A DNA stretch of 64,000 nt from NCBI RefSeq assembly GCF_005155025.1, contig NZ_CP039731.1:62001-126000 (forward strand), in the 5' to 3' direction. Every line of letters starts with the position of its first letter. The stretch's first letter is position 1. Positions 1 through 64,000 of the stretch are shown one piece after another. The DNA is from Aquitalea aquatilis (GTDB lineage: Bacteria > Pseudomonadota > Gammaproteobacteria > Burkholderiales > Chromobacteriaceae). Position numbers and translations under genes: made by a program. The notes beneath the pieces are model-generated. The model was not told the origin of the DNA. It was given only the letters and a program-made list of their open reading frames with translations, and searched no databases.

Positions 1-384
1 CTGCACCTGACCGTGGCGCACGCCGGTTTCGGCAATGACCGAGCGGGCAAAACTTTCCACCTCGGCGCTGTCGCCACGCAGAATCACCGTTTCGATGCAG
101 TCATCGTGGTTGATATGGGCATGCATGGTGGCGATGGCCATGTCGTGGTGATCGTGCTGCAGGCCGGTGAGGCGCGAGGACAGCTGGCGCTCGTGGTGAT
201 CGAACACATAGCTGAGCACCGCCACACAGGGGCCGCCCGCACCGCGCCCCAGATCTTCCTCGCCCAGTTCGCGCCGCAACATGTCGCGCACCGCCTCCGA
301 ACGGCTGCTGTAGCCACGCCGCGCCATCAGTTCGTCAAAAGCCTGTGCCAGCTCGTCGCTGAGCGAAATCGTCACTCTTTGCAT
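1..384 (-). CDS. nikR: Nickel-responsive regulator NikR (3' end cut by window edge)
   Basis: The first 128 codons are present and the frame runs off the left edge of the window. The N-terminus is a ribbon-helix-helix DNA-binding domain (about residues 1-45, beginning MQRVTISLSDELAQ). A C-terminal ACT-like nickel-binding domain follows. The high-affinity nickel ligands of the family are visible as H77, H88, H90 and C96, with the hallmark HINHDDC at 90-96. In the family, nickel-loaded tetramers repress nickel uptake genes. No nickel transporter lies inside the window, so any target must be to the left or elsewhere. The ATG at 384 has an AGGAG-like Shine-Dalgarno just upstream (reverse complement of ctcct). 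Confidence 0.95.
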   Translation of the reverse strand, partial: MQRVTISLSDELAQAFDELMARRGYSSRSEAVRDMLRRELGEEDLGRGAGGPCVAVLSYVFDHHERQLSSRLTGLQHDHHDMAIATMHAHINHDDCIETVILRGDSAEVESFARSVIAETGVRHGQVQ

Positions 385-654
385 GTCTGCCTCCTGAAAA
401 CAGAGGCCGAGCATAGCAGAGCGCCGCCGCCGCTGGCGCATTTGCCCCGGTGCATTTGCCCCGGCTCAGCCCGGCATGCGGCGGGCAAAGCACCGCGGGC
501 ATGACTGATGTCATATTGTGGTGCAGGGAAAAATGCGATATTGCGCCAGCAACGGCACAATGCAGCATTCTGCTGCCCGTACGGCGCGCCGATTAACTAA
601 GATGACAAGGTTCACCTGCCAGTTTCATGGCGGTAACCACCAGGGACACCACTC

Positions 655-1812
655 ATGCGCATCCGCCAGCTCTGCCTGCCTGACAGCCGCCCCGATGCAG
701 AAGGCTTGCAGCCGCTGCGCGCCATCGATCCCCAGTTGCTGCTGGTATTTGCCACGCTGGATTTTTTTGCCGACGGGCAGGCGCTGGCCACGCTGCAGGC
801 GGCGTTTCCCGACAGCCTGCTGCTGGGCTGCTCCACCGCAGGCGAAATTTCCAGTCATGGTGTGGATGACCACTCCACGGTGCTGACCGCCATCCATTTT
901 TCCCATACCCGCGTCCAGCCTGCCGTCACGCCCCTGCATGACATGGCCGACTCTGCTGCGGCCGGTGCCCGGCTGGCACGGCAGCTGGCAGCGGACGATC
1001 TGCAAATGGTGCTGGTGCTGGGCCAGGGCGTGGCCATCAATGGCAGTGCCCTGTTGCAAGGCATCAGCAGCGTGCTGGGAACACGGCTGCCGGTGGTGGG
1101 CGGTCTGGCTGGCGACAACGCAGCCTTCAGCCGCACCTTTACCCTGAACGAACACGGCAGCTCGGATCACCAGCTGGTGGCGGTCGGCCTGTATGGCCGG
1201 CAGTTGCGCCTGGGCCATGGCAGCTATGGCGGCTGGACCACCTTCGGCCCGGCACGCCAGGTGACACGCTGTCAGCAAAACGTGCTGTACGAGCTGGATG
1301 GTGCACCGGCGCTGGAAGTGTACAAGCGCTATCTGGGCGAATATGCGGCCGACCTGCCCGGCTCCGGCCTGCTGTTTCCCTTCTCCATGCTGGGAGAGAA
1401 CCAGCAGGATGCCGGGGTGATCCGCACCATTCTGGCCGTGGATGAAGCCACAGGCAGCCTGACCCTGGCCGGCGAAGTGCACACCGGCTGTTATCTCAAG
1501 CTGATGCACGCCAGCACCGACAATCTGGTGCATGGTGCGGAACAGGCCGCCAGCGCGGCCCGCCTGGCGCAGCCGGTGGACGGCGACAGCCTGGCCCTGC
1601 TGGTGTCCTGCGTTGGCCGCAAGCTGGTGATGGGCGACCGGGTCGATGAAGAAATCGAAGCGGTAGCCGACGAACTGGGCAGCCATACCGTGCTGGCCGG
1701 CTTCTATTCCAATGGCGAAATCAGCCCCTTCGCCCCAGGCCAGCCCTGCCGCCTGCACAACCAGACCATGACCATTACCACGCTTGCCGAAACGGCAAGC
1801 ACCCACGACTGA
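655..1812 (+). CDS. FIST domain signal-transduction protein
   Basis: 385 aa with both FIST halves. The FIST_N signature GCSTAGEIS lies near residues 58-66 and the FIST_C signature GFYSNGEISP near 349-358. FIST domains are proposed sensors of small ligands such as amino acids. There is no signal peptide or membrane segment, so it is probably cytoplasmic. The stop codon is 31 bp before the most likely start of the hybrid histidine kinase, so the two are probably co-transcribed and may form a receptor-kinase pair. The ATG at 655 follows a GGGA ribosome site. The family call is firm; the ligand is unknown. Confidence 0.9.
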   Translation: MRIRQLCLPDSRPDAEGLQPLRAIDPQLLLVFATLDFFADGQALATLQAAFPDSLLLGCSTAGEISSHGVDDHSTVLTAIHFSHTRVQPAVTPLHDMADSAAAGARLARQLAADDLQMVLVLGQGVAINGSALLQGISSVLGTRLPVVGGLAGDNAAFSRTFTLNEHGSSDHQLVAVGLYGRQLRLGHGSYGGWTTFGPARQVTRCQQNVLYELDGAPALEVYKRYLGEYAADLPGSGLLFPFSMLGENQQDAGVIRTILAVDEATGSLTLAGEVHTGCYLKLMHASTDNLVHGAEQAASAARLAQPVDGDSLALLVSCVGRKLVMGDRVDEEIEAVADELGSHTVLAGFYSNGEISPFAPGQPCRLHNQTMTITTLAETASTHD

Positions 1813-1843
1813 TGCGAGCGCAGCAGACGCCAGCGGGGACTTC

Positions 1844-4942
<3,099 letters not shown>

Positions 4943-4963
4943 TCATTAACAGGAATGAACACC

Positions 4964-5386
4964 ATGCTGATCCAGCTGATTTACTCCAGTACCGCCAGCG
5001 CCGATTTCAGCCCGGCAGAGCTGACCGCCATCCTGGAGCAATCCGTCGCCAACAACCAGGCGAATGAGGTCACCGGCCTGCTGCTGTACACCAAGGGCAG
5101 CTTTCTGCAATTACTGGAAGGCAGCCCGGCCGCCGTGGATGCCACCTATGCCCGCATCGCACGCGACCCGCGTCATCACTCTATCGAACCGCATCTGCGC
5201 ACCCCCATCCACCAGCGCGAATTCAGCCAGTGGCATATGGGCATGCGCCAGCTGGATGCGGCCACGGCCAGCGCCCTGCCCCAGTTTGCCCCGGTGTTCG
5301 AACAGGGTTTCGACCCGCAGCGGCTGACCGCCGCCCCGGACGAGGGGCTGGCCATCCTGCGCGCCATCGCCGGGCTGGACAGCTAA
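4964..5386 (+). CDS. BLUF-domain blue-light sensor
   Basis: 140 aa, essentially a stand-alone BLUF domain that binds FAD. The residues that drive the photocycle have the same spacing as in AppA: Y7, N31, Q49, W90 and M92 (AppA Y21, N45, Q63, W104, M106, from memory). I chose the ATG at 4964 because AGGA lies about 10 bases upstream; the ATG at 4955 adds only three residues and has cramped spacing. It begins 21 bp after the hybrid kinase, so an operon is likely. With no output domain of its own, it presumably signals by protein-protein contact, the kinase being the obvious candidate partner (inference). Confidence 0.92.
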   Translation: MLIQLIYSSTASADFSPAELTAILEQSVANNQANEVTGLLLYTKGSFLQLLEGSPAAVDATYARIARDPRHHSIEPHLRTPIHQREFSQWHMGMRQLDAATASALPQFAPVFEQGFDPQRLTAAPDEGLAILRAIAGLDS

Positions 5387-5400
5387 ACCGGCCAACGGCC

Positions 5401-6198
5401 TTACCACTCCGCCATCCCCGCGCCGCGCCAGTATTCAGCGCTGCTGGCGATGCCGGCGTAATCCGCCAGATCCAGTGGGCTGAAACCACCAATCGCCGTC
5501 GCCTGCAAAAAGGGCTGCAAGTCGGCCGCGCGCAGGCTGTCGCGAATGGCCTGACGTAGCCGCGCCACCGTCGCCGCAGGCGTGGACGCTGCGGTAATCA
5601 GCGGCAGGCCGGGCTGCAGCCGGGTATGGCCGATGCAGGCCAGCTGCTCGAACAGTTGCGGCTGTTGCCGTGCCAGCAGCGCATGGCTGACACAATCGAG
5701 GGCGGCAATATCCGCCTCGCCCGCCGCCAGCATGCCGGCCGAGGCCCGATGCGAACCGGAAAACCTGACCTGGGCAAAAAAGGGCTGCACCCCGGCCAGC
5801 GCCGCCACCTCGGCGCGCAAGGCGTGATAGCCCGACTGCGAATGCCGCTCGTTGCACACGGCGCGCTGTCCACGAAAGTCTGCCAGCGTGCTGCCGGCAT
5901 CGCTCTTGCGCACCAGCAGCGCACTGCTGTAACGCCAGTCGGCGCAGCCGGGCAGTTGATAATGAAAGGCCCCCAGCACCTGTACCTGTGCCTGCAATAG
6001 CGTGGAGACCGGATAGCCACAGCTCTGGCTGAGCAGCATGCCTGGCTCACGCCAGTGCGCCAGATAATCCTCTGGCCAGCTCAGGCTGGCGGGCAGCTGT
6101 GGCTCGCCCAGCTGCTGCAGATGCTGGCGCAGCCACTGCCAGTAGTGTTCGGTCAGCGGCTGCGGCCACGGGTACATGGGCAGGCTGGCCCAGGCCAT
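5401..6198 (-). CDS. PhnD-like periplasmic-binding-protein fold, no signal peptide
   Basis: 265 aa of the phosphate/phosphite/phosphonate (PhnD) binding-protein superfamily. It is recognisable from the overall pattern, including LADFRGQRAVCNERHSQSGY and the later SGSHRASAGMLAAGEADIAALD. The ATG at 6198 lies 4 bp after the stop of the upstream permease. The N-terminus (MAWASLPMYPWPQ) lacks a secretion signal, so it may be cytoplasmic. It is the last gene of an osmoprotectant transporter operon that already has a secreted binding protein. It could be a regulatory ligand sensor or a protein repurposed from uptake. Family assignment is moderate; no substrate is claimed. Confidence 0.65.
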   Translation of the reverse strand: MAWASLPMYPWPQPLTEHYWQWLRQHLQQLGEPQLPASLSWPEDYLAHWREPGMLLSQSCGYPVSTLLQAQVQVLGAFHYQLPGCADWRYSSALLVRKSDAGSTLADFRGQRAVCNERHSQSGYHALRAEVAALAGVQPFFAQVRFSGSHRASAGMLAAGEADIAALDCVSHALLARQQPQLFEQLACIGHTRLQPGLPLITAASTPAATVARLRQAIRDSLRAADLQPFLQATAIGGFSPLDLADYAGIASSAEYWRGAGMAEW

Positions 6199-6202
6199 GG
6201 CC

Positions 6203-6949
6203 TCAGTGCTCCACACCGACATGCGGCGACAGGCGATGGGCCAGCCAGTCGAAGCACTGGTCGGCCACGATGGCCAGCAAGGCCACCAGCAACGCCCCTT
6301 GCAGCACATAGGCGGTATTGAAGCCGCTCAGCCCGACGATGATGGGCAGGCCCAGCGTGCGCGCCCCCACGGTAGAGGCGATGGCCGCCGTGCCGATATT
6401 GATCACCACCGAAGTACGCACCCCGGCCAGCAACACCGGGGCGGCCAGCGGCAGTTCCACCTGCCACAGGATGCGCCAGCGCCCCATGCCCAGGCCACGC
6501 GCCACTTCCAGCACGCTGTCCGGCACCGAGGCCAGCCCGGCCAGCGTGCCTTGCGTCACCGGCAACAGGCCGTACAACACCAGTGCAATCAGCGCCGGCC
6601 ATTCGCCAAAGCCGATCAGTGGCGCGGCAATCGCCAACACCGCCACCGGCGGCAGCGCCTGGCTGATGGCCAGCACGCTGTCCAGCAAGGGGCGGAATTC
6701 ACGCCCGGCCGGCCGGCTGGCCAACAGGCCGGCAGCCACCCCGCCCAGCACGGCAATCAGGCTGGAAGCCAGCACCAGCAGCAGATGCGCCAGCACCAGG
6801 CTGGCAAAGCTGTCCTGGGTATAGAGCGGGCGTTCCACTTCGGGAAACAGCCAAGCAAACAAGCCGGCACTGTGCGGCAACAGATACCACAAGGCCAGCA
6901 ACAGGCCAGTGCTGAGCCACAAGGCGGCAGGCAGGCGGGCCGGCTTCAT
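6203..6949 (-). CDS. Osmoprotectant ABC transporter permease (YehW/OpuC type)
   Basis: 248 aa, about six hydrophobic segments. The permease coupling loop is visible in [20 protein letters not shown]. Related to YehW/OpuCB/OpuCD permeases that import glycine betaine, choline or similar compatible solutes. The gene overlaps the ATPase gene by 4 bp (ATGA type), showing translational coupling. It pairs with the larger permease at 7871-9031 to form the membrane channel. Exact solute is not readable from the sequence. Confidence 0.88.
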
Positions 6950-7878
6950 GCGGCCACCGGCAGCAGGTCGGCAAAATGCAGCACGCCAGCCGGCTGACCC
7001 TGTGCATCGATCACCGGCAGGCTGCTGACCCGGCGTGCGACAAAGGCCGACAGCGCCTCGCGCAGCGTGGCCGAGGCGGCAATCGGCTCGCCGCCGACTT
7101 GCTGCAGCGGCCGCATGCGGCTGGCCACCGTGTCCAGCCCCAGCAGGCGCACGCCGACATCGCTCTGGCCAACGAAGTCGCGCACGAAATCACTGGCTGG
7201 ATGCAGCAGGAAATCCTGGGCACTGCCCTGCTGCACCACCCGTCCCTTGTCCATCAGCACGATACGCTGGCCCAGCAGCAGGGCTTCGTCGATATCGTGC
7301 GTTACCAGCACGATGGTCTTGCCGGACAGCGCCTGGATGCGCAGCAGCTCCTGCTGCAGCGTGCCACGGGTGACCGGGTCCAGCGCGCCGAAAGGCTCGT
7401 CCATCAGCAACACTTCCGGGTCGGCCGCCAAGGCGCGCGCCACACCGACCCGCTGCTGCTGGCCACCCGACAACTGGTGCGGGTAGCGCGCCAAAAACTG
7501 CGCAGCAGGCAGGTGCAACAACTCCAGCAGCTCGACCACCCGCTCGCGGATACGGGCTTTTGGCCATTTGAGCAGGGACGGTACGGCGGCGATGTTCTGT
7601 TCCACCGTCCAATGTGGAAACAGACCCACCGACTGGATGGCATAGCCGATACGGCGGCGCAGCACCTCGGGTGGCTGGCTGCGGATATCCTCGCCGGCCA
7701 GCCGTATGCTGCCGCCATCCGGCTCGATCAGCCGGTTGATCATCTTCAGCGTGGTGGACTTGCCCGAGCCGGAAGTACCGATCAGCACCGCCAGCTCGCC
7801 GGCGGCCACCTGCAAGTCGACATCGGCCACGGCCTGCCAGCCATTGAAAAACTTGTTTACTGCCTTGAGTTCAAGCAT
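6946..7878 (-). CDS. Osmoprotectant ABC transporter ATPase with C-terminal CBS region (YehX type)
   Basis: 310 aa. Walker [10 protein letters not shown] at 34-42, signature [15 protein letters not shown], Walker [13 protein letters not shown] and the switch histidine in LVTHD. The last ~45 residues resemble one CBS repeat ([20 protein letters not shown]), the ionic-strength or nucleotide sensing module of OpuA/OpuC-type ATPases. I chose the second in-frame ATG (7878) because GGGG lies 9 bases upstream; the first, at 7884, has cramped spacing. It overlaps the preceding permease by 8 bp. Confidence 0.9.
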
Positions 7879-9031
7879 GGTCATCAGCCCCTTTCAGCCG
7901 GGAAATCAGCAGGCGAAACGCCACGTCCACCAGCAAGGCCAGCAGCAGCACCGGCAACACCCCCAGCAATACCTGGTCGAGCGCACTGGCCGACAGCCCC
8001 TGGAACATGATGGCGCCAAAGCCACCCGCCCCGATCAGCGCCGCCACCGCCGCCAGCCCCACCGCCTGCACGGTGGTGATGCGCAAGCCGCTGAGAAACA
8101 CCGGCAGCGCCAGCGGGGTTTCCACCTGCAGCATGATCTGCCACGGCGTCATGCCCATGCCGCGAGCCGCCTCGCGCACGGTGGGTGGCACCTGCTGCAG
8201 CCCGGCCAGCGTGCCACGCACCACCGGCAACAGCGCGTACAGGCTGAGCGCCAGCAGCGCCGGTGCCAGCCCCACGCCGGCAATGCCAAGCCCCGGCAAC
8301 TGCCGGCCCAGCCAGGCCAGCGGGCCGATCAACAAGCCGAACAGCGCAATCGACGGAATGGTCTGCAATACATTGAGCACGGGAAACAGCAGCCGGGCAA
8401 AGCGGGCCGAGCGATAGGCCGCCACCCCCAGCGCGCCGCCCAGCAGCAATGCCGGCAGCACGGAAAACAGCACCAGCTGCACGTGACGCAGCAGGGCATC
8501 ATCAAACGCATCCTGGTTATTGTGGTATTCACGCAGCAGGGACAGGCTGTCCAGCCTGCCGCTCAGCAACAGCAATAACAGCGGCAGCTGGGCCAGCGCC
8601 AACAGCAACACGCGGCGCGGCAGACCGGCAGCCAATACTTGCAGCGCCTCGGCCAGCTGCAGCAACAACAACAGCTGCAACAGCCAGAAGCCGCCGCCAA
8701 ACGACACCCGCGCCAGCGCATCCTCGTCACCAGCGCGCAGCATGGCCTCGCTGCCGGCCAGCCACCACAGGGCAGCCCCCAGCCACAGCGCCGCCAGATA
8801 CACCGCCCGCTCCCGCAACACACCCGGCCGCCACCACGGGGCCAGCAACAAGGGCAAGGCCGGCAGCAGCACCAACCAGCGCAGGCCGGAGCCCGCTTGC
8901 AGCCAGGCGAGCAGAGCGATGCCCTGCCCGGTCAACAGGCGGTTGGGCGCATAGGTGAGCAGCGGCAGGCCCAGCGCCGCCGCCAGCGACAGCAACACCA
9001 GCAGCAGGCGCACCCGGCTATACAGACGCAT
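7871..9031 (-). CDS. Osmoprotectant ABC transporter permease with N-terminal extension (YehY type)
   Basis: 386 aa, longer than the partner permease. Roughly 180 residues of Leu-rich hydrophobic segments come first. A standard permease domain follows, with the coupling loop in EAARGMGMTPWQIMLQVETP. The YehY family shows the same extended N-terminus. It is the second gene of the transporter, starting 30 bp after the binding protein. Known relatives form low-affinity betaine uptake systems; the substrate here is inferred only. Confidence 0.87.
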   Translation of the reverse strand: MRLYSRVRLLLVLLSLAAALGLPLLTYAPNRLLTGQGIALLAWLQAGSGLRWLVLLPALPLLLAPWWRPGVLRERAVYLAALWLGAALWWLAGSEAMLRAGDEDALARVSFGGGFWLLQLLLLLQLAEALQVLAAGLPRRVLLLALAQLPLLLLLLSGRLDSLSLLREYHNNQDAFDDALLRHVQLVLFSVLPALLLGGALGVAAYRSARFARLLFPVLNVLQTIPSIALFGLLIGPLAWLGRQLPGLGIAGVGLAPALLALSLYALLPVVRGTLAGLQQVPPTVREAARGMGMTPWQIMLQVETPLALPVFLSGLRITTVQAVGLAAVAALIGAGGFGAIMFQGLSASALDQVLLGVLPVLLLALLVDVAFRLLISRLKGADDHA

Positions 9032-9061
9032 GCGTCACCCCGGCAGGCAGCAGCAACCTGA

Positions 9062-9988
9062 TCACTTGATAAAGCCCTTTTTCTTCAGGTAATCCTGCGC
9101 CACCTTGCGCGCATCGCGGCCTTCGATGGCGATGCTGGCGTTGAGTTTTTGCAGCGTGGGGCCAGTGAGCGACAGGAACACCGGCTTCAGCACCGCGGCG
9201 ATTTTGGGCTGTTTGGCCAGCACCTCGCTGCGGATAATCGGTGCTGGCGCGTATATCGGCTGCACGCCCTTCACATCATCCAGCGTCACCAGCCCCAGCG
9301 CCGCCACCGGGCCATCGGTGCCATAGGCCATGGCGGCATTGACGCCGGAAGTCTGCTCGGCTGCCGCCTTGATGGTGACCGAGGTATCGCCGCCAGCCAG
9401 GGTCAGCAGCTGGTCCTGCTTCAGCTTGAAGCCATAGGCGTTCTGGAAGGCCGGTAGTGCGTCGGCGCGTTCGATGAACTCGGCCGATGCCGCCAGCTTG
9501 AAGCGCCCGCCCTTGTTGATCCAGTTGCCCAGGTCAGTCAGCGTTTTCAGCTTGTTGGCCGCCGCCACATCCTTGCGGATGGCAATGGCCCAGGTATTGT
9601 TGGCCGGCGATGGCGTCAGCCAGCTGATGCGGTTTTTTTCCTGGTCCAGTTTTTTCACCAGCTGATAGCCCGCCTCGGCATTCTTCCAGGCCGGATTGCT
9701 TTCATCGGCAAAGAAAAACGCACCATTGCCGGTGTATTCCGGGTAGATGTCGATTTCGCCGGCGGTAATGGCACCACGCACCACCTTGGTATTGCCCAGC
9801 GACACCTTGCTGACGGTCTTGATGCCATTGGCTTCCAGTACCTGCTGGATGATATTGCCCAGCAAGGCGCCTTCGGTATCGATCTTGGAGCCCACCCGTA
9901 CCGCATCAGCCGCCACGGCCTGCCAGGACAAGGTGCTCAACGCCAGTGCCGCCAACAGCCGACGACGGGAAAATTTTGCTTGGGTCAT
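9062..9988 (-). CDS. Osmoprotectant-binding periplasmic protein (OsmF/YehZ type)
   Basis: 308 aa from the ATG at 9988. The frame is open further upstream, but the signal peptide (MTQAKFSRRRLLAALALSTL, cleavage near AVAADAV) fixes this start. The RRR-containing n-region could be read as Tat-like. The mature protein starts with VRVGSKIDTEGALLGNIIQQ, which matches the OpuAC/OsmF betaine-binding family, and has AGEIDIYPEYTGNGA typical of this fold. It delivers solute to the two permeases downstream. The desaturase lies only 32 bp upstream on the same strand and may share its promoter. Confidence 0.9.
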   Translation of the reverse strand: MTQAKFSRRRLLAALALSTLSWQAVAADAVRVGSKIDTEGALLGNIIQQVLEANGIKTVSKVSLGNTKVVRGAITAGEIDIYPEYTGNGAFFFADESNPAWKNAEAGYQLVKKLDQEKNRISWLTPSPANNTWAIAIRKDVAAANKLKTLTDLGNWINKGGRFKLAASAEFIERADALPAFQNAYGFKLKQDQLLTLAGGDTSVTIKAAAEQTSGVNAAMAYGTDGPVAALGLVTLDDVKGVQPIYAPAPIIRSEVLAKQPKIAAVLKPVFLSLTGPTLQKLNASIAIEGRDARKVAQDYLKKKGFIK

Positions 9989-10020
9989 GGTATTCCTCTT
10001 GATGGATGAACAGCGTGCCT

Positions 10021-10969
10021 TCAGGCAAAGGGGTGCAGCGTATCGATCACCGGCCGGCGACGATGCCGCCACAGCAGCGGCAGATAACCCTGCTCGACAA
10101 AACCGCCGCTGAGTTGCTGGTAATGCTGGCGTTCGGCCAGATAGGCCTGACGCAGACGATACCAGGGCAGGCCCGGATGCAGGTGATGCACCAGATGGTA
10201 ATTCAGGTTGAGAAACAACAGCCGCCACGGCCAGGCGGCTTCGTTCAGCACCGAGCGGGCTGCCGCATCCGGCACCGCCCGGTGCTCGTAAAAGGAACGT
10301 ACCATGGCCAGCGCCAGTGCGGGATAGGCAATGCACAACAGGTAATACCCCGGCGCGATACCGTGCTGGCGCAGCCACAGCAGCAACAGGCCCAGCAAGA
10401 GCAGATGGCTGCTCCACACCAGCAGCTGTTGCCGCTGGCCGCTACGTACCGCAGCGCGCAGCGTGGCCAGCCAGCCCAGGGCCGGCCCCAGCAGCAAGCG
10501 CCCCCGCCGGCAAGGTGGCGTGGTAGTAGGTTTCCGGGTCCACCCCCGGCAGAGTCAGGCTTTCATCATGGTGATGGGCCAGATGGCTGTCACGATAGAC
10601 CGCATAGGGATACCACACTGCCAGCGGCAGCAGGCCGAACCAGGCATTGAGCCAGCCATGGCGGGTGGGATGACCGTGAATCAGCTCGTGCTGCAGCGAC
10701 ATATACCAACTGGTAAAGACAATCAGCAGCGGCGTGGCCAGCCATGGCCCCAGCTGTCGCCACAGCGCCGCCGTGCCGAACCAGCCGCCATAGATGACGG
10801 CGATGAGCAGCCAGGTGGGCAGCTCCAGCCGCGCCAGCCAGGCCCGCGCCCCGGACTGCCCGGCAGGTACAGACGGCGCAGTGTCCCCATCCCGCAGGTC
10901 GGGAATGGCAGAACCTTCGCGATAGAGGCGGCCGGAATGCAAACCGGCATGTTGCAATGAGCAATACAT
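10021..10969 (-). pseudogene. Membrane fatty-acid desaturase interrupted by a single-base frameshift
   Basis: Two overlapping minus-strand frames (10969 to 10442, then 10497 to 10021) together make a full fatty-acid desaturase of about 315 aa. The first holds the histidine boxes HELIHGH and HLAHHHD; the second holds HLVHHLHPG. The frame changes by +1 at a run of five C on the plus strand (10501-10505). With four, the join would read PAGRLLLGPALGW and the protein would be intact. The ATG at 10969 has AAGGAG seven bases upstream. Either a real inactivation or phase switch at a homopolymer, or a sequencing error. The family inserts double bonds in membrane lipid acyl chains using a di-iron centre. 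Confidence 0.85.
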
Positions 10970-11282
10970 GAGGCGGCTCCTTGAATGAGCCGACCACTAT
11001 AGTGTTGCGCCCGCCGCCGCCAAACCAAGAAAAAATGACAAGCATTGCAGAAAAACGCCAGCAGTCAGCGGGGCGGGGATGGCGGGCTGACCCGCCCACG
11101 CGACTGCTGCGCGGAAGGGGCAGCCGCCTACCGCCGCCGCAGAGCTTGTTCACGATTTAGCGAACGAAGGGTCAGACAAGGCGAAAGGGCGTGAAAAAGC
11201 ACAATGGACAGGGAGTCCATGCGCATCTTGAACGACATTTCAATGCAGGATCACCCGAGTATCGCAGATCGTGAACCCGCTC
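10970..11282. other. Intergenic stretch holding a MITE-like repeat
   Basis: 313 bp between the start of the desaturase gene and the end of the binding-protein gene. The desaturase ribosome site lies at the left end. The right 129 bp (11148-11276) are the inverted-repeat-bounded element listed separately. No convincing gene is seen in between. Confidence 0.6.
11148..11276. repeat. MITE-like element with 9-bp terminal inverted repeats
   Basis: A 129-bp segment bounded by perfect inverted repeats GTTCACGAT (11148-11156) and ATCGTGAAC (11268-11276). It contains no plausible gene. It ends 6 bp from the stop codon of the downstream minus-strand gene. The boundaries and size fit a non-autonomous mobile element or dispersed repeat, but no second copy lies in this window. 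Confidence 0.5.
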
Positions 11283-12221
11283 TCAGCTCTTGGGCAGGCC
11301 GGGCGGATTGGTGCGCGAGGTACTGATGGCCTCGGCCCCCAGGCCCCAGCGGTTGAGCACCTTGGCGTAATTGCCGTTGGCGATCTGGGCATTGATGATC
11401 TGGGTAATCACCGGTGCCAGCCCGGAGCCCTTGCGGGTGGTGACGGCGATATCGGCAGTCAGCGGCCAGCCGCCGGAAAAGGTGCCGGACAGCTTGACCT
11501 TGCCATCGCGGGCAGCCTCAAAGGCATAGAAGGCATTCGGCCCCAGATAGGCATCGGCCCGTCCGGACTGGATGGCCAGCCGCTCCACCGCGTCATCGTC
11601 GTAATACTGCACATCCACCGGCTTGAGGCCGGCCGCCACGTTCTGCTTGTTCCATTGCAGCAGGATCTGTTCCTGGTTGGTGCTGGCACCGACCACCACT
11701 CTCAGCCCGGCCACGTCCTTGGGTTCACGGATTTTCAAGGGGCTGCCGGCCTTGACGTAGATGCCGAGCAAATCCTTGCGATAGGTGGAGAAATCAAATT
11801 TCTCCTTGCGCGCCTCGGTGACCGTGACATTGGAAATCACCGCATCGTATTTGCCGGACTGCAAACCCAGCGGCCAGTCGGCCCAGGCGACATTGACGAT
11901 TTCCAGCTTGCGCCCCAGGCCGTCGGCCACCAGCTGGGCGATATCCGGGTCGGCACCGATCAGGGTTTTGGTGTCGTTGGCAAAGCCGCCCAGCGGCAGG
12001 CGGGCGCTGGCCAGCGCCACCACGAAGGTTTTCTCCTTGGCAAAGCGGGCATCCTTGGGCAGTTGCTGGATGGCCGCCGGCAGCGGTTTGGCACGCGGCC
12101 GCGCCTTTTGCTCGGCGCTCAGGTCAACCTGCACGGCGGCTTGGGCCAGCCACGGGGCCAGCAAGACCAGGCCCAGGCCGGTCAACAGGGTGCGGCGTGT
12201 CCAGTAAGGGGAATGGCTCAT
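11283..12221 (-). CDS. Amino-acid-type ABC transporter substrate-binding protein
   Basis: 312 aa of the SBP_bac_3 family. An export signal is seen near the N-terminus (TRRTLLTGLGLVLLAPWLAQAA). The body includes the ligand-binding pattern VALASARLPLGGF, GADPDIAQLVADGLGRKLEIV and KYDAVISNVTVTEARKEKFDF. It is the last gene of the six-gene minus operon starting at 18302, 56 bp after the fused permease-ATPase. The context suggests a cysteine-derived or sulfur-containing amino acid as ligand (inference). Confidence 0.88.
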   Translation of the reverse strand: MSHSPYWTRRTLLTGLGLVLLAPWLAQAAVQVDLSAEQKARPRAKPLPAAIQQLPKDARFAKEKTFVVALASARLPLGGFANDTKTLIGADPDIAQLVADGLGRKLEIVNVAWADWPLGLQSGKYDAVISNVTVTEARKEKFDFSTYRKDLLGIYVKAGSPLKIREPKDVAGLRVVVGASTNQEQILLQWNKQNVAAGLKPVDVQYYDDDAVERLAIQSGRADAYLGPNAFYAFEAARDGKVKLSGTFSGGWPLTADIAVTTRKGSGLAPVITQIINAQIANGNYAKVLNRWGLGAEAISTSRTNPPGLPKS

Positions 12222-12277
12222 GATGATTTCCTCAGGGTGGTGATGGTGTGTGGGTATAAGGGTTTGCGTTGGCCGGG

Positions 12278-14080
12278 CTACAGCACCCGGGCCAGAAATT
12301 CACGGGTGCGCTGCTGGCGCGGCTGGCGCAGCAGCTGCTCGGGATGGCCGCTCTCCACGATGCGACCCTGCTCCATGAACACCACGGTGTCGGCCACTTC
12401 GCGGGCAAAGCCGATTTCATGGGTGACGATGATCAGCGTGGTGCCGGAACGGGCCAGCTCCTTGATCACGTCCAGCACTTCCTGCACCAGCTCCGGGTCC
12501 AGGGCCGAGGTCGGCTCGTCAAACAACAGCACCTTGGGCCGCAGCGCCAGCGCACGGGCAATGGCCACCCGCTGCTGCTGGCCACCGGACAGCTGGCGCG
12601 GCCAGGCATCGGCCTTGTCGGCCAGACCGACACGCTGCAACAGCTGGCGCGCCTGCTGTTCGGCCTGCGCCCGGCTCAGGCCGCGCACGGCCAGCGGTGC
12701 TTCGATCAGGTTTTGCAAGACGGTGAGATGGGGAAACAGATTGAAGTTCTGGAACACCATGCCCACCTCGATGCGGCGTTGCAGGATGTCCTTTTCCTTC
12801 AGTTCATGCAGGGTGCTGCCCTGCTGGCGATAGCCAATCAGCTCGCCGTCGATGGCGATGAAACCGCTGTCCACGCGCTCCAGATGGTTGATGCTGCGCA
12901 GCAGGGTGGACTTGCCGGAGCCGGAAGGCCCGATGATGACCGTGACGCTGCCGGCGGCAACATCCAGCGATACCTCGTCCAGCACGGTCAGGCTGCCAAA
13001 GCGCTTGCTCACGCCATGGATGGCCACCGCACCACCGGCTGCCGCGGCCAGACTGGCACCATCTGCACTCGCCGCGACGGCAGCAGGGACGGTGGCCGCA
13101 GCCGGCGGCTGGCCACGCCAGCGCTGCCACAGCGACTGCGGCTGCTGACGCAGCGCACCACGGGCATAGCGTCGCTCCACCTGCACCTGCACCACCGACA
13201 GCACGGTGAGGATGATCAGGTACCACACGGTAGCCACCATCAACAGCGGAATCACTTCCAGATTGCGGTGGTAGATTACCTGGATGGTGTAGAACAATTC
13301 CGGCAGCGCCAGGATGTAGACATTGGCCGTGCCCTTGGCCAGACCGATGATGTCGTTGAAAGCGGTAGGCAGGATGGTACGCATGGCTTGCGGCAGCACG
13401 ATGCCGAAAATCTGCCGCCGGCGCGGCAGGCCCAGTGCGGCGGCCGCCTCCAGCTGCCCCTGGTCCACCGACAGGATGCCGCCGCGAATGATTTCCGCCG
13501 AAAACGCCGCCTGGTTCAGGCTCAGGCCCAGCACGGCCGCCGTGAAGGGGCTGATCAGTTCGGTGGTGGCATAGCTGAACCAGTTGATGCCGGTGTAGGG
13601 CACACCGATATTGATGGTTTCGTACAGATAACCCAGGTTGTTGAGGATCAGCAGCAGCACGATCAGCGGTATCGAGCGGAACAGCCAGATATAGCTCCAC
13701 GACAGGCTGGACAGCAGCGGCGAGCGCGATACCCGCGCCAGCGCCAGCACCGTGCCCAGCAGCGAACCCAGCACGGTGCCAACCGCCGTCAGCCACAAGG
13801 TGCGTCCCAGCCCTTCCAGTACCGGCGCAGCCAGAAACCATTCGGCGAACACGCCCCAGCCCCAGCGCGGATTGCTTGCCACCGAGCCGATGATGGCAGC
13901 CAGCAGCAGCAAGGCGACGATGCTGCCGGCCATGCGGGCCGGATAGCGGGCCGGCACGATGCGCAGCCCGGCATAGCGGTTGCTGCCGCTCGCCTCCGCT
14001 GCGGCATGGTCGCTGGCCTGCCGTGGCAGCGGGTGGGGGTGACTGAAGGCGATGTCGCCGACTTCGGTGATTTCACTCAT
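12278..14080 (-). CDS. Fused amino-acid ABC transporter permease-ATPase
   Basis: 600 aa combining two proteins that are usually separate. Residues about 50-300 are a HisM/GlnP-type permease with coupling loop EAAAALGLPRRRQIFGIVLP (211-230). After an Ala-rich linker (about 325-350), residues 352-600 are a GlnQ-type ATPase: Walker A GPSGSGKST at 384-392, signature [15 protein letters not shown], Walker B VLLFDEPTSALDPE, switch His in VTHE. The fused chain would dimerise to give the complete membrane part. The operon and the 312-aa binding protein downstream argue for uptake of a modified amino acid. Confidence 0.92.
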   Translation of the reverse strand: MSEITEVGDIAFSHPHPLPRQASDHAAAEASGSNRYAGLRIVPARYPARMAGSIVALLLLAAIIGSVASNPRWGWGVFAEWFLAAPVLEGLGRTLWLTAVGTVLGSLLGTVLALARVSRSPLLSSLSWSYIWLFRSIPLIVLLLILNNLGYLYETINIGVPYTGINWFSYATTELISPFTAAVLGLSLNQAAFSAEIIRGGILSVDQGQLEAAAALGLPRRRQIFGIVLPQAMRTILPTAFNDIIGLAKGTANVYILALPELFYTIQVIYHRNLEVIPLLMVATVWYLIILTVLSVVQVQVERRYARGALRQQPQSLWQRWRGQPPAAATVPAAVAASADGASLAAAAGGAVAIHGVSKRFGSLTVLDEVSLDVAAGSVTVIIGPSGSGKSTLLRSINHLERVDSGFIAIDGELIGYRQQGSTLHELKEKDILQRRIEVGMVFQNFNLFPHLTVLQNLIEAPLAVRGLSRAQAEQQARQLLQRVGLADKADAWPRQLSGGQQQRVAIARALALRPKVLLFDEPTSALDPELVQEVLDVIKELARSGTTLIIVTHEIGFAREVADTVVFMEQGRIVESGHPEQLLRQPRQQRTREFLARVL

Positions 14081-14138
14081 GATGTCTTATCCTGTGCAAT
14101 AGCCGTGGTGGGTGGTCGGCAAGCCAGTTAAACGGGGT

Positions 14139-14681
14139 TCAGACGGCGATGCCGGCCAGTTGCGTCCAATGCGCGGCGGGTACTGCCGCACTGGCCAGCC
14201 GTGGCAAAGCCTTGGTAAACGGCAAGGTGCGCAGGGCTTCCAGATCGCCATCCTGGTCAAACTGCGCCTGATAGCCATGGCGCAGATACAGCCCCACCGC
14301 CTCCGGCTGACGGCAGCCGGTGGTGAGGTAGATGTGGCGATAGCCCTGACGCTGGCTTTGCGCTTCCAGCTCCTGCAACACCAGCCCGGCCAGCCCCTGC
14401 CGGCGGTACTGGCTGTGGGTCCAGATGCGCTTGAACTCGGCGGTGTGCTCATCCAGCCGCTTGAAGGCCCCGCCGGCAATTGCCTGGCCCTGGCGCAGCA
14501 GCAGCAAGAAGTTGCCATGCGGCGGGGCAAAGGTTGCCGGCGGGTAGCGCCGCATTTCCGCCGCTGCACCGCCCGGATCAAACAGGTCGCCGTAGCGCGC
14601 GTCGTATTCCTGCGTCAGCTCGGCCAGCATCACGCTGGCACGTGGATCGGTGGTGGTGGTGTAAACAAAGTAGTCACGCAT
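14139..14681 (-). CDS. GNAT N-acetyltransferase, candidate S-alkylcysteine N-acetylase
   Basis: 180 aa GNAT fold with the acetyl-CoA loop YRRQGLAGLVLQELEAQ and the later GCRQPEAVGLYLRHGY. The ATG at 14681 overlaps the stop of the M20 gene by 8 bp, implying translational coupling. In Bacillus yxe and ytm operons a GNAT (YxeL, SnaA) acetylates S-(2-succino)cysteine or S-alkylcysteine before oxidation and deacetylation; that role is inferred here purely from neighbours. Confidence 0.85.
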   Translation of the reverse strand: MRDYFVYTTTTDPRASVMLAELTQEYDARYGDLFDPGGAAAEMRRYPPATFAPPHGNFLLLLRQGQAIAGGAFKRLDEHTAEFKRIWTHSQYRRQGLAGLVLQELEAQSQRQGYRHIYLTTGCRQPEAVGLYLRHGYQAQFDQDGDLEALRTLPFTKALPRLASAAVPAAHWTQLAGIAV

Positions 14682-15933
14682 GCTGTGCATCCCGGTCATG
14701 CGGTGCGGCAAGGGCAGGCGCGTAGCCTGGTGCGGACAACACCGGCAGGTAGTGCTCGGCCAGCCCGGCCCAGTAGGCGGCCGCCACGGGCAGGATTTCG
14801 TCATTGAAGTCGTAACGCGGGCTGTGCAGCGAGGCCGTGTCGCCATTGCCGAAAAACAGGAAGCTGCCCGGCCGTGCCTGCAACATGAAGGCAAAATCCT
14901 CGCTGGCGGTGCGCGGGCGAAAGTCTGCCGCCACCCGCTGGCTGCCCAGCGTGGCATGGGCCACCGCGCTGGCGAAGGCGGTTTCGCGGGCGTGGTTGCA
15001 TACCGGTGGGAAACCCAGCCGGTAATCCACCTCGGCCACGGCACCAAAGCTGGCGGCCTGCGCCTGCACCAGTGCCGGCACCCGCTGCTGCAGCAGGCTG
15101 CGCACTTCCGGGCGGAAGGTGCGGGCCGTCAGCTTCAGCTCCACGCTGTCCGGTATCACATTGGAGGCATGGCCGCCGTGGATGCTGCCCACGGTGAGCA
15201 CGCCCATGTCCAGCGGGTCGACATTGCGCGCCACGATGCTTTGCAAGGCGGTGATGACATGGGCGCTCACCAGCACCGGGTCTACCGTGGTATGCGGCTC
15301 GGCCCCATGCCCACCCTTGCCATGCACCGTGATATGCGCCTGATCGACCGAGGCCATGGCCGGGCCTTCGATGCAGCCGATATGGCCGCAACTGACACCG
15401 GGCCAGTTGTGCAGGCCAAACACGGCATCGCAGGGAAAGCGCTCGAACAGCCCCTCCTCTATCATGCGGCGTGCGCCGGAGCCGGTTTCTTCCGCCGGCT
15501 GGAAAATCAGCTGCAAGGTGCCGTCAAACTGCCCTTCCAGCGCCAGAAAGCGGGCAGCGGCCAGCAGGATGGCGGTGTGGCCATCGTGCCCGCAGGCATG
15601 CATCACCCCGGCGTTCTGGCTGGCATAGGGCAAGCCGGTGGCCTCCTGGATGGGCAGCGCATCCATGTCGGCACGCAGCCCCAGCGACTTGCCCCCGGTG
15701 CCGCGCCGCAGCGTGCCCACCACCCCGGTGCCGGCAATGCCGGTGCTCACCTGATAGCCCCATGCGCGCAGCAGGTCCGCCACCTTGCCGGCGGTGCGGA
15801 ATTCGGCAAAAGCCAGTTCCGGGTGCTGGTGCAGCTCGTGACGCAGCGCCACGAACTGCGGGTTGGCCAGGGCGATGGCGGCGTGAATCTGTTCGCTGCG
15901 CGCCGTCAGCTGCGATGACAAGGAACTGGACAT
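14674..15933 (-). CDS. M20 family amidohydrolase / N-deacylase
   Basis: 419 aa of the amidohydrolase branch of peptidase family M20 (hippuricase, IAA-amino-acid hydrolase, YxeP, SndA). Two-metal-site residues are visible: C114 and H116 in HACGHDGH, E148 and E149 in QPAEETGSG, H174 in GLHNWPG, and a late His in SLHSPRYDFNDE. Family members remove N-acyl groups from amino acids. The first base of its ATG is the last base of the preceding monooxygenase stop (TGATG). It likely deacetylates N-acetylcysteine-type products of the pathway (inference). Confidence 0.9.
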   Translation of the reverse strand: MSSSLSSQLTARSEQIHAAIALANPQFVALRHELHQHPELAFAEFRTAGKVADLLRAWGYQVSTGIAGTGVVGTLRRGTGGKSLGLRADMDALPIQEATGLPYASQNAGVMHACGHDGHTAILLAAARFLALEGQFDGTLQLIFQPAEETGSGARRMIEEGLFERFPCDAVFGLHNWPGVSCGHIGCIEGPAMASVDQAHITVHGKGGHGAEPHTTVDPVLVSAHVITALQSIVARNVDPLDMGVLTVGSIHGGHASNVIPDSVELKLTARTFRPEVRSLLQQRVPALVQAQAASFGAVAEVDYRLGFPPVCNHARETAFASAVAHATLGSQRVAADFRPRTASEDFAFMLQARPGSFLFFGNGDTASLHSPRYDFNDEILPVAAAYWAGLAEHYLPVLSAPGYAPALAAPHDRDAQHA

Positions 15934-17270
15934 CAGGCGACCTGCTGTTCGGTCTGGCCTGCCACTGGCTGGTAGCGGCTGGGCTTGCGTGGCAAGCCCA
16001 GGTGATCGCGCAGGGTGTGGCCCTGCAGCTCGCGCTGGAAGCGCCCGCTGGCTTCCAGCACCGGCAGTACATGGGTGATGAAGTCGTCCAGCCCCTCGGC
16101 CACCACCGGGAAGCCCAGGATGAAACCGTCGGCCGCGCCTTCGTCCACCCAGCGGATGATTTCCGCTGCCACTTTTTCGCCACTGCCGACAAAATTGCTG
16201 CGCGGCGTGGCCACTTCCAGCGCGACCTGGCGCAGGGTCAGGCCATGCTCGCGGGCGCGCGCCTTGATCTGGTCGGTGGTGGAACGGAAGCTGTTGCGGC
16301 CAATGTCACCCAGCTCCGGGAAGGCCTCGTCCAGCGGGTACTGGCTAAAGTCGTGGTGGTCGAAGAAGCGGCCCAGATAAGCCAGCGCATCGTCGATGGT
16401 GAGCAGTTGCTGGATGAGGCGGAACTTGGCTTCAGCCTCGGCATCGGTGGCGGCCACGACCGGCGCGATGCCGGGGAAGATCTTCACCGCCTCGGCCGGA
16501 CGGGCATGCAACACGGCGCTGGTTTTCACCTTGCGCAGGAAATCGCGGGTTTCTTCGATGGACGGCGCATGGGTGAACACCGCGTCGGCATACTTGCCGG
16601 CCAGGCCGATGCCGGCATCAGACGAGCCGGCCTGGAAAATCACCGGCTGGCCTTGCGGCGAGCGGCTGATATTCAGCGGCCCGGCCACCTGGAAGAAACG
16701 ACCCTTGTGGTTGAGGGTGTGCAGCTTGTCCTTGGAGAAGAACTGGCCGGTTGCACGGTTACGCGGCAGCGCGTCGTCGTCCCAGCTATCCCACAAGCCC
16801 TGGGTCACTTGCAGGTATTCGTCGGCGATTTCATAGCGCAGCGCATGTTCCGGATGCGGGCGGCTGTAATTGAGCGCCGTACCCTCCAGCGGCGTGGTCA
16901 CCACATTCCAGCCGGCGCGGCCGCCGCTGATCAGGTCGAGCGAGGCAAACTGGCGCGCCACAGTAAACGGGTCGCTGTACGAGGTGGACACGGTGCCGGC
17001 CAGGCCGATCTTGCGGGTCACGCTGGCCAGCGCCGACAGAATGGAGATCGGCTCGAAACGGTTGAGAAAATGCGGAATCGACTGCTCGTTGATGTAGAGG
17101 CCGTCGGCGACAAAGGCAAAGGCGATGCCGTTATGTTCGGCCTTCTGCACGGTATCGATATAGAACTGCAGGTTGACGCTGGCATCTGCCGGGCCACTGG
17201 GGTGTTTCCAGGCGTGCATGTGGCCGCCCGCACCGTGCAGCATGATGCCAAATGTAATGGGTTTGCTCAT
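15933..17270 (-). CDS. NtaA/SnaA/DszA-type flavin-dependent monooxygenase
   Basis: 445 aa, bacterial luciferase fold, class NtaA/SnaA/DszA/YxeK. Recognised by the start MSKPITFGIMLHGAGGH, the central TSYSDPFTVARQFASLDLISGGRAGWNVVT region (in part), and the SSDAGIGLAGKYADAVF segment. It uses reduced FMN delivered by a separate reductase. The ATG at 17270 has GGAG seven bases upstream; the frame could be extended by five codons to a TTG without a ribosome site. In the yxe paradigm this enzyme oxidises the N-acetylated S-substituted cysteine and releases N-acetylcysteine (inference). Confidence 0.9.
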   Translation of the reverse strand: MSKPITFGIMLHGAGGHMHAWKHPSGPADASVNLQFYIDTVQKAEHNGIAFAFVADGLYINEQSIPHFLNRFEPISILSALASVTRKIGLAGTVSTSYSDPFTVARQFASLDLISGGRAGWNVVTTPLEGTALNYSRPHPEHALRYEIADEYLQVTQGLWDSWDDDALPRNRATGQFFSKDKLHTLNHKGRFFQVAGPLNISRSPQGQPVIFQAGSSDAGIGLAGKYADAVFTHAPSIEETRDFLRKVKTSAVLHARPAEAVKIFPGIAPVVAATDAEAEAKFRLIQQLLTIDDALAYLGRFFDHHDFSQYPLDEAFPELGDIGRNSFRSTTDQIKARAREHGLTLRQVALEVATPRSNFVGSGEKVAAEIIRWVDEGAADGFILGFPVVAEGLDDFITHVLPVLEASGRFQRELQGHTLRDHLGLPRKPSRYQPVAGQTEQQVA

Positions 17271-17300
17271 GTTCAACTCCAACAATGTCGGTAAGGAAGA

Positions 17301-18302
17301 TCAGGCCGCCAGCGGCTCGCGCGCCTCGGCCAGCAGGGAGATCGAAGCGCGGCGCAGGGCAAACTGCGCCACCGGGATGTCGATGATGAATTCGCGGATG
17401 CCGTAGCTCTGGTGCAGCGAGTCCAGCTCGGCGCGCACATCGCCGGCGGTACCGGCAATCACGTGCGGCTGTTTTTCTTCCAGCCGGTACTGGCTGACGC
17501 CAGCCTGCCGGGCATATTCCTCGGCGGCTTCGCGACTGGGCACATTGACGCTGCGGCCATCTTCCAGTGTCAGCTTGAACAGCTTCAGCTCGCCCACCAG
17601 GGCCTGCGCCTGTTCGCGGGTTTCCGCCACAAAGGCATACAGCGCCAGGGCCGGCACCTTGCCGGTCCACTGCCGGTATACGGCAATGGATTGCTGGATA
17701 TTGAGCGGGTCGCCATTGAAATGACCGGCATAGGCAAACTCCCAGCCCAGCCGGGCTGCCAGCCGGGCACTGTCCGGGCTGCCGCCCAGCAGGAAGCGGC
17801 CGGCGGCGACCGGGGCTTGCGGCGTGGCCTGTGCGCCGGCCAGCGGGTGGCCGACAGGCTGGCCACCGCTCAGGAAGGCGTCCAGCTCGGCCAGTTGCGT
17901 GGAGAAATCCGGTTTGCGGGCGGCATCGTGATAGTGCTGCAGGGCGAGCGTGCTGTAAGGCAGGCCACCAGGGGCCTTGCCCACGCCCAGATCCACCCGG
18001 CCCGGTGCCAGCGCCGCCAGCAGATTGAAGGTTTCCGCCACCTTGTAGGGGCTGTAGTGCTGCAGCATCACGCCGCCACTGCCCACGCGGATGCGGCTGG
18101 TATGCGCCAGGATGTGGGAGATCAGCACTTCCGGTGCCGAGCTGGCCAGCAGCGGCGTGCTGTGGTGTTCGGCTACCCAGAAGCGGTGGTAGCCCAATTG
18201 TTCGGCCAGTTTGGCCAGCGCCACGGTATGGGCCAGCGCTTCGGCCGCACTAGCGCCGGGGGGAATGGGGCTTTTATCCAGAATCGACAGTGAATAAGAC
18301 AT
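17301..18302 (-). CDS. Luciferase-like monooxygenase (MsnO8/CmoO type)
   Basis: 333 aa from the ATG at 18302, with start MSYSLSILDKSPIP typical of this LLM subclass. It carries AEQLGYHRFWVAEHH and VGSGGVMLQHYSPYKVAETF, and later GKAPGG. It is the first gene of the six-gene operon and a second flavin monooxygenase next to the NtaA-type one, as in the Bacillus ytm operon (YtmO/CmoO with YtnJ/CmoJ). No flavin reductase is encoded in the operon. Confidence 0.88.
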   Translation of the reverse strand: MSYSLSILDKSPIPPGASAAEALAHTVALAKLAEQLGYHRFWVAEHHSTPLLASSAPEVLISHILAHTSRIRVGSGGVMLQHYSPYKVAETFNLLAALAPGRVDLGVGKAPGGLPYSTLALQHYHDAARKPDFSTQLAELDAFLSGGQPVGHPLAGAQATPQAPVAAGRFLLGGSPDSARLAARLGWEFAYAGHFNGDPLNIQQSIAVYRQWTGKVPALALYAFVAETREQAQALVGELKLFKLTLEDGRSVNVPSREAAEEYARQAGVSQYRLEEKQPHVIAGTAGDVRAELDSLHQSYGIREFIIDIPVAQFALRRASISLLAEAREPLAA

Positions 18303-18715
18303 TTGTGTGCACCACTTGATTGACGCCACAAAATCTATTCCCGCCGCCATTTAATATCAATAGCAAAGCCATAAGTTAAAAAGATAAGCTTATTAATCGA
18401 CCCCGTATATTTATCTTAATAAAAAAACCAGCTACTGCATGCTGAAAAAATGCTTATACCGATAATAGCAAGAACCAGCATAAATATTGCTAAGCCCTGA
18501 AACACAAAGCCGCACCATCACCACCAACCCGTCGCATTTATTACCCAGACAATATCCTTCACTCGCTGGCAATTACACAGCAGCTGATTAACTAATAATA
18601 TTTTCTTGATTAATAAAACGGGAACATTGCGGAACAATAGCCATCAGCCACCGACAACGCATCCTGCACCGGCGGCCTGTGATGTTCTCTTTTCCAACTT
18701 AATCGCGACTTGATC
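18303..18715. other. AT-rich divergent promoter region
   Basis: 413 bp between the divergent monooxygenase operon and the porin, markedly AT-rich. It contains the inverted repeat AAGATAA (18381-18387) / TTATCTT (18411-18417) and the 10-bp palindrome ATAAGCTTAT (18384-18393). Promoters for both directions must lie here, but I cannot name the regulators. No gene is seen. Confidence 0.55.
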
Positions 18716-19840
18716 ATGAAAATAAAACTGCTCGCCCTGACCATGGCCGCACTGCCGCTGCTGGCCCATGCCGATGATGGCGTCACCGTATACGGCAAAA
18801 TCGCTGGCAACCTGTCCAATGTGAAAAGCTATTCAGCCACCACCAATAACGGCCAGCCCTTCAGCAGCTGGCGGGTAGATGACAACACCTCGCGCATCGG
18901 TTTCAAGGGCAGCGAGAATCTGGGCAATGGCGTCACCGCCATCTGGCAAGTGGAAAACCGCATTCACGTCGATGGCAGCGGTACGGATACCTTCGCCAGC
19001 CGCGACTCCTTCGTCGGCCTGCAAAGCGAGCTGGGCAAGATTCGCCTGGGTCGCCTGTCCGACTACGCCAACCTGGACATGGAGTACATCGATCCGGGCT
19101 CCTACAGCAGCGTGGCCGGCCAGATTTACTCCACCCGGCTGGACGGACGCATCAATAACGCCATCCGCTACGACAGCCCCAATCTGGCCGGTTTCAGCTT
19201 TACCACCACCTGGGGTGCCGATGAAAAACGCGCCAGCGACAGCAGCGGCAACCCGACCAACAACCAGGTATTCAACCTGGGCCTGAGCTACGAGCAGGCC
19301 GGTTACTTCGCCAAGTTCAGCTATGAGAACAAGGGTGATGCCAAGCAGGTGAACAGCGCGGCGCAGACCGGTGCCGTGAAAAACTGGTGGCGGGTGGAAG
19401 CTGGCTATATCAGCGACCCCATTTATCTGGCGCTGGGCTTCCAGACCGTGAATGGCTACCTGGGGGTGAGCAGCGGCAAGTTCGTCGACAGCCCGGGGGT
19501 GGTTTACAACGTCAATGTGCTGAATGCCCGTCTGGCGGCCAGCGGCCTGAGCGCCAGCGCGGCGGCCTCCAGCCAGCAAGTGAAGGCGCGTGAAGCGGTG
19601 CTCACCTTCGGCTACAACATCGGCCCGTGGCTGCCCTATGTCTCGCTGACCAAGGGCTATGACCTGAGCGTGGGCGGCAGTGACATCGACAAGACCGGCT
19701 ACACCCAGTATGTGGTCGGCACCACCTATGCCCTGTCCAAGCAGACCAAGGCCTATGCCTCGTATGGCCGTGCCAACTGGGGCGGCAACGGTGTGGCCAG
19801 TGAAAGCGCCATCAGCCTGAGCCTAGCCAAGTTCTTCTAA
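18716..19840 (+). CDS. Outer-membrane general porin (Neisseria type)
   Basis: 374 aa from the ATG at 18716; an in-frame TTG six bases earlier is less likely. Signal peptide MKIKLLALTMAALPLLAHA, then the mature start DDGVTVYGKIAG typical of betaproteobacterial 16-strand porins. Marker segments SRIGFKGSENLGNG and GRLSDYANL are present, and the C-terminus ends in FF, the outer-membrane targeting signature. It forms a diffusion channel as a trimer. A GC hairpin (19849-19868) follows. Confidence 0.92.
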   Translation: MKIKLLALTMAALPLLAHADDGVTVYGKIAGNLSNVKSYSATTNNGQPFSSWRVDDNTSRIGFKGSENLGNGVTAIWQVENRIHVDGSGTDTFASRDSFVGLQSELGKIRLGRLSDYANLDMEYIDPGSYSSVAGQIYSTRLDGRINNAIRYDSPNLAGFSFTTTWGADEKRASDSSGNPTNNQVFNLGLSYEQAGYFAKFSYENKGDAKQVNSAAQTGAVKNWWRVEAGYISDPIYLALGFQTVNGYLGVSSGKFVDSPGVVYNVNVLNARLAASGLSASAAASSQQVKAREAVLTFGYNIGPWLPYVSLTKGYDLSVGGSDIDKTGYTQYVVGTTYALSKQTKAYASYGRANWGGNGVASESAISLSLAKFF

Positions 19841-19848
19841 GCAGCACG

Positions 19849-19868
19849 GCCCCGCCGCCTGGCGGGGC
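19849..19868 (+). terminator. GC hairpin after the porin gene
   Basis: Stem GCCCCGCC/GGCGGGGC class hairpin with a 4-base loop directly after the porin stop. There is no U tract, so it may only attenuate read-through into the DUF3088 gene. Confidence 0.4.
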
Positions 19869-19895
19869 TATCCAACCGCCACCGAAAGCCATTGC

Positions 19896-20240
19896 ATGAG
19901 CCGCGACCTGTTATTGCTGCTGGAACCCGGTTTTACCCGCCCGGACCACCCTGCCGAACAACGCTTTGTCTGCCCGCACAGCACGCTGCTGGAAGGCCTG
20001 CTGGCCACCCAGCCGGCGCTGGCCAGCCGCATCGAGGTGCGCCGTCTGCCCTTTCCCCGTCCACGCCAGGCGGTGATCGAGCTGGTGGGCGAAGACAATC
20101 AGGGCCTGCCACTGCTGCTACTGGCCGCCGACAGCCCGGTTCCGCCGCAGGCGGCACAGCATCAGGGCCGCTATTTCCTGCAGGACGCCCGGCAGATCGC
20201 CGCCTATCTGGCCGAGCAGCATGCGGCCTATCATCTCTGA
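19896..20240 (+). CDS. DUF3088-family protein
   Basis: 114 aa, start MSRDLLLLLEPGFTRPDHP, with the conserved FVCPHSTLLEGLL segment containing the single Cys of the family. Soluble, no signal peptide. Function unknown. It precedes a VOC-domain gene by 27 bp and probably shares its transcript. The family call is from pattern recognition. Confidence 0.75.
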   Translation: MSRDLLLLLEPGFTRPDHPAEQRFVCPHSTLLEGLLATQPALASRIEVRRLPFPRPRQAVIELVGEDNQGLPLLLLAADSPVPPQAAQHQGRYFLQDARQIAAYLAEQHAAYHL

Positions 20241-20267
20241 ACCGTTCACCCTTAGCGAAAGCGCATC

Positions 20268-20774
20268 ATGGGAATCAAACGCCTGAACCACGCCGTGCTC
20301 TATGTCAGTGATGTGCCGCGCAGCACACGCTTTTACCAGGATGTTCTGGGTTTCCGTCCCAAGCCGGGCAGCCAGCCGGACCGGGCGGTGTTTACCCAGG
20401 CCGCCGATTCTGACAACGATCATGATCTGGCACTGTTTGCCCGCAATCTGGGGCAGCAGCGCGCCGGGGTATTCAGCCCGCGCGGCGAGGTGCCGGCCGC
20501 CAGCGAGCCGCCAGCCGGGCTGTATCACCTGGCCTGGGAAGTCGACAGCCTGGCCGAGCTCAAGCGCATCCGCGACCAGTTGCAGGCACTGGGCCGCCTG
20601 GGGCTGGAAGAGGATCACGGCGTGCACAAGAGCGTGTACGGCCATGACCCGGATGGCCTGCTGTTTGAAGTCACCTGGTTTGTCCCGCAGGAGGCCTTGC
20701 AGGATGCAGACCGCCAGAGCCGCAGCGACCCCTTGCTGTGGGAGCGCGAACTGGCGCGTTTCGCCAAGCTGTAA
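20268..20774 (+). CDS. VOC-family (glyoxalase/dioxygenase fold) protein
   Basis: 168 aa with the vicinal-oxygen-chelate pattern: LNHAVLYVSDVPRSTRFYQDVLGF at the start and the C-terminal half with YGHDPDGLLFEVTW. Candidate metal ligands are H8, H-containing YHLAWEVD and E in LLFEVTW, as in catechol dioxygenases. Substrate not predictable. A strong hairpin terminator follows. Confidence 0.85.
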   Translation: MGIKRLNHAVLYVSDVPRSTRFYQDVLGFRPKPGSQPDRAVFTQAADSDNDHDLALFARNLGQQRAGVFSPRGEVPAASEPPAGLYHLAWEVDSLAELKRIRDQLQALGRLGLEEDHGVHKSVYGHDPDGLLFEVTWFVPQEALQDADRQSRSDPLLWERELARFAKL

Positions 20775-20782
20775 AACACCAC

Positions 20783-20814
20783 GGGGGTGGTCGAGCCATG
20801 CTCGCCACCCCCTT
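20783..20814. terminator. Bidirectional terminator between VOC and aldehyde dehydrogenase genes
   Basis: Long hairpin GGGGGTGG-t-CGAG / CTCG-CCACCCCC (20783-20812) with loop CCATG, between two convergent genes. Only a short T run follows on the plus strand. Confidence 0.6.
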
Positions 20815-20837
20815 AGTCTATCCATCCCGGCCTGTGG

Positions 20838-22319
20838 TTAATGCTGATACCAGCCCACCGGCCCTGGCTGCAGATTGATGTTCACCTGCTTCACCTGCTG
20901 GTATTCCAGCAGACCGTTCACCCCCAGGTCACGGCCATAGCCGCTCATCTTGTAGCCGCCCCACGGCGCTTCATTGAAGGTGGGGTTGTAACAGTTGATC
21001 CAGGTGACGCCAGCGCGGATTTCCTTCACCACCCGCAGCGCACGCGCGCCATCGGTGGTGAACACGCCACCAGCCAGCCCATAAGGGGTGTCATTGGCCA
21101 TGGCGATGGCCTCGGCTTCACTGGTGAAGGTCTGGATCGCCACCACCGGGCCGAATACCTCTTCACGTACGATGTCCATGTCGCGGGTGCAATTGTCGAA
21201 GATGGTGGGCTGCACAAAATAGCCCTTGGCACATTCGCCCTCGGTATGGCGCACACCGCCGCACACCAGCGTGGCACCCTGCTGTTTGGCGCGTTCGATA
21301 TGGCCCAGCACCTTTTCCAGCTGGGCGGCCGACACGATGGCACCCATGTCCGGGTCTTTCATGCCGGGGCCAATGCTCATGGCGCGGGCGCGTTCGGCCA
21401 GGCGGGCGACAAAGCGGTCCTTGATGCTCGCTTCAATCAGGATGCGCGAACCGGCCGAACAGACTTCGCCCTGGTTGAAGAACACGCCGATCATCGCCCA
21501 CTCCACCGCACCTTCCAGATCGGCATCGGCAAAAATCACATTGGGCGACTTGCCACCCAGCTCCAGCCCCACTTTTTTCAGGTTGCCCACCGCAGCGGTG
21601 GCAATGGTCTGACCAGTACGGGTGCTGCCGGTAAAAGTGATCATGTCCACATCATGGCTGGCGGCCAGCTCCTGACCAGCGGCCGGGCCGGTTCCCAACA
21701 CCAGGTTGGCGGTGCCGGCCGGCAGGCCCACCTGATGGAAAATCTCAAACAGCGCCACGGCCGACAGCGGGGTGACCTCGCTGGGCTTGAACACCACGCA
21801 ATTACCCGCCGCCAGTGCCGGGGCCAGCTTCCACGCCGCCATCAGCAGCGGGTAGTTCCACGGCGTGATCAGCGCACACACGCCGATCGGTTCGTGCATG
21901 GAATAGGCATGCATGGGGCCGAAGCCATCGCTCACCTCGTACACCCCGCCCTGCGGCTTGGTGATCAGGCCGGCGTAGTAACGGAAACAGGCGGCGGCAT
22001 CATCCACATCACAGCGCGCTTCGCGTAGCGGCTTGCCATTGTCCAGCGTGTCCATCACCGCCAGTTCGTCGGCCCGGGCGGCGATGGCATCGGCAATGCG
22101 CAGCAGCAGGTCGGCGCGCTTGGGGCCGGCCATGCGCCGCCATGCGCCGCTCTGGTAAAACGCGGCCTTGGCGGCGGCAATGGCCTGCTTGCTGTCTTCA
22201 GCCACGCTGTCGGTGACCAGGGCAATCACTTCGCCATTGCCCGGATTGATGATCTCGCGCGTGCCACCGCTGACCGAAGCCTGCCATTGGCCATTGATAT
22301 AGTTGTTGCGGATATCCAT
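20838..22319 (-). CDS. NAD(P)-dependent aldehyde dehydrogenase (betaine/aminoaldehyde type)
   Basis: 493 aa, full ALDH fold. Catalytic C287 in NQGEVCSAGSR, general base E253 in LELGGKSPN, oxyanion N155 in TPWNYP, cofactor K178 in FKPSE, and FTGSTRTG. It resembles aldehyde dehydrogenases acting on betaine aldehyde or amino aldehydes. It is the last gene of a minus operon after an amine-oxidase-like flavoprotein and a cupin, so it probably oxidises the aldehyde released by the oxidase, as in PuuB-PuuC. The ATG follows AGGAGG with good spacing. Confidence 0.92.
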   Translation of the reverse strand: MDIRNNYINGQWQASVSGGTREIINPGNGEVIALVTDSVAEDSKQAIAAAKAAFYQSGAWRRMAGPKRADLLLRIADAIAARADELAVMDTLDNGKPLREARCDVDDAAACFRYYAGLITKPQGGVYEVSDGFGPMHAYSMHEPIGVCALITPWNYPLLMAAWKLAPALAAGNCVVFKPSEVTPLSAVALFEIFHQVGLPAGTANLVLGTGPAAGQELAASHDVDMITFTGSTRTGQTIATAAVGNLKKVGLELGGKSPNVIFADADLEGAVEWAMIGVFFNQGEVCSAGSRILIEASIKDRFVARLAERARAMSIGPGMKDPDMGAIVSAAQLEKVLGHIERAKQQGATLVCGGVRHTEGECAKGYFVQPTIFDNCTRDMDIVREEVFGPVVAIQTFTSEAEAIAMANDTPYGLAGGVFTTDGARALRVVKEIRAGVTWINCYNPTFNEAPWGGYKMSGYGRDLGVNGLLEYQQVKQVNINLQPGPVGWYQH

Positions 22320-22369
22320 ATTTCCCTCCTCCTGCTTGTTATGGTCGCTCTGTCTCCTTGGCGGAGTGC

Positions 22370-22723
22370 TCAGGCGATATAGATCTTGCGCAGCGTTTCG
22401 CTCACCGTCCAGGTGGTGGCCGTACCCGCTGCCAGGTGGCCGACGCTACCTGCCCTGAGCTGCAAGGACGGGCTGCCATCGGCAAAGCTCACCGTGGCGG
22501 CACCTGCCAGCACCACGAAAAATTCGTCCACCTCAACATCGGTGGTAACACTGGGCGACATTTCCCACACGCCTATGCTGCAGCCATGCAGGCTACCCAG
22601 TTCGGCCGTGCCGACACGGGCCGGGCCGGAAATAAGCTGATCGGCCGCTACATCGCGATATTCCAGTTCAACACGCGTAGCGTCCACGCAGTGATTGGCC
22701 AGCAGGGCAAAGGGATTGGACAT
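22370..22723 (-). CDS. Small cupin-domain protein
   Basis: 117 aa single cupin of the DUF861/EutQ-like kind. Core segment WEMSPSVTTDVEVDEFFVVLAGAATVSF and the closing turn TATTWTVSETLRKIYI. The metal-binding His of classical cupins is replaced (VDEFFVV), so it may bind ligand rather than metal. Lies between the FAD oxidase and aldehyde dehydrogenase genes of one operon. Confidence 0.8.
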   Translation of the reverse strand: MSNPFALLANHCVDATRVELEYRDVAADQLISGPARVGTAELGSLHGCSIGVWEMSPSVTTDVEVDEFFVVLAGAATVSFADGSPSLQLRAGSVGHLAAGTATTWTVSETLRKIYIA

Positions 22724-22763
22724 GGTCGCTTCCTTGGATTCTCAAAAAAAGTGGCAAACAGAT

Positions 22764-24167
22764 TCAGGAGTCGAACCCCAGACCCAGGGCATCCATGGTG
22801 CGCAGCATCAGGTTGCGCTTGCCGTGGTTGTGGTCGGCCCGGTTCAGTGACCAGCGCGTGGCCTGGACTGCCACATAAGCCAGCGGCTCCGGCGGGAAAG
22901 GCGGCGGAATCTCGCGCACCATGCGCAGCCGGGTGCGTTCGCTATCCAGCCCGTCCAGCTTGTCCAGCAGCACATTGCCGGCAAAGCGGGTGGCCCCTAC
23001 GCCCAGGCCGGTGAAGCCGGCGGCATAAGCCACCTTGCCACCGCGTGCCAGCGCGAAAAAGGCACAAAAACGGGTGGAGGTGTCGATGGCACCGCCCCAG
23101 CGATGGCTGAAACGCAGCCCGGCCAGTTGCGGGAAAGTGGTGAAGAAATGGCTGGCCAGCCGCGCAAATGATTCCGGGCGGTCGTCATGCTGGTCGCTCA
23201 CCTTGCCGCCGAAGTTGTACACCGCGTCGTAGCCGCCAAACAGGATGCGGTTGTCGCGGGTAATGCGGTAGTAGTGAAACTGGTTGGCCATGTCGGCAAT
23301 GCCCTGGCGGTGCTGCCAGCCGATGGACGCCAGTTGCTCCGGTGTCAGCGGCTCGGTCATCAGCACGTAGTCGTACACCGGAATGGTGTGCCAGCGGTAG
23401 CGCTTGAGCAGCGAGGGAAAGGCATTGGTGGCCAGCACCACGCGCGCGGCGCTCAACTGGCCCTGCGCCGTATGCAAGGTCACTCTGGCCCCGGCGGATT
23501 GCAGCTTGAGCACTGCGGACTGTTCGAAAATCTGCACCCCCAGTTCGCTGGCCACCCGTGCCAGCTCCAGCGCCAGCTTGCCGGGGTGGATCATCGCCGT
23601 GCTGTCCTTTTCCCAGAAGCCGGACAGGAAGGTGGGCGAATTCAGTTCGGCGCGGATTGCCGCCGCGCTCATATAGCCTTCGCCGCGCAGTTGCTCGTCC
23701 TGGTAGGGCTCCACCGCCACCACCAGCACGCCGGTGCGCTCGAAATCGCAGTCGATGCCATAGCGCTGGATGGTGGCTTCGATCTCGTCCAGATTGCGCA
23801 GGCCCTGCGCCTCCAGCTCGGCCATTTCCTCTGGCCAGCGCTTGTGGCCGTTTTCTTCGCCATGCGTAAGGCTGGCTTCGCAAAAGCCGCCGTTGCGGCC
23901 GGATGCCGCCCAGCCTACACGCTGCGCTTCCAGCAAGACCACGCTGCGCGCCGGATCGCGCTCCTTGGCCAGAATGGCAGTCCATAGTCCGAGAAAACCA
24001 CCGCCGACAATGGCCAGCGCGGTATCGGCGCTGCCCTGAAACTGGGGAAAGGCACGGCGGCGAGCGGCCACGTCGTCGCCCCAGAACGGGCGGTTGACGC
24101 TGTCGGCCAGTGCGCTGTGGATCAGCGCGGTTGCGGGAGCCTGACGTTCGAAAACGATTTGCGGCAT
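22764..24167 (-). CDS. FAD-dependent amine/amino-acid oxidoreductase (DadA/PuuB family)
   Basis: 467 aa from the ATG at 24167. Rossmann motif near residues 51-60 (ALAIVGGGFLGLWTA), then RVGWAASGRNGGFCE, typical of the glycine-oxidase/PuuB family, and a C-terminal GFTGLGVGATRFAGNVL flavin contact. Likely deaminates a primary or secondary amine; product processing by the downstream aldehyde dehydrogenase is inferred. The frame stays open upstream into the CCAGA repeat tract, but no ribosome site supports that extension. Divergent LysR gene at 24483 is a candidate regulator. Confidence 0.87.
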   Translation of the reverse strand: MPQIVFERQAPATALIHSALADSVNRPFWGDDVAARRRAFPQFQGSADTALAIVGGGFLGLWTAILAKERDPARSVVLLEAQRVGWAASGRNGGFCEASLTHGEENGHKRWPEEMAELEAQGLRNLDEIEATIQRYGIDCDFERTGVLVVAVEPYQDEQLRGEGYMSAAAIRAELNSPTFLSGFWEKDSTAMIHPGKLALELARVASELGVQIFEQSAVLKLQSAGARVTLHTAQGQLSAARVVLATNAFPSLLKRYRWHTIPVYDYVLMTEPLTPEQLASIGWQHRQGIADMANQFHYYRITRDNRILFGGYDAVYNFGGKVSDQHDDRPESFARLASHFFTTFPQLAGLRFSHRWGGAIDTSTRFCAFFALARGGKVAYAAGFTGLGVGATRFAGNVLLDKLDGLDSERTRLRMVREIPPPFPPEPLAYVAVQATRWSLNRADHNHGKRNLMLRTMDALGLGFDS

Positions 24168-24482
24168 AAACCTGTCATTCCTTGTGCGAATTGCACGCTG
24201 TTTGAGATTGGGCACGACGACCGGCGGCGGACACTCGGCAGCTTGCCCGCGCTGGCGAAGGTTTGCTGGCCTTGCCGGCGCGGTGCCAGACCAGACCAGA
24301 CCAGACCAGACCAGACCAGACCAGTGTAGCCTGCATGCTGCGCCGCTGCCGTGCGACTGGCGTGGCCAGCCCGGATGATGGCCCGGACTGTGGCCAGTTT
24401 GCGGCTTGGCATAGCTTGTATCAGGTGATATGTTGAGATAAATCCATAATTTCTTAACTTCAGTTTTAATTTTACTCACCTG
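24168..24482. other. Divergent intergenic region with a pentamer tract
   Basis: 315 bp between the oxidase and LysR genes. It contains the CCAGA tandem tract (24286-24324), and the last ~70 bp before the LysR gene are AT-rich and likely hold its promoter. No further gene seen. Confidence 0.6.
24286..24324. repeat. Tandem pentanucleotide repeat CCAGA x7 plus CCAG
   Basis: Perfect array of seven CCAGA units plus a partial eighth (39 bp). Located 119 bp upstream of the oxidase ATG and 158 bp upstream of the LysR ATG. A 5-bp unit could change length by slippage and so alter promoter spacing. Confidence 0.97.
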
Positions 24483-25403
24483 ATGAGCAAAAAAACCTCC
24501 CTAAGCCAGGTCAGCGATTTTGATATCCGCCTGCTGCGCCTGTTCAAGACCGTAGTGGAATGTGGCAGTTTTTCCGCCGCCGAGAGCGTGCTGGGCATCA
24601 GCCGCTCGGCCATCAGCCTGCATATGGGGGACCTGGAAAAGCGGCTGGGCGTTTGCCTGTGCCAACGCGGCCGCGCCGGTTTCGCGCTCACCGACGAGGG
24701 GCGCGCAGTGCTGCACGCCAGCCAGACCATGCTGGCGGCCATCGAGGAATTCCGCACCGAGGTCAACCAGCTGCATCATCAGCTACGCGGCGAGCTGAAC
24801 ATCGGCATCATTAATAATCTGGTCACCCAGTCGCACATGCACCTGACGCGGGCGCTGAAATCGCTGAGCGCACGCGGGCCGGGAGTGCGCATCAATATCT
24901 CCATGACCACCCCCAGCGAAATCGAACTCGGGGTGCAGGACGGCCATCTGCATGTTGGCGTGGTGCCGCTGATCAACCCGCTGTCCGGGCTGGATTACAT
25001 CCAGCTGTATGAAGAACATTCGCTGCTGTACTGCAGCCGCGAACACCCCTTCTTTACCCGTGCCGACGCCGACATCAGTAAAGACGAACTATGCCGTGCC
25101 GAGGCGGTGGCACCCAATTACCGCCTGACCGCCGAGGCCATGGAGCGCCATCACGCGCTCAATTGCAGTGCCACCGCATCCGACCGCGAAGGCATTGCCT
25201 TCCTCATCCTCACCGGCGGCTATATCGGCTTTCTGCCCGACCACTTTGCCGCCGGCTGGGTCGCGCAAGGGGTGATGCGGCCCTTGCATCCGGCCCGCTT
25301 CTGCTACGACATCCCGCTCAATGTGGCCATGCGCAAGGGGCGACGCCCCAACCGGGTACTGGAATGTTTTCTGCAGGCACTGGAAGACAGCCGCAAGGCC
25401 TGA
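24483..25403 (+). CDS. LysR-family transcriptional regulator
   Basis: 306 aa. N-terminal winged HTH (DIRLLRLFKTVVECGSFSAA ... LGISRSAISLHMGDLEKRLG) and a C-terminal effector-binding domain (about 95-300). It is divergent from the oxidase-cupin-aldehyde dehydrogenase operon, the standard arrangement for LysR control of a neighbouring catabolic operon. Effector unknown. A Rho-independent hairpin follows the gene. Confidence 0.9.
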   Translation: MSKKTSLSQVSDFDIRLLRLFKTVVECGSFSAAESVLGISRSAISLHMGDLEKRLGVCLCQRGRAGFALTDEGRAVLHASQTMLAAIEEFRTEVNQLHHQLRGELNIGIINNLVTQSHMHLTRALKSLSARGPGVRINISMTTPSEIELGVQDGHLHVGVVPLINPLSGLDYIQLYEEHSLLYCSREHPFFTRADADISKDELCRAEAVAPNYRLTAEAMERHHALNCSATASDREGIAFLILTGGYIGFLPDHFAAGWVAQGVMRPLHPARFCYDIPLNVAMRKGRRPNRVLECFLQALEDSRKA

Positions 25404-25440
25404 ATCCCCCTGCCCGAGGGGATGTATTCGGTAAAACGTA

Positions 25441-25465
25441 AAAAAGCACCCTTGCGGGTGCTTTT
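25441..25465. terminator. Bidirectional Rho-independent terminator
   Basis: AAAAGCACCC (25442-25451), loop TTGC, GGGTGCTTTT (25456-25465). A run on one side and T run on the other make it usable for both the LysR gene and the convergent OmpA-like gene. Confidence 0.88.
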
Positions 25466-25493
25466 GGCTGGCGTGGGCAACAAGCCAGGTGGC

Positions 25494-26159
25494 TTATTTG
25501 CCGGCCTCACCGACAAAGATTTCCACGCGGCGGTTGGTGGCACGGCCGGCCACCGTGCTGTTGTCAGCCACCGGCTGGCGCGAACCCATGCCGTCAATGG
25601 CGATGCGGCTGCCTGATACACCACGGTTGACCAGGTAGTCACGGGTAGCCTTGGCACGGTTGACTGACAGCGGATTATTGATGGCATCGCTGCCGGTGTT
25701 GTCGGTATGACCGACGATGCGGACAGTCGTCACCGGATTCTGCTGCAAGGTGGTGGCAAAGCGATCCAGTACCGGGCGCAGATTGGGCTTGATGTCGTAG
25801 CGGCCGGAATCAAAAGACACGTCGCTGGGGATATTCAGCTTGAGCTGGTTGTCGGCAGTCTGGCTCACGCTGACGCCAGTACCTTGCGAGGCCTGCTCCA
25901 TCGCCTCTTTCTGTTTCTGCATGTGCTGCGACCACAGGTAACCACCACCCGCGCCCAGCGCCGCGCCTACTGCCGCACCGGTAGCGGCGCTGCGACCGGT
26001 ATGGCCGCCGGCAGTCAGTGCGCCCAGCACGGCACCCACGCCAGCGCCAACAGCAGCCCCGGTGCCGGTGGTGCGCTGGGTATCATTCATGTTGGCGCAG
26101 CCGCTCAGGCTGGCCACTGCCATGGTAAGGACCAACAGCGAAGTGACTTGTTTTTTCAT
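25494..26159 (-). CDS. OmpA-family glycine-zipper lipoprotein
   Basis: 221 aa. Lipoprotein signal with lipobox LSGC (Cys about residue 21), then a glycine-zipper region (AAVGAGVGAVLGALTAGG) and a C-terminal OmpA domain that binds peptidoglycan: DVSFDSGRYDIKP, IVGHTDNTGSD and NRRVEIFVG. It tethers the outer membrane to the cell wall. The ATG at 26159 is preceded by GAGGAG. The frame is open further upstream but the lipobox fixes this start. Confidence 0.93.
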   Translation of the reverse strand: MKKQVTSLLVLTMAVASLSGCANMNDTQRTTGTGAAVGAGVGAVLGALTAGGHTGRSAATGAAVGAALGAGGGYLWSQHMQKQKEAMEQASQGTGVSVSQTADNQLKLNIPSDVSFDSGRYDIKPNLRPVLDRFATTLQQNPVTTVRIVGHTDNTGSDAINNPLSVNRAKATRDYLVNRGVSGSRIAIDGMGSRQPVADNSTVAGRATNRRVEIFVGEAGK

Positions 26160-26554
26160 CGTAGACTCCTCGTTACGGGATGCATGCTGCATGCCCGATA
26201 CAGATACCGTCCGTGCCAACCGCAAGCGGTGCACGAGGGCGGCCTTCATGGTTAGGCAGCGCCGCAGGCCGGACTGGCCCTCAGAATAAGGCGCTACAAG
26301 CACTGCATATGGCAGGGACAAGCGGCTCAAGTTCACTCGCCAGGCTTGCGCGGCAGCCATTATTTTAAATAACAACAAGCAACTGTTTACATTTTAGTCT
26401 GCCTGTCAGCCACCGTGTGTAAGCAATCGTGTGTCTTGTGTAAGGAAAAGTACAGCCAGCCCCGGCCCGCCGCAGACAAAAAAAAAGCCCCCTTGCGGGG
26501 GGCTCAAGTGATGCTAAGGGTCGTCAGGAAAAGAAAAACCGGGCCAGCAAGCGC
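26160..26554. other. Intergenic region, promoter of the OmpA-like gene and terminator of the permease
   Basis: 395 bp. The AT-rich part near 26340-26400 probably holds the OmpA-like gene's promoter. The permease terminator lies at 26478-26504. I see no gene. Confidence 0.5.
26478..26504 (-). terminator. Rho-independent terminator of the amino-acid permease
   Basis: On the minus strand: stem AGCCCCC/GGGGGCT with loop CGCAA, followed by nine U residues (plus-strand A run 26478-26486). Confidence 0.9.
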
Positions 26555-27955
26555 TCAGGACTGCGTGGCCACCTTGGCTGGGCGTGACTCCATCCACGGC
26601 GTGCCGTACAGGCGGGAGCGAATCCAGCCTACCGCCAGCAATACCACGGCCAGCGCGCCGGTGCTGATCACTTCGATCTGGTGCTCGGGACGGATGGCCA
26701 TCAGCACCACCACGGCGCAGATGAACACGATGACGATCCAGGTCAGTGTCGGGAACATCCACATGCGGAAGGCCGGGGTTTCGCCATTGGCTTCCATGCG
26801 CTGACGCATGCGCAACTGGGAAATGGCAATCACCAGGTACACCAGCAGCGCGATGGTGCCGGAAGTAGCCAGCAGGATGTCGAACACTTCCTTGGGCATC
26901 AGGTAGTTGGCAATCACGGTGATGAAACCCACCACCATGGAACCCAGTACCGCTTTTTGCGGCGTGCCATTGGGGGCGATATCGCCAAACATCTTGATGG
27001 CGTCGCCACGGCTGGACAGCGAGTACAGCATGCGCGAGGCGGTATACAGCGCCGAGTTCAGACAGCTGGCTACCGATACCAGTACCACCACGTCAACGAT
27101 GGCCTTGGCATTGGGGATGCCAATCAGCTGCAGGGTACGCTGGTAGGAACCCAGGGCAGCCAGTTGCGGATCGTTCCAGGCCACCAGCGCGGTCACCACA
27201 AAAATGGAACCCAGGTAGAACAGGCTGATCCGCCATACCACCGAATTGGTGGCCTTGGTGATCTGCTGCTGCGGGTTGTCCGATTCGGCCGCCGCGATGG
27301 TGACGATCTCGGTGCCCAGGAAGGTGAACATGGTGGTCAGCATGGCCCCCAGCACCGCGCCGAAGCCATTGGGCATGAAGCCGCCATGGTCGAACAGGCG
27401 GGCAGTGCCACTGACCTGGCTGCCCGGAATCAGGCCCAGCATGGCCGCACCGGCCACGGCCAGGAAGGCGACAATGGCCACCACCTTGACCAGGGCAAAC
27501 CAGAATTCGAACTCACCATAGTTTTTGACGCTGAACAGATTGGTCATGGTCAGCAGCATGGTGATGCCCAGGGCAAAGGCCCACATCGGCACGCCAGCAA
27601 ACCAGGCATGCAGGATGGTGGCGGCGGCATTGGCCTCCAGCGGAATCACCAATACCCAGAACCACCAGTACAGCCAGCCGATGATATAGCCGGCCCAGTG
27701 GCCAATGGCACGGTCGGCATAGGTGGAAAACGAACCGGTATCCGGCGCGGCCACCGCCATTTCGCCCAGCATGCGCATGACCAGCACCACCAGCAGGCCG
27801 GCCATGGCATAGGCGATCAGCACGGCAGGGCCGGCTTCGGCAATGGCGTGACCAGAGCCGACGAACAGGCCGGCACCGATGACACCGGCAATGGACAGCA
27901 TGGTGACGTGACGCTGCTTGAGCCCGTGGCTCAAACCTTGAGATGAAGCACTCAT
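26555..27955 (-). CDS. Amino-acid permease (APC superfamily, GabP/AnsP type)
   Basis: 466 aa with about 12 membrane segments. The start MSASSQGLSHGLKQRHVTML and the first helix AGVIGAGLFVGSGHAI are diagnostic of amino-acid/GABA permeases, as is FTFLGTEIVTIAAAESDNP in helix 6. ATG at 27955 with GGGAGA seven bases upstream; the longer open frame to 28198 lacks membrane or motif support. Proton symporter of the inner membrane. Substrate (GABA, aromatic or other) not decidable. Monocistronic with its own terminator. Confidence 0.9.
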   Translation of the reverse strand: MSASSQGLSHGLKQRHVTMLSIAGVIGAGLFVGSGHAIAEAGPAVLIAYAMAGLLVVLVMRMLGEMAVAAPDTGSFSTYADRAIGHWAGYIIGWLYWWFWVLVIPLEANAAATILHAWFAGVPMWAFALGITMLLTMTNLFSVKNYGEFEFWFALVKVVAIVAFLAVAGAAMLGLIPGSQVSGTARLFDHGGFMPNGFGAVLGAMLTTMFTFLGTEIVTIAAAESDNPQQQITKATNSVVWRISLFYLGSIFVVTALVAWNDPQLAALGSYQRTLQLIGIPNAKAIVDVVVLVSVASCLNSALYTASRMLYSLSSRGDAIKMFGDIAPNGTPQKAVLGSMVVGFITVIANYLMPKEVFDILLATSGTIALLVYLVIAISQLRMRQRMEANGETPAFRMWMFPTLTWIVIVFICAVVVLMAIRPEHQIEVISTGALAVVLLAVGWIRSRLYGTPWMESRPAKVATQS

Positions 27956-28517
27956 GAAAGAATCTCCCAAACCGGTGGCCCGCGTGGGCAGGTCCTCCGG
28001 CTCATTACATTTTTTGTTTTTGTAGCGGTGAAAGTGACCCACATTACTGCTTGCCTGCTGCCTGCCAGAGCATGGCCAGCCTTGGCATCGGGCGCAGCCC
28101 ATGCGGGCCGGTGCCGGATGCTGCGGCAGGTCTCTGCATGACAGCTGTTGATGCTGCCACTTCGTAAAAAAATGGCATTTTTTTAAACAGCAAGCCATTG
28201 ACTACAATATTCAAAGTAGTCAAATCCTTGTATAGAATGAACTTTCCAAGACTTGCAGGCGCAACAATTCTAATCACGCGTTTAAAAAAACACCACAATG
28301 AATAATATTTTAAACAGCAAATTACCCCGCCAAATGGCTGAAAAGCTGCAGACAAGTCTTTGAAAGAAATGGCTTTGCCAGGAAAAATGCACAGCGGGTG
28401 AAAAACAGGAAAAAACGCCATATCAGACAGAAAAATGCACTGGATGCCACACTTTCCAACTTATTCAAGTGCCAGCTGGCAGCCACGGCAGGCGGCGGCA
28501 AACACCGCCATGCCGCG
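27956..28517. other. 562-bp gene-free region, AT-rich in its centre
   Basis: Holds the permease ribosome site and a long AT-rich part (about 28160-28440). An 8-bp inverted repeat, TTGACTAC (28198-28205) / GTAGTCAA (28216-28223) with a 10-bp spacer, looks like an operator. Its base composition differs from the neighbouring genes. Small open frames here look random. Confidence 0.5.
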
Positions 28518-29465
28518 CTAGCGCAAAGACGGCCTGCTGGCCGCCGTCGCGATGGGCAAGTGCAGCAGGGCGTCAGTCATGCCCTGTGCCAGATAAAACA
28601 GCGAGGCCGCACCACCGTAGCTCCAGGCTGGGGCCACCGCGGCAAAGCGCTGCTGCCGCACAAAGGGCAGGCCCTGCCACAAGGGGCTGGCAAACAGCTG
28701 CGGTGCGGCAGCAAAGGGCTGCTGATACAGCACGATGTCCTGCTGCAATGCCACCAGCTGGCCCACCCGCTGCTGACTGACGCCCCATACCGAGGGCGCT
28801 GGCTGCGCCGTGGTGCGCAGGCCCAGCCGGCGCAAGGCCAGTACCGGCATGGCATTGCTGCCGTAGACATAAACCATGGACGGATTGGCAAAGCGAATGA
28901 CCTGCACCGTGGGCCAAGTAGCGGCACCACGCGCCTGCAATTGACGGCGCAGGCCGGCAAAGCCCTGCTCCAGCTGCTGCAGCCGCTGCTGCGCCTGCCG
29001 CTCCCGCCCCAACACCCGCCCCAGCTGCAGCAGGATGCGCTCGGCCGCCTGCGCATGGTCCTGCCCTGGCTGGTAGGCGTCGATATTCAATACCGGCGCA
29101 ATGCGCTGCAGGCTGGCGCGCATGGACAGCAAGCTGGGGCTGATGATGATCAGCTGCGGTTTGAGGCTGGCCAGCAGCTCCAGATTGGGCTCCAGCCGGC
29201 TACCGGCCGACGGCACCTGCGCCGGCAGGCGTGGGCGCACCACCCATTGCCGGTAGTCGTCGGCATCGGCCACTGCCAACGGGGTCATGCCCAGCTCCAG
29301 CAGGTTCTCTGCGGCCTCCCAGCTCAGGGCGACAATGCGCTGTGGCGGCGGCCGCGATGGCTGGCGGCTGGCCTGTTCCAGTTCATCCATGCCGCCCGCC
29401 ATGACCGGCAGCACGCTGCCGGCCAGCCAGACAGCAACACAACAAAGCAGTATACGCACGCTCAT
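28518..29465 (-). CDS. fhuD: Iron-siderophore periplasmic binding protein (FhuD type)
   Basis: 315 aa. Signal peptide MSVRILLCCVAVWLAGS to about residue 23, then a type III binding-protein fold: RIVALSWEAAENLLELGMTP at the start, LASLKPQLIIIS, and a long backbone helix. It binds the ferric hydroxamate in the periplasm for FhuB. ATG overlaps the stop of fhuB by 4 bp (ATGA). The same frame stays open far into the permease gene, but the signal peptide fixes the start. Confidence 0.9.
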   Translation of the reverse strand: MSVRILLCCVAVWLAGSVLPVMAGGMDELEQASRQPSRPPPQRIVALSWEAAENLLELGMTPLAVADADDYRQWVVRPRLPAQVPSAGSRLEPNLELLASLKPQLIIISPSLLSMRASLQRIAPVLNIDAYQPGQDHAQAAERILLQLGRVLGRERQAQQRLQQLEQGFAGLRRQLQARGAATWPTVQVIRFANPSMVYVYGSNAMPVLALRRLGLRTTAQPAPSVWGVSQQRVGQLVALQQDIVLYQQPFAAAPQLFASPLWQGLPFVRQQRFAAVAPAWSYGGAASLFYLAQGMTDALLHLPIATAASRPSLR

Positions 29466-31489
29466 CGTCCACCCCCACGGCGCAGCCGTTGCCAGCACAG
29501 CAGCAAGATGAAATAGGCCCCGCACAGCACCGAGGCCAGCATGCCCAGCGGCAGCTGCCGTGGATAGATCAGCACTCGCCCCAGCCAGTCGGCCAGCAAC
29601 AGCAGCGCTGCTCCCAGCAAGGCCGCCAGCAGCAATTGCGCCAGCGGCCGGCGTGCCCCCAGTAGCGCAGCAATATGCGGGGCCAGCAAGCCCAGAAAGG
29701 CCACCGGCCCCAGCACCGCTGTCACCACCGCCGTCAGCAAGGCCACCAGCAGCAGCAAGCCCAGCCGCACTCGTTCCAGCACCAGCCCGCGTCCCTGTGC
29801 CACGCCATCGCCGGTGGACAGCAAGGCCAGCACCCGTTGCGCCGCCAGCGTCAGCATGCCCAGCACCAGCACGGCCAGGCTCAGCCACAGCGCCTGTGTG
29901 CCACTGACCCGGTAACTGGACCCGGCCAGCCAGCCCAGCACGGCAAAGCTGTCCGCCGTCCCCTTGGCCAGCACTGCCTGCACCAGTGCATCCAGCAAGG
30001 CCGCCAGTGCAATGCCGCTCAGCGCCATCATGCCGGGGGCGTAACCCTGTTTGCGCCCCAGCCACAACAGCAGCCCCAGTACCAGCAAGGTGCCGGCCAG
30101 CGCCAGCAGCGGCCCACCCTGCAACAAGGGCTGCCCCAGCCAGCTGGCCGCCAGCAACAGCGCCAGGCTGCCACCGGCCGACAAGCCAAGCAGATCGGGG
30201 CTGGCCAGAGGATTGCGCAATAACCGTTGCAACAGCACCCCGGCTATGGCCAGCCCGGCCCCGGCGCTCAGCGCCACCAGGCTGCGCGGCCAGCGCAAGG
30301 ACCAGAGCAGCGCTTCCGGCCAGCCCAGCACCCAGCGCAGTTGCCCGCCAGCGGGCATCGGGGCCAGACAAACACTCAGCAGGGTCAACAGCAGTAACAG
30401 CGCCACCGCCAGCAGCCAGCCTCCCCTGCCCCAGCGCCGCTGGCCCGCCACCACACTGGGCGGTGCAGCCGCCTGCTGCGCCGGACGCAGATTGCGCCGG
30501 GCCAGCCACAACAAGGCCGGCGCGCCCAACAAGGCAGTAACGGCACCGCTGGGCAGGCTGTCGCCCGCCCACTGACTGAAGGCCAGCGCCAGACAATCGC
30601 TACCCAGCAGGCACAGCGCCCCCAGCAAGGCGCTGGCAGCCAGCTGCACCCGAGGCTGACGTGCGCCCAGCAGGCTGGCCAGATTGGGTGCGACCAGGCC
30701 GATGAAGCCGATCAGCCCCACCGCCGCCACCGACACCGCACTCAGCCACAATGCCGCCAGCAGCAAGAGCAAAATGGTGCTGACGACCACGCCACGGCCA
30801 CGCGCAGCAGCCAGCCCCAGCACCAGCAGGGACAGCGGGCGCGGAGCCAGCCACAGCAACAGCAGGGCCGGGCTCAGCCGTGGCAGCAGCCATAGCGTCC
30901 ACTGCCAGTCGATCTGTGCCAGATCGCCAGCCCCCCAGACAAACAGATTGCGCGCGTACTGGTCGTGCAACAGCACCAGCGCCGTGGCCAACGCGCCCAG
31001 CAGCAGGTTGACCGCCATGCCGCCCAGCACCAGTGGCAAGCCATTCAGCCCTTGCGGCCCGGCCAGCAGCAAGACCAGCCCCAGTGCAAGCATGGCTCCG
31101 CCCAGCGCCGGCCAGGCCGGATGCAGTGCCAGCATGCCGGGCAGACAGATGCTGGCCAGCACCACGCCCAGCCATGCCCCGGCGGACAGGCCCAGCGTCA
31201 TGGGAGATACCAGCCGGTTGCCGGTCAGCTGCTGCAGCACACTGCCGGACAAGCCCAGCGCCGCCCCCACCAGCAGGGCCATTGCCGCACGCGGCAAGGC
31301 CGCATAGTGAAATTGCAGGCCGCTGAAATCGACCGGCTCCTGCCACAACTGCACCCACTGCGCAGCCGGGTTCAGCCCGCCATCCAGCCACAGATGTAAG
31401 GACAACAAGCCCAGCAGGCCGCACAGCGCCAGCGGATAGCGCCAGCCACGCCCGGCGGCAGGTAATAACAAGGTCATGACTGCTTGCAT
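29462..31489 (-). CDS. fhuB: Ferric-hydroxamate ABC permease, fused double-length (FhuB type)
   Basis: 675 aa, about twice the normal FecCD permease length, as in E. coli FhuB. The two halves each contain the ATPase-coupling segment: GLIGFIGLVAPNLASLLGAR near 258-277 and GPVAFLGLLAPHIAALLGAR near 600. About 20 membrane helices. It moves ferric hydroxamate across the inner membrane. The ATG is separated from the fhuC stop by one base. Confidence 0.93.
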   Translation of the reverse strand: MQAVMTLLLPAAGRGWRYPLALCGLLGLLSLHLWLDGGLNPAAQWVQLWQEPVDFSGLQFHYAALPRAAMALLVGAALGLSGSVLQQLTGNRLVSPMTLGLSAGAWLGVVLASICLPGMLALHPAWPALGGAMLALGLVLLLAGPQGLNGLPLVLGGMAVNLLLGALATALVLLHDQYARNLFVWGAGDLAQIDWQWTLWLLPRLSPALLLLWLAPRPLSLLVLGLAAARGRGVVVSTILLLLLAALWLSAVSVAAVGLIGFIGLVAPNLASLLGARQPRVQLAASALLGALCLLGSDCLALAFSQWAGDSLPSGAVTALLGAPALLWLARRNLRPAQQAAAPPSVVAGQRRWGRGGWLLAVALLLLLTLLSVCLAPMPAGGQLRWVLGWPEALLWSLRWPRSLVALSAGAGLAIAGVLLQRLLRNPLASPDLLGLSAGGSLALLLAASWLGQPLLQGGPLLALAGTLLVLGLLLWLGRKQGYAPGMMALSGIALAALLDALVQAVLAKGTADSFAVLGWLAGSSYRVSGTQALWLSLAVLVLGMLTLAAQRVLALLSTGDGVAQGRGLVLERVRLGLLLLVALLTAVVTAVLGPVAFLGLLAPHIAALLGARRPLAQLLLAALLGAALLLLADWLGRVLIYPRQLPLGMLASVLCGAYFILLLCWQRLRRGGGR

Positions 31490-31490
31490 C

Positions 31491-32258
31491 TCAGGCCACC
31501 ACCGCTACCGGACAGGGCTGGCCGGCTTGCGGCAGCAACTGGATATCCACCCCGTACAGCCCGGACAGGCGCGGCGAGTGCAGCAGCTCCAGCGGTGAGC
31601 CATCGAAATACAGCCGTCCTTGCTGCAAGGCCACGATGCGGTCGGCATGGCGTGCCGCCAGATTGATGTCGTGCAGCACCACCACCACGCCACGACCGCT
31701 GTCGCGGTTAAGCTGCCGCAGCAGGCCCATCAGCTGGTATTGGTGCGCCAGGTCCAGCGCCGAAGTCGGTTCGTCCAGCAGCAACAGCGGCGACTGCTGC
31801 GCCAGCAGCATGGCGATCCAGGCGCGCTGGCGTTCGCCGCCGGACAATAGCTCGGCCTCATGTGCGGCATGCTGCGTCACGTCGGCAGCGCGCATGGCCT
31901 CGGCCACGATGGCACTGTCTGCTGCGCTCCAGCGGCCAAAAGCGCCCTGCCAGGGATAGCGCCCCAGCCCCACCAGCTCGGCCACGGTCAGGCCAGCCAC
32001 CTCTGGCAGGCGCTGCGGCAAATAAGCCACGGCACGGGCAAACTGCCGCGCCGACAGCCGGTTCAGCGGCTGGCCGTCCAGTTGCAACTGTCCCTGGTCC
32101 GGCTGCAACTGGCGCGCCAGCAGATTCATCAAGGTGGATTTGCCCGAGCCGTTATGCCCCAGGATGACGGTGAAAGCCTGGCCATCCAGCTGCAAGGCCG
32201 GCAGTTGCAATACGGTACGGCCTTGCCGCTCCACACGGATATCACGCAGGGTCAGCAT
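31491..32258 (-). CDS. fhuC: Ferric-siderophore ABC transporter ATPase (FhuC type)
   Basis: 255 aa. Walker A GHNGSGKST, signature LLSGGERQRAWIAMLLAQ, Walker B LLLLDEPTSALD and switch His LHDINLAARHAD, plus the FhuC/FepC hallmark LPQRLPEVAGLTVAELVGLG. Start overlaps the end of fhuF by 17 bp. Confidence 0.93.
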   Translation of the reverse strand: MLTLRDIRVERQGRTVLQLPALQLDGQAFTVILGHNGSGKSTLMNLLARQLQPDQGQLQLDGQPLNRLSARQFARAVAYLPQRLPEVAGLTVAELVGLGRYPWQGAFGRWSAADSAIVAEAMRAADVTQHAAHEAELLSGGERQRAWIAMLLAQQSPLLLLDEPTSALDLAHQYQLMGLLRQLNRDSGRGVVVVLHDINLAARHADRIVALQQGRLYFDGSPLELLHSPRLSGLYGVDIQLLPQAGQPCPVAVVA

Positions 32259-33024
32259 GCTGCGCCCACTCCTTTCTCAGCAGCGCCACACGCGCTGCTG
32301 CTTGCAATTTCGGGCAGCTGCTGCACAGCGCACCATCGCAGCGGCGGAAATGCTGGCAGCAGGCACGCCGCGCCAGTGCCAGCCGCTCGCCGCCGTTTTC
32401 CAGTGTTACCGGCCACACACCGCTAGCCTGTGGCAAATCCAGTGCGGCCAGCCATTGCCCGGTCAATTGTTTGATGGCCGCGTTGTCGCGCGCCGGTTGC
32501 AGCCGCTGCACCAGCAGCAAGGCCGCCACCACGCAATCGGCCAGCAGGCGGCCAGCCAGCTTGGCATGCAAGGGCTGTTGCGCAGCCAGCTGTGGCAGCA
32601 CGCTAGCGGCGATGACGCTCAGTTGCGCGGCCGCCGGCTGGCGCAAACTGGCGGCCGAGCCATGGCGCAGCGGCTGCGCCGGCAGGGAAAAACCGGCCAC
32701 CATGCCGGGCAGCAGGCCTTGCTGCATGGCCGTCCAGTCCGGCAGGGCTGCCGCCAGTTCCACCCCCAGCACCGTGGCATAGGTGGGCTGCCACAACAGC
32801 AGGCTCCAGCTACGGCAACCCCAGTAATGCGGGCCGGCTTCCGGATGCCGGCTGCGCAAATGCTGCAGCAGCTGGCCAATCGCCGGGCCGGCCGCCGCTA
32901 GGGCAAACTCGTCGGCAGCGGCCTCGCCTATGCGGCCATCCAGACCGGGCAGCGCCTGGGCCAGCTGCGCTAGCAGCTGCTCCAGCGCACTGCCCTCGCC
33001 TGCGGCGGTAGCATCAAACGGCAT
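32242..33024 (-). CDS. fhuF: Siderophore-iron reductase (FhuF type)
   Basis: 260 aa from the ATG at 33024, which overlaps the end of the NIS synthetase by 11 bp. The C-terminus has the FhuF Cys pattern C-C-x10-C-x2-C (ACCQHFRRCDGALCSSC), which binds an unusual [2Fe-2S] cluster. Family members reduce ferric hydroxamates in the cytoplasm to release iron. Eleven additional codons upstream are open but unlikely. Confidence 0.9.
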   Translation of the reverse strand: MPFDATAAGEGSALEQLLAQLAQALPGLDGRIGEAAADEFALAAAGPAIGQLLQHLRSRHPEAGPHYWGCRSWSLLLWQPTYATVLGVELAAALPDWTAMQQGLLPGMVAGFSLPAQPLRHGSAASLRQPAAAQLSVIAASVLPQLAAQQPLHAKLAGRLLADCVVAALLLVQRLQPARDNAAIKQLTGQWLAALDLPQASGVWPVTLENGGERLALARRACCQHFRRCDGALCSSCPKLQAAARVALLRKEWAQHADPA

Positions 33025-34822
33025 GGCCGGCCAGTGGATTGCGCAGGGTGCCGGCAAACTTCAGATTGCCAGCCGGATTGGCCAGATCCAGCATCTGCTG
33101 GTTATTGCCCAGCTGCAGGCGATTCAGGCATGAGCGGGCAAACTCCGGCACGAACAGGTCGTAGCGGGCAAAGCGCTCGGCCAATTGCGGGAATTGCTGT
33201 TGATAGCCCTGTATGCACCCGGCCACCTCCTGCCAGAACGCCTGCTCCGGCAAGCCGCAGTGTTCGTCCAGAATGGCCGCCAGATAGCGGAAGAAGCCAT
33301 CGAACACATCGGTAAACAGCGCCAGCAGCTTCATCTCTTCCGGCACCTTCACCGCCAGCCGCGCCACGGCGGGTGGCAGCGCGGCATCCGGGTTCAGGAT
33401 GGCGGCTTCCTCGGCGATGTCCTTCATGATGGCGCGCTGCGGGATATTGTTTTCCAGCTGCAGAATGAGGTTTTCCCCATGCGGCATGAACACCAGTTCG
33501 TGGGCATAGAAGCAGTGCAGCAGCGGGGCCAGATAGGCTTGCAGATAGCGGGCCACCCAGCTGCGCGCATCCAGGCCGGAGCTGTGGATCAACGCCGCCA
33601 GCAAGGATTCTCCGGCGGCATCGATGTGCAGCAGCGAGGCCATGGTCATCAGCCGCTTGCCCGGCCCCAGCAGCGAGGCCGGGCTTTCGCGCCACAGCGC
33701 CGACAACATCTTCTTGTACGGCGAATCCTTGCTGATGCCGCCATCGAAATAGGGATTGCGAAAACCGATGGAAGCCACTTCGCGCAGGATGGCAAAGCCC
33801 CGCTGTTGCAGGTAGGCGTCGCTGTCCACCAGTTGGCGGATCCAGTCGTTGATCGCCGGGGTAGCCAGCATGTAATAAGGCGACAGCCCGCGCATGAAGC
33901 CCATATTGAGAATGGACAGCGCGGTTTTCACATAGCGGCGCTCCGGGCGGCTGATGTTGTAGAAAGTGCGGATGGACTGCTGCGCCAGATAGGCATCCTC
34001 GCCATAGCCCAGGCACACGATGTGGCGCTCTGCCACTTCCGGCGCAAAAGACATGGCCAGCTTGTTAAACCACTGCCAGGGGTGGGCCGGCATCAGCAGG
34101 TAGTCATCCATATCCAGTTGCTGTGCGGCCAGCTGCCGGGTAAAGCCGGCCAGTGCTTCGCTGCCCAGCTCTTCTTGCAACAGGCGCTGGTAGTCCAGGT
34201 CGGCCGCGCACGAGAAGGTGGCGCGCGACTTGTGCACCGCCAGCCAGATCAGCCGCTGTGGCGCGGCCGCTTCCGGCGCATGGCGCGGATAGTCCACCGC
34301 ATCAAAACCGATGCGGCCATTATTGGCGACAAAGCCGGGGTGGCCCTCCATCATGCTGGTTTCCACCGACTGGAAATCGGCGCGGGTCAGCTCGTCGGCC
34401 GTCAGCCCGCCAGCGGCATGCTTGTAGGCACTGCCATACAGGGTGCTGCTGATCTCTTCCAGATACACCGGCATCATGTCGTCGCCAATGCCCAGCGGAA
34501 CTTTGAATTCGATGATGAAGGCCAGCGCATCCAGCGCGGCCGGCGCACCGTGCAGGCTGCGATTGAGCGAGTCGGCATCGATCAGCCAGTGCTCCAGTGC
34601 CAGCAGCCGGGCGCGGAAGCGGTACTCGCCGCTGCCATCCGGGATGGGCAGGCGGTATTCGCCCCAGTCGCCCTGCTGCTGTTGCAACTGGGGTGCCAGC
34701 AACAGCTCGTGGGAGAACTCGGCAATGGCCTTGCGCAGCAGCAGGCGGTTGACCTTGGCCCAGATGGCCGGCTGCAGATGTTGAACCAGTTGTTGCGGGT
34801 GTTGATGGCTAGGCGTTTGCAT
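33014..34822 (-). CDS. NIS siderophore synthetase, type C (AlcC/DesD-like)
   Basis: 602 aa IucA/IucC-family ligase. Type C hallmarks are EGHPGFVANNGRIGFD, the ATP-contact MPAHPWQW segment and KTALSILNMGFMRGLSP. FhuF-like carboxyl-terminal helices follow. These enzymes adenylate a succinyl or acyl hydroxamate and condense it, often cyclising two or three units (alcaligin, bisucaberin, putrebactin, desferrioxamine E). The adjacent N-hydroxylase, acyltransferase and exporter support a hydroxamate product. The diamine (putrescine, cadaverine) cannot be told from the sequence; no decarboxylase gene is present. Confidence 0.92.
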   Translation of the reverse strand: MQTPSHQHPQQLVQHLQPAIWAKVNRLLLRKAIAEFSHELLLAPQLQQQQGDWGEYRLPIPDGSGEYRFRARLLALEHWLIDADSLNRSLHGAPAALDALAFIIEFKVPLGIGDDMMPVYLEEISSTLYGSAYKHAAGGLTADELTRADFQSVETSMMEGHPGFVANNGRIGFDAVDYPRHAPEAAAPQRLIWLAVHKSRATFSCAADLDYQRLLQEELGSEALAGFTRQLAAQQLDMDDYLLMPAHPWQWFNKLAMSFAPEVAERHIVCLGYGEDAYLAQQSIRTFYNISRPERRYVKTALSILNMGFMRGLSPYYMLATPAINDWIRQLVDSDAYLQQRGFAILREVASIGFRNPYFDGGISKDSPYKKMLSALWRESPASLLGPGKRLMTMASLLHIDAAGESLLAALIHSSGLDARSWVARYLQAYLAPLLHCFYAHELVFMPHGENLILQLENNIPQRAIMKDIAEEAAILNPDAALPPAVARLAVKVPEEMKLLALFTDVFDGFFRYLAAILDEHCGLPEQAFWQEVAGCIQGYQQQFPQLAERFARYDLFVPEFARSCLNRLQLGNNQQMLDLANPAGNLKFAGTLRNPLAGHAV

Positions 34823-34881
34823 GGTGTTCCTTGCGTGACGGCCGCGCAGCCCGCAGGCGCGGCGGCCGGAATAATGGGCGA

Positions 34882-35478
34882 TCAGACGGCACAAGCGGGC
34901 TGGGCGGCCGCGCAGGCCGCCGCAAACTGCGCCCGGCTGCAAAAAGCCAGCGCAGCGCGCTTGTGCGGCAGCTGGATCTCGCCCTGATAGATAAAGCCGG
35001 CATGGCGGTTGAGGCGGTGGATCTTGTCATTGCGCACATCCGGCTCCACCACCACCCGCGCCACGACCGGATCGGCAAACAGCGCAGCCAGCACGGTGTG
35101 CATCACCGCCCGGCTGAAACCGCTGCGCGGCTGCAAAGGTGGCGCCAGCAGCAGATGCATGCCGATATCGCCGGGCTGCACCGGGTAGTGCTGGCCCAGC
35201 ACGTCGTGCGCCGGGTCGTAACGCTCCATCAGGAAGGCCGGCACACCGTCCAGCTGGCCCAGCAATGCTTGGGCATGGCCGCTGGCCTGCAACTGGGCAT
35301 AGGCGGCACTCACCGCAGCCAGATCGCACTGCTGCATGCCCCAGTAACGGGCGTAATCACGGCGCACCCAGTCGTGCAGCAGGGCCATGTCCTGCGGCAC
35401 CCGCAGCGGATAAAGGCTGAACTCACCCATGCCGGCAAGCTGATGGGAAAACAGCGGAGCAAGGTCAAGCGTGCTCAT
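34882..35478 (-). CDS. Hydroxylamine N-acyltransferase for siderophore synthesis (IucB/AlcB-like)
   Basis: 198 aa GNAT-fold acyltransferase. Motifs DIGMHLLLAPP and RVVVEPDVRNDKIHRLNRHAGF are typical of AlcB/DesC/RhbD enzymes, which transfer succinyl or acetyl groups to N-hydroxydiamines. Start ATG overlaps the exporter stop (ATGA). Confidence 0.9.
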   Translation of the reverse strand: MSTLDLAPLFSHQLAGMGEFSLYPLRVPQDMALLHDWVRRDYARYWGMQQCDLAAVSAAYAQLQASGHAQALLGQLDGVPAFLMERYDPAHDVLGQHYPVQPGDIGMHLLLAPPLQPRSGFSRAVMHTVLAALFADPVVARVVVEPDVRNDKIHRLNRHAGFIYQGEIQLPHKRAALAFCSRAQFAAACAAAQPACAV

Positions 35479-36653
35479 GAGCAAACTCCTTGGGAAAGTG
35501 GTGGCCGTACGCCGGGCAATAACAGCGGATAGGCCAGCAGGCAGAGCAGCAGCCCCAGCGCCGCCGCCACAAAGGGCGCGGCCAGGCCATAGCTGGCCAC
35601 CAGCGCGCCGGCAGCACTGGACGACAGCAGCACGCCCAGGTTCTGGCACAGATTGATGCGGCTGTAGTCACGGGCGTAATGCGCCGGGGTGCTCAGGCGG
35701 AACAGCTGCAAATCCAGCCGCACCGTCAGCTGGAACAAAGCCCAACCGAACAGGCAGCGCCCCAGCAACAGCAGCGGCAGCTGTGGCAGCGCTTGCAGCA
35801 GCAAGCCGCCCACCCCCAACAGCAGCAGGCTGCTGGTACTGCCAGCCGGTGGCTGGGCGCGCCGCTGCCGGCGCTGGTTGTGCCACAGGCCCAGCAAGGC
35901 CAGCAGCGCCGGCAAGGCAAACACCGCCGCTGCCAGCGTGCTGTTGTCCAGCCCGCTCTGCTGCTGCCAGTACAGGGCAAAGAAGCCGCGCACCAGATAG
36001 GCGCTGCAATAAAACAGCAGCATCAGCACACCCAGCCGCCACAGACCGCCAGCCGCCACGGGCTGGTGCTCGCCCGCGCTGCTGGCTGGCGCAGCAGCCG
36101 GTGGCAAGGCGGGTAGCGGTGTGCGCAACAGCCACAGGCACAAACCCATCTGCGCCAGATCAGCCAGCGCCATCAGCAAGAAGGCATGGCGGGCCGGCAA
36201 CAGGCCGAGCAAGACGCCGCCCAGCAAGGCACCGGCGATGCCGCCAAAATGCACGATCACCGACAGCAGGCCGATCAGCCCGGCATGCTCCTGCGGCGCG
36301 GCCTGGCTCATCAGCCGCGGGTAGATCAGCAGATAGCTGGATTTGCAGCCCACCATGGCCAGCGAAGCCAGCCAGAACAGCAGCATGCTGTCGGCGGCAT
36401 AGCAGGCTACACACAGCAGCGCCGCCGCCAGCTGGGTAAACGGCAGCAGCCGCAGCAACTCCACCCGCCGCGCCAGCCGCGCCCACAGCGGCAGCGCCAG
36501 CATCACCACCAGGCACAGCGCGGCCAGATAGTTGCCCACCAGCCGCGCATCCTCCACGCCAAAGCGGCTGGCGAAGTACTGCGGGTAGAACGGCAGCAAT
36601 ACCGCATCCCCCACCACCGCCAGCGTGCTGAGCGTCAGCAAGGCCCGCCTCAT
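35475..36653 (-). CDS. MFS transporter, probable siderophore exporter (AlcS-like)
   Basis: 392 aa, about 12 membrane segments, opening with MRRALLTLSTLAVVGDAVLLPFYPQYF and containing LRGFFALYWQQQSGLDNS. It lies between the N-hydroxylase and acyltransferase genes with 4-bp overlaps on both sides, so it is almost surely part of the pathway; secretion of the finished siderophore is the most likely role (as AlcS in Bordetella). Confidence 0.82.
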   Translation of the reverse strand: MRRALLTLSTLAVVGDAVLLPFYPQYFASRFGVEDARLVGNYLAALCLVVMLALPLWARLARRVELLRLLPFTQLAAALLCVACYAADSMLLFWLASLAMVGCKSSYLLIYPRLMSQAAPQEHAGLIGLLSVIVHFGGIAGALLGGVLLGLLPARHAFLLMALADLAQMGLCLWLLRTPLPALPPAAAPASSAGEHQPVAAGGLWRLGVLMLLFYCSAYLVRGFFALYWQQQSGLDNSTLAAAVFALPALLALLGLWHNQRRQRRAQPPAGSTSSLLLLGVGGLLLQALPQLPLLLLGRCLFGWALFQLTVRLDLQLFRLSTPAHYARDYSRINLCQNLGVLLSSSAAGALVASYGLAAPFVAAALGLLLCLLAYPLLLPGVRPPLSQGVCS

Positions 36654-37969
36654 GCGCTGAGTCTTGCCGGATCAGGCAGGCTGTCCGGCGCGGTGAATTG
36701 CTGGAAGGCGATGCGCTGCTCCACCGGGTAATGCTCCACCCCGCTGATGCTGCGGATCAGCCGCGCATTGCGATAGCAAGCCATGCCCAGATCCGGTGAC
36801 GACAGGCCGTGGGTGTGCAGCTCGGCGTTTTGCACGAACAGGCGATGCTCGGCATCGATGCTGTAATCGCGCGCTACCGCAAAGCGGCCACGTTCGTCAC
36901 GGCGGATACGCCCGGCAATGGGCGCGAGGAAAGACGGCTGGCGGTAGCCATAGCCGGTCGCCAACACCAGCCCGGCCGTTTGCAGACTGAAGCTCTTTTG
37001 CTGCTCCAGCTGCTGCAGCTCCAGCTGGAAATGCCCTTGTACCTTGTCGTAGCGGCAGTCGGTGAGTGCGGTATTGGCCAGCAGCAGGGTGGACGGTGCG
37101 CCGTTCAGGTGCTTGCGGTACAGCAACTCGTGGATGTCGTTGATCAGGCTGGCATTGATGCCCTTGAACAGGCCTTTTTGCTGCTGCAACAAGGTATCGC
37201 GCTGCGGCAGCGGCAACTGGTGGAAATAGTCCACGTACTCGGGCGAAGTCAGCTCCAGCGTCAGCCGGGTGTACTCCAGCGGGAAGAAACGCGGCGAGCG
37301 GGTCAGCCAGTTCAGCTGGTAGCCGTAGCGGTCGATGTCCTGCAGCAGGTCGTAGTAAATCTCTGCCGCGCTCTGGCCGCTGCCGATGATGGTGATGGAC
37401 GACTGGCGCTGCAGTGCCGCCTTGTCGGCCAGATAGCTGGCCGAGTGGCTGGCTTGCCGCGCTACCGACTGGCAGCACTCCGGCCACAAGGGCAGGCTGC
37501 CGGTACCCAGCACCAGGTGGCGGGCGCGATACAGCTCCAGCTCGCCACTGGCCAGGTTCTGGCAATACACCTGGTAGAGGCTGTTGATCTCGTCGTACTC
37601 CACCCGCTCTACCTGGCGCTGCCAGCGCAGGCTGTCCAGCTGGGCACACACCCACTGGCAGTACTGGTTGTACTCCTGACGCAGCATGAAGAAATCTTCG
37701 CGAATGTAAAAAGCGTAAATCCGCCCGCTGCTTTTCAGGTAGTTGAGAAAACTGAAACGGCTGGTGGGATCGGCCAGTGTCACCAGATCTGCCAGAAACG
37801 GCGTTTGCAGGGTGGCGTTTTCCAGCAACATGCCCGGATGCCAGTCAAAACCGGTCGCCTGGTCGAGAAACACACCGTCCAGCCCATCCAGCGGCTGGGT
37901 CAGGCAGGCCAGGCCCAGATTGAAGGGGCCGATGCCGATGGCCACGAAGTCATGGATCTTGCCGTTCAT
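36650..37969 (-). CDS. Lysine/ornithine/diamine N-hydroxylase (IucD/AlcA-like)
   Basis: 439 aa flavin-dependent N-monooxygenase. FAD site AIGIGPFNLGLACL (about 11-24), NADPH site IIGSGQSAAEIYYDLL, and the family signature LATGYGYRQPSFL near the C-terminus. It makes the N-hydroxyl group that becomes the hydroxamate. It is the first gene of the eight-gene operon, whose promoter lies about 260 bp upstream. Confidence 0.92.
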   Translation of the reverse strand: MNGKIHDFVAIGIGPFNLGLACLTQPLDGLDGVFLDQATGFDWHPGMLLENATLQTPFLADLVTLADPTSRFSFLNYLKSSGRIYAFYIREDFFMLRQEYNQYCQWVCAQLDSLRWQRQVERVEYDEINSLYQVYCQNLASGELELYRARHLVLGTGSLPLWPECCQSVARQASHSASYLADKAALQRQSSITIIGSGQSAAEIYYDLLQDIDRYGYQLNWLTRSPRFFPLEYTRLTLELTSPEYVDYFHQLPLPQRDTLLQQQKGLFKGINASLINDIHELLYRKHLNGAPSTLLLANTALTDCRYDKVQGHFQLELQQLEQQKSFSLQTAGLVLATGYGYRQPSFLAPIAGRIRRDERGRFAVARDYSIDAEHRLFVQNAELHTHGLSSPDLGMACYRNARLIRSISGVEHYPVEQRIAFQQFTAPDSLPDPARLSA

Positions 37970-38231
37970 CGGTCCATCCTCCGCCGCGTGGCGTTACTTG
38001 CTGCTTGCAGGACAAAAGTAAGGTTCATTCGGGTCGCTCTCCGTTTGCTGGTCATGCCAGCGGGTGGGAGGCCGGCCACGGCCGCACTGCATGGAGGCCG
38101 CTTGCCGGTCAGGGCTGGCGCAGCGGGCAACACAGGCCCGTGACGCCGCTACAGGACAGACCACGCCCGTCACGGCTGACGACTCGCTGGTGCTTGCTCA
38201 TGAATCCCACTCCCGAATCAGAATTTTCACA

Positions 38232-38260
38232 ATCATATTGCGAATGATAACGATTATCAA
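38232..38260 (-). promoter_or_regulatory. Promoter of the siderophore operon
   Basis: Minus strand: -35 TTGATA (38260-38255), 17-bp spacer, -10 TATGAT (38237-38232); 10 of 12 consensus positions. The Fur box covers the -35 and spacer. Confidence 0.65.
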
Positions 38261-38266
38261 TAGCAT
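38238..38266 (+). promoter_or_regulatory. Promoter of the TonB-receptor gene
   Basis: Plus strand: -35 TTGCGA (38238-38243), 17-bp spacer, -10 TAGCAT (38261-38266); 8 of 12 consensus positions. It overlaps the divergent promoter and shares the Fur box. Confidence 0.45.
38242..38260. promoter_or_regulatory. Fur box
   Basis: GAATGATAACGATTATCAA closely matches the classical 19-bp Fur consensus GATAATGATAATCATTATC (inverted ATGATAA/TTATCA core). Position within two divergent promoters predicts iron-dependent repression in both directions. Confidence 0.88.
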
Positions 38267-38377
38267 TATTGCATCAGCCTGCCATCCTGCCCAAGCACGA
38301 GGCATGGCCGATGCCGCCATGACACAAGCCCGGCAGGGGCCGGGCGCGGCAAGCAAGAAAATCAAGGACGATGCGTG

Positions 38378-40531
38378 ATGACAAGCAGCAACAGACGCCA
38401 GCAAGCAGGCCGCCAGCTGGGGAGAACCCTGTGTGTGGCCACACTGGCACTGGCCGTACAGCAGGCTTATGCCGCCGATAGCAGCACACTGGAAACGGTA
38501 ACGGTCAGCGCAGAACAGCGCGCCGATGCACTGGCCCCCACCCAGGGCTACCAGGTGGGCAGCAGCAAGAGCGCCAGCAAGACCGACACCCCGCTGGCAC
38601 AGATTCCGCAAGCTGTATCGGTCATCACCCGCCAGCAGATCGAAGACCAGAAACCGCGCACCATCAGCGAGGCGCTCAACTACACGCCAGGGGTGTTCAG
38701 CGGCGCAGTGGGCTCCACCACCCGCTACGACTACATCGTGCTGCGCGGCTTCAGCGACCATCCCACGGCCAATGAATTCCTCGACGGCTTGCGGCTGTTT
38801 GGCGACCCGGATGGCTACAACACCCTGCAGATCGATCCCTATGCGGTGGAAAGGCTGGATGCGGTACGCGGGCCGGCCTCGGCCAGCTATGGCCAGGCCT
38901 CGCCCGGCGGCGTGGTGGCCATCACCAGCAAGCGACCCTTGCAAGAGGACTACCACGAGCTGTCGCTGACCGTGGGCAACCGTCAGCAACGCAGTCTGGG
39001 GCTGGATTTTGGCGGGGCCGTGGCCGGCCGCGACGACCTGTCCTACCGCCTGGTGGCCAAGGGCAGCGCCGCCGACCAGCAACAAAACGGTGCCAGTACC
39101 GAGCGCTATGTGCTGGCGCCCTCGCTCAACTGGAAAATCAGCGACAGCACCAATCTGCTGCTGCAGGCCTATTTGCAGAAAGACCCCAGCACCGGCTACC
39201 ACGGCACCCTGCCCTATTACGGCACTGTGGTACCGCATAACGGCAAGACCATCTCCCCCAGCTTCAACGAAGGCTCCAGTGGCGACGGCATGAGCCGCGA
39301 GCAGCAATACTATGGCTATCAGCTGGAGCACCGTTTCAACGACGCGCTGACCTTCCGCCAGCAATACCGCCTGCAACTGAGCAAGACCGATCTGAGCCAG
39401 TATTCCGATGTCGGCTGGGTATCTGATACCTCGGACCTGCTCAACCGCACTTATGCCCGCTCCAGCGAGCGCTCCACCGCCCACATCATCGACAACAGCC
39501 TGGAAGCCCGCTTCAATGCACTGGGGATGAAGCACACCGTGCTGGCCGGGCTGGACTACCAGACCAGCCGCAACAAGGGCGACAACTCCTATACCTATAC
39601 CGGCACCACCATCAATCCCTTCAACACCGTGTACGACGACAGCAGCCACCCGCTGTCCTACAAAAACTTCGACCGCAAGCGCGACCAGACCGGTGTCTAC
39701 CTGCAGGAGCAGATGGCACTGGGTGGCTGGAAACTGACCGCCGGCCTGCGCCGCGATCAGGCCAAGGTATCGGAAACCAATACCGGCACCGGCAGCCGCA
39801 CCAGCTGGGAAGGCGGCAAAACCACCGGCCGACTGGGTCTGGTGTATGAGGCAGAAAACGGCCTGGCTCCCTACCTGAGCTATAGCGAAGGCTTCGATCC
39901 CAGCCAGGCTTACGCCACCGATAGCAGCGGCAATGTGCTCAAGCCGATGCAGAGCAAGCAGAGCGAGGCCGGCTTACGCTACCAGCCCAATAGCGACATC
40001 CAACTGTCCGCCGCGGTGTATGAGCTGCAGCAAAGCAATGTCGCCCAGTACAACGCCACCACCTTCAGCTACGACCCCATCGGCAAGGTGCGCTCACGCG
40101 GCGTGGAGCTGGAAGCCAATGCCAAACTAAGCAAACAGCTGTCCTTGCTGGCTGGCTACACCTATACCGACATGCAGGTCACCGAGGGTAGCAACCAGGG
40201 CAAGACGCCCTACCTGGCCCCGGCGCACAAGGCCACCGCCTGGCTGGATTACGCCTTTGATGGCGGCATCAATCTGGGCGGCGGGGTACGCCGTACCTCA
40301 TGGATGTGGGCCGACAGCGCCAACACCCTGACCATTCCGGGTGTCACCCTGTACGACCTGCGCCTGCGTCTGCAACTGGGGCAGTTCAGCCCGTCGCTGA
40401 AAGGCAGCACACTGCAGATCAACGCCAACAACCTCAGCAACAAGACTTACATTGCCTCGTGCTACAGCAGCTATGCCTGCTACTACGGCGAGAAGCGCAA
40501 TATCAGCGCCACCCTCAGCTACAAGTGGTAA
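38378..40531 (+). CDS. TonB-dependent ferric-hydroxamate receptor (FhuA/FoxA/FauA type)
   Basis: 717 aa. Signal peptide to QQAYA, TonB box ETVTVSA at the mature N-terminus, plug domain (about 65-170) with IPQAVSVITRQQIEDQ and VRGPASASYGQASPGG, then a 22-strand barrel ending in LSYKW with terminal aromatic. The late Cys pair ASCYSSYACYYG is typical of FhuA-type receptors. ATG at 38378 has AAGGA nine bases upstream. Divergent from the hydroxamate operon, so it most likely imports its product. Confidence 0.93.
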   Translation: MTSSNRRQQAGRQLGRTLCVATLALAVQQAYAADSSTLETVTVSAEQRADALAPTQGYQVGSSKSASKTDTPLAQIPQAVSVITRQQIEDQKPRTISEALNYTPGVFSGAVGSTTRYDYIVLRGFSDHPTANEFLDGLRLFGDPDGYNTLQIDPYAVERLDAVRGPASASYGQASPGGVVAITSKRPLQEDYHELSLTVGNRQQRSLGLDFGGAVAGRDDLSYRLVAKGSAADQQQNGASTERYVLAPSLNWKISDSTNLLLQAYLQKDPSTGYHGTLPYYGTVVPHNGKTISPSFNEGSSGDGMSREQQYYGYQLEHRFNDALTFRQQYRLQLSKTDLSQYSDVGWVSDTSDLLNRTYARSSERSTAHIIDNSLEARFNALGMKHTVLAGLDYQTSRNKGDNSYTYTGTTINPFNTVYDDSSHPLSYKNFDRKRDQTGVYLQEQMALGGWKLTAGLRRDQAKVSETNTGTGSRTSWEGGKTTGRLGLVYEAENGLAPYLSYSEGFDPSQAYATDSSGNVLKPMQSKQSEAGLRYQPNSDIQLSAAVYELQQSNVAQYNATTFSYDPIGKVRSRGVELEANAKLSKQLSLLAGYTYTDMQVTEGSNQGKTPYLAPAHKATAWLDYAFDGGINLGGGVRRTSWMWADSANTLTIPGVTLYDLRLRLQLGQFSPSLKGSTLQINANNLSNKTYIASCYSSYACYYGEKRNISATLSYKW

Positions 40532-40550
40532 ACAGCTGTCAGCCAATGCA

Positions 40551-40577
40551 AAACGCCTGCGCAATGCAGGCGTTTTT
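40551..40577 (+). terminator. Rho-independent terminator after the receptor gene
   Basis: Stem AACGCCTGC (40552-40560) / GCAGGCGTT (40566-40574), loop GCAAT, then a T run. The A run on the other side makes it usable for the convergent EAL gene too. Confidence 0.9.
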
Positions 40578-40606
40578 GTCACTGGGCACACAAGCAGCGC
40601 AGAGCT

Positions 40607-43600
40607 TCACTCCCGCGCCAGCTGCGTCACGGCAAAGCCGGCCACCCACGGCATAAAGCTGGCCGCCGGCATCGGCCGGGCAATGTAGTAGCCCTGGGCC
40701 ACATCACAACCCAGAGCGAGCAGCTGTTCCCAGTCGGCGCGGGTCTCCACCCCTTCGGCCACGGTTTTGCGGCCCAGATCGTGCACCAGGTCAATGGTGG
40801 AGCGCACGATGGCGGCCGAGTCCTTGCTGCTGGACAGATTGCAGATGAAAGACTGGTCTATCTTGATGTACTCCACCGGCAGGCGCTGCAGGTAGCTGAG
40901 CGAGGAATAGCCGGTGCCAAAGTCATCGATATACAGCGGGATGCCGTCGTCGCGCCATTGTTGCAAGGTGTGCAGGCAGCTGGCGGCATCGTCCATCAAG
41001 GTACTTTCGGTGATTTCCAGTTCCAGCAGCCCGGCTTGCAGCTGGCGTTGCTGCTGCCAGCAGCGAATCTTGTCACCCAGCGCTTCGTCACGCAGATTAT
41101 GTGCCGACAGATTGACGGCAACCGGCAGCGCACAGCCCTGCTGTTGCCAGTCCTGCAACAGGTCGAGCACGCTGTTGATCATCCACTCGGTCAGCGGTTT
41201 GATCAGCCCGGTGCGTTCGGCCAAACCAATAAACAAGGCCGGAGACAGCAGCCCCTGCCCGGCATGCTGCCAGCGCACCAGTGCCTCAGCGCCACACACC
41301 CGGCCGCTGGCCATTTCCACCTTGGGTTGCAGATAGACCCGCAGCTCGCCCTCCTCGATAGCCCGGCGCAGCTCGCCCGCCATGTTCAGTTGTGGCGACT
41401 GGTCGCTGTATTCCTGTGGATTGAACAGCCAGTGGCTAACCCCCTTGCGGCGGGCTGCATGCACGGCGATATCGGTCTGGCGCAATAGCTCGTGCACCGT
41501 GCCGGCGTAATCGGGAAACAAGGAGATACCGGTTTTGGCGCTGACATCCAGCCGGATGTCAGCCACCAGGAAAGGCTGGGCCAGACACTGCTCCAGCTGC
41601 TGGGCCACGGTCTGGGCGGCGGCGGCGGCATGCTCCGGCAGCAGCACGGCGAATTCGTCGCCGCGCAAGCGCGCCACGACGGCGCTGGCAGGGGCACACA
41701 GCACCAGCCGCCTGCCGAATTCACGCAGGATATGGTCGCCATGGCTGAAGCCCAGGGCATCGTTGATTTCACTCAGTCTTTCGATATTCAGCTGCAACAG
41801 CGCCAGTGGCGTTTGCTGGCCAGCCGCCATCATGACGGCCAGTGTCTCCACCAGCTGGGTTTCGTTGGCCAGGCCGGTGAGCGCGTCATGGTGGGTGAGG
41901 TAGTGCATGGCGGCCTGCGCGCGCGTCTGCTCGGCCCGCCCGCGCAACATGCCGATGCCGAAAGCCAGATCGTCGGCAAACTCGCTGAGCAAGGCGATTT
42001 CGTCGCTGTCAAAACAAGCGGTGCCCCCGGTGTGGATGAGCAGCGCGCCGATGATGCGGCCATCAACCCACAATGGACAGGACAAGCCCTGTACCGCGTC
42101 AGCGCTGGCAATAGCCAGGTCGAGTGGTACTTGCAGCAAGCTGGGCCGCTCGCTGAAAGTGATGGCCGACAGCATGCTGCCCGCCATGTCGGCCAGGCGC
42201 TCCAGCCCGCCCGGAAAACCGTGCTGCGCCGCCGGGAACAAGCGCTCGCCATCGGCGGCATTCAGCCACACCACGGCGCTGGCATAGCCGGCCACGCTGA
42301 CGATAAGCTGGCACATCGCCTGCAGCAGGCCGGGCTCATCGCTGGCGCGCAGCATGGCGTGATTGCCGGCACTAAGCGTACGCAAGGCGCGGCTGACGCC
42401 CTCCAGCTCGGCCACGCGTCCGGCCAGTTCCAGATTGAGCGCCTGTATTCTTTCTTCGTCGTGCTTGCGCCCGGTAATGTCATTGCCCAGCACGTAATAG
42501 CCCTCTATCACACCGCTGCTATCGCGCTTGGGCACATAACGGATGGCCTGCCAGACTCCGGCAAATGGCTGCCAGTCGTATTCCTGCAGCTCGCCCTGCA
42601 ACACCTTGTCTATCATCGGTGCGACCCGCTGATAGCGTTCCGGCCCCAGGATGTCGCTCACCAGGCAAGCCGTGATGTCTGCATGGTCGGGAGCAAAGCG
42701 CTGACGGTATTGTTCGTTGACATAGACATAGCGCTGCTCGCTGCTGACAAAGGCGATATAGGCCGGCAGCGCGCTGATGATGCCTTGCAGATGGGCCATG
42801 CTGTCCGCCCACTGCCGGGTTCGCTCGTCCACCCGCAGTTCCAGCTGGGCATTCTGCTGCAGGATGGCGCGCTCGATACTGCGTTCGTGGCTGACATCGC
42901 GAAACACCAGCACCACGCCACGGATCTGCCCGCTGCCATCGGTAATGGGGGCGGCACTGTCGGCAATCGGGTATTCGCGGCCATCGCGGGCCAGCAGGCA
43001 GGTGTGATTGGCCAGCGCCTGCACCTTGCCGGTAGCCAGTACGCTGTCCACCGGTATCAGCGCTGGCGCGCGGCTCTGCTCATGGATGATGTGAAATACC
43101 TCGGCCACCGGCTTGCCGGCTGCCTCGGCCAGCGTCCAGCCGGTGAGTTGCTCGGCCAGTGGGTTCATGCGGGTAATGCGGCCGGCCGCATCGGTAGCCA
43201 GTACCGCGTCCCCGATGGAGTGCAGGGTAATGGACAGACTTTCCTCGCTGTCGGCCAGTTGCTGCCGGCTGGCTTCCACTACACGCAGCTGGCTGCGGAT
43301 CAGCCGATAGGTAGCCGCCAGCAAGAGCAGCAACAATACGGCGGTGACGCTGCCCAGCTGCAGCAAGCGCTGCCTGGTTGCCTGATACTCCGCCTGATGC
43401 AGTTCCAGGCTACCGCGCTCCAGCGCATCCATTTCATCCAGCAGGCGGTACACCTCCACCCGGGTCTGCAACAAGGGCGACTGGCTGGCAAAGCGGGTGG
43501 CCGCGGCGGCGCCCTGGGTCTTGCGTACCTGCTCCACCTGGCGGGCGATACGCAGCCGCTGGTCGAGCACCCGGCGCAGGCTGTGCCAGCGCTGTTGCAG

Positions 43601-43909
43601 ATCGGTGCTGGCTGCGGTCAGGCGGCGGATCTGCCCCAGCAGCAATTCGCGGTTGGCAATGCCCTGATCCCGCTCCTGCAATTTGCTCACATCGCCAGTC
43701 AGGCGGAAATTCTGGCTGCTCAGCTCGATTTGCAGGGTATCGCCGCGTATCCGCGCCAGTCCATTGAGCACCTCGTGCGAATGGGCCACGTTTTCACCGG
43801 CACGACTTGCCTCATCAACCACCGACCAGGTCATCGCCGTCAGCACGACAACAGCGATCGCTGCGCTGACAAAAGCGGTAATGACTCGTGAATCAAAGCT
43901 GAAGCGCAT
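40607..43909 (-). CDS. Membrane-bound PAS-GAF-GGDEF-EAL protein, probable c-di-GMP phosphodiesterase
   Basis: 1100 aa from the ATG at 43909. Membrane helices near 9-27 and 187-204 flank a CHASE3-like periplasmic sensor; then PAS (about 223-340), PAS (375-482), GAF (515-660), GGDEF (670-825) and EAL (845-1085). The GGDEF domain is degenerate: RGDEF at 749-753, the metal-binding DxD region reads QLNIE, and there is no RxxD inhibitory site. The EAL domain keeps EALVRW (E875), VAVNLS, ELEITES, DDFGTGYSSL, KIDQSF and AEGVET. It likely hydrolyses c-di-GMP in response to a periplasmic or redox/ligand signal. Confidence 0.9.
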   Translation of the reverse strand: MRFSFDSRVITAFVSAAIAVVVLTAMTWSVVDEASRAGENVAHSHEVLNGLARIRGDTLQIELSSQNFRLTGDVSKLQERDQGIANRELLLGQIRRLTAASTDLQQRWHSLRRVLDQRLRIARQVEQVRKTQGAAAATRFASQSPLLQTRVEVYRLLDEMDALERGSLELHQAEYQATRQRLLQLGSVTAVLLLLLLAATYRLIRSQLRVVEASRQQLADSEESLSITLHSIGDAVLATDAAGRITRMNPLAEQLTGWTLAEAAGKPVAEVFHIIHEQSRAPALIPVDSVLATGKVQALANHTCLLARDGREYPIADSAAPITDGSGQIRGVVLVFRDVSHERSIERAILQQNAQLELRVDERTRQWADSMAHLQGIISALPAYIAFVSSEQRYVYVNEQYRQRFAPDHADITACLVSDILGPERYQRVAPMIDKVLQGELQEYDWQPFAGVWQAIRYVPKRDSSGVIEGYYVLGNDITGRKHDEERIQALNLELAGRVAELEGVSRALRTLSAGNHAMLRASDEPGLLQAMCQLIVSVAGYASAVVWLNAADGERLFPAAQHGFPGGLERLADMAGSMLSAITFSERPSLLQVPLDLAIASADAVQGLSCPLWVDGRIIGALLIHTGGTACFDSDEIALLSEFADDLAFGIGMLRGRAEQTRAQAAMHYLTHHDALTGLANETQLVETLAVMMAAGQQTPLALLQLNIERLSEINDALGFSHGDHILREFGRRLVLCAPASAVVARLRGDEFAVLLPEHAAAAAQTVAQQLEQCLAQPFLVADIRLDVSAKTGISLFPDYAGTVHELLRQTDIAVHAARRKGVSHWLFNPQEYSDQSPQLNMAGELRRAIEEGELRVYLQPKVEMASGRVCGAEALVRWQHAGQGLLSPALFIGLAERTGLIKPLTEWMINSVLDLLQDWQQQGCALPVAVNLSAHNLRDEALGDKIRCWQQQRQLQAGLLELEITESTLMDDAASCLHTLQQWRDDGIPLYIDDFGTGYSSLSYLQRLPVEYIKIDQSFICNLSSSKDSAAIVRSTIDLVHDLGRKTVAEGVETRADWEQLLALGCDVAQGYYIARPMPAASFMPWVAGFAVTQLARE

Positions 43910-44200
43910 GGCAACATCGTCCCCGGCGGTGCAGGCAGGTGGAGTGCAGATTTGCACAAAACAACAGATCACCATGGCGCCTACCAATCATGACTTTAGC
44001 ATTAGCCACGTCCCGCTGCCCCCCAATCCGCCACAAATCGCCGCCCCGGCCATTGCATGGCACTAAAGTCGAATGGGACAACATCACCACAGACCTTAGG
44101 CTGTTGCCATGACGCTTGGTCATTCAGGCAGTACCGCAACAGCATGCCGTCCAGGCCGGCCTTCCAGGCAGACCGGCCACCCACATAAGGAGATAACACC

Positions 44201-45352
44201 GTGACTACAACGACTTTCTTCATTCCGCCAGTCAATGTAATGGGCGCTGGTTGCCTCAAGGAGGCAGTCAATGCCATCCAGGCCTATGGCTTCAGACATG
44301 CGCTGATCGTGACTGACAAGGTGCTGGCAGAAATTGGCGTGGCCGCCAATGTGCAGGCCCTGCTGGCCGAGCGCGACATCCAGGCCAGCATTTTCGCCGG
44401 TGCCAAGCCCAACCCCACCATAGGCAATGTGGAAGCCGGCTTGCAGGTGTTGCAGGAGAAAAAGTGTGATTTCGTGATTTCGCTGGGTGGCGGTTCGCCG
44501 CATGACTGTGCCAAGGGCATTGCGCTGGTGGCGACCAATGGCGGGCAGATCGCCGACTACGAAGGGGTGGACCGCTCGAAAAAACCGCAGCTGCCGCTGG
44601 TGGCCATCAATACCACCGCTGGCACGGCCAGCGAGATGACCCGTTTTTGCATCATTACCGATGAAGCGCGCCATATCAAAATGGCCATCGTCGATCGCAA
44701 TGTCACGCCCATCCTGTCGGTCAACGACCCCGACCTGATGCTGGCCAAACCCAAGGGCCTGACCGCGGCCACCGGCATGGATGCGCTGACTCACGCCATT
44801 GAAGCCTATGTGTCGACGGCAGCCACGCCGATTACCGATGCCTGCGCGCTCAAGGCGGTGGAGCTGATTTCCCGCCACCTGCGCACGGCGGTGGACAACG
44901 GCAAGAATCTGGAAGCACGCGAACAGATGGCCTATGCCGAATTCCTGGCTGGCATGGCCTTCAACAATGCCTCGCTAGGCTATGTGCACGCCATGGCACA
45001 CCAGCTGGGCGGGGTCTACGACCTGCCGCACGGCGTGTGCAATGCCTTGCTGCTGCCGCATGTGGAAGCCTTCAATGCCCAGACCTCGGCCGCACGCTTG
45101 GCGGACGTGGCCGCCGCCATGGGCGTGGACACCAAAGGGCTGACCGCCGAGGCCGGTGCCAAGGCCTGCCTGGTCGCCATCCGCAAGCTGGCGGCCGATA
45201 TCGGCATCCCCGCCAGCCTGGCCGAGCTGGGCGTCAAGCATGAGGACATTCCCCTGCTGGCCAGCAACGCGCTGAAAGACGCCTGCGGCCTGACCAACCC
45301 GCGCCAGGCCACGCAGCAAGAGATCGAGCAGATCTTCGCCGGCGCCATGTAA
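44201..45352 (+). CDS. Iron-containing alcohol dehydrogenase (group III, YiaY/AdhB type)
   Basis: 383 aa. Starts at GTG 44201 behind an excellent AAGGAG. Nucleotide site [27 protein letters not shown], and the iron ligands in [13 protein letters not shown] and [16 protein letters not shown]. Oxidises primary alcohols or reduces aldehydes with NAD. Monocistronic; the 290-bp region upstream shows no other gene. Confidence 0.92.
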
Positions 45353-45364
45353 GCAGCCAGGGGC

Positions 45365-45390
45365 CGGTGCCACAGGCCGGCCCTATTCAG
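45365..45390 (+). terminator. Possible hairpin after the alcohol dehydrogenase
   Basis: GCCGG...CCGGC stem with a loop of about nine bases just after the gene; no T run, so weak. Confidence 0.3.
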
Positions 45391-45574
45391 ACCCGCTCAT
45401 CCTCTCCCCACACCTGCTCCACGCCTCCTTGCCGTACTACATATTCGGTTCCGCCAATTCAGGCAGTCAGCAAAGTTTTGTCAGCCGCGTTCTTGGCCTA
45501 GTGGCGAGGCTGGGTAGCGACAATCACCAACGCTGACCGGGAAACACGGGGCCAGCCAGGGCCGGGCAGCCCTG

Positions 45575-46204
45575 TCAGTTATTGTCGGTGCTGCCGGAAC
45601 CGGCCATGCCGTCGAAAACCATGGCCAGCATGTGCGCCACGATCTCGTCCGTACTGTAACGCCCATACAGCTGCATGTAGTCTACCGCCGGGTCACAGGT
45701 GCGTGAGTAATAGGCATACAGCAGCACATCTGTCGGCAGATCAGCCCGCAGCTCACCCGCCAGCTTGGCCGCATCGACAATGCCGGCCAGCAGCTTGTGC
45801 AATTTGTACACCCGGCTGACGTAGCGCAGGCTTTTGGTCAGCATTTCCCTCACCTGCGGGCTGGACGAAGGCAGGAAGGGCAGCCCTCCCTCCAGCCTCA
45901 CCCGCAAGGCCCATTCCAGCAATCCCGCCAGCCTTGACCTGGCGCTCAGCGCGCCATCCTGCTCTTCCAGAAATGCCAGCGCACCATCCAGCAGCCGGAT
46001 CATCACCTCGGTGGCCAACTCTTCCTTGGACTTGAAATGCTTGTACAGGCTGGGCTTGGAGATGCCCGCCTCGCCGGCGACATCGTCCATGGTCATCAGG
46101 TCGAAACCCTTGCTGGCCAGCAACTTGGTGGTTGCGTCCAGCACCGCCTGTTCGCGCAGCTTGAAGGCTTGATCCTTGAAGCTGAGCTTGCTGAAAATAC
46201 TCAT
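45575..46204 (-). CDS. TetR-family transcriptional repressor
   Basis: 209 aa. TetR HTH at about 20-66 with TMDDVAGEAGISKPSLYKHFKSKEELA, and a ligand-binding helical C-terminus. Divergent from the 46325 gene with a 120-bp shared region that contains two palindromes, which makes it the likely repressor of the plus-strand photorepair/lipid cluster (inference). Confidence 0.9.
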   Translation of the reverse strand: MSIFSKLSFKDQAFKLREQAVLDATTKLLASKGFDLMTMDDVAGEAGISKPSLYKHFKSKEELATEVMIRLLDGALAFLEEQDGALSARSRLAGLLEWALRVRLEGGLPFLPSSSPQVREMLTKSLRYVSRVYKLHKLLAGIVDAAKLAGELRADLPTDVLLYAYYSRTCDPAVDYMQLYGRYSTDEIVAHMLAMVFDGMAGSGSTDNN

Positions 46205-46217
46205 GAGTACGACCTTT

Positions 46218-46229
46218 TACTAATTGGTA
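46218..46229. promoter_or_regulatory. Near-palindrome upstream of the TetR gene
   Basis: TACTAATTGGTA, an imperfect palindrome centred on AATT, 14 bp upstream of the TetR start codon. Confidence 0.35.
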
Positions 46230-46247
46230 GCTTTTTTTCCAAAGCAG

Positions 46248-46264
46248 TTATATTCTGAATATAA
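46248..46264. promoter_or_regulatory. 17-bp palindrome, candidate TetR operator
   Basis: TTATATTC-T-GAATATAA, perfect 8-bp arms with one central base, in the divergent region between the TetR gene and the amine-oxidase gene. Size and symmetry are typical of a TetR operator. Confidence 0.55.
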
Positions 46265-46324
46265 GCACTACGGCACGGCGTGCCAAGCAGTTTTCTTTAT
46301 TCCGAATTGTCGACGGGAGACCCG

Positions 46325-47611
46325 GTGAACCAACCCAGCCCCAAGCGCCAGCGCATCGCCATCATCGGTGCCGGCATCTCCGGCCTTGCCAGCGCATGGC
46401 TGACCGCAGGCCACCATGAGGTGACGCTGTTCGAAGCGGGTGATTACGCCGGCGGTCACACCAATACCGTGGACATCGAGCTGGAAGGCCAGCGCTGTGC
46501 AGTGGATACCGGCTTCCTGGTATTCAACGAAGCCACCTATCCCAATCTAATTGCGCTGTTCCAGCAGCTGGAGCTGCCTTGCAGCAGCAGCGACATGTCG
46601 TTCAGTGTCTCGGTAGACCAGGGGCGGGATGAGTGGGCCGGCAGCAGCCTGTCCAGTGTATTTGCCCAGCGCAGCAAGCTGCTGTCCCCGTCGTTTTACG
46701 GCATGTTGAGCGATATCCTGCGCTTCAACGCGGCGGCCCAGTCCAATCTGCAGCTGGCGGCCGAGTTGGGGCTGACACTGGGCGACTTGCTGGAACAGGG
46801 CAGCTACGGCAACCGCTTTCGCGATCACTACCTGGTGCCAATGGCTGCGGCCATCTGGTCCAGCCCGGCCAGCCAGATTCTGGCCTTCCCGGCCGAAACC
46901 TTTCTGCGCTTTTGCATGAATCACGGCTTGCTGCAGATTCGCCACCGGCCGCGCTGGTTTACCGTGCCGGGTGGCGCACGCCAGTATGTACAGAAAATGC
47001 TGGCCAGCCTGGACGATGTGCGCCTGTCCAGCCCGGTCAGCCGGGTTGAACGTCGCGAACGCGGTGTGATGGTAAGCAGCCGCCACGGCGAGGAGCACTT
47101 TGACAGTGTGATTTTCGCCACCCATGCACCGCAAACCCTGCGCCTGCTGGCGGATGCCACGGCAGAAGAGCGTGCCGTGCTGGGCGCGGTGCAGTACCAG
47201 AGCAATATCGCCGTACTGCATACCGATACCAGCTTGCTGCCACGGCGGCGCAAGGTCTGGTCGGCCTGGAATTTCCTGTCGGAAAGCAACAGCGGCGGCC
47301 AGCGCGCAGTCTGTGTCAGCTATCTGCTGAACAAATTGCAGCCGCTGCCCATCAGCACGCCGCTGATGGTGACGCTCAATCCGCTGCAACAACCAGAACC
47401 ATCGCTGGAACTGGCGCGCTTCCTGTACGAGCACCCGCTGCTGGATGCGGCGGCCATCGAGGCCCAGCGCCGGCTGCCCGCCATCCAGGGCCGCCGTCAT
47501 TGCTGGTTTGCCGGTGCCTGGACTGGTTACGGCTTTCATGAAGACGGGCTGAAATCCGCACTGCGCGTGGCTGCCGATTTCGCCCCGCTACCCCACTGGG
47601 CCAAGCTGTGA
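46325..47611 (+). CDS. FAD-dependent amine-oxidase-like protein (first gene of the photorepair/lipid cluster)
   Basis: 428 aa from the GTG at 46325 (GGGAG eight bases upstream); an in-frame GTG at 46280 has no ribosome site. Dinucleotide motif IAIIGAGISGLASAW, then GGHTNTVDIE, VDTGFLVFNE typical of the cyclopropane-lipid-associated amino-oxidase/desaturase family, and a C-terminal FAD contact WTGYGFHEDGLKSALRVA. In other bacteria this gene sits beside DUF1365 and a CFA-like methyltransferase, as here (4-bp GTGA overlap to the next gene). Role in modifying unsaturated acyl chains is inferred. Confidence 0.85.
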   Translation: MNQPSPKRQRIAIIGAGISGLASAWLTAGHHEVTLFEAGDYAGGHTNTVDIELEGQRCAVDTGFLVFNEATYPNLIALFQQLELPCSSSDMSFSVSVDQGRDEWAGSSLSSVFAQRSKLLSPSFYGMLSDILRFNAAAQSNLQLAAELGLTLGDLLEQGSYGNRFRDHYLVPMAAAIWSSPASQILAFPAETFLRFCMNHGLLQIRHRPRWFTVPGGARQYVQKMLASLDDVRLSSPVSRVERRERGVMVSSRHGEEHFDSVIFATHAPQTLRLLADATAEERAVLGAVQYQSNIAVLHTDTSLLPRRRKVWSAWNFLSESNSGGQRAVCVSYLLNKLQPLPISTPLMVTLNPLQQPEPSLELARFLYEHPLLDAAAIEAQRRLPAIQGRRHCWFAGAWTGYGFHEDGLKSALRVAADFAPLPHWAKL

Positions 47612-48402
47612 GCGGGCCAGCTGGCTATCTGCTGAGCGGCAGCGTCATCCACCAGCGGCTGCGCCCGGTCCACCACCGCTTCCGCTACCCGGTATTCGCC
47701 CTGCGGCTAAGGCTGTCCGCGCTGGAGCACATCGGCAAGGGCTGGCTGGGCGTCTGGCTGGGAGTGGATCGCTGGCGGCCGCTCACGCTATACCGCCGCG
47801 ACCACGGCCCCGGCGATGGCAGCCCGCTGCTGCCGTGGATACGCCAGCACCTGGCGGCAGCCGGCCTGCCCTGCGATGGCGAGGTATGGCTGCAATGCTT
47901 CCCGCGCCTGTTCGGCTATGCCTTCAACCCGGTCAGCTTCTGGTATTGCCATAACAGCGCAGGCGAACTGATCGCCGTGCTGGCCGAGGTGAACAACACC
48001 TTTGGCGAGCGCCATTGCTATCTGCTGGCCAAGCGGGATGGCAGCCCCATCCGCAACGGCAGCACCCTGCTCTGCCGCAAGCACTTGCATGTGTCGCCGT
48101 TCTGCCAGGTGGCCGGACATTACCGCTTCCGGCTGGCGGAACTGCCCGAACGCATGCTGATGCGCATCGACTACCACGATGATGCCGGCGAACTGATCAA
48201 CACCAGTATTTCCGGCCAACTGCAGGTGCTGACACCGCTGGTGGTGGCCAAATCCCTGCTGCGCCAGCCCTTGCTGACCTTCGGCGTCATCTGGCGCATT
48301 CACTGGCAGGCTCTGCAGCTGTGGCGGAAAAAACTGCCCCTCTACCGCAAACCGCTCGCCCCCGCGCAAGCACTCAGCCATGGACAGGAGCCGCAAGCAT
48401 GA
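47608..48402 (+). CDS. DUF1365 family protein
   Basis: 264 aa, opening with SGSVIHQRLRPVHHRFRYPVFALRLRL, the DUF1365 hallmark, and containing RLFGYAFNPVSFWYCHN and EVNNTFGERHCYLL. GTG start overlaps the preceding stop (GTGA). Function not established; always linked to the amine-oxidase-like and CFA genes. Confidence 0.9.
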   Translation: MSGPAGYLLSGSVIHQRLRPVHHRFRYPVFALRLRLSALEHIGKGWLGVWLGVDRWRPLTLYRRDHGPGDGSPLLPWIRQHLAAAGLPCDGEVWLQCFPRLFGYAFNPVSFWYCHNSAGELIAVLAEVNNTFGERHCYLLAKRDGSPIRNGSTLLCRKHLHVSPFCQVAGHYRFRLAELPERMLMRIDYHDDAGELINTSISGQLQVLTPLVVAKSLLRQPLLTFGVIWRIHWQALQLWRKKLPLYRKPLAPAQALSHGQEPQA

Positions 48403-49607
48403 GCCTCAGCCATACCCTGGACAAACTGCCGCCCTCCCTGCCACTCAGCGCCCGCCTGCTGTTGTCGCGACTGCAACAGTTGCAGAGCGGGGGCTTGCAC
48501 CTGCGGACCCCGACAGGCCACGCGCTGTGGTTCGGCCAGCCGCAGCACAATGCCAATGCCGAACTGCATATCCACGACTGGGCCGGCTGCCGCAAGCTGC
48601 TGACAGCCGGCGACATCGGCTTTGCCGAAGCCTATCGCGATGGTCTGCTGGACAGCCCGGAGCTGACCGCGCTGCTGCGGCTGGCCCTGCGCAACGAACA
48701 CGCCGTCCCGCCGGCGCTGTCCGGCAGTCTGCCAGCCCGCTGGTGGTATCGGCTGAAACACCTGCTGCGGCGCAATAGCCGGCGCGGCAGCCGGCGCAAC
48801 ATCCACGCCCACTATGATTTGGGCAACGATTTTTACCGCCTGTGGCTGGACCCGTCCTGGACCTACTCCAGCGCCTGGTTCAACGGCGACTACACACAGT
48901 CGCTGCAACAGGCACAACACGCCAAGTACCAGCGCATCTGCGACACGCTGGGTTTGCAGCCGGGCATGCGGGTACTGGAGATAGGCTGCGGCTGGGGTGG
49001 TTTTGCCGAACACGCCAGCCGCGTCGGCATCGCGGTGCATGGCGTCACCATTTCACCAGCCCAACTGGAACTGGCACGCCAGCGCCTGGCCGGCCAGCCG
49101 CTGGCCCAGCTGGAGTTGCGTGACTACCGCGACCTGGACGGCCAGTACGACGCCGTAGTGTCCATCGAGATGTTCGAGGCGGTGGGCGAAGCCTACTGGC
49201 CGGAGTATTTCCGCACGGTGCGCCGGCTGCTGCGCCCGGGCGGGCGGGCGCTGATCCAGAGCATCACCATCGCCGATGCATATTTCGAACGCTACCGCGC
49301 CAAGAGCGACTTCATCCAGCAGTTCATTTTTCCTGGCGGCATGCTGCCCAGCCCCGCCCGCTTCAGCCAGAGCGCCAGTGCCGCCGACCTGCACACCAGC
49401 CAGCGGCTAGACTTTGGCCCGGACTATGCCGAAACCCTGCGCCGCTGGCGTCACGCCTTCGAGGCTGCGCTGGACAGCGTGCGCCAGCAAGGCTTTGACG
49501 AAGCCTTCATCCGCCTGTGGCGCTTGTACCTGTGTTATTGCGAGGCTGGTTTCGACGAGGGACGCATCGGGGTCAGCCAGTTTCTGCTGCAAGACAAGCC
49601 GGCATGA
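48399..49607 (+). CDS. Cyclopropane-fatty-acyl-phospholipid synthase family methyltransferase
   Basis: 402 aa from the ATG at 48399, overlapping the DUF1365 stop (ATGA). Family markers AHYDLGNDFYRLWLDPSWTY, SAM-binding VLEIGCGWGGFAEHA, SIEMFEAVGEAYWPEYF and FIFPGGMLPS. It transfers a methylene or methyl group from SAM to unsaturated phospholipid chains. This CFA paralogue class with DUF1365 may make methylated or furan fatty acids rather than classic cyclopropanes (inference from family context). Confidence 0.92.
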   Translation: MSLSHTLDKLPPSLPLSARLLLSRLQQLQSGGLHLRTPTGHALWFGQPQHNANAELHIHDWAGCRKLLTAGDIGFAEAYRDGLLDSPELTALLRLALRNEHAVPPALSGSLPARWWYRLKHLLRRNSRRGSRRNIHAHYDLGNDFYRLWLDPSWTYSSAWFNGDYTQSLQQAQHAKYQRICDTLGLQPGMRVLEIGCGWGGFAEHASRVGIAVHGVTISPAQLELARQRLAGQPLAQLELRDYRDLDGQYDAVVSIEMFEAVGEAYWPEYFRTVRRLLRPGGRALIQSITIADAYFERYRAKSDFIQQFIFPGGMLPSPARFSQSASAADLHTSQRLDFGPDYAETLRRWRHAFEAALDSVRQQGFDEAFIRLWRLYLCYCEAGFDEGRIGVSQFLLQDKPA

Positions 49608-49681
49608 ACCAACAGGCCAGCACCGACCAGCACGCCACCCTGCCACCGGCAGCCGGTGCCACGCGCTGTCATCAGGAGTAA
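49604..49681 (+). CDS. Tiny ORF bridging CFA-like and SDR genes (25 codons)
   Basis: ATG overlaps the CFA-like stop (ATGA) and the ORF ends at TAA 3 bases before the SDR start codon, overlapping its ribosome site. It would encode MNQQASTDQHATLPPAAGAT and five more residues. It could keep ribosomes coupled across the gap, or be chance. Confidence 0.25.
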   Translation: MNQQASTDQHATLPPAAGATRCHQE

Positions 49682-49684
49682 GCC

Positions 49685-50470
49685 ATGATGCTGCTGCCTC
49701 CACCCAACCCTCCCATCGCCAGCTGGCAGCAGCGGCGGGTGTGGATTATTGGCGCGTCCAGCGGCATTGGTGCGGCGGTAGCCAGCCAGCTGCTGCAGCA
49801 GGGTGCACAGGTCATCCTGTCGGCGCGCAACCTGGCGGCCCTGCAGGAAGTTGCCGCCGCCCATGCTTCAGCCATCGTCCTGCCGCTGGATGTCAGCCAG
49901 CCGGCAGCCTGGCAACAGGCCTGGGCCGAGCTGGAAGCCCGCCAGGCTCTGCCTGATCTGGTGGTGTTCTGCGCGGCGGACTATCGCCCGGAGCATAGCT
50001 GGGACATCCATGCCGCTACGGTCAGCCATACCCTGGCTACCAATCTGGCAGGAGTTTACTTCGGGCTGGAAACCATTCTGCCGGCGCTGATGGCCCGCCA
50101 CGGTGGCGGCATCGCACTGGTGGCTAGCGTGGCCGGCTATGTCGGTTTGCCCGGTGCCTGTGTCTATGGACCGGGCAAGGCGGCGCTGATCAATCTGGCC
50201 GAACTGTTACACGCGGAACTGCGCCAGCATGGCATTGCCGTTTACCTGATCAACCCCGGCTTTGTCGCCACCCGGCTGACGGCCCGCAACGACTTCGCCA
50301 TGCCGGCCTTGCTGAACACCAGCCAGGCGGCCGCGCATATCGTGCGCGGGCTGGAACGCGGCTGCTTTGAGATCCACTTTCCTTTCAGGTTCACCACATG
50401 GATAAAACTGCTCAGACTGCTGCCTTACCGCCTGAGGCTGCCGCTGTTGCGCCGGCTGGCACGGCGCTGA
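49685..50470 (+). CDS. Short-chain dehydrogenase/reductase
   Basis: 261 aa Rossmann enzyme. Cofactor loop GASSGIG at 23-29, SARN, structural NLAGV, catalytic Ser in VASVAGYVGLPG and YxxxK in CVYGPGKAAL. The C-terminal ~30 residues are basic and hydrophobic (WIKLLRLLPYRLRLPLLRRLA), which may anchor it to the membrane. Overlaps the next gene by 73 bp. Confidence 0.88.
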   Translation: MMLLPPPNPPIASWQQRRVWIIGASSGIGAAVASQLLQQGAQVILSARNLAALQEVAAAHASAIVLPLDVSQPAAWQQAWAELEARQALPDLVVFCAADYRPEHSWDIHAATVSHTLATNLAGVYFGLETILPALMARHGGGIALVASVAGYVGLPGACVYGPGKAALINLAELLHAELRQHGIAVYLINPGFVATRLTARNDFAMPALLNTSQAAAHIVRGLERGCFEIHFPFRFTTWIKLLRLLPYRLRLPLLRRLARR

Positions 50471-50904
50471 GAGCGCGCCTGTCCTCACTGGTGGTGTGGT
50501 ATAGCCAGCTCACCCCGCACAGCCTGGAACAGCTGCCGCTGTATTACGCCGCCACGGTCAGCTTCAAGGACCCCTTCAATACGGTGCACAGCCGCGAGGG
50601 GGTCAGGCTGATCTTCGCCCATATGTTCCGCAAGCTGGAGCAGCCGCGCTTCGTGGTGCTGGAGCAATTGCTGGATGGCCAGCAGGCTTTTCTCAGCTGG
50701 GACTTTCATTTCCGCCTGCGCGGCAAGGATTACTGCCTGCACGGCGGCAGCCATCTGCGTTTCAATGAAGATGGCCTGCTGATTCTGCACCGCGATTACT
50801 GGGATTCGGCCGAAGAACTGCTGCACAAGCTGCCCTTGATCGGCGCACCGCTGCGGCTGCTGCGCCGGCTGCTGTCGGTACGCGACGAGGACCGTACAAC
50901 ATGA
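50398..50904 (+). CDS. NTF2-like (SnoaL fold) protein
   Basis: 168 aa. Core YYAATVSFKDPFNTVHSREGVR and WDFHFRLRGKDY match nuclear-transport-factor-2-like proteins of this cluster. The start at 50398 lies inside the SDR gene (73-bp overlap); a start further in would cut into the fold less comfortably but cannot be excluded for the low-complexity first 25 residues. Function unknown. Confidence 0.75.
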   Translation: MDKTAQTAALPPEAAAVAPAGTALRARLSSLVVWYSQLTPHSLEQLPLYYAATVSFKDPFNTVHSREGVRLIFAHMFRKLEQPRFVVLEQLLDGQQAFLSWDFHFRLRGKDYCLHGGSHLRFNEDGLLILHRDYWDSAEELLHKLPLIGAPLRLLRRLLSVRDEDRTT

Positions 50905-51047
50905 ATACCGGCTTCAAGGGCAACAAGCAGGCACTGCCCTCCAAGCCCTGCCGTGGCTGTGGCAGGGCGATGAGCTGGCGGCGCAAATGGGCGCGCTGCT
51001 GGGAACAAGTGCAATTCTGCTCCGAACGCTGCCGCCGGCAGCATTGA
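50901..51047 (+). CDS. DUF2256 small Cys-rich protein
   Basis: 48 aa; ATG overlaps the preceding stop (ATGA). Two Cys pairs (KPCRGCGR and FCSERCRR) flank SWRRKWARCWEQVQ, the DUF2256 signature, presumably a small zinc ribbon. These proteins are usually encoded beside bacterial Fe-S photolyases, as here. Confidence 0.88.
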   Translation: MNTGFKGNKQALPSKPCRGCGRAMSWRRKWARCWEQVQFCSERCRRQH

Positions 51048-51135
51048 ACAAGCGCCAGCCACACCATGCCGCCATGTCACTCACTCTTGCTTACATTCCC
51101 CGACACCCAGTGCAGCCAGCCCGGCGGAGCCGCCG

Positions 51136-52665
51136 ATGACTGAGCTGCGACTGATCCTGGGCGACCAGCTCAACCCCCGGCACAGCTGGTTTTCCCGCGT
51201 GGATGACCATGTGGTCTACCTGCTGCTGGAGCTGCGCCAGGAAACCGACTACGTGCGCCATCATGCGCAAAAGCTGCTGGCGGTGCTGGCCGCCATGCGC
51301 GACTTCGCCGCCCGTCTGAAAGCCGCCGGCCACCGCGTGCGCTATGTCACGCTCGACCACCCGTCCAATCGCGGCACGCTGGAAGCCAATCTGGATGCCC
51401 TGGTACAGCACTACGCCGCCAGCCATTTCAGCTGGCAGTTGCCGGATGAGTGGCGGCTGGACCAGCAACTGCAAGCCTGGGCGGCCCGTCAGCCTCTGAT
51501 TTGCCAGGCGGTGGACAGCGAGCACTTCCTGGCCGCACGCCAGGCCGCCAGCCAGCTGTTTGCCGGCAAGGCCAGCTGGCGCATGGAAACCTTCTACCGC
51601 CACATGCGCAAGCAATATGGCGTGCTGCTGGATGAGCGTGGCGGCCCGGCCGGCGGCAAATGGAATTTCGACCAGGACAACCGCAAACCATGGCGCGGCA
51701 CACCCGCGCCGCTGGCCGATGCACGCCCCAGCCACGATCACAGCGCACTGTGGCAGATGCTGCAGGACGCCGGCGTGGCCGCACTGGGCCAGCCCAGTGC
51801 CGCGCAGCTGCGCTGGCCGCTGCACCGCGAGGAAGCACTGGCCTTGCTGCAGCATTTTATCCAGCATGGCCTGCCCTGCTTCGGCGACTACCAGGACGCC
51901 ATGCACAGCGCGCAGCCCCGGCTGTTTCATTCGCTGCTGTCCTTTGCTCTCAACACCAAGATGCTGTCGCCGCTGGAAGTGGTCCACGCCGCCGCAGCCG
52001 CCTGGCAAGACGGCAAGGTGCCGCTGGCGGCGGCGGAAGGCTTCATCCGCCAGATTCTGGGCTGGCGTGAATATGTGCGGGGCGTGTACTGGGCGTGCAT
52101 GCCGGGCTACGCCCACAGCAATCACTTCGGCCACCAGCAGCCGCTGCCGCACTGGTTCTGGAGCGGGGACACCGGCATGCACTGTCTGGCCCAGGCCATC
52201 GGCCAGTCGCTGCGCGATGCCTACGCCCACCACATCCAGCGGCTGATGGTCATCGGCAACTTCTCCCTGCTGGCCGGGCTGTCACCACAGGCCCTGCATG
52301 AATGGTATCTGGGCATTTACATCGATGCCTTCGAGTGGGTGGAACTGCCCAACACCCTGGGCATGAGCCAGTTTGCCGATGGCGGCCTGCTGGCCAGCAA
52401 GCCTTATGTCTCCGGCAGTGCCTATATACAGCGCATGAGCAATTATTGCGGCGACTGCCGCTACCGGCGCGAACAGCGTCACGGCGATGACGCCTGCCCC
52501 TTCAACGCCCTGTACTGGGATTTTTTCCAGCGCAATGCCGCCACCCTGGGTAGCAATCCCAGGCTGGCGCTGGTCTACCGCCAGTTGCAGCAGATGGACG
52601 CGGCGGAAAGTACCGCCATTGCCGACACCGCCCACGCCATCCGCCAGCGGCTGGAAACCCTGTAA
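51136..52665 (+). CDS. Fe-S bacterial cryptochrome/(6-4) photolyase (FeS-BCP, PhrB type)
   Basis: 509 aa of the DPRP photolyase family. N-terminal antenna domain starts ELRLILGDQLNPRHSWF. The four [4Fe-4S] ligands are at C350, C438, C441 and C454 (TGMHC; YCGDC; DDACPFN), the same numbers as I recall for Agrobacterium PhrB. NTLGMSQFADGGLLASKPYV lies in the FAD domain. Family members repair UV (6-4) photoproducts or act as light sensors with FAD and a lumazine antenna. The four intact Cys argue for a working cluster. Confidence 0.93.
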   Translation: MTELRLILGDQLNPRHSWFSRVDDHVVYLLLELRQETDYVRHHAQKLLAVLAAMRDFAARLKAAGHRVRYVTLDHPSNRGTLEANLDALVQHYAASHFSWQLPDEWRLDQQLQAWAARQPLICQAVDSEHFLAARQAASQLFAGKASWRMETFYRHMRKQYGVLLDERGGPAGGKWNFDQDNRKPWRGTPAPLADARPSHDHSALWQMLQDAGVAALGQPSAAQLRWPLHREEALALLQHFIQHGLPCFGDYQDAMHSAQPRLFHSLLSFALNTKMLSPLEVVHAAAAAWQDGKVPLAAAEGFIRQILGWREYVRGVYWACMPGYAHSNHFGHQQPLPHWFWSGDTGMHCLAQAIGQSLRDAYAHHIQRLMVIGNFSLLAGLSPQALHEWYLGIYIDAFEWVELPNTLGMSQFADGGLLASKPYVSGSAYIQRMSNYCGDCRYRREQRHGDDACPFNALYWDFFQRNAATLGSNPRLALVYRQLQQMDAAESTAIADTAHAIRQRLETL

Positions 52666-52691
52666 ACCCGATAGCAAAAGGAAGCCACACC

Positions 52692-53234
52692 ATGAAGCGA
52701 CACGCCATCTCCCTACTCTTGCTGCTGACCAGCACCCTGCTACTGAGCGCCTGCTCCACCCTGCCGCCAGCGGGCATCCAGCCGGTAAGCGGCTTCGAGC
52801 TGGCCCGCTACAGCGGCCAGTGGCATGAAATTGCCCGGCTGGACAACCGCTTCGAGCGCGGCTTGAGCGAGGTCAGCGCCAATTACGCCCTCAATGACGA
52901 TGGCAGCATCAAGGTCATCAATCGCGGCTACGACCCGGCCACCACCCGCTGGAAACAGGCCCAAGGACGGGCTCTGTTCAATGGCGACCAGCATGTGGCG
53001 TCCTTGAAAGTGTCCTTCTTCGGCCCCTTCTACGGCGGCTACCATGTGGTGGCGCTGGACCCGGACTATCAATGGGCCATGGTAGCGGGCAATGACCGCG
53101 ACTATCTGTGGATACTGGCGCGCGACAAGCAGCTGCCACAGGCTGTCACCCAGCCCCTGCTGCGTCAGGCTGCCAGCCTGGGCTTCGATACCGGCAAGCT
53201 GATCTGGGTGAAGCAAAGCGCAGCCGGCCAGTAA
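52692..53234 (+). CDS. Outer-membrane lipocalin (Blc type)
   Basis: 180 aa. Lipoprotein signal with lipobox LLSAC (Cys near residue 21), lipocalin GxW motif in YSGQWHEIARLDNRFERGL, and the later AMVAGNDRDYLWILARDK segment typical of Blc. Binds lipids or fatty acids, often for membrane repair under stress, in line with the lipid genes upstream. The left end of a 118-bp repeat coincides with its stop codon. Confidence 0.92.
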   Translation: MKRHAISLLLLLTSTLLLSACSTLPPAGIQPVSGFELARYSGQWHEIARLDNRFERGLSEVSANYALNDDGSIKVINRGYDPATTRWKQAQGRALFNGDQHVASLKVSFFGPFYGGYHVVALDPDYQWAMVAGNDRDYLWILARDKQLPQAVTQPLLRQAASLGFDTGKLIWVKQSAAGQ

Positions 53235-53349
53235 GACCCGATAACAAAACCCCCGCTCCAGCGTTACGCCGCCTTGCCGTACGCCATGTACTGTCTGCGG
53301 CGGCGCGCCTTGGCCCGGGTTCTCTGCGAGGTTTTGTTAACGGTTCTAA
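53232..53349. repeat. 118-bp palindromic repeat, copy 1
   Basis: Begins at the TAA of the lipocalin gene and ends 22 bp before the next start codon. Nearly identical in length and sequence to 58649-58766. Ends carry inverted AACAAAACC / GGTTTTGTT arms, and the centre has CGCCGCC...GGCGGCG pairing, so it can fold into a long hairpin. Confidence 0.92.
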
Positions 53350-53371
53350 GGACAATCAAGGTAAACAGCTC

Positions 53372-53596
53372 ATGACGGTACGACTGAACCCGCGCAAGCT
53401 GCTGCTCAGCAAATGGACGGCACTGCAGCCGCGCAACAAGGAAAAACACTTCATCGTGGTGCGGCTGATCGAGCCGGAAGACCCGGCCCAAGGCATCAGC
53501 GAGGTGGAGCTGGAGGCGGTATACAGCCGGCACAGCCGCATCATCCACTGGAAAACGCTGACCGATGTCACCGTCTGGCGGCAGGGCTGGCATTGA
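53372..53596 (+). CDS. TIGR02450-family Trp-containing small protein
   Basis: 74 aa: NPRKLLLSKWTALQPRNKEKHF, then VELEAVYSRHSRIIHW and the terminal WRQGWH are the signature of TIGR02450 proteins, usually found next to photolyases and cryptochromes. ATG 53372 is 22 bp after the repeat. Function unknown. Confidence 0.85.
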   Translation: MTVRLNPRKLLLSKWTALQPRNKEKHFIVVRLIEPEDPAQGISEVELEAVYSRHSRIIHWKTLTDVTVWRQGWH

Positions 53597-53636
53597 GCCG
53601 CTTGCGTCAGCCCACGGCGAGCCGGGACGCCCTGCC

Positions 53637-55184
53637 ATGAGTTACGGTGTGGTCTGGTTCAAGCGCGACCTGCGCCTGCACGACCATGCCGCCCTGTGTG
53701 CTGCCAGCGCACAGGGTCCGCTGCTGTGCCTGTACATCATCGAGCCGCAGCTGTGGCAGCAAGCCGACCTGTCCAGCCAGCATTACCGCTTTTTGCTGGA
53801 GTGCCTGCACGACCTGCGCCAATCGCTGCAGCAGCGCGGCATGACGTTGCTGGTGAAAGTGGGCGAGGCCTGCACCGTGCTGGAACAGCTGTATCAGGCC
53901 AGCCCCTTCCGGGCGCTGTATGCGCATGAGGAAACCGGCAACCACTTCACCTTTCAGCGCGATCTGGCGGTAGCCCGCTGGTGCCGGACACACGGCCTGC
54001 CCTGGCAGGAATACCGGCAAAGCGGTGTCATCCGTCGTCTCGCTTCGCGCGACGGCTGGGCGGCACGCTGGGAGCAGTTGGTCAGCGCCCCCTGCCTGCC
54101 GGTGCCGCCGATGCAAGCCTGGCCGGCTCCGCTAGCCAGCGATACCACGCCATCGCCCGAGCAACTGGGCATCTACCCTTTCGACCCGCCACAACGCCAG
54201 CGTGGCGGTCGCCGCCGCGCCATAGCCGTGCTGCAGGATTTTCTCGCCACGCGCAGCGCCCATTACCGAGGCGGCATCTCCTCGCCGCTGTCTGCGCCCA
54301 GCGCCTGCTCGCGGCTGTCGCCCTATCTGGCCATGGGCTGCCTCAGCCTGCGTGAAATCGTGCAAAGCACGCGCCGCCGGCTGACGCAATTACCGGCAGA
54401 AAACACGCGCCAGCGCAAAGGGCTGCAAGCCTTCATCAGCCGCCTGCACTGGCACTGCCATTTCATGCAGAAGCTGGAATCGGAACCCGCCATCGAATGG
54501 CGCAATCTGCACCCGGGCTACGATGGACTGCGCGAGGAAGAAATCGACGCCGCACGCCTGCAGGCACTGATGGACGGCCGCACCGGCTGGCCGCTGGTGG
54601 ATGCCTGCGTGGCCATGCTCCAGCACACCGGCTGGCTGAATTTCCGCATGCGCGCCATGCTGGTTTCGGTGGCGGCCTACCCGCTCTGGCTGCACTGGCG
54701 GCCAGTGGGGCTATGGCTGGCACGCTGTTTTCTCGATTACGAGCCGGGCATTCACTGGAGCCAGCTGCAAATGCAGGCCGGCACCACCGGCATCAATACC
54801 ACCCGCGTCTACAACCCGGTAAAGCAGGCCATGGACCACGACCCGCAAGGGCGCTTTGTGCGGCAATGGCTGCCCGCCATGCGCCGGGTGCCGGACAGCT
54901 GGCTGTTCCAGCCGTGGAAAATGCCGGATGATCTGTGCCGGCAGCACGGGCTGGAAGGCGAATACGCGCTGGTGCAACCGCTGGTGGAGCTGGAAAGCGC
55001 GACCCGGCTGGCCCGCCAGCGCCTGCATGCCCGCCGCAATGAACAGGGGGTACGGGCCGGCAAGCAGGCCATCCTGCACAAGCATGGCTCACGCAAGCAA
55101 CTACCTCGTGCCGGCGGTACGGCCAAAGCAGTGACTACGGTGCAACTGGCGCTGCCGCTGGAGGCGGAGCCCGCGCCGGACTGA
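53637..55184 (+). CDS. Photolyase/cryptochrome family protein (FAD-binding domain 7)
   Basis: 515 aa. N-terminal photolyase domain YGVVWFKRDLRLHDHAALCA; FAD-binding part with GGISSPLSAPSACSRLSPYL and GWPLVDACVAMLQHTGWLNF. The usual class I flavin site is replaced by QMQAGTTGINTTRVYNPVKQ, placing it in a less studied subclass; 6-4, CPD or sensor function cannot be decided. The C-terminal ~90 residues are an extra basic tail. Second light-dependent flavoprotein of the cluster. Confidence 0.88.
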   Translation: MSYGVVWFKRDLRLHDHAALCAASAQGPLLCLYIIEPQLWQQADLSSQHYRFLLECLHDLRQSLQQRGMTLLVKVGEACTVLEQLYQASPFRALYAHEETGNHFTFQRDLAVARWCRTHGLPWQEYRQSGVIRRLASRDGWAARWEQLVSAPCLPVPPMQAWPAPLASDTTPSPEQLGIYPFDPPQRQRGGRRRAIAVLQDFLATRSAHYRGGISSPLSAPSACSRLSPYLAMGCLSLREIVQSTRRRLTQLPAENTRQRKGLQAFISRLHWHCHFMQKLESEPAIEWRNLHPGYDGLREEEIDAARLQALMDGRTGWPLVDACVAMLQHTGWLNFRMRAMLVSVAAYPLWLHWRPVGLWLARCFLDYEPGIHWSQLQMQAGTTGINTTRVYNPVKQAMDHDPQGRFVRQWLPAMRRVPDSWLFQPWKMPDDLCRQHGLEGEYALVQPLVELESATRLARQRLHARRNEQGVRAGKQAILHKHGSRKQLPRAGGTAKAVTTVQLALPLEAEPAPD

Positions 55185-55198
55185 GCGGCGTTCTAGGC

Positions 55199-56152
55199 TC
55201 AACCCTCCTGACACAAGCCGCGCAAGGCTGCACAGAACAGCGCCACGGTATGCCGCGCACCACCGGCGCGGGTAAACATGGCAATCGGCGGCAGCGTCCA
55301 GTCGAATGAGTAGGGCACGATAGACAGGCCGGCCGTGCGCACCAGCTCTTCGGCAATATCCGCCGGCACAATGGACACCGCCCGCTCGCTGGCGACAATC
55401 ATCTCGCCGATCAGCTTGGACGAATAACTCTCCACAATGGGCACTGGCGGGGCGACGCCGGCTGCCAGGAAGATATCCGTCACCTGCTCGCGCATCGGCG
55501 TATGCGGTGCCCCCAGAATCCAGTCCAGCTCCACCAGCCCACCCCAGTCCAGCCGCACCCGTCCCAGCTGTGCCGCCAGCCGGCGACTGGCAATCAGCCG
55601 TGGCTGTTGCCGGTACAGCACTTCGAACTCTACTTGTTGCAGATCCACCGCCGACGAGGCACGACCAATGACGATGTCCAGGCTGTGATCCTGCAGGCGC
55701 GGCAACAGCTGGTCGCTGGTGCCTTCGTGCAAGGTCACCGTCATGCCGCCCTGGCCTTCCGGCAAGGTGCGGGCGATGGCGGCCGACAGCAGCCGTCCCG
55801 GAATGAAGGGAATGACGCCAACGTGCAGATGGGCGCTATAACCGGCAGCCGCGGTGGCCATGTCGCGCACCAGGTGGTCCAGATCATGCAGCATGGCCTG
55901 GGCGCGGGCCAGCACCAGCTTGCCCAGCGCGGTGGGGGCCATGCCGCGTGTCGAGCGGTCAAACAAGCTGCCACCAAACATGCCCTCCAGCTCGGACAGA
56001 GCATTGGTGATGGCGGGCTGGCTGCTGGCCATCTGCTCGGCCACCCGGGTCAGCGAGCCATGCTGCTGGATGTTCAGCAACAGAATCAGGTGACGCATTT
56101 TCAGCCTGGCAGACAGGCGGCGCAGGATCTCATCGGCATTGATTTCGGCCAT
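55199..56152 (-). CDS. LysR-family transcriptional regulator
   Basis: 317 aa. HTH at about 18-77 (HLILLLNIQQHGSLTRVAEQ, MASSQPAITNALSELEGMFG) and a C-terminal inducer domain. Convergent with the photolyase gene and divergent from maeB; the intergenic region carries a large inverted repeat 17 bp from its start. Effector and target unknown; maeB is the nearest candidate. Confidence 0.9.
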   Translation of the reverse strand: MAEINADEILRRLSARLKMRHLILLLNIQQHGSLTRVAEQMASSQPAITNALSELEGMFGGSLFDRSTRGMAPTALGKLVLARAQAMLHDLDHLVRDMATAAAGYSAHLHVGVIPFIPGRLLSAAIARTLPEGQGGMTVTLHEGTSDQLLPRLQDHSLDIVIGRASSAVDLQQVEFEVLYRQQPRLIASRRLAAQLGRVRLDWGGLVELDWILGAPHTPMREQVTDIFLAAGVAPPVPIVESYSSKLIGEMIVASERAVSIVPADIAEELVRTAGLSIVPYSFDWTLPPIAMFTRAGGARHTVALFCAALRGLCQEG

Positions 56153-56168
56153 GGCGGCTCAGATCATC

Positions 56169-56210
56169 AGGTAAATAGTATGGCTTGATAGTAAATCAAA
56201 ATATTTACCT
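56169..56210. promoter_or_regulatory. Inverted repeat between LysR gene and maeB
   Basis: AGGTAAATA (56169-56177) and TATTTACCT (56202-56210), perfect 9-bp arms with a 24-bp AT-rich spacer, compatible with a LysR binding region. Confidence 0.5.
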
Positions 56211-56359
56211 TATGTTATTTCGCTAGACTTGCCGCTAATCCAGTCATCAGCCCCCTTGCAGGTGGCCTGACTGGAGACAAAGCGGCTGCCCTGCCCGGCA
56301 GCCGAACGGCATAGCGATGGCCTTGGCACTGCGACCAAGCCCACATCAGGAGCGACACC

Positions 56360-58651
56360 ATGGATACGACCGACCGTCAGGCAGCACTGGACTACCACGA
56401 ATTTCCCACCCCGGGCAAAATCGCCGTCAATGCCAGCAAGCCGCTGGTGACCCAGCGCGATCTGGCACTGGCCTACACGCCGGGCGTGGCCGCTGCCTGT
56501 GAAGAAATCGTGGCCGATCCGCTCAATGCCAGCCGCTTTACCGCCCGCTCCAATCTGGTGGGCGTCATCACCAATGGCACCGCCGTACTGGGCCTGGGCA
56601 ATATCGGCGCACTGGCCTCCAAGCCGGTGATGGAAGGCAAGGCCGTGCTGTTCAAGAAATTTGCCGGTGTCGATGTGTTTGACATCGAAATCAACGAAAC
56701 CGACCCGGACAAGCTGGTGGACATCATCGCCAGCCTGGAAGCCACTTTTGGCGGCATCAATCTGGAAGACATCAAGGCCCCGGAATGCTTCGAGGTGGAG
56801 CGCAAGCTGCGCGAGCGGATGAAGATTCCGGTCTTCCATGACGACCAGCACGGTACGGCCATCACCGTGGCTGCGGCCTTCATCAACGGCCTCAAGGTCG
56901 TTGGCAAGGACATCACCCAGGTTAAGGTGGTGACTTCTGGCGCTGGCGCTGCCGCCCTCACCTGCCTGGACCTGATGGTGCATCTGGGCCTGCCGCTGGA
57001 AAATATCTGGGTTACTGATATCGAAGGCGTGGTCTACCAAGGCCGCACCACTCTGATGGACCCGGCCAAGGCGCGCTTTGCCCAGCCTACCGACGCCCGC
57101 ACCCTGCGCGAAGTGATTGACGGTGCCGACGTGTTCCTCGGCCTGTCCGCCGGCGGCGTGCTCAAGGGCGAAATGGTGGCGCAGATGGCCACCCGCCCGC
57201 TGATTCTGGCGCTGGCCAACCCGGCCCCGGAAATCCTGCCGGAAGTCGCCCACGCGGTGCGCGACGACGTGGTGATGGCCACCGGTCGTTCCGACTACCC
57301 CAACCAGGTCAACAACGTCCTGTGCTTCCCCTACATCTTCCGTGGCGCGCTGGATGTGGGTGCCACCACCATTACCCGTGAAATGGAAGTGGCGGCGGTG
57401 TACGCCATTGCCGGCCTGGCCGAAGAAGAACAGAACGAAGTGGTGGCCGCCGCCTATGGCAGCTACGACCTGTCCTTCGGCCCGCAATACCTGATTCCCA
57501 AGCCCTTCGACCCGCGCCTGATCGTGCGCATCGCCCCGGCCGTGGCCAAGGCGGCGATGGACAGCGGCGTAGCCACCCGGCCGATTGCCAACCTCGACGC
57601 CTACACCGAGCAGCTGCAACAGTTTGTCTACCACTCCGGCAGCTTCATGAAGCCCTTGTTTGCCGCCGCCAAGAAACAGGTACGCGAAGGCGGCAAGACC
57701 CGCATCGTGTTTACCGAAGGTGAAGACGAGCGCGTGCTGCGCGCGGTACAGGTGATCGTGGATGAAAAACTGGCCCGTCCCATCCTGGTGGGCCGCCCGG
57801 AAGTGCTGCTGGCGCGCATCGAAAAATTCGGCCTGCGCCTGCGCCTGGGCGAGGACGTGGAAGTCACCAACCCGGAATACGACGAACGCTTCCACCAGTA
57901 CTGGACCAGCTACTGGGAACTGATGTGCCGTGATGGCGTGACCAAGGAAATGGCCCGCGTGGAAATGCGCCGCCGCCTGACCTTGATCGGCGCGATGATG
58001 GTACGCCTGGGCGACGCCGACGGCATGATCTGCGGCACGGTGGGCAGCTATCACGACCACCTGCGCTATATCGACCAGGTGATCGGCAAGAAAGCCGGCT
58101 CGGATACCTACGCCGCCATGAACATCCTGCTGCTGGAGAAACAAACGGTGGCGCTGGTGGATACCCACGTCAACGACGACCCCACCGCCGAGCAGATTGC
58201 CGAATTCACCATCGCCGCCGCCGAGGAAATGGCCCTGCTGCACATGAAGCCCAAGGCTGCACTGCTGTCGCGCTCCAACTTCGGTTCCGGCAGCTCGGCC
58301 TCCGGCAGCAAGATGCGCCGCGTGCTGCAGTTGGTACGCGAGCAAGCGCCGGAGCTGGAAATCGATGGCGAAATGCACGGCGACTGCGCGCTGGACGAAG
58401 CCTTGCGCATGGACATCCTGCCGATGTCGCAGCTGAAGGGCGCGGCCAATCTGCTGGTCTGCCCCAATGTTGACGCTGGCAACATTGCCTACAACCTGCT
58501 GAAGACCGCTGCTGGCAGCAATGTCGCCGTCGGCCCCTTCCTGCTGGGCGTCAATGCGCCGGTGAACATCCTGACATCCAGCTCCACGGTACGCCGCATC
58601 ATCAATATGGCGGCGCTGACGGTGATGGAAGCGAACCGCCAGCAGCACTAA
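56360..58651 (+). CDS. maeB: NADP-dependent malic enzyme with phosphotransacetylase domain (MaeB)
   Basis: 763 aa, the full MaeB length. N-terminal malic domain ([43 protein letters not shown]), NAD(P)-binding domain ([17 protein letters not shown]), then a PTA-like regulatory domain from about 430 ([20 protein letters not shown]). Converts malate to pyruvate plus CO2 with NADPH; the PTA part is thought to sense acetyl-CoA. Start ATG preceded by AGGAG. Its stop codon is the left end of the second 118-bp repeat. Confidence 0.95.
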
Positions 58652-58766
58652 GACCCGATAACAAAACCCCCGCTCCAGCGTTGCACCGCCTCGCCGTACT
58701 CTATGTACTGTCTGCGGCGGCGCGCCTTGGCCCGGGTTCTCTACGAGGTTTTGTTAGCGGTTCTAA
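58649..58766. repeat. 118-bp palindromic repeat, copy 2
   Basis: Begins at the TAA of maeB. Same length as copy 1 and very few differences, with identical left boundary (stop codon TAA followed by GACCCGATAACAAAACCC) and identical right boundary (GGTTCTAA). Confidence 0.92.
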
Positions 58767-58792
58767 ACAGTACCCGCTCCAAGCTCCATCCA

Positions 58793-58819
58793 CGCCCCGG
58801 CCCGCCGGGGCGTTTTGTT
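58793..58819 (+). terminator. Rho-independent terminator of maeB
   Basis: CGCCCCGG, loop CCCG, CCGGGGCG followed by TTTTGTT, after the 118-bp repeat. Confidence 0.85.
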
Positions 58820-58880
58820 GTGTGGCTGGCAGCGACAGATTTGCGTCAATCAATACTATTGATCAAATTTTCAGGATTTC

Positions 58881-59066
58881 ATGCGACAAAAAGTACCAAA
58901 ACAAGGCGCGATTGCCAGCGGTTTTAGCATTGAAGTCGAACTGCAGATCAGCCTGCCGGGCCTGCCGCGTGAACAGGCGCAAGCACTGGTAGAGCAAGCC
59001 CACATCGTCTGCCCCTATTCCAATGCCACCCGCAACAATATCGACGTGACACTGACCCTGATCTGA
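58881..59066 (+). pseudogene. 5'-truncated ohr (organic hydroperoxide resistance) remnant
   Basis: A 61-codon frame whose last ~50 residues ([20 protein letters not shown] ... [14 protein letters not shown]) match the C-terminal third of Ohr/OsmC peroxidases, which are about 140 aa. The resolving-side Cys is kept, but the first catalytic Cys and whole N-terminal domain are missing. The upstream AT-rich bases hold no remainder in any frame. Probably a deletion relic beside a repeat; a small expressed protein is less likely. Confidence 0.75.
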
Positions 59067-59115
59067 AGCAGCAGCAAGCGCCGCCGCCCGGTAAACGGCA
59101 GCGGCGCGGCCCTGT

Positions 59116-60033
59116 TCAGCCAGTGGCAGACAGGCAAACCATGATCAGCAGCGGGCTGAGCAGGGTCAGCACAAACCCGCTGATCAGCGCCAGCGAAACA
59201 TGCTGGCTGCCACACTGCTGCCGAATCAGCGGCAAGGTGGCATCCAGTGCGGTGGCACCACAGATGCCAATGGCCTCGCAGCTGAAGCGCGCCCCCACCA
59301 GATACAGCATGGCAATGGCAATCAGCTCGCGAAACAGGTCAACCAGCAAGGCGATGGCGCCATAGACACTGCCCAGCTTGCTGCCCACCAGAATGCTGGA
59401 CAGGGTGACCCAGCCAAAACCGCTGGACAGGGCCAGGCCAGTCCATAGCGCCTGCCCGGTAAACAGCGCCGCCAGCAAACCACCAGCCAGTGAACCCGCC
59501 ACCACCAGCAAGGGCAGCGCCATCACCGCCGGGGCACGCCAGGCGCCACCGAGTTTTACCCCCACCAGATCGATACCCACCAGCACGATCAGCACATAAA
59601 GCAATTGCGTGGTGGTGACACCCGCCAGCCAGGGCAGCGGGTAGCGACTTGCCAGCACACCAGCCGCCACCATGCCCAGGGCCAGCAGGCAATCCCGCAG
59701 CGCCTGCCATAGCTGCTGCATGGACGCGCCGCTGCCCTGCACCGCCACCTTGCTCCGGCGCGGCTGTGGCAGACAGTACAGGATCAGCCCCCACGGCAGC
59801 AGCGTCGTCAGCAGGGCAAACACCAGCGCCGTGCCCAAGGTCTGGCCCAGCCCGGCTGCCGCAGTCAGCACATGGCCGAATTCCTTGCCGCAAAAGAACA
59901 GCAGCAGCCAGATCAGCGGGGTCAGCAGCCGGCTGGCGTGGCGGGTGTGCTGGCGCGGCAAGGCCCGCCCCACGCCATAGCCGGCCAGCAAGGCCAGCAG
60001 AATGGGAATGATGGCCGCCAGAATCAGCTGCAT
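59116..60033 (-). CDS. lysO: LysO-family lysine exporter
   Basis: 305 aa, about eight membrane helices, of the Lys_export family (LysO, formerly YbjE). The family region VLIVLVGIDLVGVKLGGAW and the late GATALDATLPLIRQ (conserved acidic residue) are present. Exports lysine (and thialysine) in E. coli. Its start overlaps a short upstream ORF by 10 bp. Divergent LysR gene at 60245. Confidence 0.88.
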   Translation of the reverse strand: MQLILAAIIPILLALLAGYGVGRALPRQHTRHASRLLTPLIWLLLFFCGKEFGHVLTAAAGLGQTLGTALVFALLTTLLPWGLILYCLPQPRRSKVAVQGSGASMQQLWQALRDCLLALGMVAAGVLASRYPLPWLAGVTTTQLLYVLIVLVGIDLVGVKLGGAWRAPAVMALPLLVVAGSLAGGLLAALFTGQALWTGLALSSGFGWVTLSSILVGSKLGSVYGAIALLVDLFRELIAIAMLYLVGARFSCEAIGICGATALDATLPLIRQQCGSQHVSLALISGFVLTLLSPLLIMVCLSATG

Positions 60034-60104
60034 GGCCGACCTGCCCTGCTGCTGCCACCGGCGGCATCCCGCCGCACCAGCGGCCTTGTTGTGTGGTACT
60101 GCAT
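60024..60104 (-). CDS. Short upstream ORF overlapping the lysO start
   Basis: 26 codons beginning MQYHTTRPLVRRDAAGG, with CAGGAG seven bases upstream, better than the ribosome site of lysO itself. Its stop lies 10 bases inside lysO, so translation could be coupled. No lysine codons are seen, so a lysine-sensing leader is not supported. Confidence 0.35.
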   Translation of the reverse strand: MQYHTTRPLVRRDAAGGSSRAGRPCS

Positions 60105-60198
60105 GAAATTCTCCTGTGGCAGCGACGGCAGCCGCTGTTCAAGCCGCCAGTATTCAGCAGGCGGGCAATCACAGGAATGAACAAGATTTGCTTTCAGA

Positions 60199-60215
60199 AT
60201 TCCACAATACGGAAT
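60199..60215. promoter_or_regulatory. LysR-type operator candidate
   Basis: ATTCC-N7-GGAAT, fitting the T-N11-A LysR box, located 29 bp upstream of the LysR gene at 60245 in the lysO-LysR divergent region. Confidence 0.45.
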
Positions 60216-60244
60216 AATCTGCCGACAGACCGACACAGGAGCCC

Positions 60245-61162
60245 ATGATGCTGAACCGGCTGGAAATGCTGCGCATCTTCTGTTGCGCCGCCGAAGCGCG
60301 CAATTTCAAGGAAGCGGCCCAGCAGTTGGGCATCTCGCCGCAGGCGGTTACCCGCGCCATCCAGCAACTGGAAAGCCAGCTGGGCGAATTGCTGTTTCAC
60401 CGCAATACCCGGCAGTGCCGGGTCACCCGCAGCGGCGAGCGTCTGGCTGCGCAGGCCAGGCTGGGCGTGGAGGGCATAGACAGCCTGTTCCGCCAGGCCG
60501 AAGACAGCGCAAGCCAGCCGGTGGAAGGCCATGTACGGCTGACTGCGCCAGAAGCCATCGGTCAGGCCAGCCTGGTAGACAGCCTGGCGCGCTTGCGCCA
60601 ACAGCACCCTGGCCTGCGCTTCGAACTGCATCTGGAAGACGATGAAACCAATGTGGTGGACGAGCAGATCGACATCGGCATCCGCCACGGCCTGATCCGC
60701 GACAGCCGCTTTGTCGCCCGGCAGGTGGCAGAAGTGCGCTTCTTCATGGTGGCCTCCCCCGCCCTGCTGCAACAGACGGGCAGCCCACAGACACTGGCCG
60801 AGCTGCAAGCCCTGCCGGTGGTCAGCACCATAGACCAGCGCACCGGCCGTCCCTGGCCCTGGCTGTTCCGGCAGGACGCGCAATGGATCCCGCGTGAACC
60901 GGCCTTGCTCAGCAACAGCACCCAAGCCGAATGCGCCGCCGCCCTGGCTGGCCTGGGTTTTGCCCAGCTACCCGGTTTCATTGCCATCCCGCATCTGCGC
61001 CAGGGCACGCTGCGCGAGGTGCTGCCAGCCCTCGCCCCCATGCCGTGGGCGCTGAGTGTGTACCGGCCGCAGCGCAGCCCGGTGCCGCCACGCATCCGCG
61101 CTGTGTACGACTGGCTGGTCAACGATTTTTCCAATCCCGACTTCTTCCCGGCCAGCCCCTGA
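60245..61162 (+). CDS. LysR-family transcriptional regulator
   Basis: 305 aa. HTH with RIFCCAAEARNFKEAAQQLG and ISPQAVTRAIQQLESQLGE; effector domain from about 90. A Met at codon 1 or 2 (MMLN) follows AGGAG. Divergent from lysO, the most likely target. Confidence 0.9.
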   Translation: MMLNRLEMLRIFCCAAEARNFKEAAQQLGISPQAVTRAIQQLESQLGELLFHRNTRQCRVTRSGERLAAQARLGVEGIDSLFRQAEDSASQPVEGHVRLTAPEAIGQASLVDSLARLRQQHPGLRFELHLEDDETNVVDEQIDIGIRHGLIRDSRFVARQVAEVRFFMVASPALLQQTGSPQTLAELQALPVVSTIDQRTGRPWPWLFRQDAQWIPREPALLSNSTQAECAAALAGLGFAQLPGFIAIPHLRQGTLREVLPALAPMPWALSVYRPQRSPVPPRIRAVYDWLVNDFSNPDFFPASP

Positions 61163-61236
61163 GCCCGTGGGCTAGCGATACGCCGGCAGCCCATCCGGCA
61201 GGGCCGAATCCACCATTTTGATAAAATATCTTGCAA

Positions 61237-61255
61237 ACTAGACGACTGGTCTAGT
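61237..61255. promoter_or_regulatory. NemR-type operator 1
   Basis: ACTAGACGACTGGTCTAGT, perfect 7-bp arms around a 5-bp centre, 12 bp before the nemR start codon. Autorepression of nemR is expected. Confidence 0.75.
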
Positions 61256-61267
61256 ACTATTCAGCCC

Positions 61268-61891
61268 ATGTCACGTCCCAGCCAGTTTTCCGATACCCGC
61301 GAACACCTGCTTGCCACCGGAGAGTCCATCATCCTCGGCAAGGGGTTTTCTGCTGTTGGCCTGGCCGAAATTCTCGGCTGCGCCGGCGTGCCCAAGGGCT
61401 CGTTCTACCATTACTTCCGCTCCAAGGAAGGCTTTGGCGTGGAGATGCTGCAGCGTTACTTCGAACATTACGATGCGCGCCTGCTGGAAGCACTGGATGA
61501 GAGTCAGGGCAATGCCCGCGACTGTCTGCTGGGCTATTTTTCCGGCTGGCTGGACCGTCACCAGCAATGCGAAGAAGGCAATCAGAGCTGTCTGGCCATC
61601 AAGCTGGCGGCCGAGGTGTCCGATCTGTCCGAGCCGATGCGCGAAGCGCTGGCCGAAGGCATGGGCCGGGTGATCGTCCGCCTGGCAGACTGCATCCGCC
61701 GTGGCCAGCAGGAAGGCAGCCTGTGTACCCGGCTGTCGGCCACCGACACCGCTGGCAGCCTGTATAGCTTGTGGGTGGGTTCCGCCCTGCTGTTCAAGGT
61801 GCAGCACACCCAGCAGCCCATGCTGCAGGCGCTGGCGCTGACCACTACCCTGCTGAAGCAGGACGACTGTACGCTGCCAGCCAGTTCCTGA
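61268..61891 (+). CDS. nemR: NemR-type electrophile-sensing TetR repressor
   Basis: 207 aa. The HTH region DTREHLLATGE ... VPKGSFYHYFRSKEGFGVEML closely matches E. coli NemR. The redox/electrophile Cys of NemR (C106) corresponds to C108 in QSCLAIK; C101 is a second candidate. Modification by quinones, aldehydes or HOCl releases the operator in the family. A terminator at 61913-61936 separates it from the nitroreductase gene, which has its own operator. Confidence 0.88.
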   Translation: MSRPSQFSDTREHLLATGESIILGKGFSAVGLAEILGCAGVPKGSFYHYFRSKEGFGVEMLQRYFEHYDARLLEALDESQGNARDCLLGYFSGWLDRHQQCEEGNQSCLAIKLAAEVSDLSEPMREALAEGMGRVIVRLADCIRRGQQEGSLCTRLSATDTAGSLYSLWVGSALLFKVQHTQQPMLQALALTTTLLKQDDCTLPASS

Positions 61892-61912
61892 AGCCTGGCA
61901 TGGCTTGAAGTC

Positions 61913-61936
61913 CCCGCCCGTGTGGCGGGTATTTTT
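61913..61936 (+). terminator. Rho-independent terminator after nemR
   Basis: CCCGCC, loop CGTGT, GGCGGG, followed by TATTTTT. Confidence 0.85.
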
Positions 61937-61947
61937 GACACAACGAC

Positions 61948-61962
61948 TAGACGACCGGTCTA
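61948..61962. promoter_or_regulatory. NemR-type operator 2
   Basis: TAGACGACCGGTCTA differs from the core of operator 1 (TAGACGACTGGTCTA) by one base; 24 bp before the nitroreductase start codon. Confidence 0.75.
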
Positions 61963-61986
61963 TTTACAGCTTTAAAGGAAAACGCC

Positions 61987-62727
61987 TTGAACAGCACGCT
62001 GGAATTGATGCAACAACATCGCAGTGTCCGCAGCTATCAGGACAAGCCCATCCCTGCTGCAGTGCTGGATGCGGTACTGGATGCCGCCTGGAAAGGCCCC
62101 ACCTCCATCAACGGCCAGCAGGTGTCGCTGGTGGTGGTGCAGGACGCCACACGCCGCCAGCAGATTGCCGAGATTGCCGGTGGCCAGCCGTGGATTGCCC
62201 AGGCCCCGGTATTTGTCACCCTGGTGGTGGATTTCCACAAAACCCGGCTGGGCGTGGAAGCCGCCGGTGCCGAGCAGGTGATTCAGGACAGTGTGGAAGG
62301 CTTTGCCGTGGGTGCGGTGGATGCCGGCATTGCCCTGGGCAACCTGATGACCGCCGCCCACGCCGCCGGCCTTGGCGTGGTACCGATTGGCGGCATCCGC
62401 CGCAATCCGCAAGCCATGATCGATCTGCTGCAATTGCCGGAATACACCTTCCCCATTGCCGGCGTGGTCATCGGCTATACCGATCAGGACAGCAGCATCA
62501 AGCCGCGCCTGCCGCGTGCCAGCTTTGTCCATCACGAGCACTACCAGGCTGCGCAGCTGCCGGAACAGATCCGCCAGTACGACCAGACGCTGGCCAGCTA
62601 CTGGCAGCAAATCGGCCGTGCCGACGGCCTGCCGTGGAGCGCCAATACCGCCCAGTACTACCAGAATGTCTATTTCCCTGAAGTCGCCCCGGTTGCCCGC
62701 AAGCAGGGCTTTGGTTTTGATCGTTAA
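61987..62727 (+). CDS. FMN nitroreductase (NfsA type)
   Basis: 246 aa. TTG start at 61987 with AAAGGA seven bases upstream. N-terminal HRSVRSYQDKPIP and GPTSINGQQV; GLGVVPIGGIRRNP near the centre contacts FMN/NADPH in NfsA-type enzymes. Reduces nitro compounds or quinones by two electrons. Operator 2 places it under NemR. Confidence 0.9.
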   Translation: MNSTLELMQQHRSVRSYQDKPIPAAVLDAVLDAAWKGPTSINGQQVSLVVVQDATRRQQIAEIAGGQPWIAQAPVFVTLVVDFHKTRLGVEAAGAEQVIQDSVEGFAVGAVDAGIALGNLMTAAHAAGLGVVPIGGIRRNPQAMIDLLQLPEYTFPIAGVVIGYTDQDSSIKPRLPRASFVHHEHYQAAQLPEQIRQYDQTLASYWQQIGRADGLPWSANTAQYYQNVYFPEVAPVARKQGFGFDR

Positions 62728-62758
62728 TCATTTCATCTGCACAGGAAAGGTCTGATTC

Positions 62759-63859
62759 ATGAGCCTGGATAAACTGTTTACCCCGCTGCAAGTTGGCACC
62801 GTTACCCTGAACAACCGCGTGGCCATGGCCCCGCTCACCCGCCTGCGCAATACCGAGCCGGGCGACGTCCCCACCGAGCTGTCGGTGCAGTACTACACCC
62901 AGCGCGCCAGCGCCGGCCTGATCATTGCCGAAGGCACCCATATCTCGCGCACCGCCAAGGGCTATGCCGGTGCACCGGGCATCTATAGCGAAGAACAGGT
63001 GGCCGCCTGGGGCAAGGTGAATGCCTCGGTACACGCCGCTGGCGGCAAGACCGCGCTGCAGCTGTGGCATACCGGCCGTATCTCGCACCGCTCCTTGCAG
63101 CCGGATGGCGAGGCCCCGGTAGCCCCGTCGGCCATTCGCGCCGACAGCAATACTAATATCCGCCAGCCGGATGGCAGCCTGGCCCGCGTACCGTGCGACG
63201 AGCCGCGTGCACTGGAAGTGTCCGAGCTGGCCGACATTCTGGAAGACTACCGCCGCGCCACCGACAACGCCCGCCGCGCCGGCTTTGACCTGGTGGAAAT
63301 CCACGGCGCGCATGGCTATCTGCTGGACCAGTTCCTGTCACCCGAGGCCAATGTGCGTACCGATGCCTACGGCGGCAGCGTGGAAAACCGCGCCCGCTTC
63401 CTGCTGGAAGTGGTAGATGCCGTGGTCGCCGAATGGGATGCCGCCCACGTGGGCATCCGCATTTCGCCGCTGGGCATTTTCAATGGCGTATCCAATGTCG
63501 AGCAGCAAGACATCGCCCTCTACGTGATCGAAGAGCTGGCCAAGCGCAAACTGGCTTTCCTGCATATTTCCGAACCGGACTGGGCCGGCGGCCCGGCGCT
63601 GAGCGAAGCCTTCCGTCAGGAAATCCGCAAGCGCTACCCGGGGGTGATCATCGCCGCCGGTGGCTATAGCGCGGAAAAAGCCGAAAAGCTGATTGGCGAA
63701 GGCTATATCGATGCCGTGGCCTTTGGCCGCAGCTATATCGCCAACCCGGATCTGGTGGAACGCCTGCAAGCCGGTGCCGCACTGAATACACCGGATGGCG
63801 CTACCTTCTACGGTGGCGGCGCAGCCGGCTATACCGACTACCCGACGCTGCAGCACTAA
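62759..63859 (+). CDS. nemA: Old yellow enzyme, N-ethylmaleimide reductase (NemA type)
   Basis: 366 aa TIM-barrel flavoprotein. [17 protein letters not shown], the substrate pair in [17 protein letters not shown] (HxxH and Tyr), and [10 protein letters not shown]. Reduces activated C=C bonds in unsaturated aldehydes, maleimides and nitrate esters. Thirty-one bases after the nitroreductase; same transcript. Confidence 0.94.
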
Positions 63860-63881
63860 GCCAAGCAATAAACACTAAAGT

Positions 63882-63903
63882 CCGGGCCGGCAATACGGCC
63901 CGG
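63882..63903 (+). terminator. Hairpin between nemA and the DJ-1-like gene
   Basis: CCGGGCC, loop GGCAATAC, GGCCCGG, without a T run; probably lowers expression of the distal gene rather than stopping transcription. Confidence 0.4.
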
Positions 63904-63926
63904 CACACACCACACGAGAGCACACC

Positions 63927-64000
63927 ATGAAAAAAGTCCTGTTTGTCCTGACCAGCCATGATGAGTTGGGCAACACCGGCCACAAAACCGGTTTCTGGAT
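63927..64000 (+). CDS. DJ-1/PfpI-family protein, start only (cut by window edge)
   Basis: The first 24 codons (MKKVLFVLTSHDELGNTGHK) match the start of type 1 glutamine-amidotransferase-like/HchA proteins, which detoxify methylglyoxal. It follows nemA, mirroring E. coli nemRA-gloA where the third gene is a glyoxalase. Confidence 0.75.
   Translation, partial: MKKVLFVLTSHDELGNTGHKTGFW

Follow-up and report, generated by a model that had tools for sequence, protein, structure and literature searches.

Genes at the locus

The window, by which we mean the whole 64,000-nucleotide stretch of Aquitalea aquatilis DNA that was analysed, carries on its minus strand (18302 to 11283) six genes that begin with ATG, contain no internal stops and are separated, in order, by 30, -1, -8, 58 and 56 bases. 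The original prediction of six overlapping or closely spaced minus-strand genes thus holds, with all six intact, and profile matches to TIGRFAM and Pfam models confirm its assignment of their products to two flavin monooxygenases, an M20 enzyme, a GNAT acetyltransferase and an amino-acid ABC uptake system. Three divergent genes at 18716-20774, encoding a porin, a DUF3088 protein and a VOC protein, were absent from that prediction. The features are as follows.

17301-18302, minus strand: MsnO8-family luciferase-like monooxygenase (TIGR03558), proposed CmoO
15933-17270, minus strand: NtaA/DmoA-family monooxygenase (TIGR03860), CmoJ orthologue, 55% identical to YtnJ
14674-15933, minus strand: M20 amidohydrolase (TIGR01891) with an HACGHD motif, proposed N-acetylcysteine deacetylase
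14139-14681, minus strand: GNAT N-acetyltransferase (PF00583), proposed S-alkylcysteine N-acetylase
12278-14080, minus strand: fused ABC permease-ATPase of the polar amino acid type (PF00528 and PF00005)
11283-12221, minus strand: family-3 solute-binding protein (PF00497)
18303-18715, no strand: A+T-rich divergent control region between operon and porin (G+C 0.41 for 18303-18712)
18716-19840, plus strand: Gram-negative porin (PF13609, 122 bits; start ATG chosen by eye)
19896-20240, plus strand: DUF3088 protein of 114 residues (PF11287), with C26 in a CPHS motif, proposed monothiol redoxin
20268-20774, plus strand: VOC/glyoxalase-family protein (PF00903, 52.7 bits)

The G+C content of the operon is 0.653. 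As had been predicted, neither a flavin reductase nor a riboflavin kinase is included among the six genes; profile searches of these genes detected no RibR (riboflavin kinase) and no 2SL lyase, and none of the six encodes a YtnI-like redoxin. No Rfam family matched at gathering thresholds anywhere in the 64,000 nucleotides.

Two monooxygenases and their proposed Bacillus counterparts

The NtaA/DmoA-family protein scores 496.2 bits against TIGR03860 (cut-off 279.7), and the comparison with CmoJ that the original prediction had called for gave 55% identity to Bacillus subtilis YtnJ (CmoJ) over 423 residues. Among solved structures, PDB entries 1yw1, 1tvl and 6ask match at about 528 bits, a score exceeded only by the 619 bits of 3sdo, a 'nitrilotriacetate monooxygenase'. 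The next solved relative below them is 7e36 (281.8 bits), and DszA reaches 242 bits. Judged by sequence, this enzyme is the orthologue of CmoJ. Its partner matches TIGR03558 at 349.7 bits (cut-off 166.95), and a gene of this type lies directly upstream of the CmoJ gene in 78 of the 80 closest named loci. From its family and position, the MsnO8-type enzyme appears to occupy the place of CmoO, and we propose this assignment on those grounds. MsnO8 is a broad family, and because 10 of the 14 control genomes, including that of B. subtilis, gave a TIGR03558 match, the model is too broad to decide CmoO orthology.

The presence of both monooxygenase classes in one operon had been put forward as a departure from Bacillus. 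However, the portions of three B. subtilis papers that we consulted place ytmO (CmoO) and ytnJ (CmoJ) in a single operon (PMC2743287, PMC2885750, PMC3862929), and therefore the pairing is no novelty. Sections of a further study assign the enzyme roles and chemistry of CmoO and CmoJ in B. subtilis and give the order of steps as acetylation, oxidation, cleavage, reduction and deacetylation; these sections leave the reductant of the CmoJ-derived sulfenic acid unnamed (PMC10863075).

The complete B. subtilis ytm/cmo operon reads ytmI tcyJKLMN ytmO ytnI ytnJ ribR ytnL ytnM, and is controlled by sulfur supply via CymR/YtlI. The Aquitalea cluster has in common with it an acetyltransferase, amino-acid ABC uptake, two luciferase-like monooxygenases including the CmoJ orthologue, and an M20 deacetylase. 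It differs in gene order, in the fusion of permease and ATPase, and in the lack of ribR, ytnM and a redoxin from the operon; the DUF3088 gene of the divergent unit may stand in for the redoxin.

Acetylation, deacetylation and uptake

The GNAT protein (51.7 bits to PF00583) has a counterpart in 79 of the 80 closest named loci. The M20 protein reaches 365.1 bits against TIGR01891 (cut-off 153.75), and its best solved structure is that of YxeP (1ysj, 273.5 bits); at the family level, these matches agree with the M20 deacetylase of the ytm/cmo operon. YtnL, likewise an M20 enzyme, deacetylates N-acetylcysteine (PMC12757645). Neither an M20 nor an AstE/AspA-type deacylase was found in 13 of the 80 loci, within the stretch and identity limits used and with some contigs being short, and for this reason the deacetylase may lie elsewhere in some genomes.

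Amino-acid ABC uptake as in ytm/cmo is represented by the binding protein and the fused permease-ATPase. The binding protein scores 81.1 bits against PF00497, and its nearest NCBIfam model is a cystine-binding protein at 82.5 bits, below the cut-off of 312. The transporter joins its permease and ATPase domains in a single 600-residue frame, and the ATPase part carries Walker A, LSGGQ and Walker B motifs. The predicted fusion is therefore real. We rejected it as a novelty, since nearly all of the closest loci (76 of 80) share it and one plasmid record also annotates it. Two more distant loci (L152 and L154) encode the permease and ATPase parts in different frames.

Distribution of the cluster

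Five genes (MsnO8-type, CmoJ, GNAT, fused transporter and binding protein) form a core that occurs together in 74 of the 80 closest named loci, and core and M20 gene occur together in 52. The cluster is common, and its genes are associated beyond chance. For this analysis, gene clustering was weighted by codon-position G+C; choosing the longest ORFs had produced numerous shadow ORFs where G+C content is high. Going by organism names, the carriers are alpha-, beta- and gammaproteobacteria, and the cluster is widespread. A pathway defined in Bacillus would thus extend to much of the Proteobacteria, where the order of the genes is steady. In the open-access literature, we found neither a Gram-negative version of this cluster nor a role for DUF3088 in print. 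The parts of a Ruegeria paper that we consulted treat S-methylcysteine only as an analytical standard (PMC7157515), and those of another paper merely list CmoO in a figure (PMC11354265).

Proposed pathway and competing substrates

The best explanation for these characteristics, and one we hold to be likely, is that the locus is a Gram-negative cmo (ytm-type) cluster for S-alkylcysteine salvage. An S-substituted cysteine, perhaps admitted by the porin, would be taken up by the binding protein and fused permease-ATPase and then N-acetylated by the GNAT enzyme. The MsnO8-type monooxygenase, in the role of CmoO, would then convert the N-acetyl thioether to a sulfoxide, whose C-S bond the CmoJ orthologue would cleave to yield an aldehyde and N-acetylcysteine sulfenic acid. 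Reduction of the sulfenic acid to N-acetylcysteine may be helped by the DUF3088 protein and glutathione, and the M20 enzyme would finally release cysteine by deacetylation. Other parts of the genome would supply reduced flavin, the FMN reductase of a sulfonate (ssu-type) cluster being one candidate source. An FMN reductase (PF03358) is indeed clustered with an SsuD-type monooxygenase elsewhere in the Aquitalea genome, and FMN reductase genes lie near related clusters in at least 15 of the 80 loci and near one Comamonas plasmid cluster.

The original prediction had also invoked the yxe system and salvage of S-(2-succino)cysteine, in which acetylation would be followed by one-step oxygenolytic cleavage and deacetylation. 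There is a genuine resemblance to yxe/scm, because the acetylate-cleave-deacetylate logic is shared, the acetyltransferase, monooxygenase, deacetylase and ABC uptake system belong to the same general families (PMC9706529), and the solved structure closest to the M20 protein is that of YxeP. However, a single monooxygenase or else a lyase serves the S-(2-succino)cysteine route (PMC9706529), which would be marked by a YxeK orthologue (over 50% identical to that of B. subtilis) or a 2SL lyase. The Aquitalea operon instead has a monooxygenase orthologous to YtnJ and an extra MsnO8-type enzyme, a partner that is kept in 78 of 80 loci and is not among the yxe components described in that paper, and there is no lyase among its six genes, all of which are accounted for by other families. 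We therefore dismissed S-(2-succino)cysteine as the principal substrate and regard salvage of the yxe type as very improbable. Of the acetylate-oxidise-deacetylate logic attributed to both Bacillus systems, the ytm/cmo part stands, on the strength of the CmoJ orthologue, the MsnO8-type enzyme, GNAT, M20 and uptake, and the yxe part is not supported.

A second alternative is that the true substrates are ready-made plant cysteine sulfoxides such as methiin and alliin, on which CmoJ would act after acetylation, leaving the MsnO8-type enzyme to oxidise a different compound. The names or sources of several carriers, Rhizobium among them, point to an association with plants, and the sections of PMC10863075 that we consulted describe B. 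subtilis CmoJ as taking an N-acetyl sulfoxide. Against this, the retention of the MsnO8-type gene directly upstream of the CmoJ gene in nearly all loci fits a needed sulfoxidation step, and we judge plant sulfoxides to be unlikely as the principal substrates.

A candidate role for DUF3088

DUF denotes a family without assigned function, and YtnI, the redoxin of the Bacillus operon, is also named CmoI. The Aquitalea protein is a clear DUF3088 member (125.7 bits to PF11287; gathering cut-off 26.4), with no match in PHROGs. Its C26 is invariant in 12 of 12 aligned sequences, and the cysteine is present in 44 of 45 rows of a wider alignment in which some rows are duplicates. An AlphaFold2 model (pLDDT 86.3, pTM 0.82) places a helix (residues 27-38) right after C26. 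The top Foldseek hit is an Omega-class glutathione transferase (6sr8; probability 1.00, E 8.7e-3, 15% sequence identity), and none of 324 matches had an E value of 0.001 or below. The fold is predicted to be glutaredoxin- or Omega-GST-like, and a 2010 survey had placed DUF3088 in the thioredoxin-like clan with glutaredoxin 2 as the top hit (PMC3091736). Like Omega-class glutathione transferases and glutaredoxin 2, DUF3088 would have a thioredoxin-like fold in which a cysteine marks where helix 1 begins, but it is a single small domain and lacks the helical GST domain.

Co-location ties DUF3088 to flavin-dependent monooxygenases. Within the bacterial family, 9 of 61 genomes encode DUF3088, all nine with CmoJ within 3 kb, and none of the 51 genomes lacking CmoJ does so. 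In a sample of 31 DUF3088 genomes, 11 have the gene within 5 kb of an NtaA/DmoA-family monooxygenase, compared with 0.14 expected. In two clusters of non-CmoJ type (L127 and L131), it is separated from a TIGR03860 monooxygenase by 80 and 277 bases. It sits directly upstream of the MsnO8-type gene in L027 and in nine Stenotrophomonas-type loci, and on two plasmids it directly follows annotated LLM-class oxidoreductases. In plasmid clusters of rhizobia, Variovorax and Burkholderia, such luciferase-like monooxygenases adjoin DUF3088 as they do in Aquitalea, but these clusters carry acyl-CoA-dehydrogenase-family proteins, which we presume to be SfnB-like, and GNAT and M20 are not annotated in the stretches seen.

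We tentatively propose, giving it somewhat less than an even chance, that DUF3088 is a glutaredoxin-/Omega-GST-like, often monothiol reductase for flavin-dependent C-S cleavage. In some of the Gram-negative S-alkylcysteine clusters, it would take over from YtnI as the reductant of N-acetylcysteine sulfenic acid, and it would also serve other NtaA/DmoA-type clusters. Elsewhere, other cysteine-redox proteins would take this position, a DsbA-type protein in Rhizobium and an OsmC-type protein in one alphaproteobacterium. Ten frames were scanned for redox families, comprising nine of 139 flanking or inserted frames from 23 loci and L038:7743-8315, also among the 139. Two of them, which encode an OsmC-like protein (L062) and a CMD-family protein (L020), may have redox products, and no redox family was found in the other eight.

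A serious possibility, if not quite a probable one, is that DUF3088 is a bystander or general thiol protein, linked to these genes by shared sulfur-starvation control and not a pathway catalyst. Twenty of the 31 DUF3088 genomes lack a TIGR03860 monooxygenase within 5 kb, many of these contexts having neighbours without an evident sulfur tie (by eye), and 4 of 8 plasmid contexts lack a luciferase-like monooxygenase. Conversely, of 30 genomes in which any CmoJ-type match was obtained at E 1e-120, 21 are without DUF3088. The excess of co-locations over expectation and the immediate adjacency to monooxygenases outside CmoJ clusters, on plasmids and in the Stenotrophomonas-type loci argue against a bystander. 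Five of the 14 genomes that have a close CmoJ (at least 65%) contain no DUF3088, nor do any of the 16 with only a more distant one (49-62%), and so the protein is not indispensable to the pathway in general.

The proposed reductase role gives a protein family of unassigned function a testable job. If DUF3088 does reduce the sulfenic acid, many genes beside flavin monooxygenases would gain a likely function, and the question would arise whether flavin-dependent C-S cleavage chemistry needs its own reductant.

One apparent MetC-DUF3088 fusion (L132) was rejected on inspection, as the 543-codon open frame is not MetC-like and DUF3088 begins at an ATG of its own, downstream of a distinct MetC-like gene.

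Control region and divergent neighbours

A sigma-70-like match in the control region (18360-18332, minus strand) falls inside a stretch that alignment shows to be conserved in two other Aquitalea loci. The scan returned three promoter-like matches where 2.1 are expected in the scanned stretch, which is not significant, and the match is consequently weak on its own. The porin occupies the same place in two other loci (L008 and L009) and is possibly the outer-membrane entry route for the substrate. In these same two loci, the VOC gene also lies beside the cluster, and it is thus linked to it within the family; two further loci (L171 and L172) encode, by eye, a protein with a VOC-like start in the same stretch.

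Gene content and relation to known pathways

The window corresponds to C1:62001-126000, within a single 4.36 Mb contig of the Aquitalea aquatilis genome G000, and among the matches listed the closest named CmoJ proteins are from Aquitalea (94%). The six-gene arrangement of the original prediction is borne out by gene positions, intact reading frames and family matches. The genes run from 18302 to 11283 on the minus strand, carry no internal stops, and are separated by 30, −1, −8, 58 and 56 bases.

Genes of the operon, with families assigned by profile, and adjoining genes
Gene 1, 17301-18302 (−), MsnO8-family luciferase-like monooxygenase
Gene 2, 15933-17270 (−), NtaA/DmoA-family monooxygenase
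Gene 3 (−), M20 amidohydrolase
Gene 4 (−), GNAT acetyltransferase
Gene 5 (−), permease and ATPase domains in a single protein
Gene 6 (−), family-3 binding protein
Adjoining (+), porin
Adjoining, 19896-20240 (+), DUF3088 protein (PF11287, 125.7 bits)
Adjoining (+), VOC protein

The NtaA/DmoA-family enzyme is 55% identical to Bacillus subtilis YtnJ over 423 residues (the YtnJ stretch given by the structure search), and YtnJ is the protein also named CmoJ. Its matches among solved structures are 3sdo (‘nitrilotriacetate monooxygenase’, 619 bits), YtnJ (about 528), 7e36 (281.8) and DszA (242). Passages of PMC10863075 describe how CmoO makes the sulfoxide of N-acetyl-S-alkylcysteine, which CmoJ then splits to yield an aldehyde and a sulfenic acid that requires reduction. 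By family and position only, the MsnO8-type gene is a putative CmoO. The top solved relative of the M20 protein is YxeP (273.5 bits), and N-acetylcysteine is deacetylated in B. subtilis by ScmP (YxeP), YtnL and YhaA, as stated in a section of PMC12757645; the yxe pathway also has a lyase variant (PMC9706529, in part). The proposed role in S-alkylcysteine salvage is well supported, whereas the proposed use of S-(2-succino)cysteine is unsupported. The cluster is a Gram-negative variant of an already known S-alkylcysteine salvage pathway.

The co-occurrence of two monooxygenase classes does not set the cluster apart from Bacillus, where they already stand together in the ytm operon, whose order is given in parts of PMC2743287 and PMC2885750 as ytmIJKLMNO-ytnIJ-ribR-ytnLM. 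A table in PMC3862929 gives the products as an N-acetyltransferase (ytmI), two monooxygenases (ytmO, ytnJ), a redoxin (ytnI), an aminohydrolase (ytnL) and a transporter (ytnM). As predicted, no flavin reductase is present among the six genes. A candidate flavin source is an FMN_red protein encoded around C1:3,130,900 of G000, in one cluster with a monooxygenase of the SsuD type.

Osmoprotectant-type ABC genes adjoin the cluster at 5401-9991 (−), where an OpuAC binding domain and a permease were recognized by Pfam and the others by eye; at locus L171 the cluster is flanked by genes whose starts are similar. A desaturase-like gene (by eye) at 10021-10969 (−) is split over two overlapping frames, perhaps by a frameshift, whereas at L171 (12894-13850) a frame of 318 residues begins in a similar way.

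Distribution of the cluster

Scanning with the CmoJ protein gave at least 596 matching stretches. At least 472 of them code for a relative, of which the best 80 were retained. By name they derive from Aquitalea, Comamonadaceae, Burkholderia, Paraburkholderia, Stenotrophomonas, Rhizobiaceae, Rhodobacteraceae and others. Gene counts come from tblastn searches that used fixed limits and one or two query sequences for each gene, so those for accessory genes are minima; nor are the counts independent, since the loci represent the closest relatives and many of them share a genus. The loci also overlap in part with the genome sample used below (L142 and L030, for example, are apparently the same organism).

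Among these best 80 loci, the MsnO8-type gene lies directly upstream of CmoJ in 78, and the GNAT, fused permease-ATPase and binding protein genes occur in 79, 76 and 76, respectively (two binding protein copies in 56). The five-gene core comprising these genes is found in 74 loci, 52 of which add M20. Overall, M20 is present in 56, an AstE/AspA-type deacylase in 11, at least one deacylase in 67, a third luciferase-like monooxygenase in 48 and an FMN reductase in 15. The core is missing from L024, L027 and L028 (short contigs), L061 (transporter split over two frames), L037 (rearranged) and L065 (lacking an MsnO8-type gene).

CmoJ occurs in 10 of 61 genomes of the window’s family, namely eight of ten from the same genus and two from one other genus, and its distribution is thus patchy; one of the two same-genus genomes without it (G404) is 61% complete. 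Among plasmid records, 254 match CmoJ at E 1e-120 or better, in 101 cases with less than 60% identity, and a Comamonas plasmid carries an annotated cluster copy with an FMN reductase upstream.

Several variants were observed. Permease and ATPase parts are in separate frames, rather than fused, at L152 and L154, whose CmoJ is more distant. An AstE/AspA-fold deacylase, with no M20 in the stretch, is found at 11 Burkholderia-type loci (L029, L030, L035, L036, L042, L048, L049, L051, L055, L058 and L065); the L058 protein is DoeB-like (234.8 bits, under the NCBIfam cut-off of 402.7). This deacylase is a possible non-orthologous N-acetylcysteine deacetylase. The third luciferase-like monooxygenase (e.g. 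L079:17010-18071) mostly lies behind the second binding protein, scores below the threshold of each NCBIfam subfamily listed, and was not found near the Aquitalea clusters L008 and L009. A contig labelled Bacillus subtilis SK7B5 (L071) holds a Stenotrophomonas-type cluster that includes DUF3088, a TonB receptor and a CmoJ sharing 72% identity with that of the window; this assembly is probably contaminated or mislabelled. An Rrf2-family regulator (PF02082; L045:8215-8697), a family that also includes CymR, is immediately upstream of an Agrobacterium cluster.

DUF3088 as a candidate redox partner

We consider the 114-residue DUF3088 protein the worthwhile new lead of this analysis. It lies near the cluster in 15 of the best 80 loci: in L027 and nine Stenotrophomonas-type loci it immediately precedes the MsnO8-type gene, and in L008, L009, L026, L030 and L033 it is nearby. 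On a Burkholderia pyrrocinia plasmid (L174) DUF3088 again neighbours a porin gene, there in divergent orientation; in Aquitalea it follows the porin.

Of 397 Pseudomonadota genomes sampled, 31 have DUF3088 and 30 have a CmoJ-type match (E 1e-120 or better); nine have both (Fisher p 1.5e-4). These nine all belong to the 14 genomes with a match of at least 65% identity (p 5e-8, uncorrected for kinship and with a limit set after the list was seen); DUF3088 was not found in the 16 with matches of 49-62%. In eight of the nine, no more than 5 kb separates the two genes; in G270 the distance is about 595 kb. At the genus level, DUF3088 is present in seven of nine close-CmoJ genera (p 1.6e-7), although in g128 the two sit in different genomes. 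Nine of the 61 family genomes have DUF3088, always less than 3 kb from CmoJ, and it was found in none of the 51 without CmoJ (p 6e-10); G455 has CmoJ and lacks DUF3088. Since the eight genomes from Aquitalea are closely related, this family association represents about two independent cases.

For TIGR03860 monooxygenases in general, CmoJ included, at least one (E 1e-60 or better) is encoded in 19 of the 31 DUF3088 genomes. DUF3088 is within 5 kb of such a gene in 11 genomes from eight genera, versus 0.14 expected at random placement and a maximum of four in 200,000 simulations. Three of these co-locations (G035, G107 and G206) involve non-CmoJ clusters; at such clusters DUF3088 is 80 bases behind the monooxygenase gene (L127), 277 bases from it (L131) or 4.2 kb away (L130). 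Against the association, DUF3088 is more than 5 kb from a TIGR03860 gene or on a different contig in 20 of the 31 genomes, many of these loci being beside genes without an evident sulfur tie (by eye), and 12 genomes have no TIGR03860 gene at E 1e-60. For eight out of 43 plasmid records with DUF3088 the gene context was examined, and LLM-class oxidoreductases are annotated nearby in four of these and not in the other four.

The first cysteine of a CxxC/S/G motif is kept in 44 of 45 rows (loci, duplicates included), the exception being a fragment without that region. Position four varies, and is S or G in cmo-linked rows except for C in L143 and L027. In an AlphaFold2 model from 12 sequences (pLDDT 86.3, pTM 0.82), the elements follow a thioredoxin-like order and the cysteine sits immediately ahead of helix 1. 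Omega-class GSTs take the top five places among the Foldseek matches (best E 8.7e-3, probability 1.00), followed by KaiB, thioredoxins and additional Omega GSTs; all 324 matches have E-values above 0.001. A 2010 survey assigned DUF3088 to the thioredoxin-like clan, its best match being glutaredoxin 2, and the relevant part gives no function (PMC3091736). An entry in a database paper of 2026 puts it under broad predicted pathways, namely electron transport, Fe-S biogenesis and glutathione metabolism (PMC12828279). In the open-access library searched, nothing else on DUF3088 was found. Since the sulfenic acid from CmoJ needs reduction (PMC10863075) and the Bacillus operon has a redoxin gene, we propose DUF3088 for that step, in which it would reduce the released sulfenic acid, probably with glutathione.

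Other redox proteins may substitute. A DsbA-type protein is present in eight of the 80 loci (Rhizobium-type; PF01323 confirmed on the L078 copy), none of which was found to have DUF3088, and at L062:9435-9995 an OsmC-type gene separates the MsnO8-type gene from CmoJ. These observations fit a pattern, seen after the fact, in which DUF3088, DsbA-type and OsmC-type proteins alternately fill one redox slot; the 57 of 80 loci where tblastn found neither DUF3088 nor a DsbA-type protein count against it. At L124, which has no cmo cluster, a DsbA-type match (34%) is 3 kb from DUF3088. Slightly downstream of the Chelatococcus cluster, L020:18089-18688 encodes a CMD-family (PF02627) protein that is possibly another redox protein.
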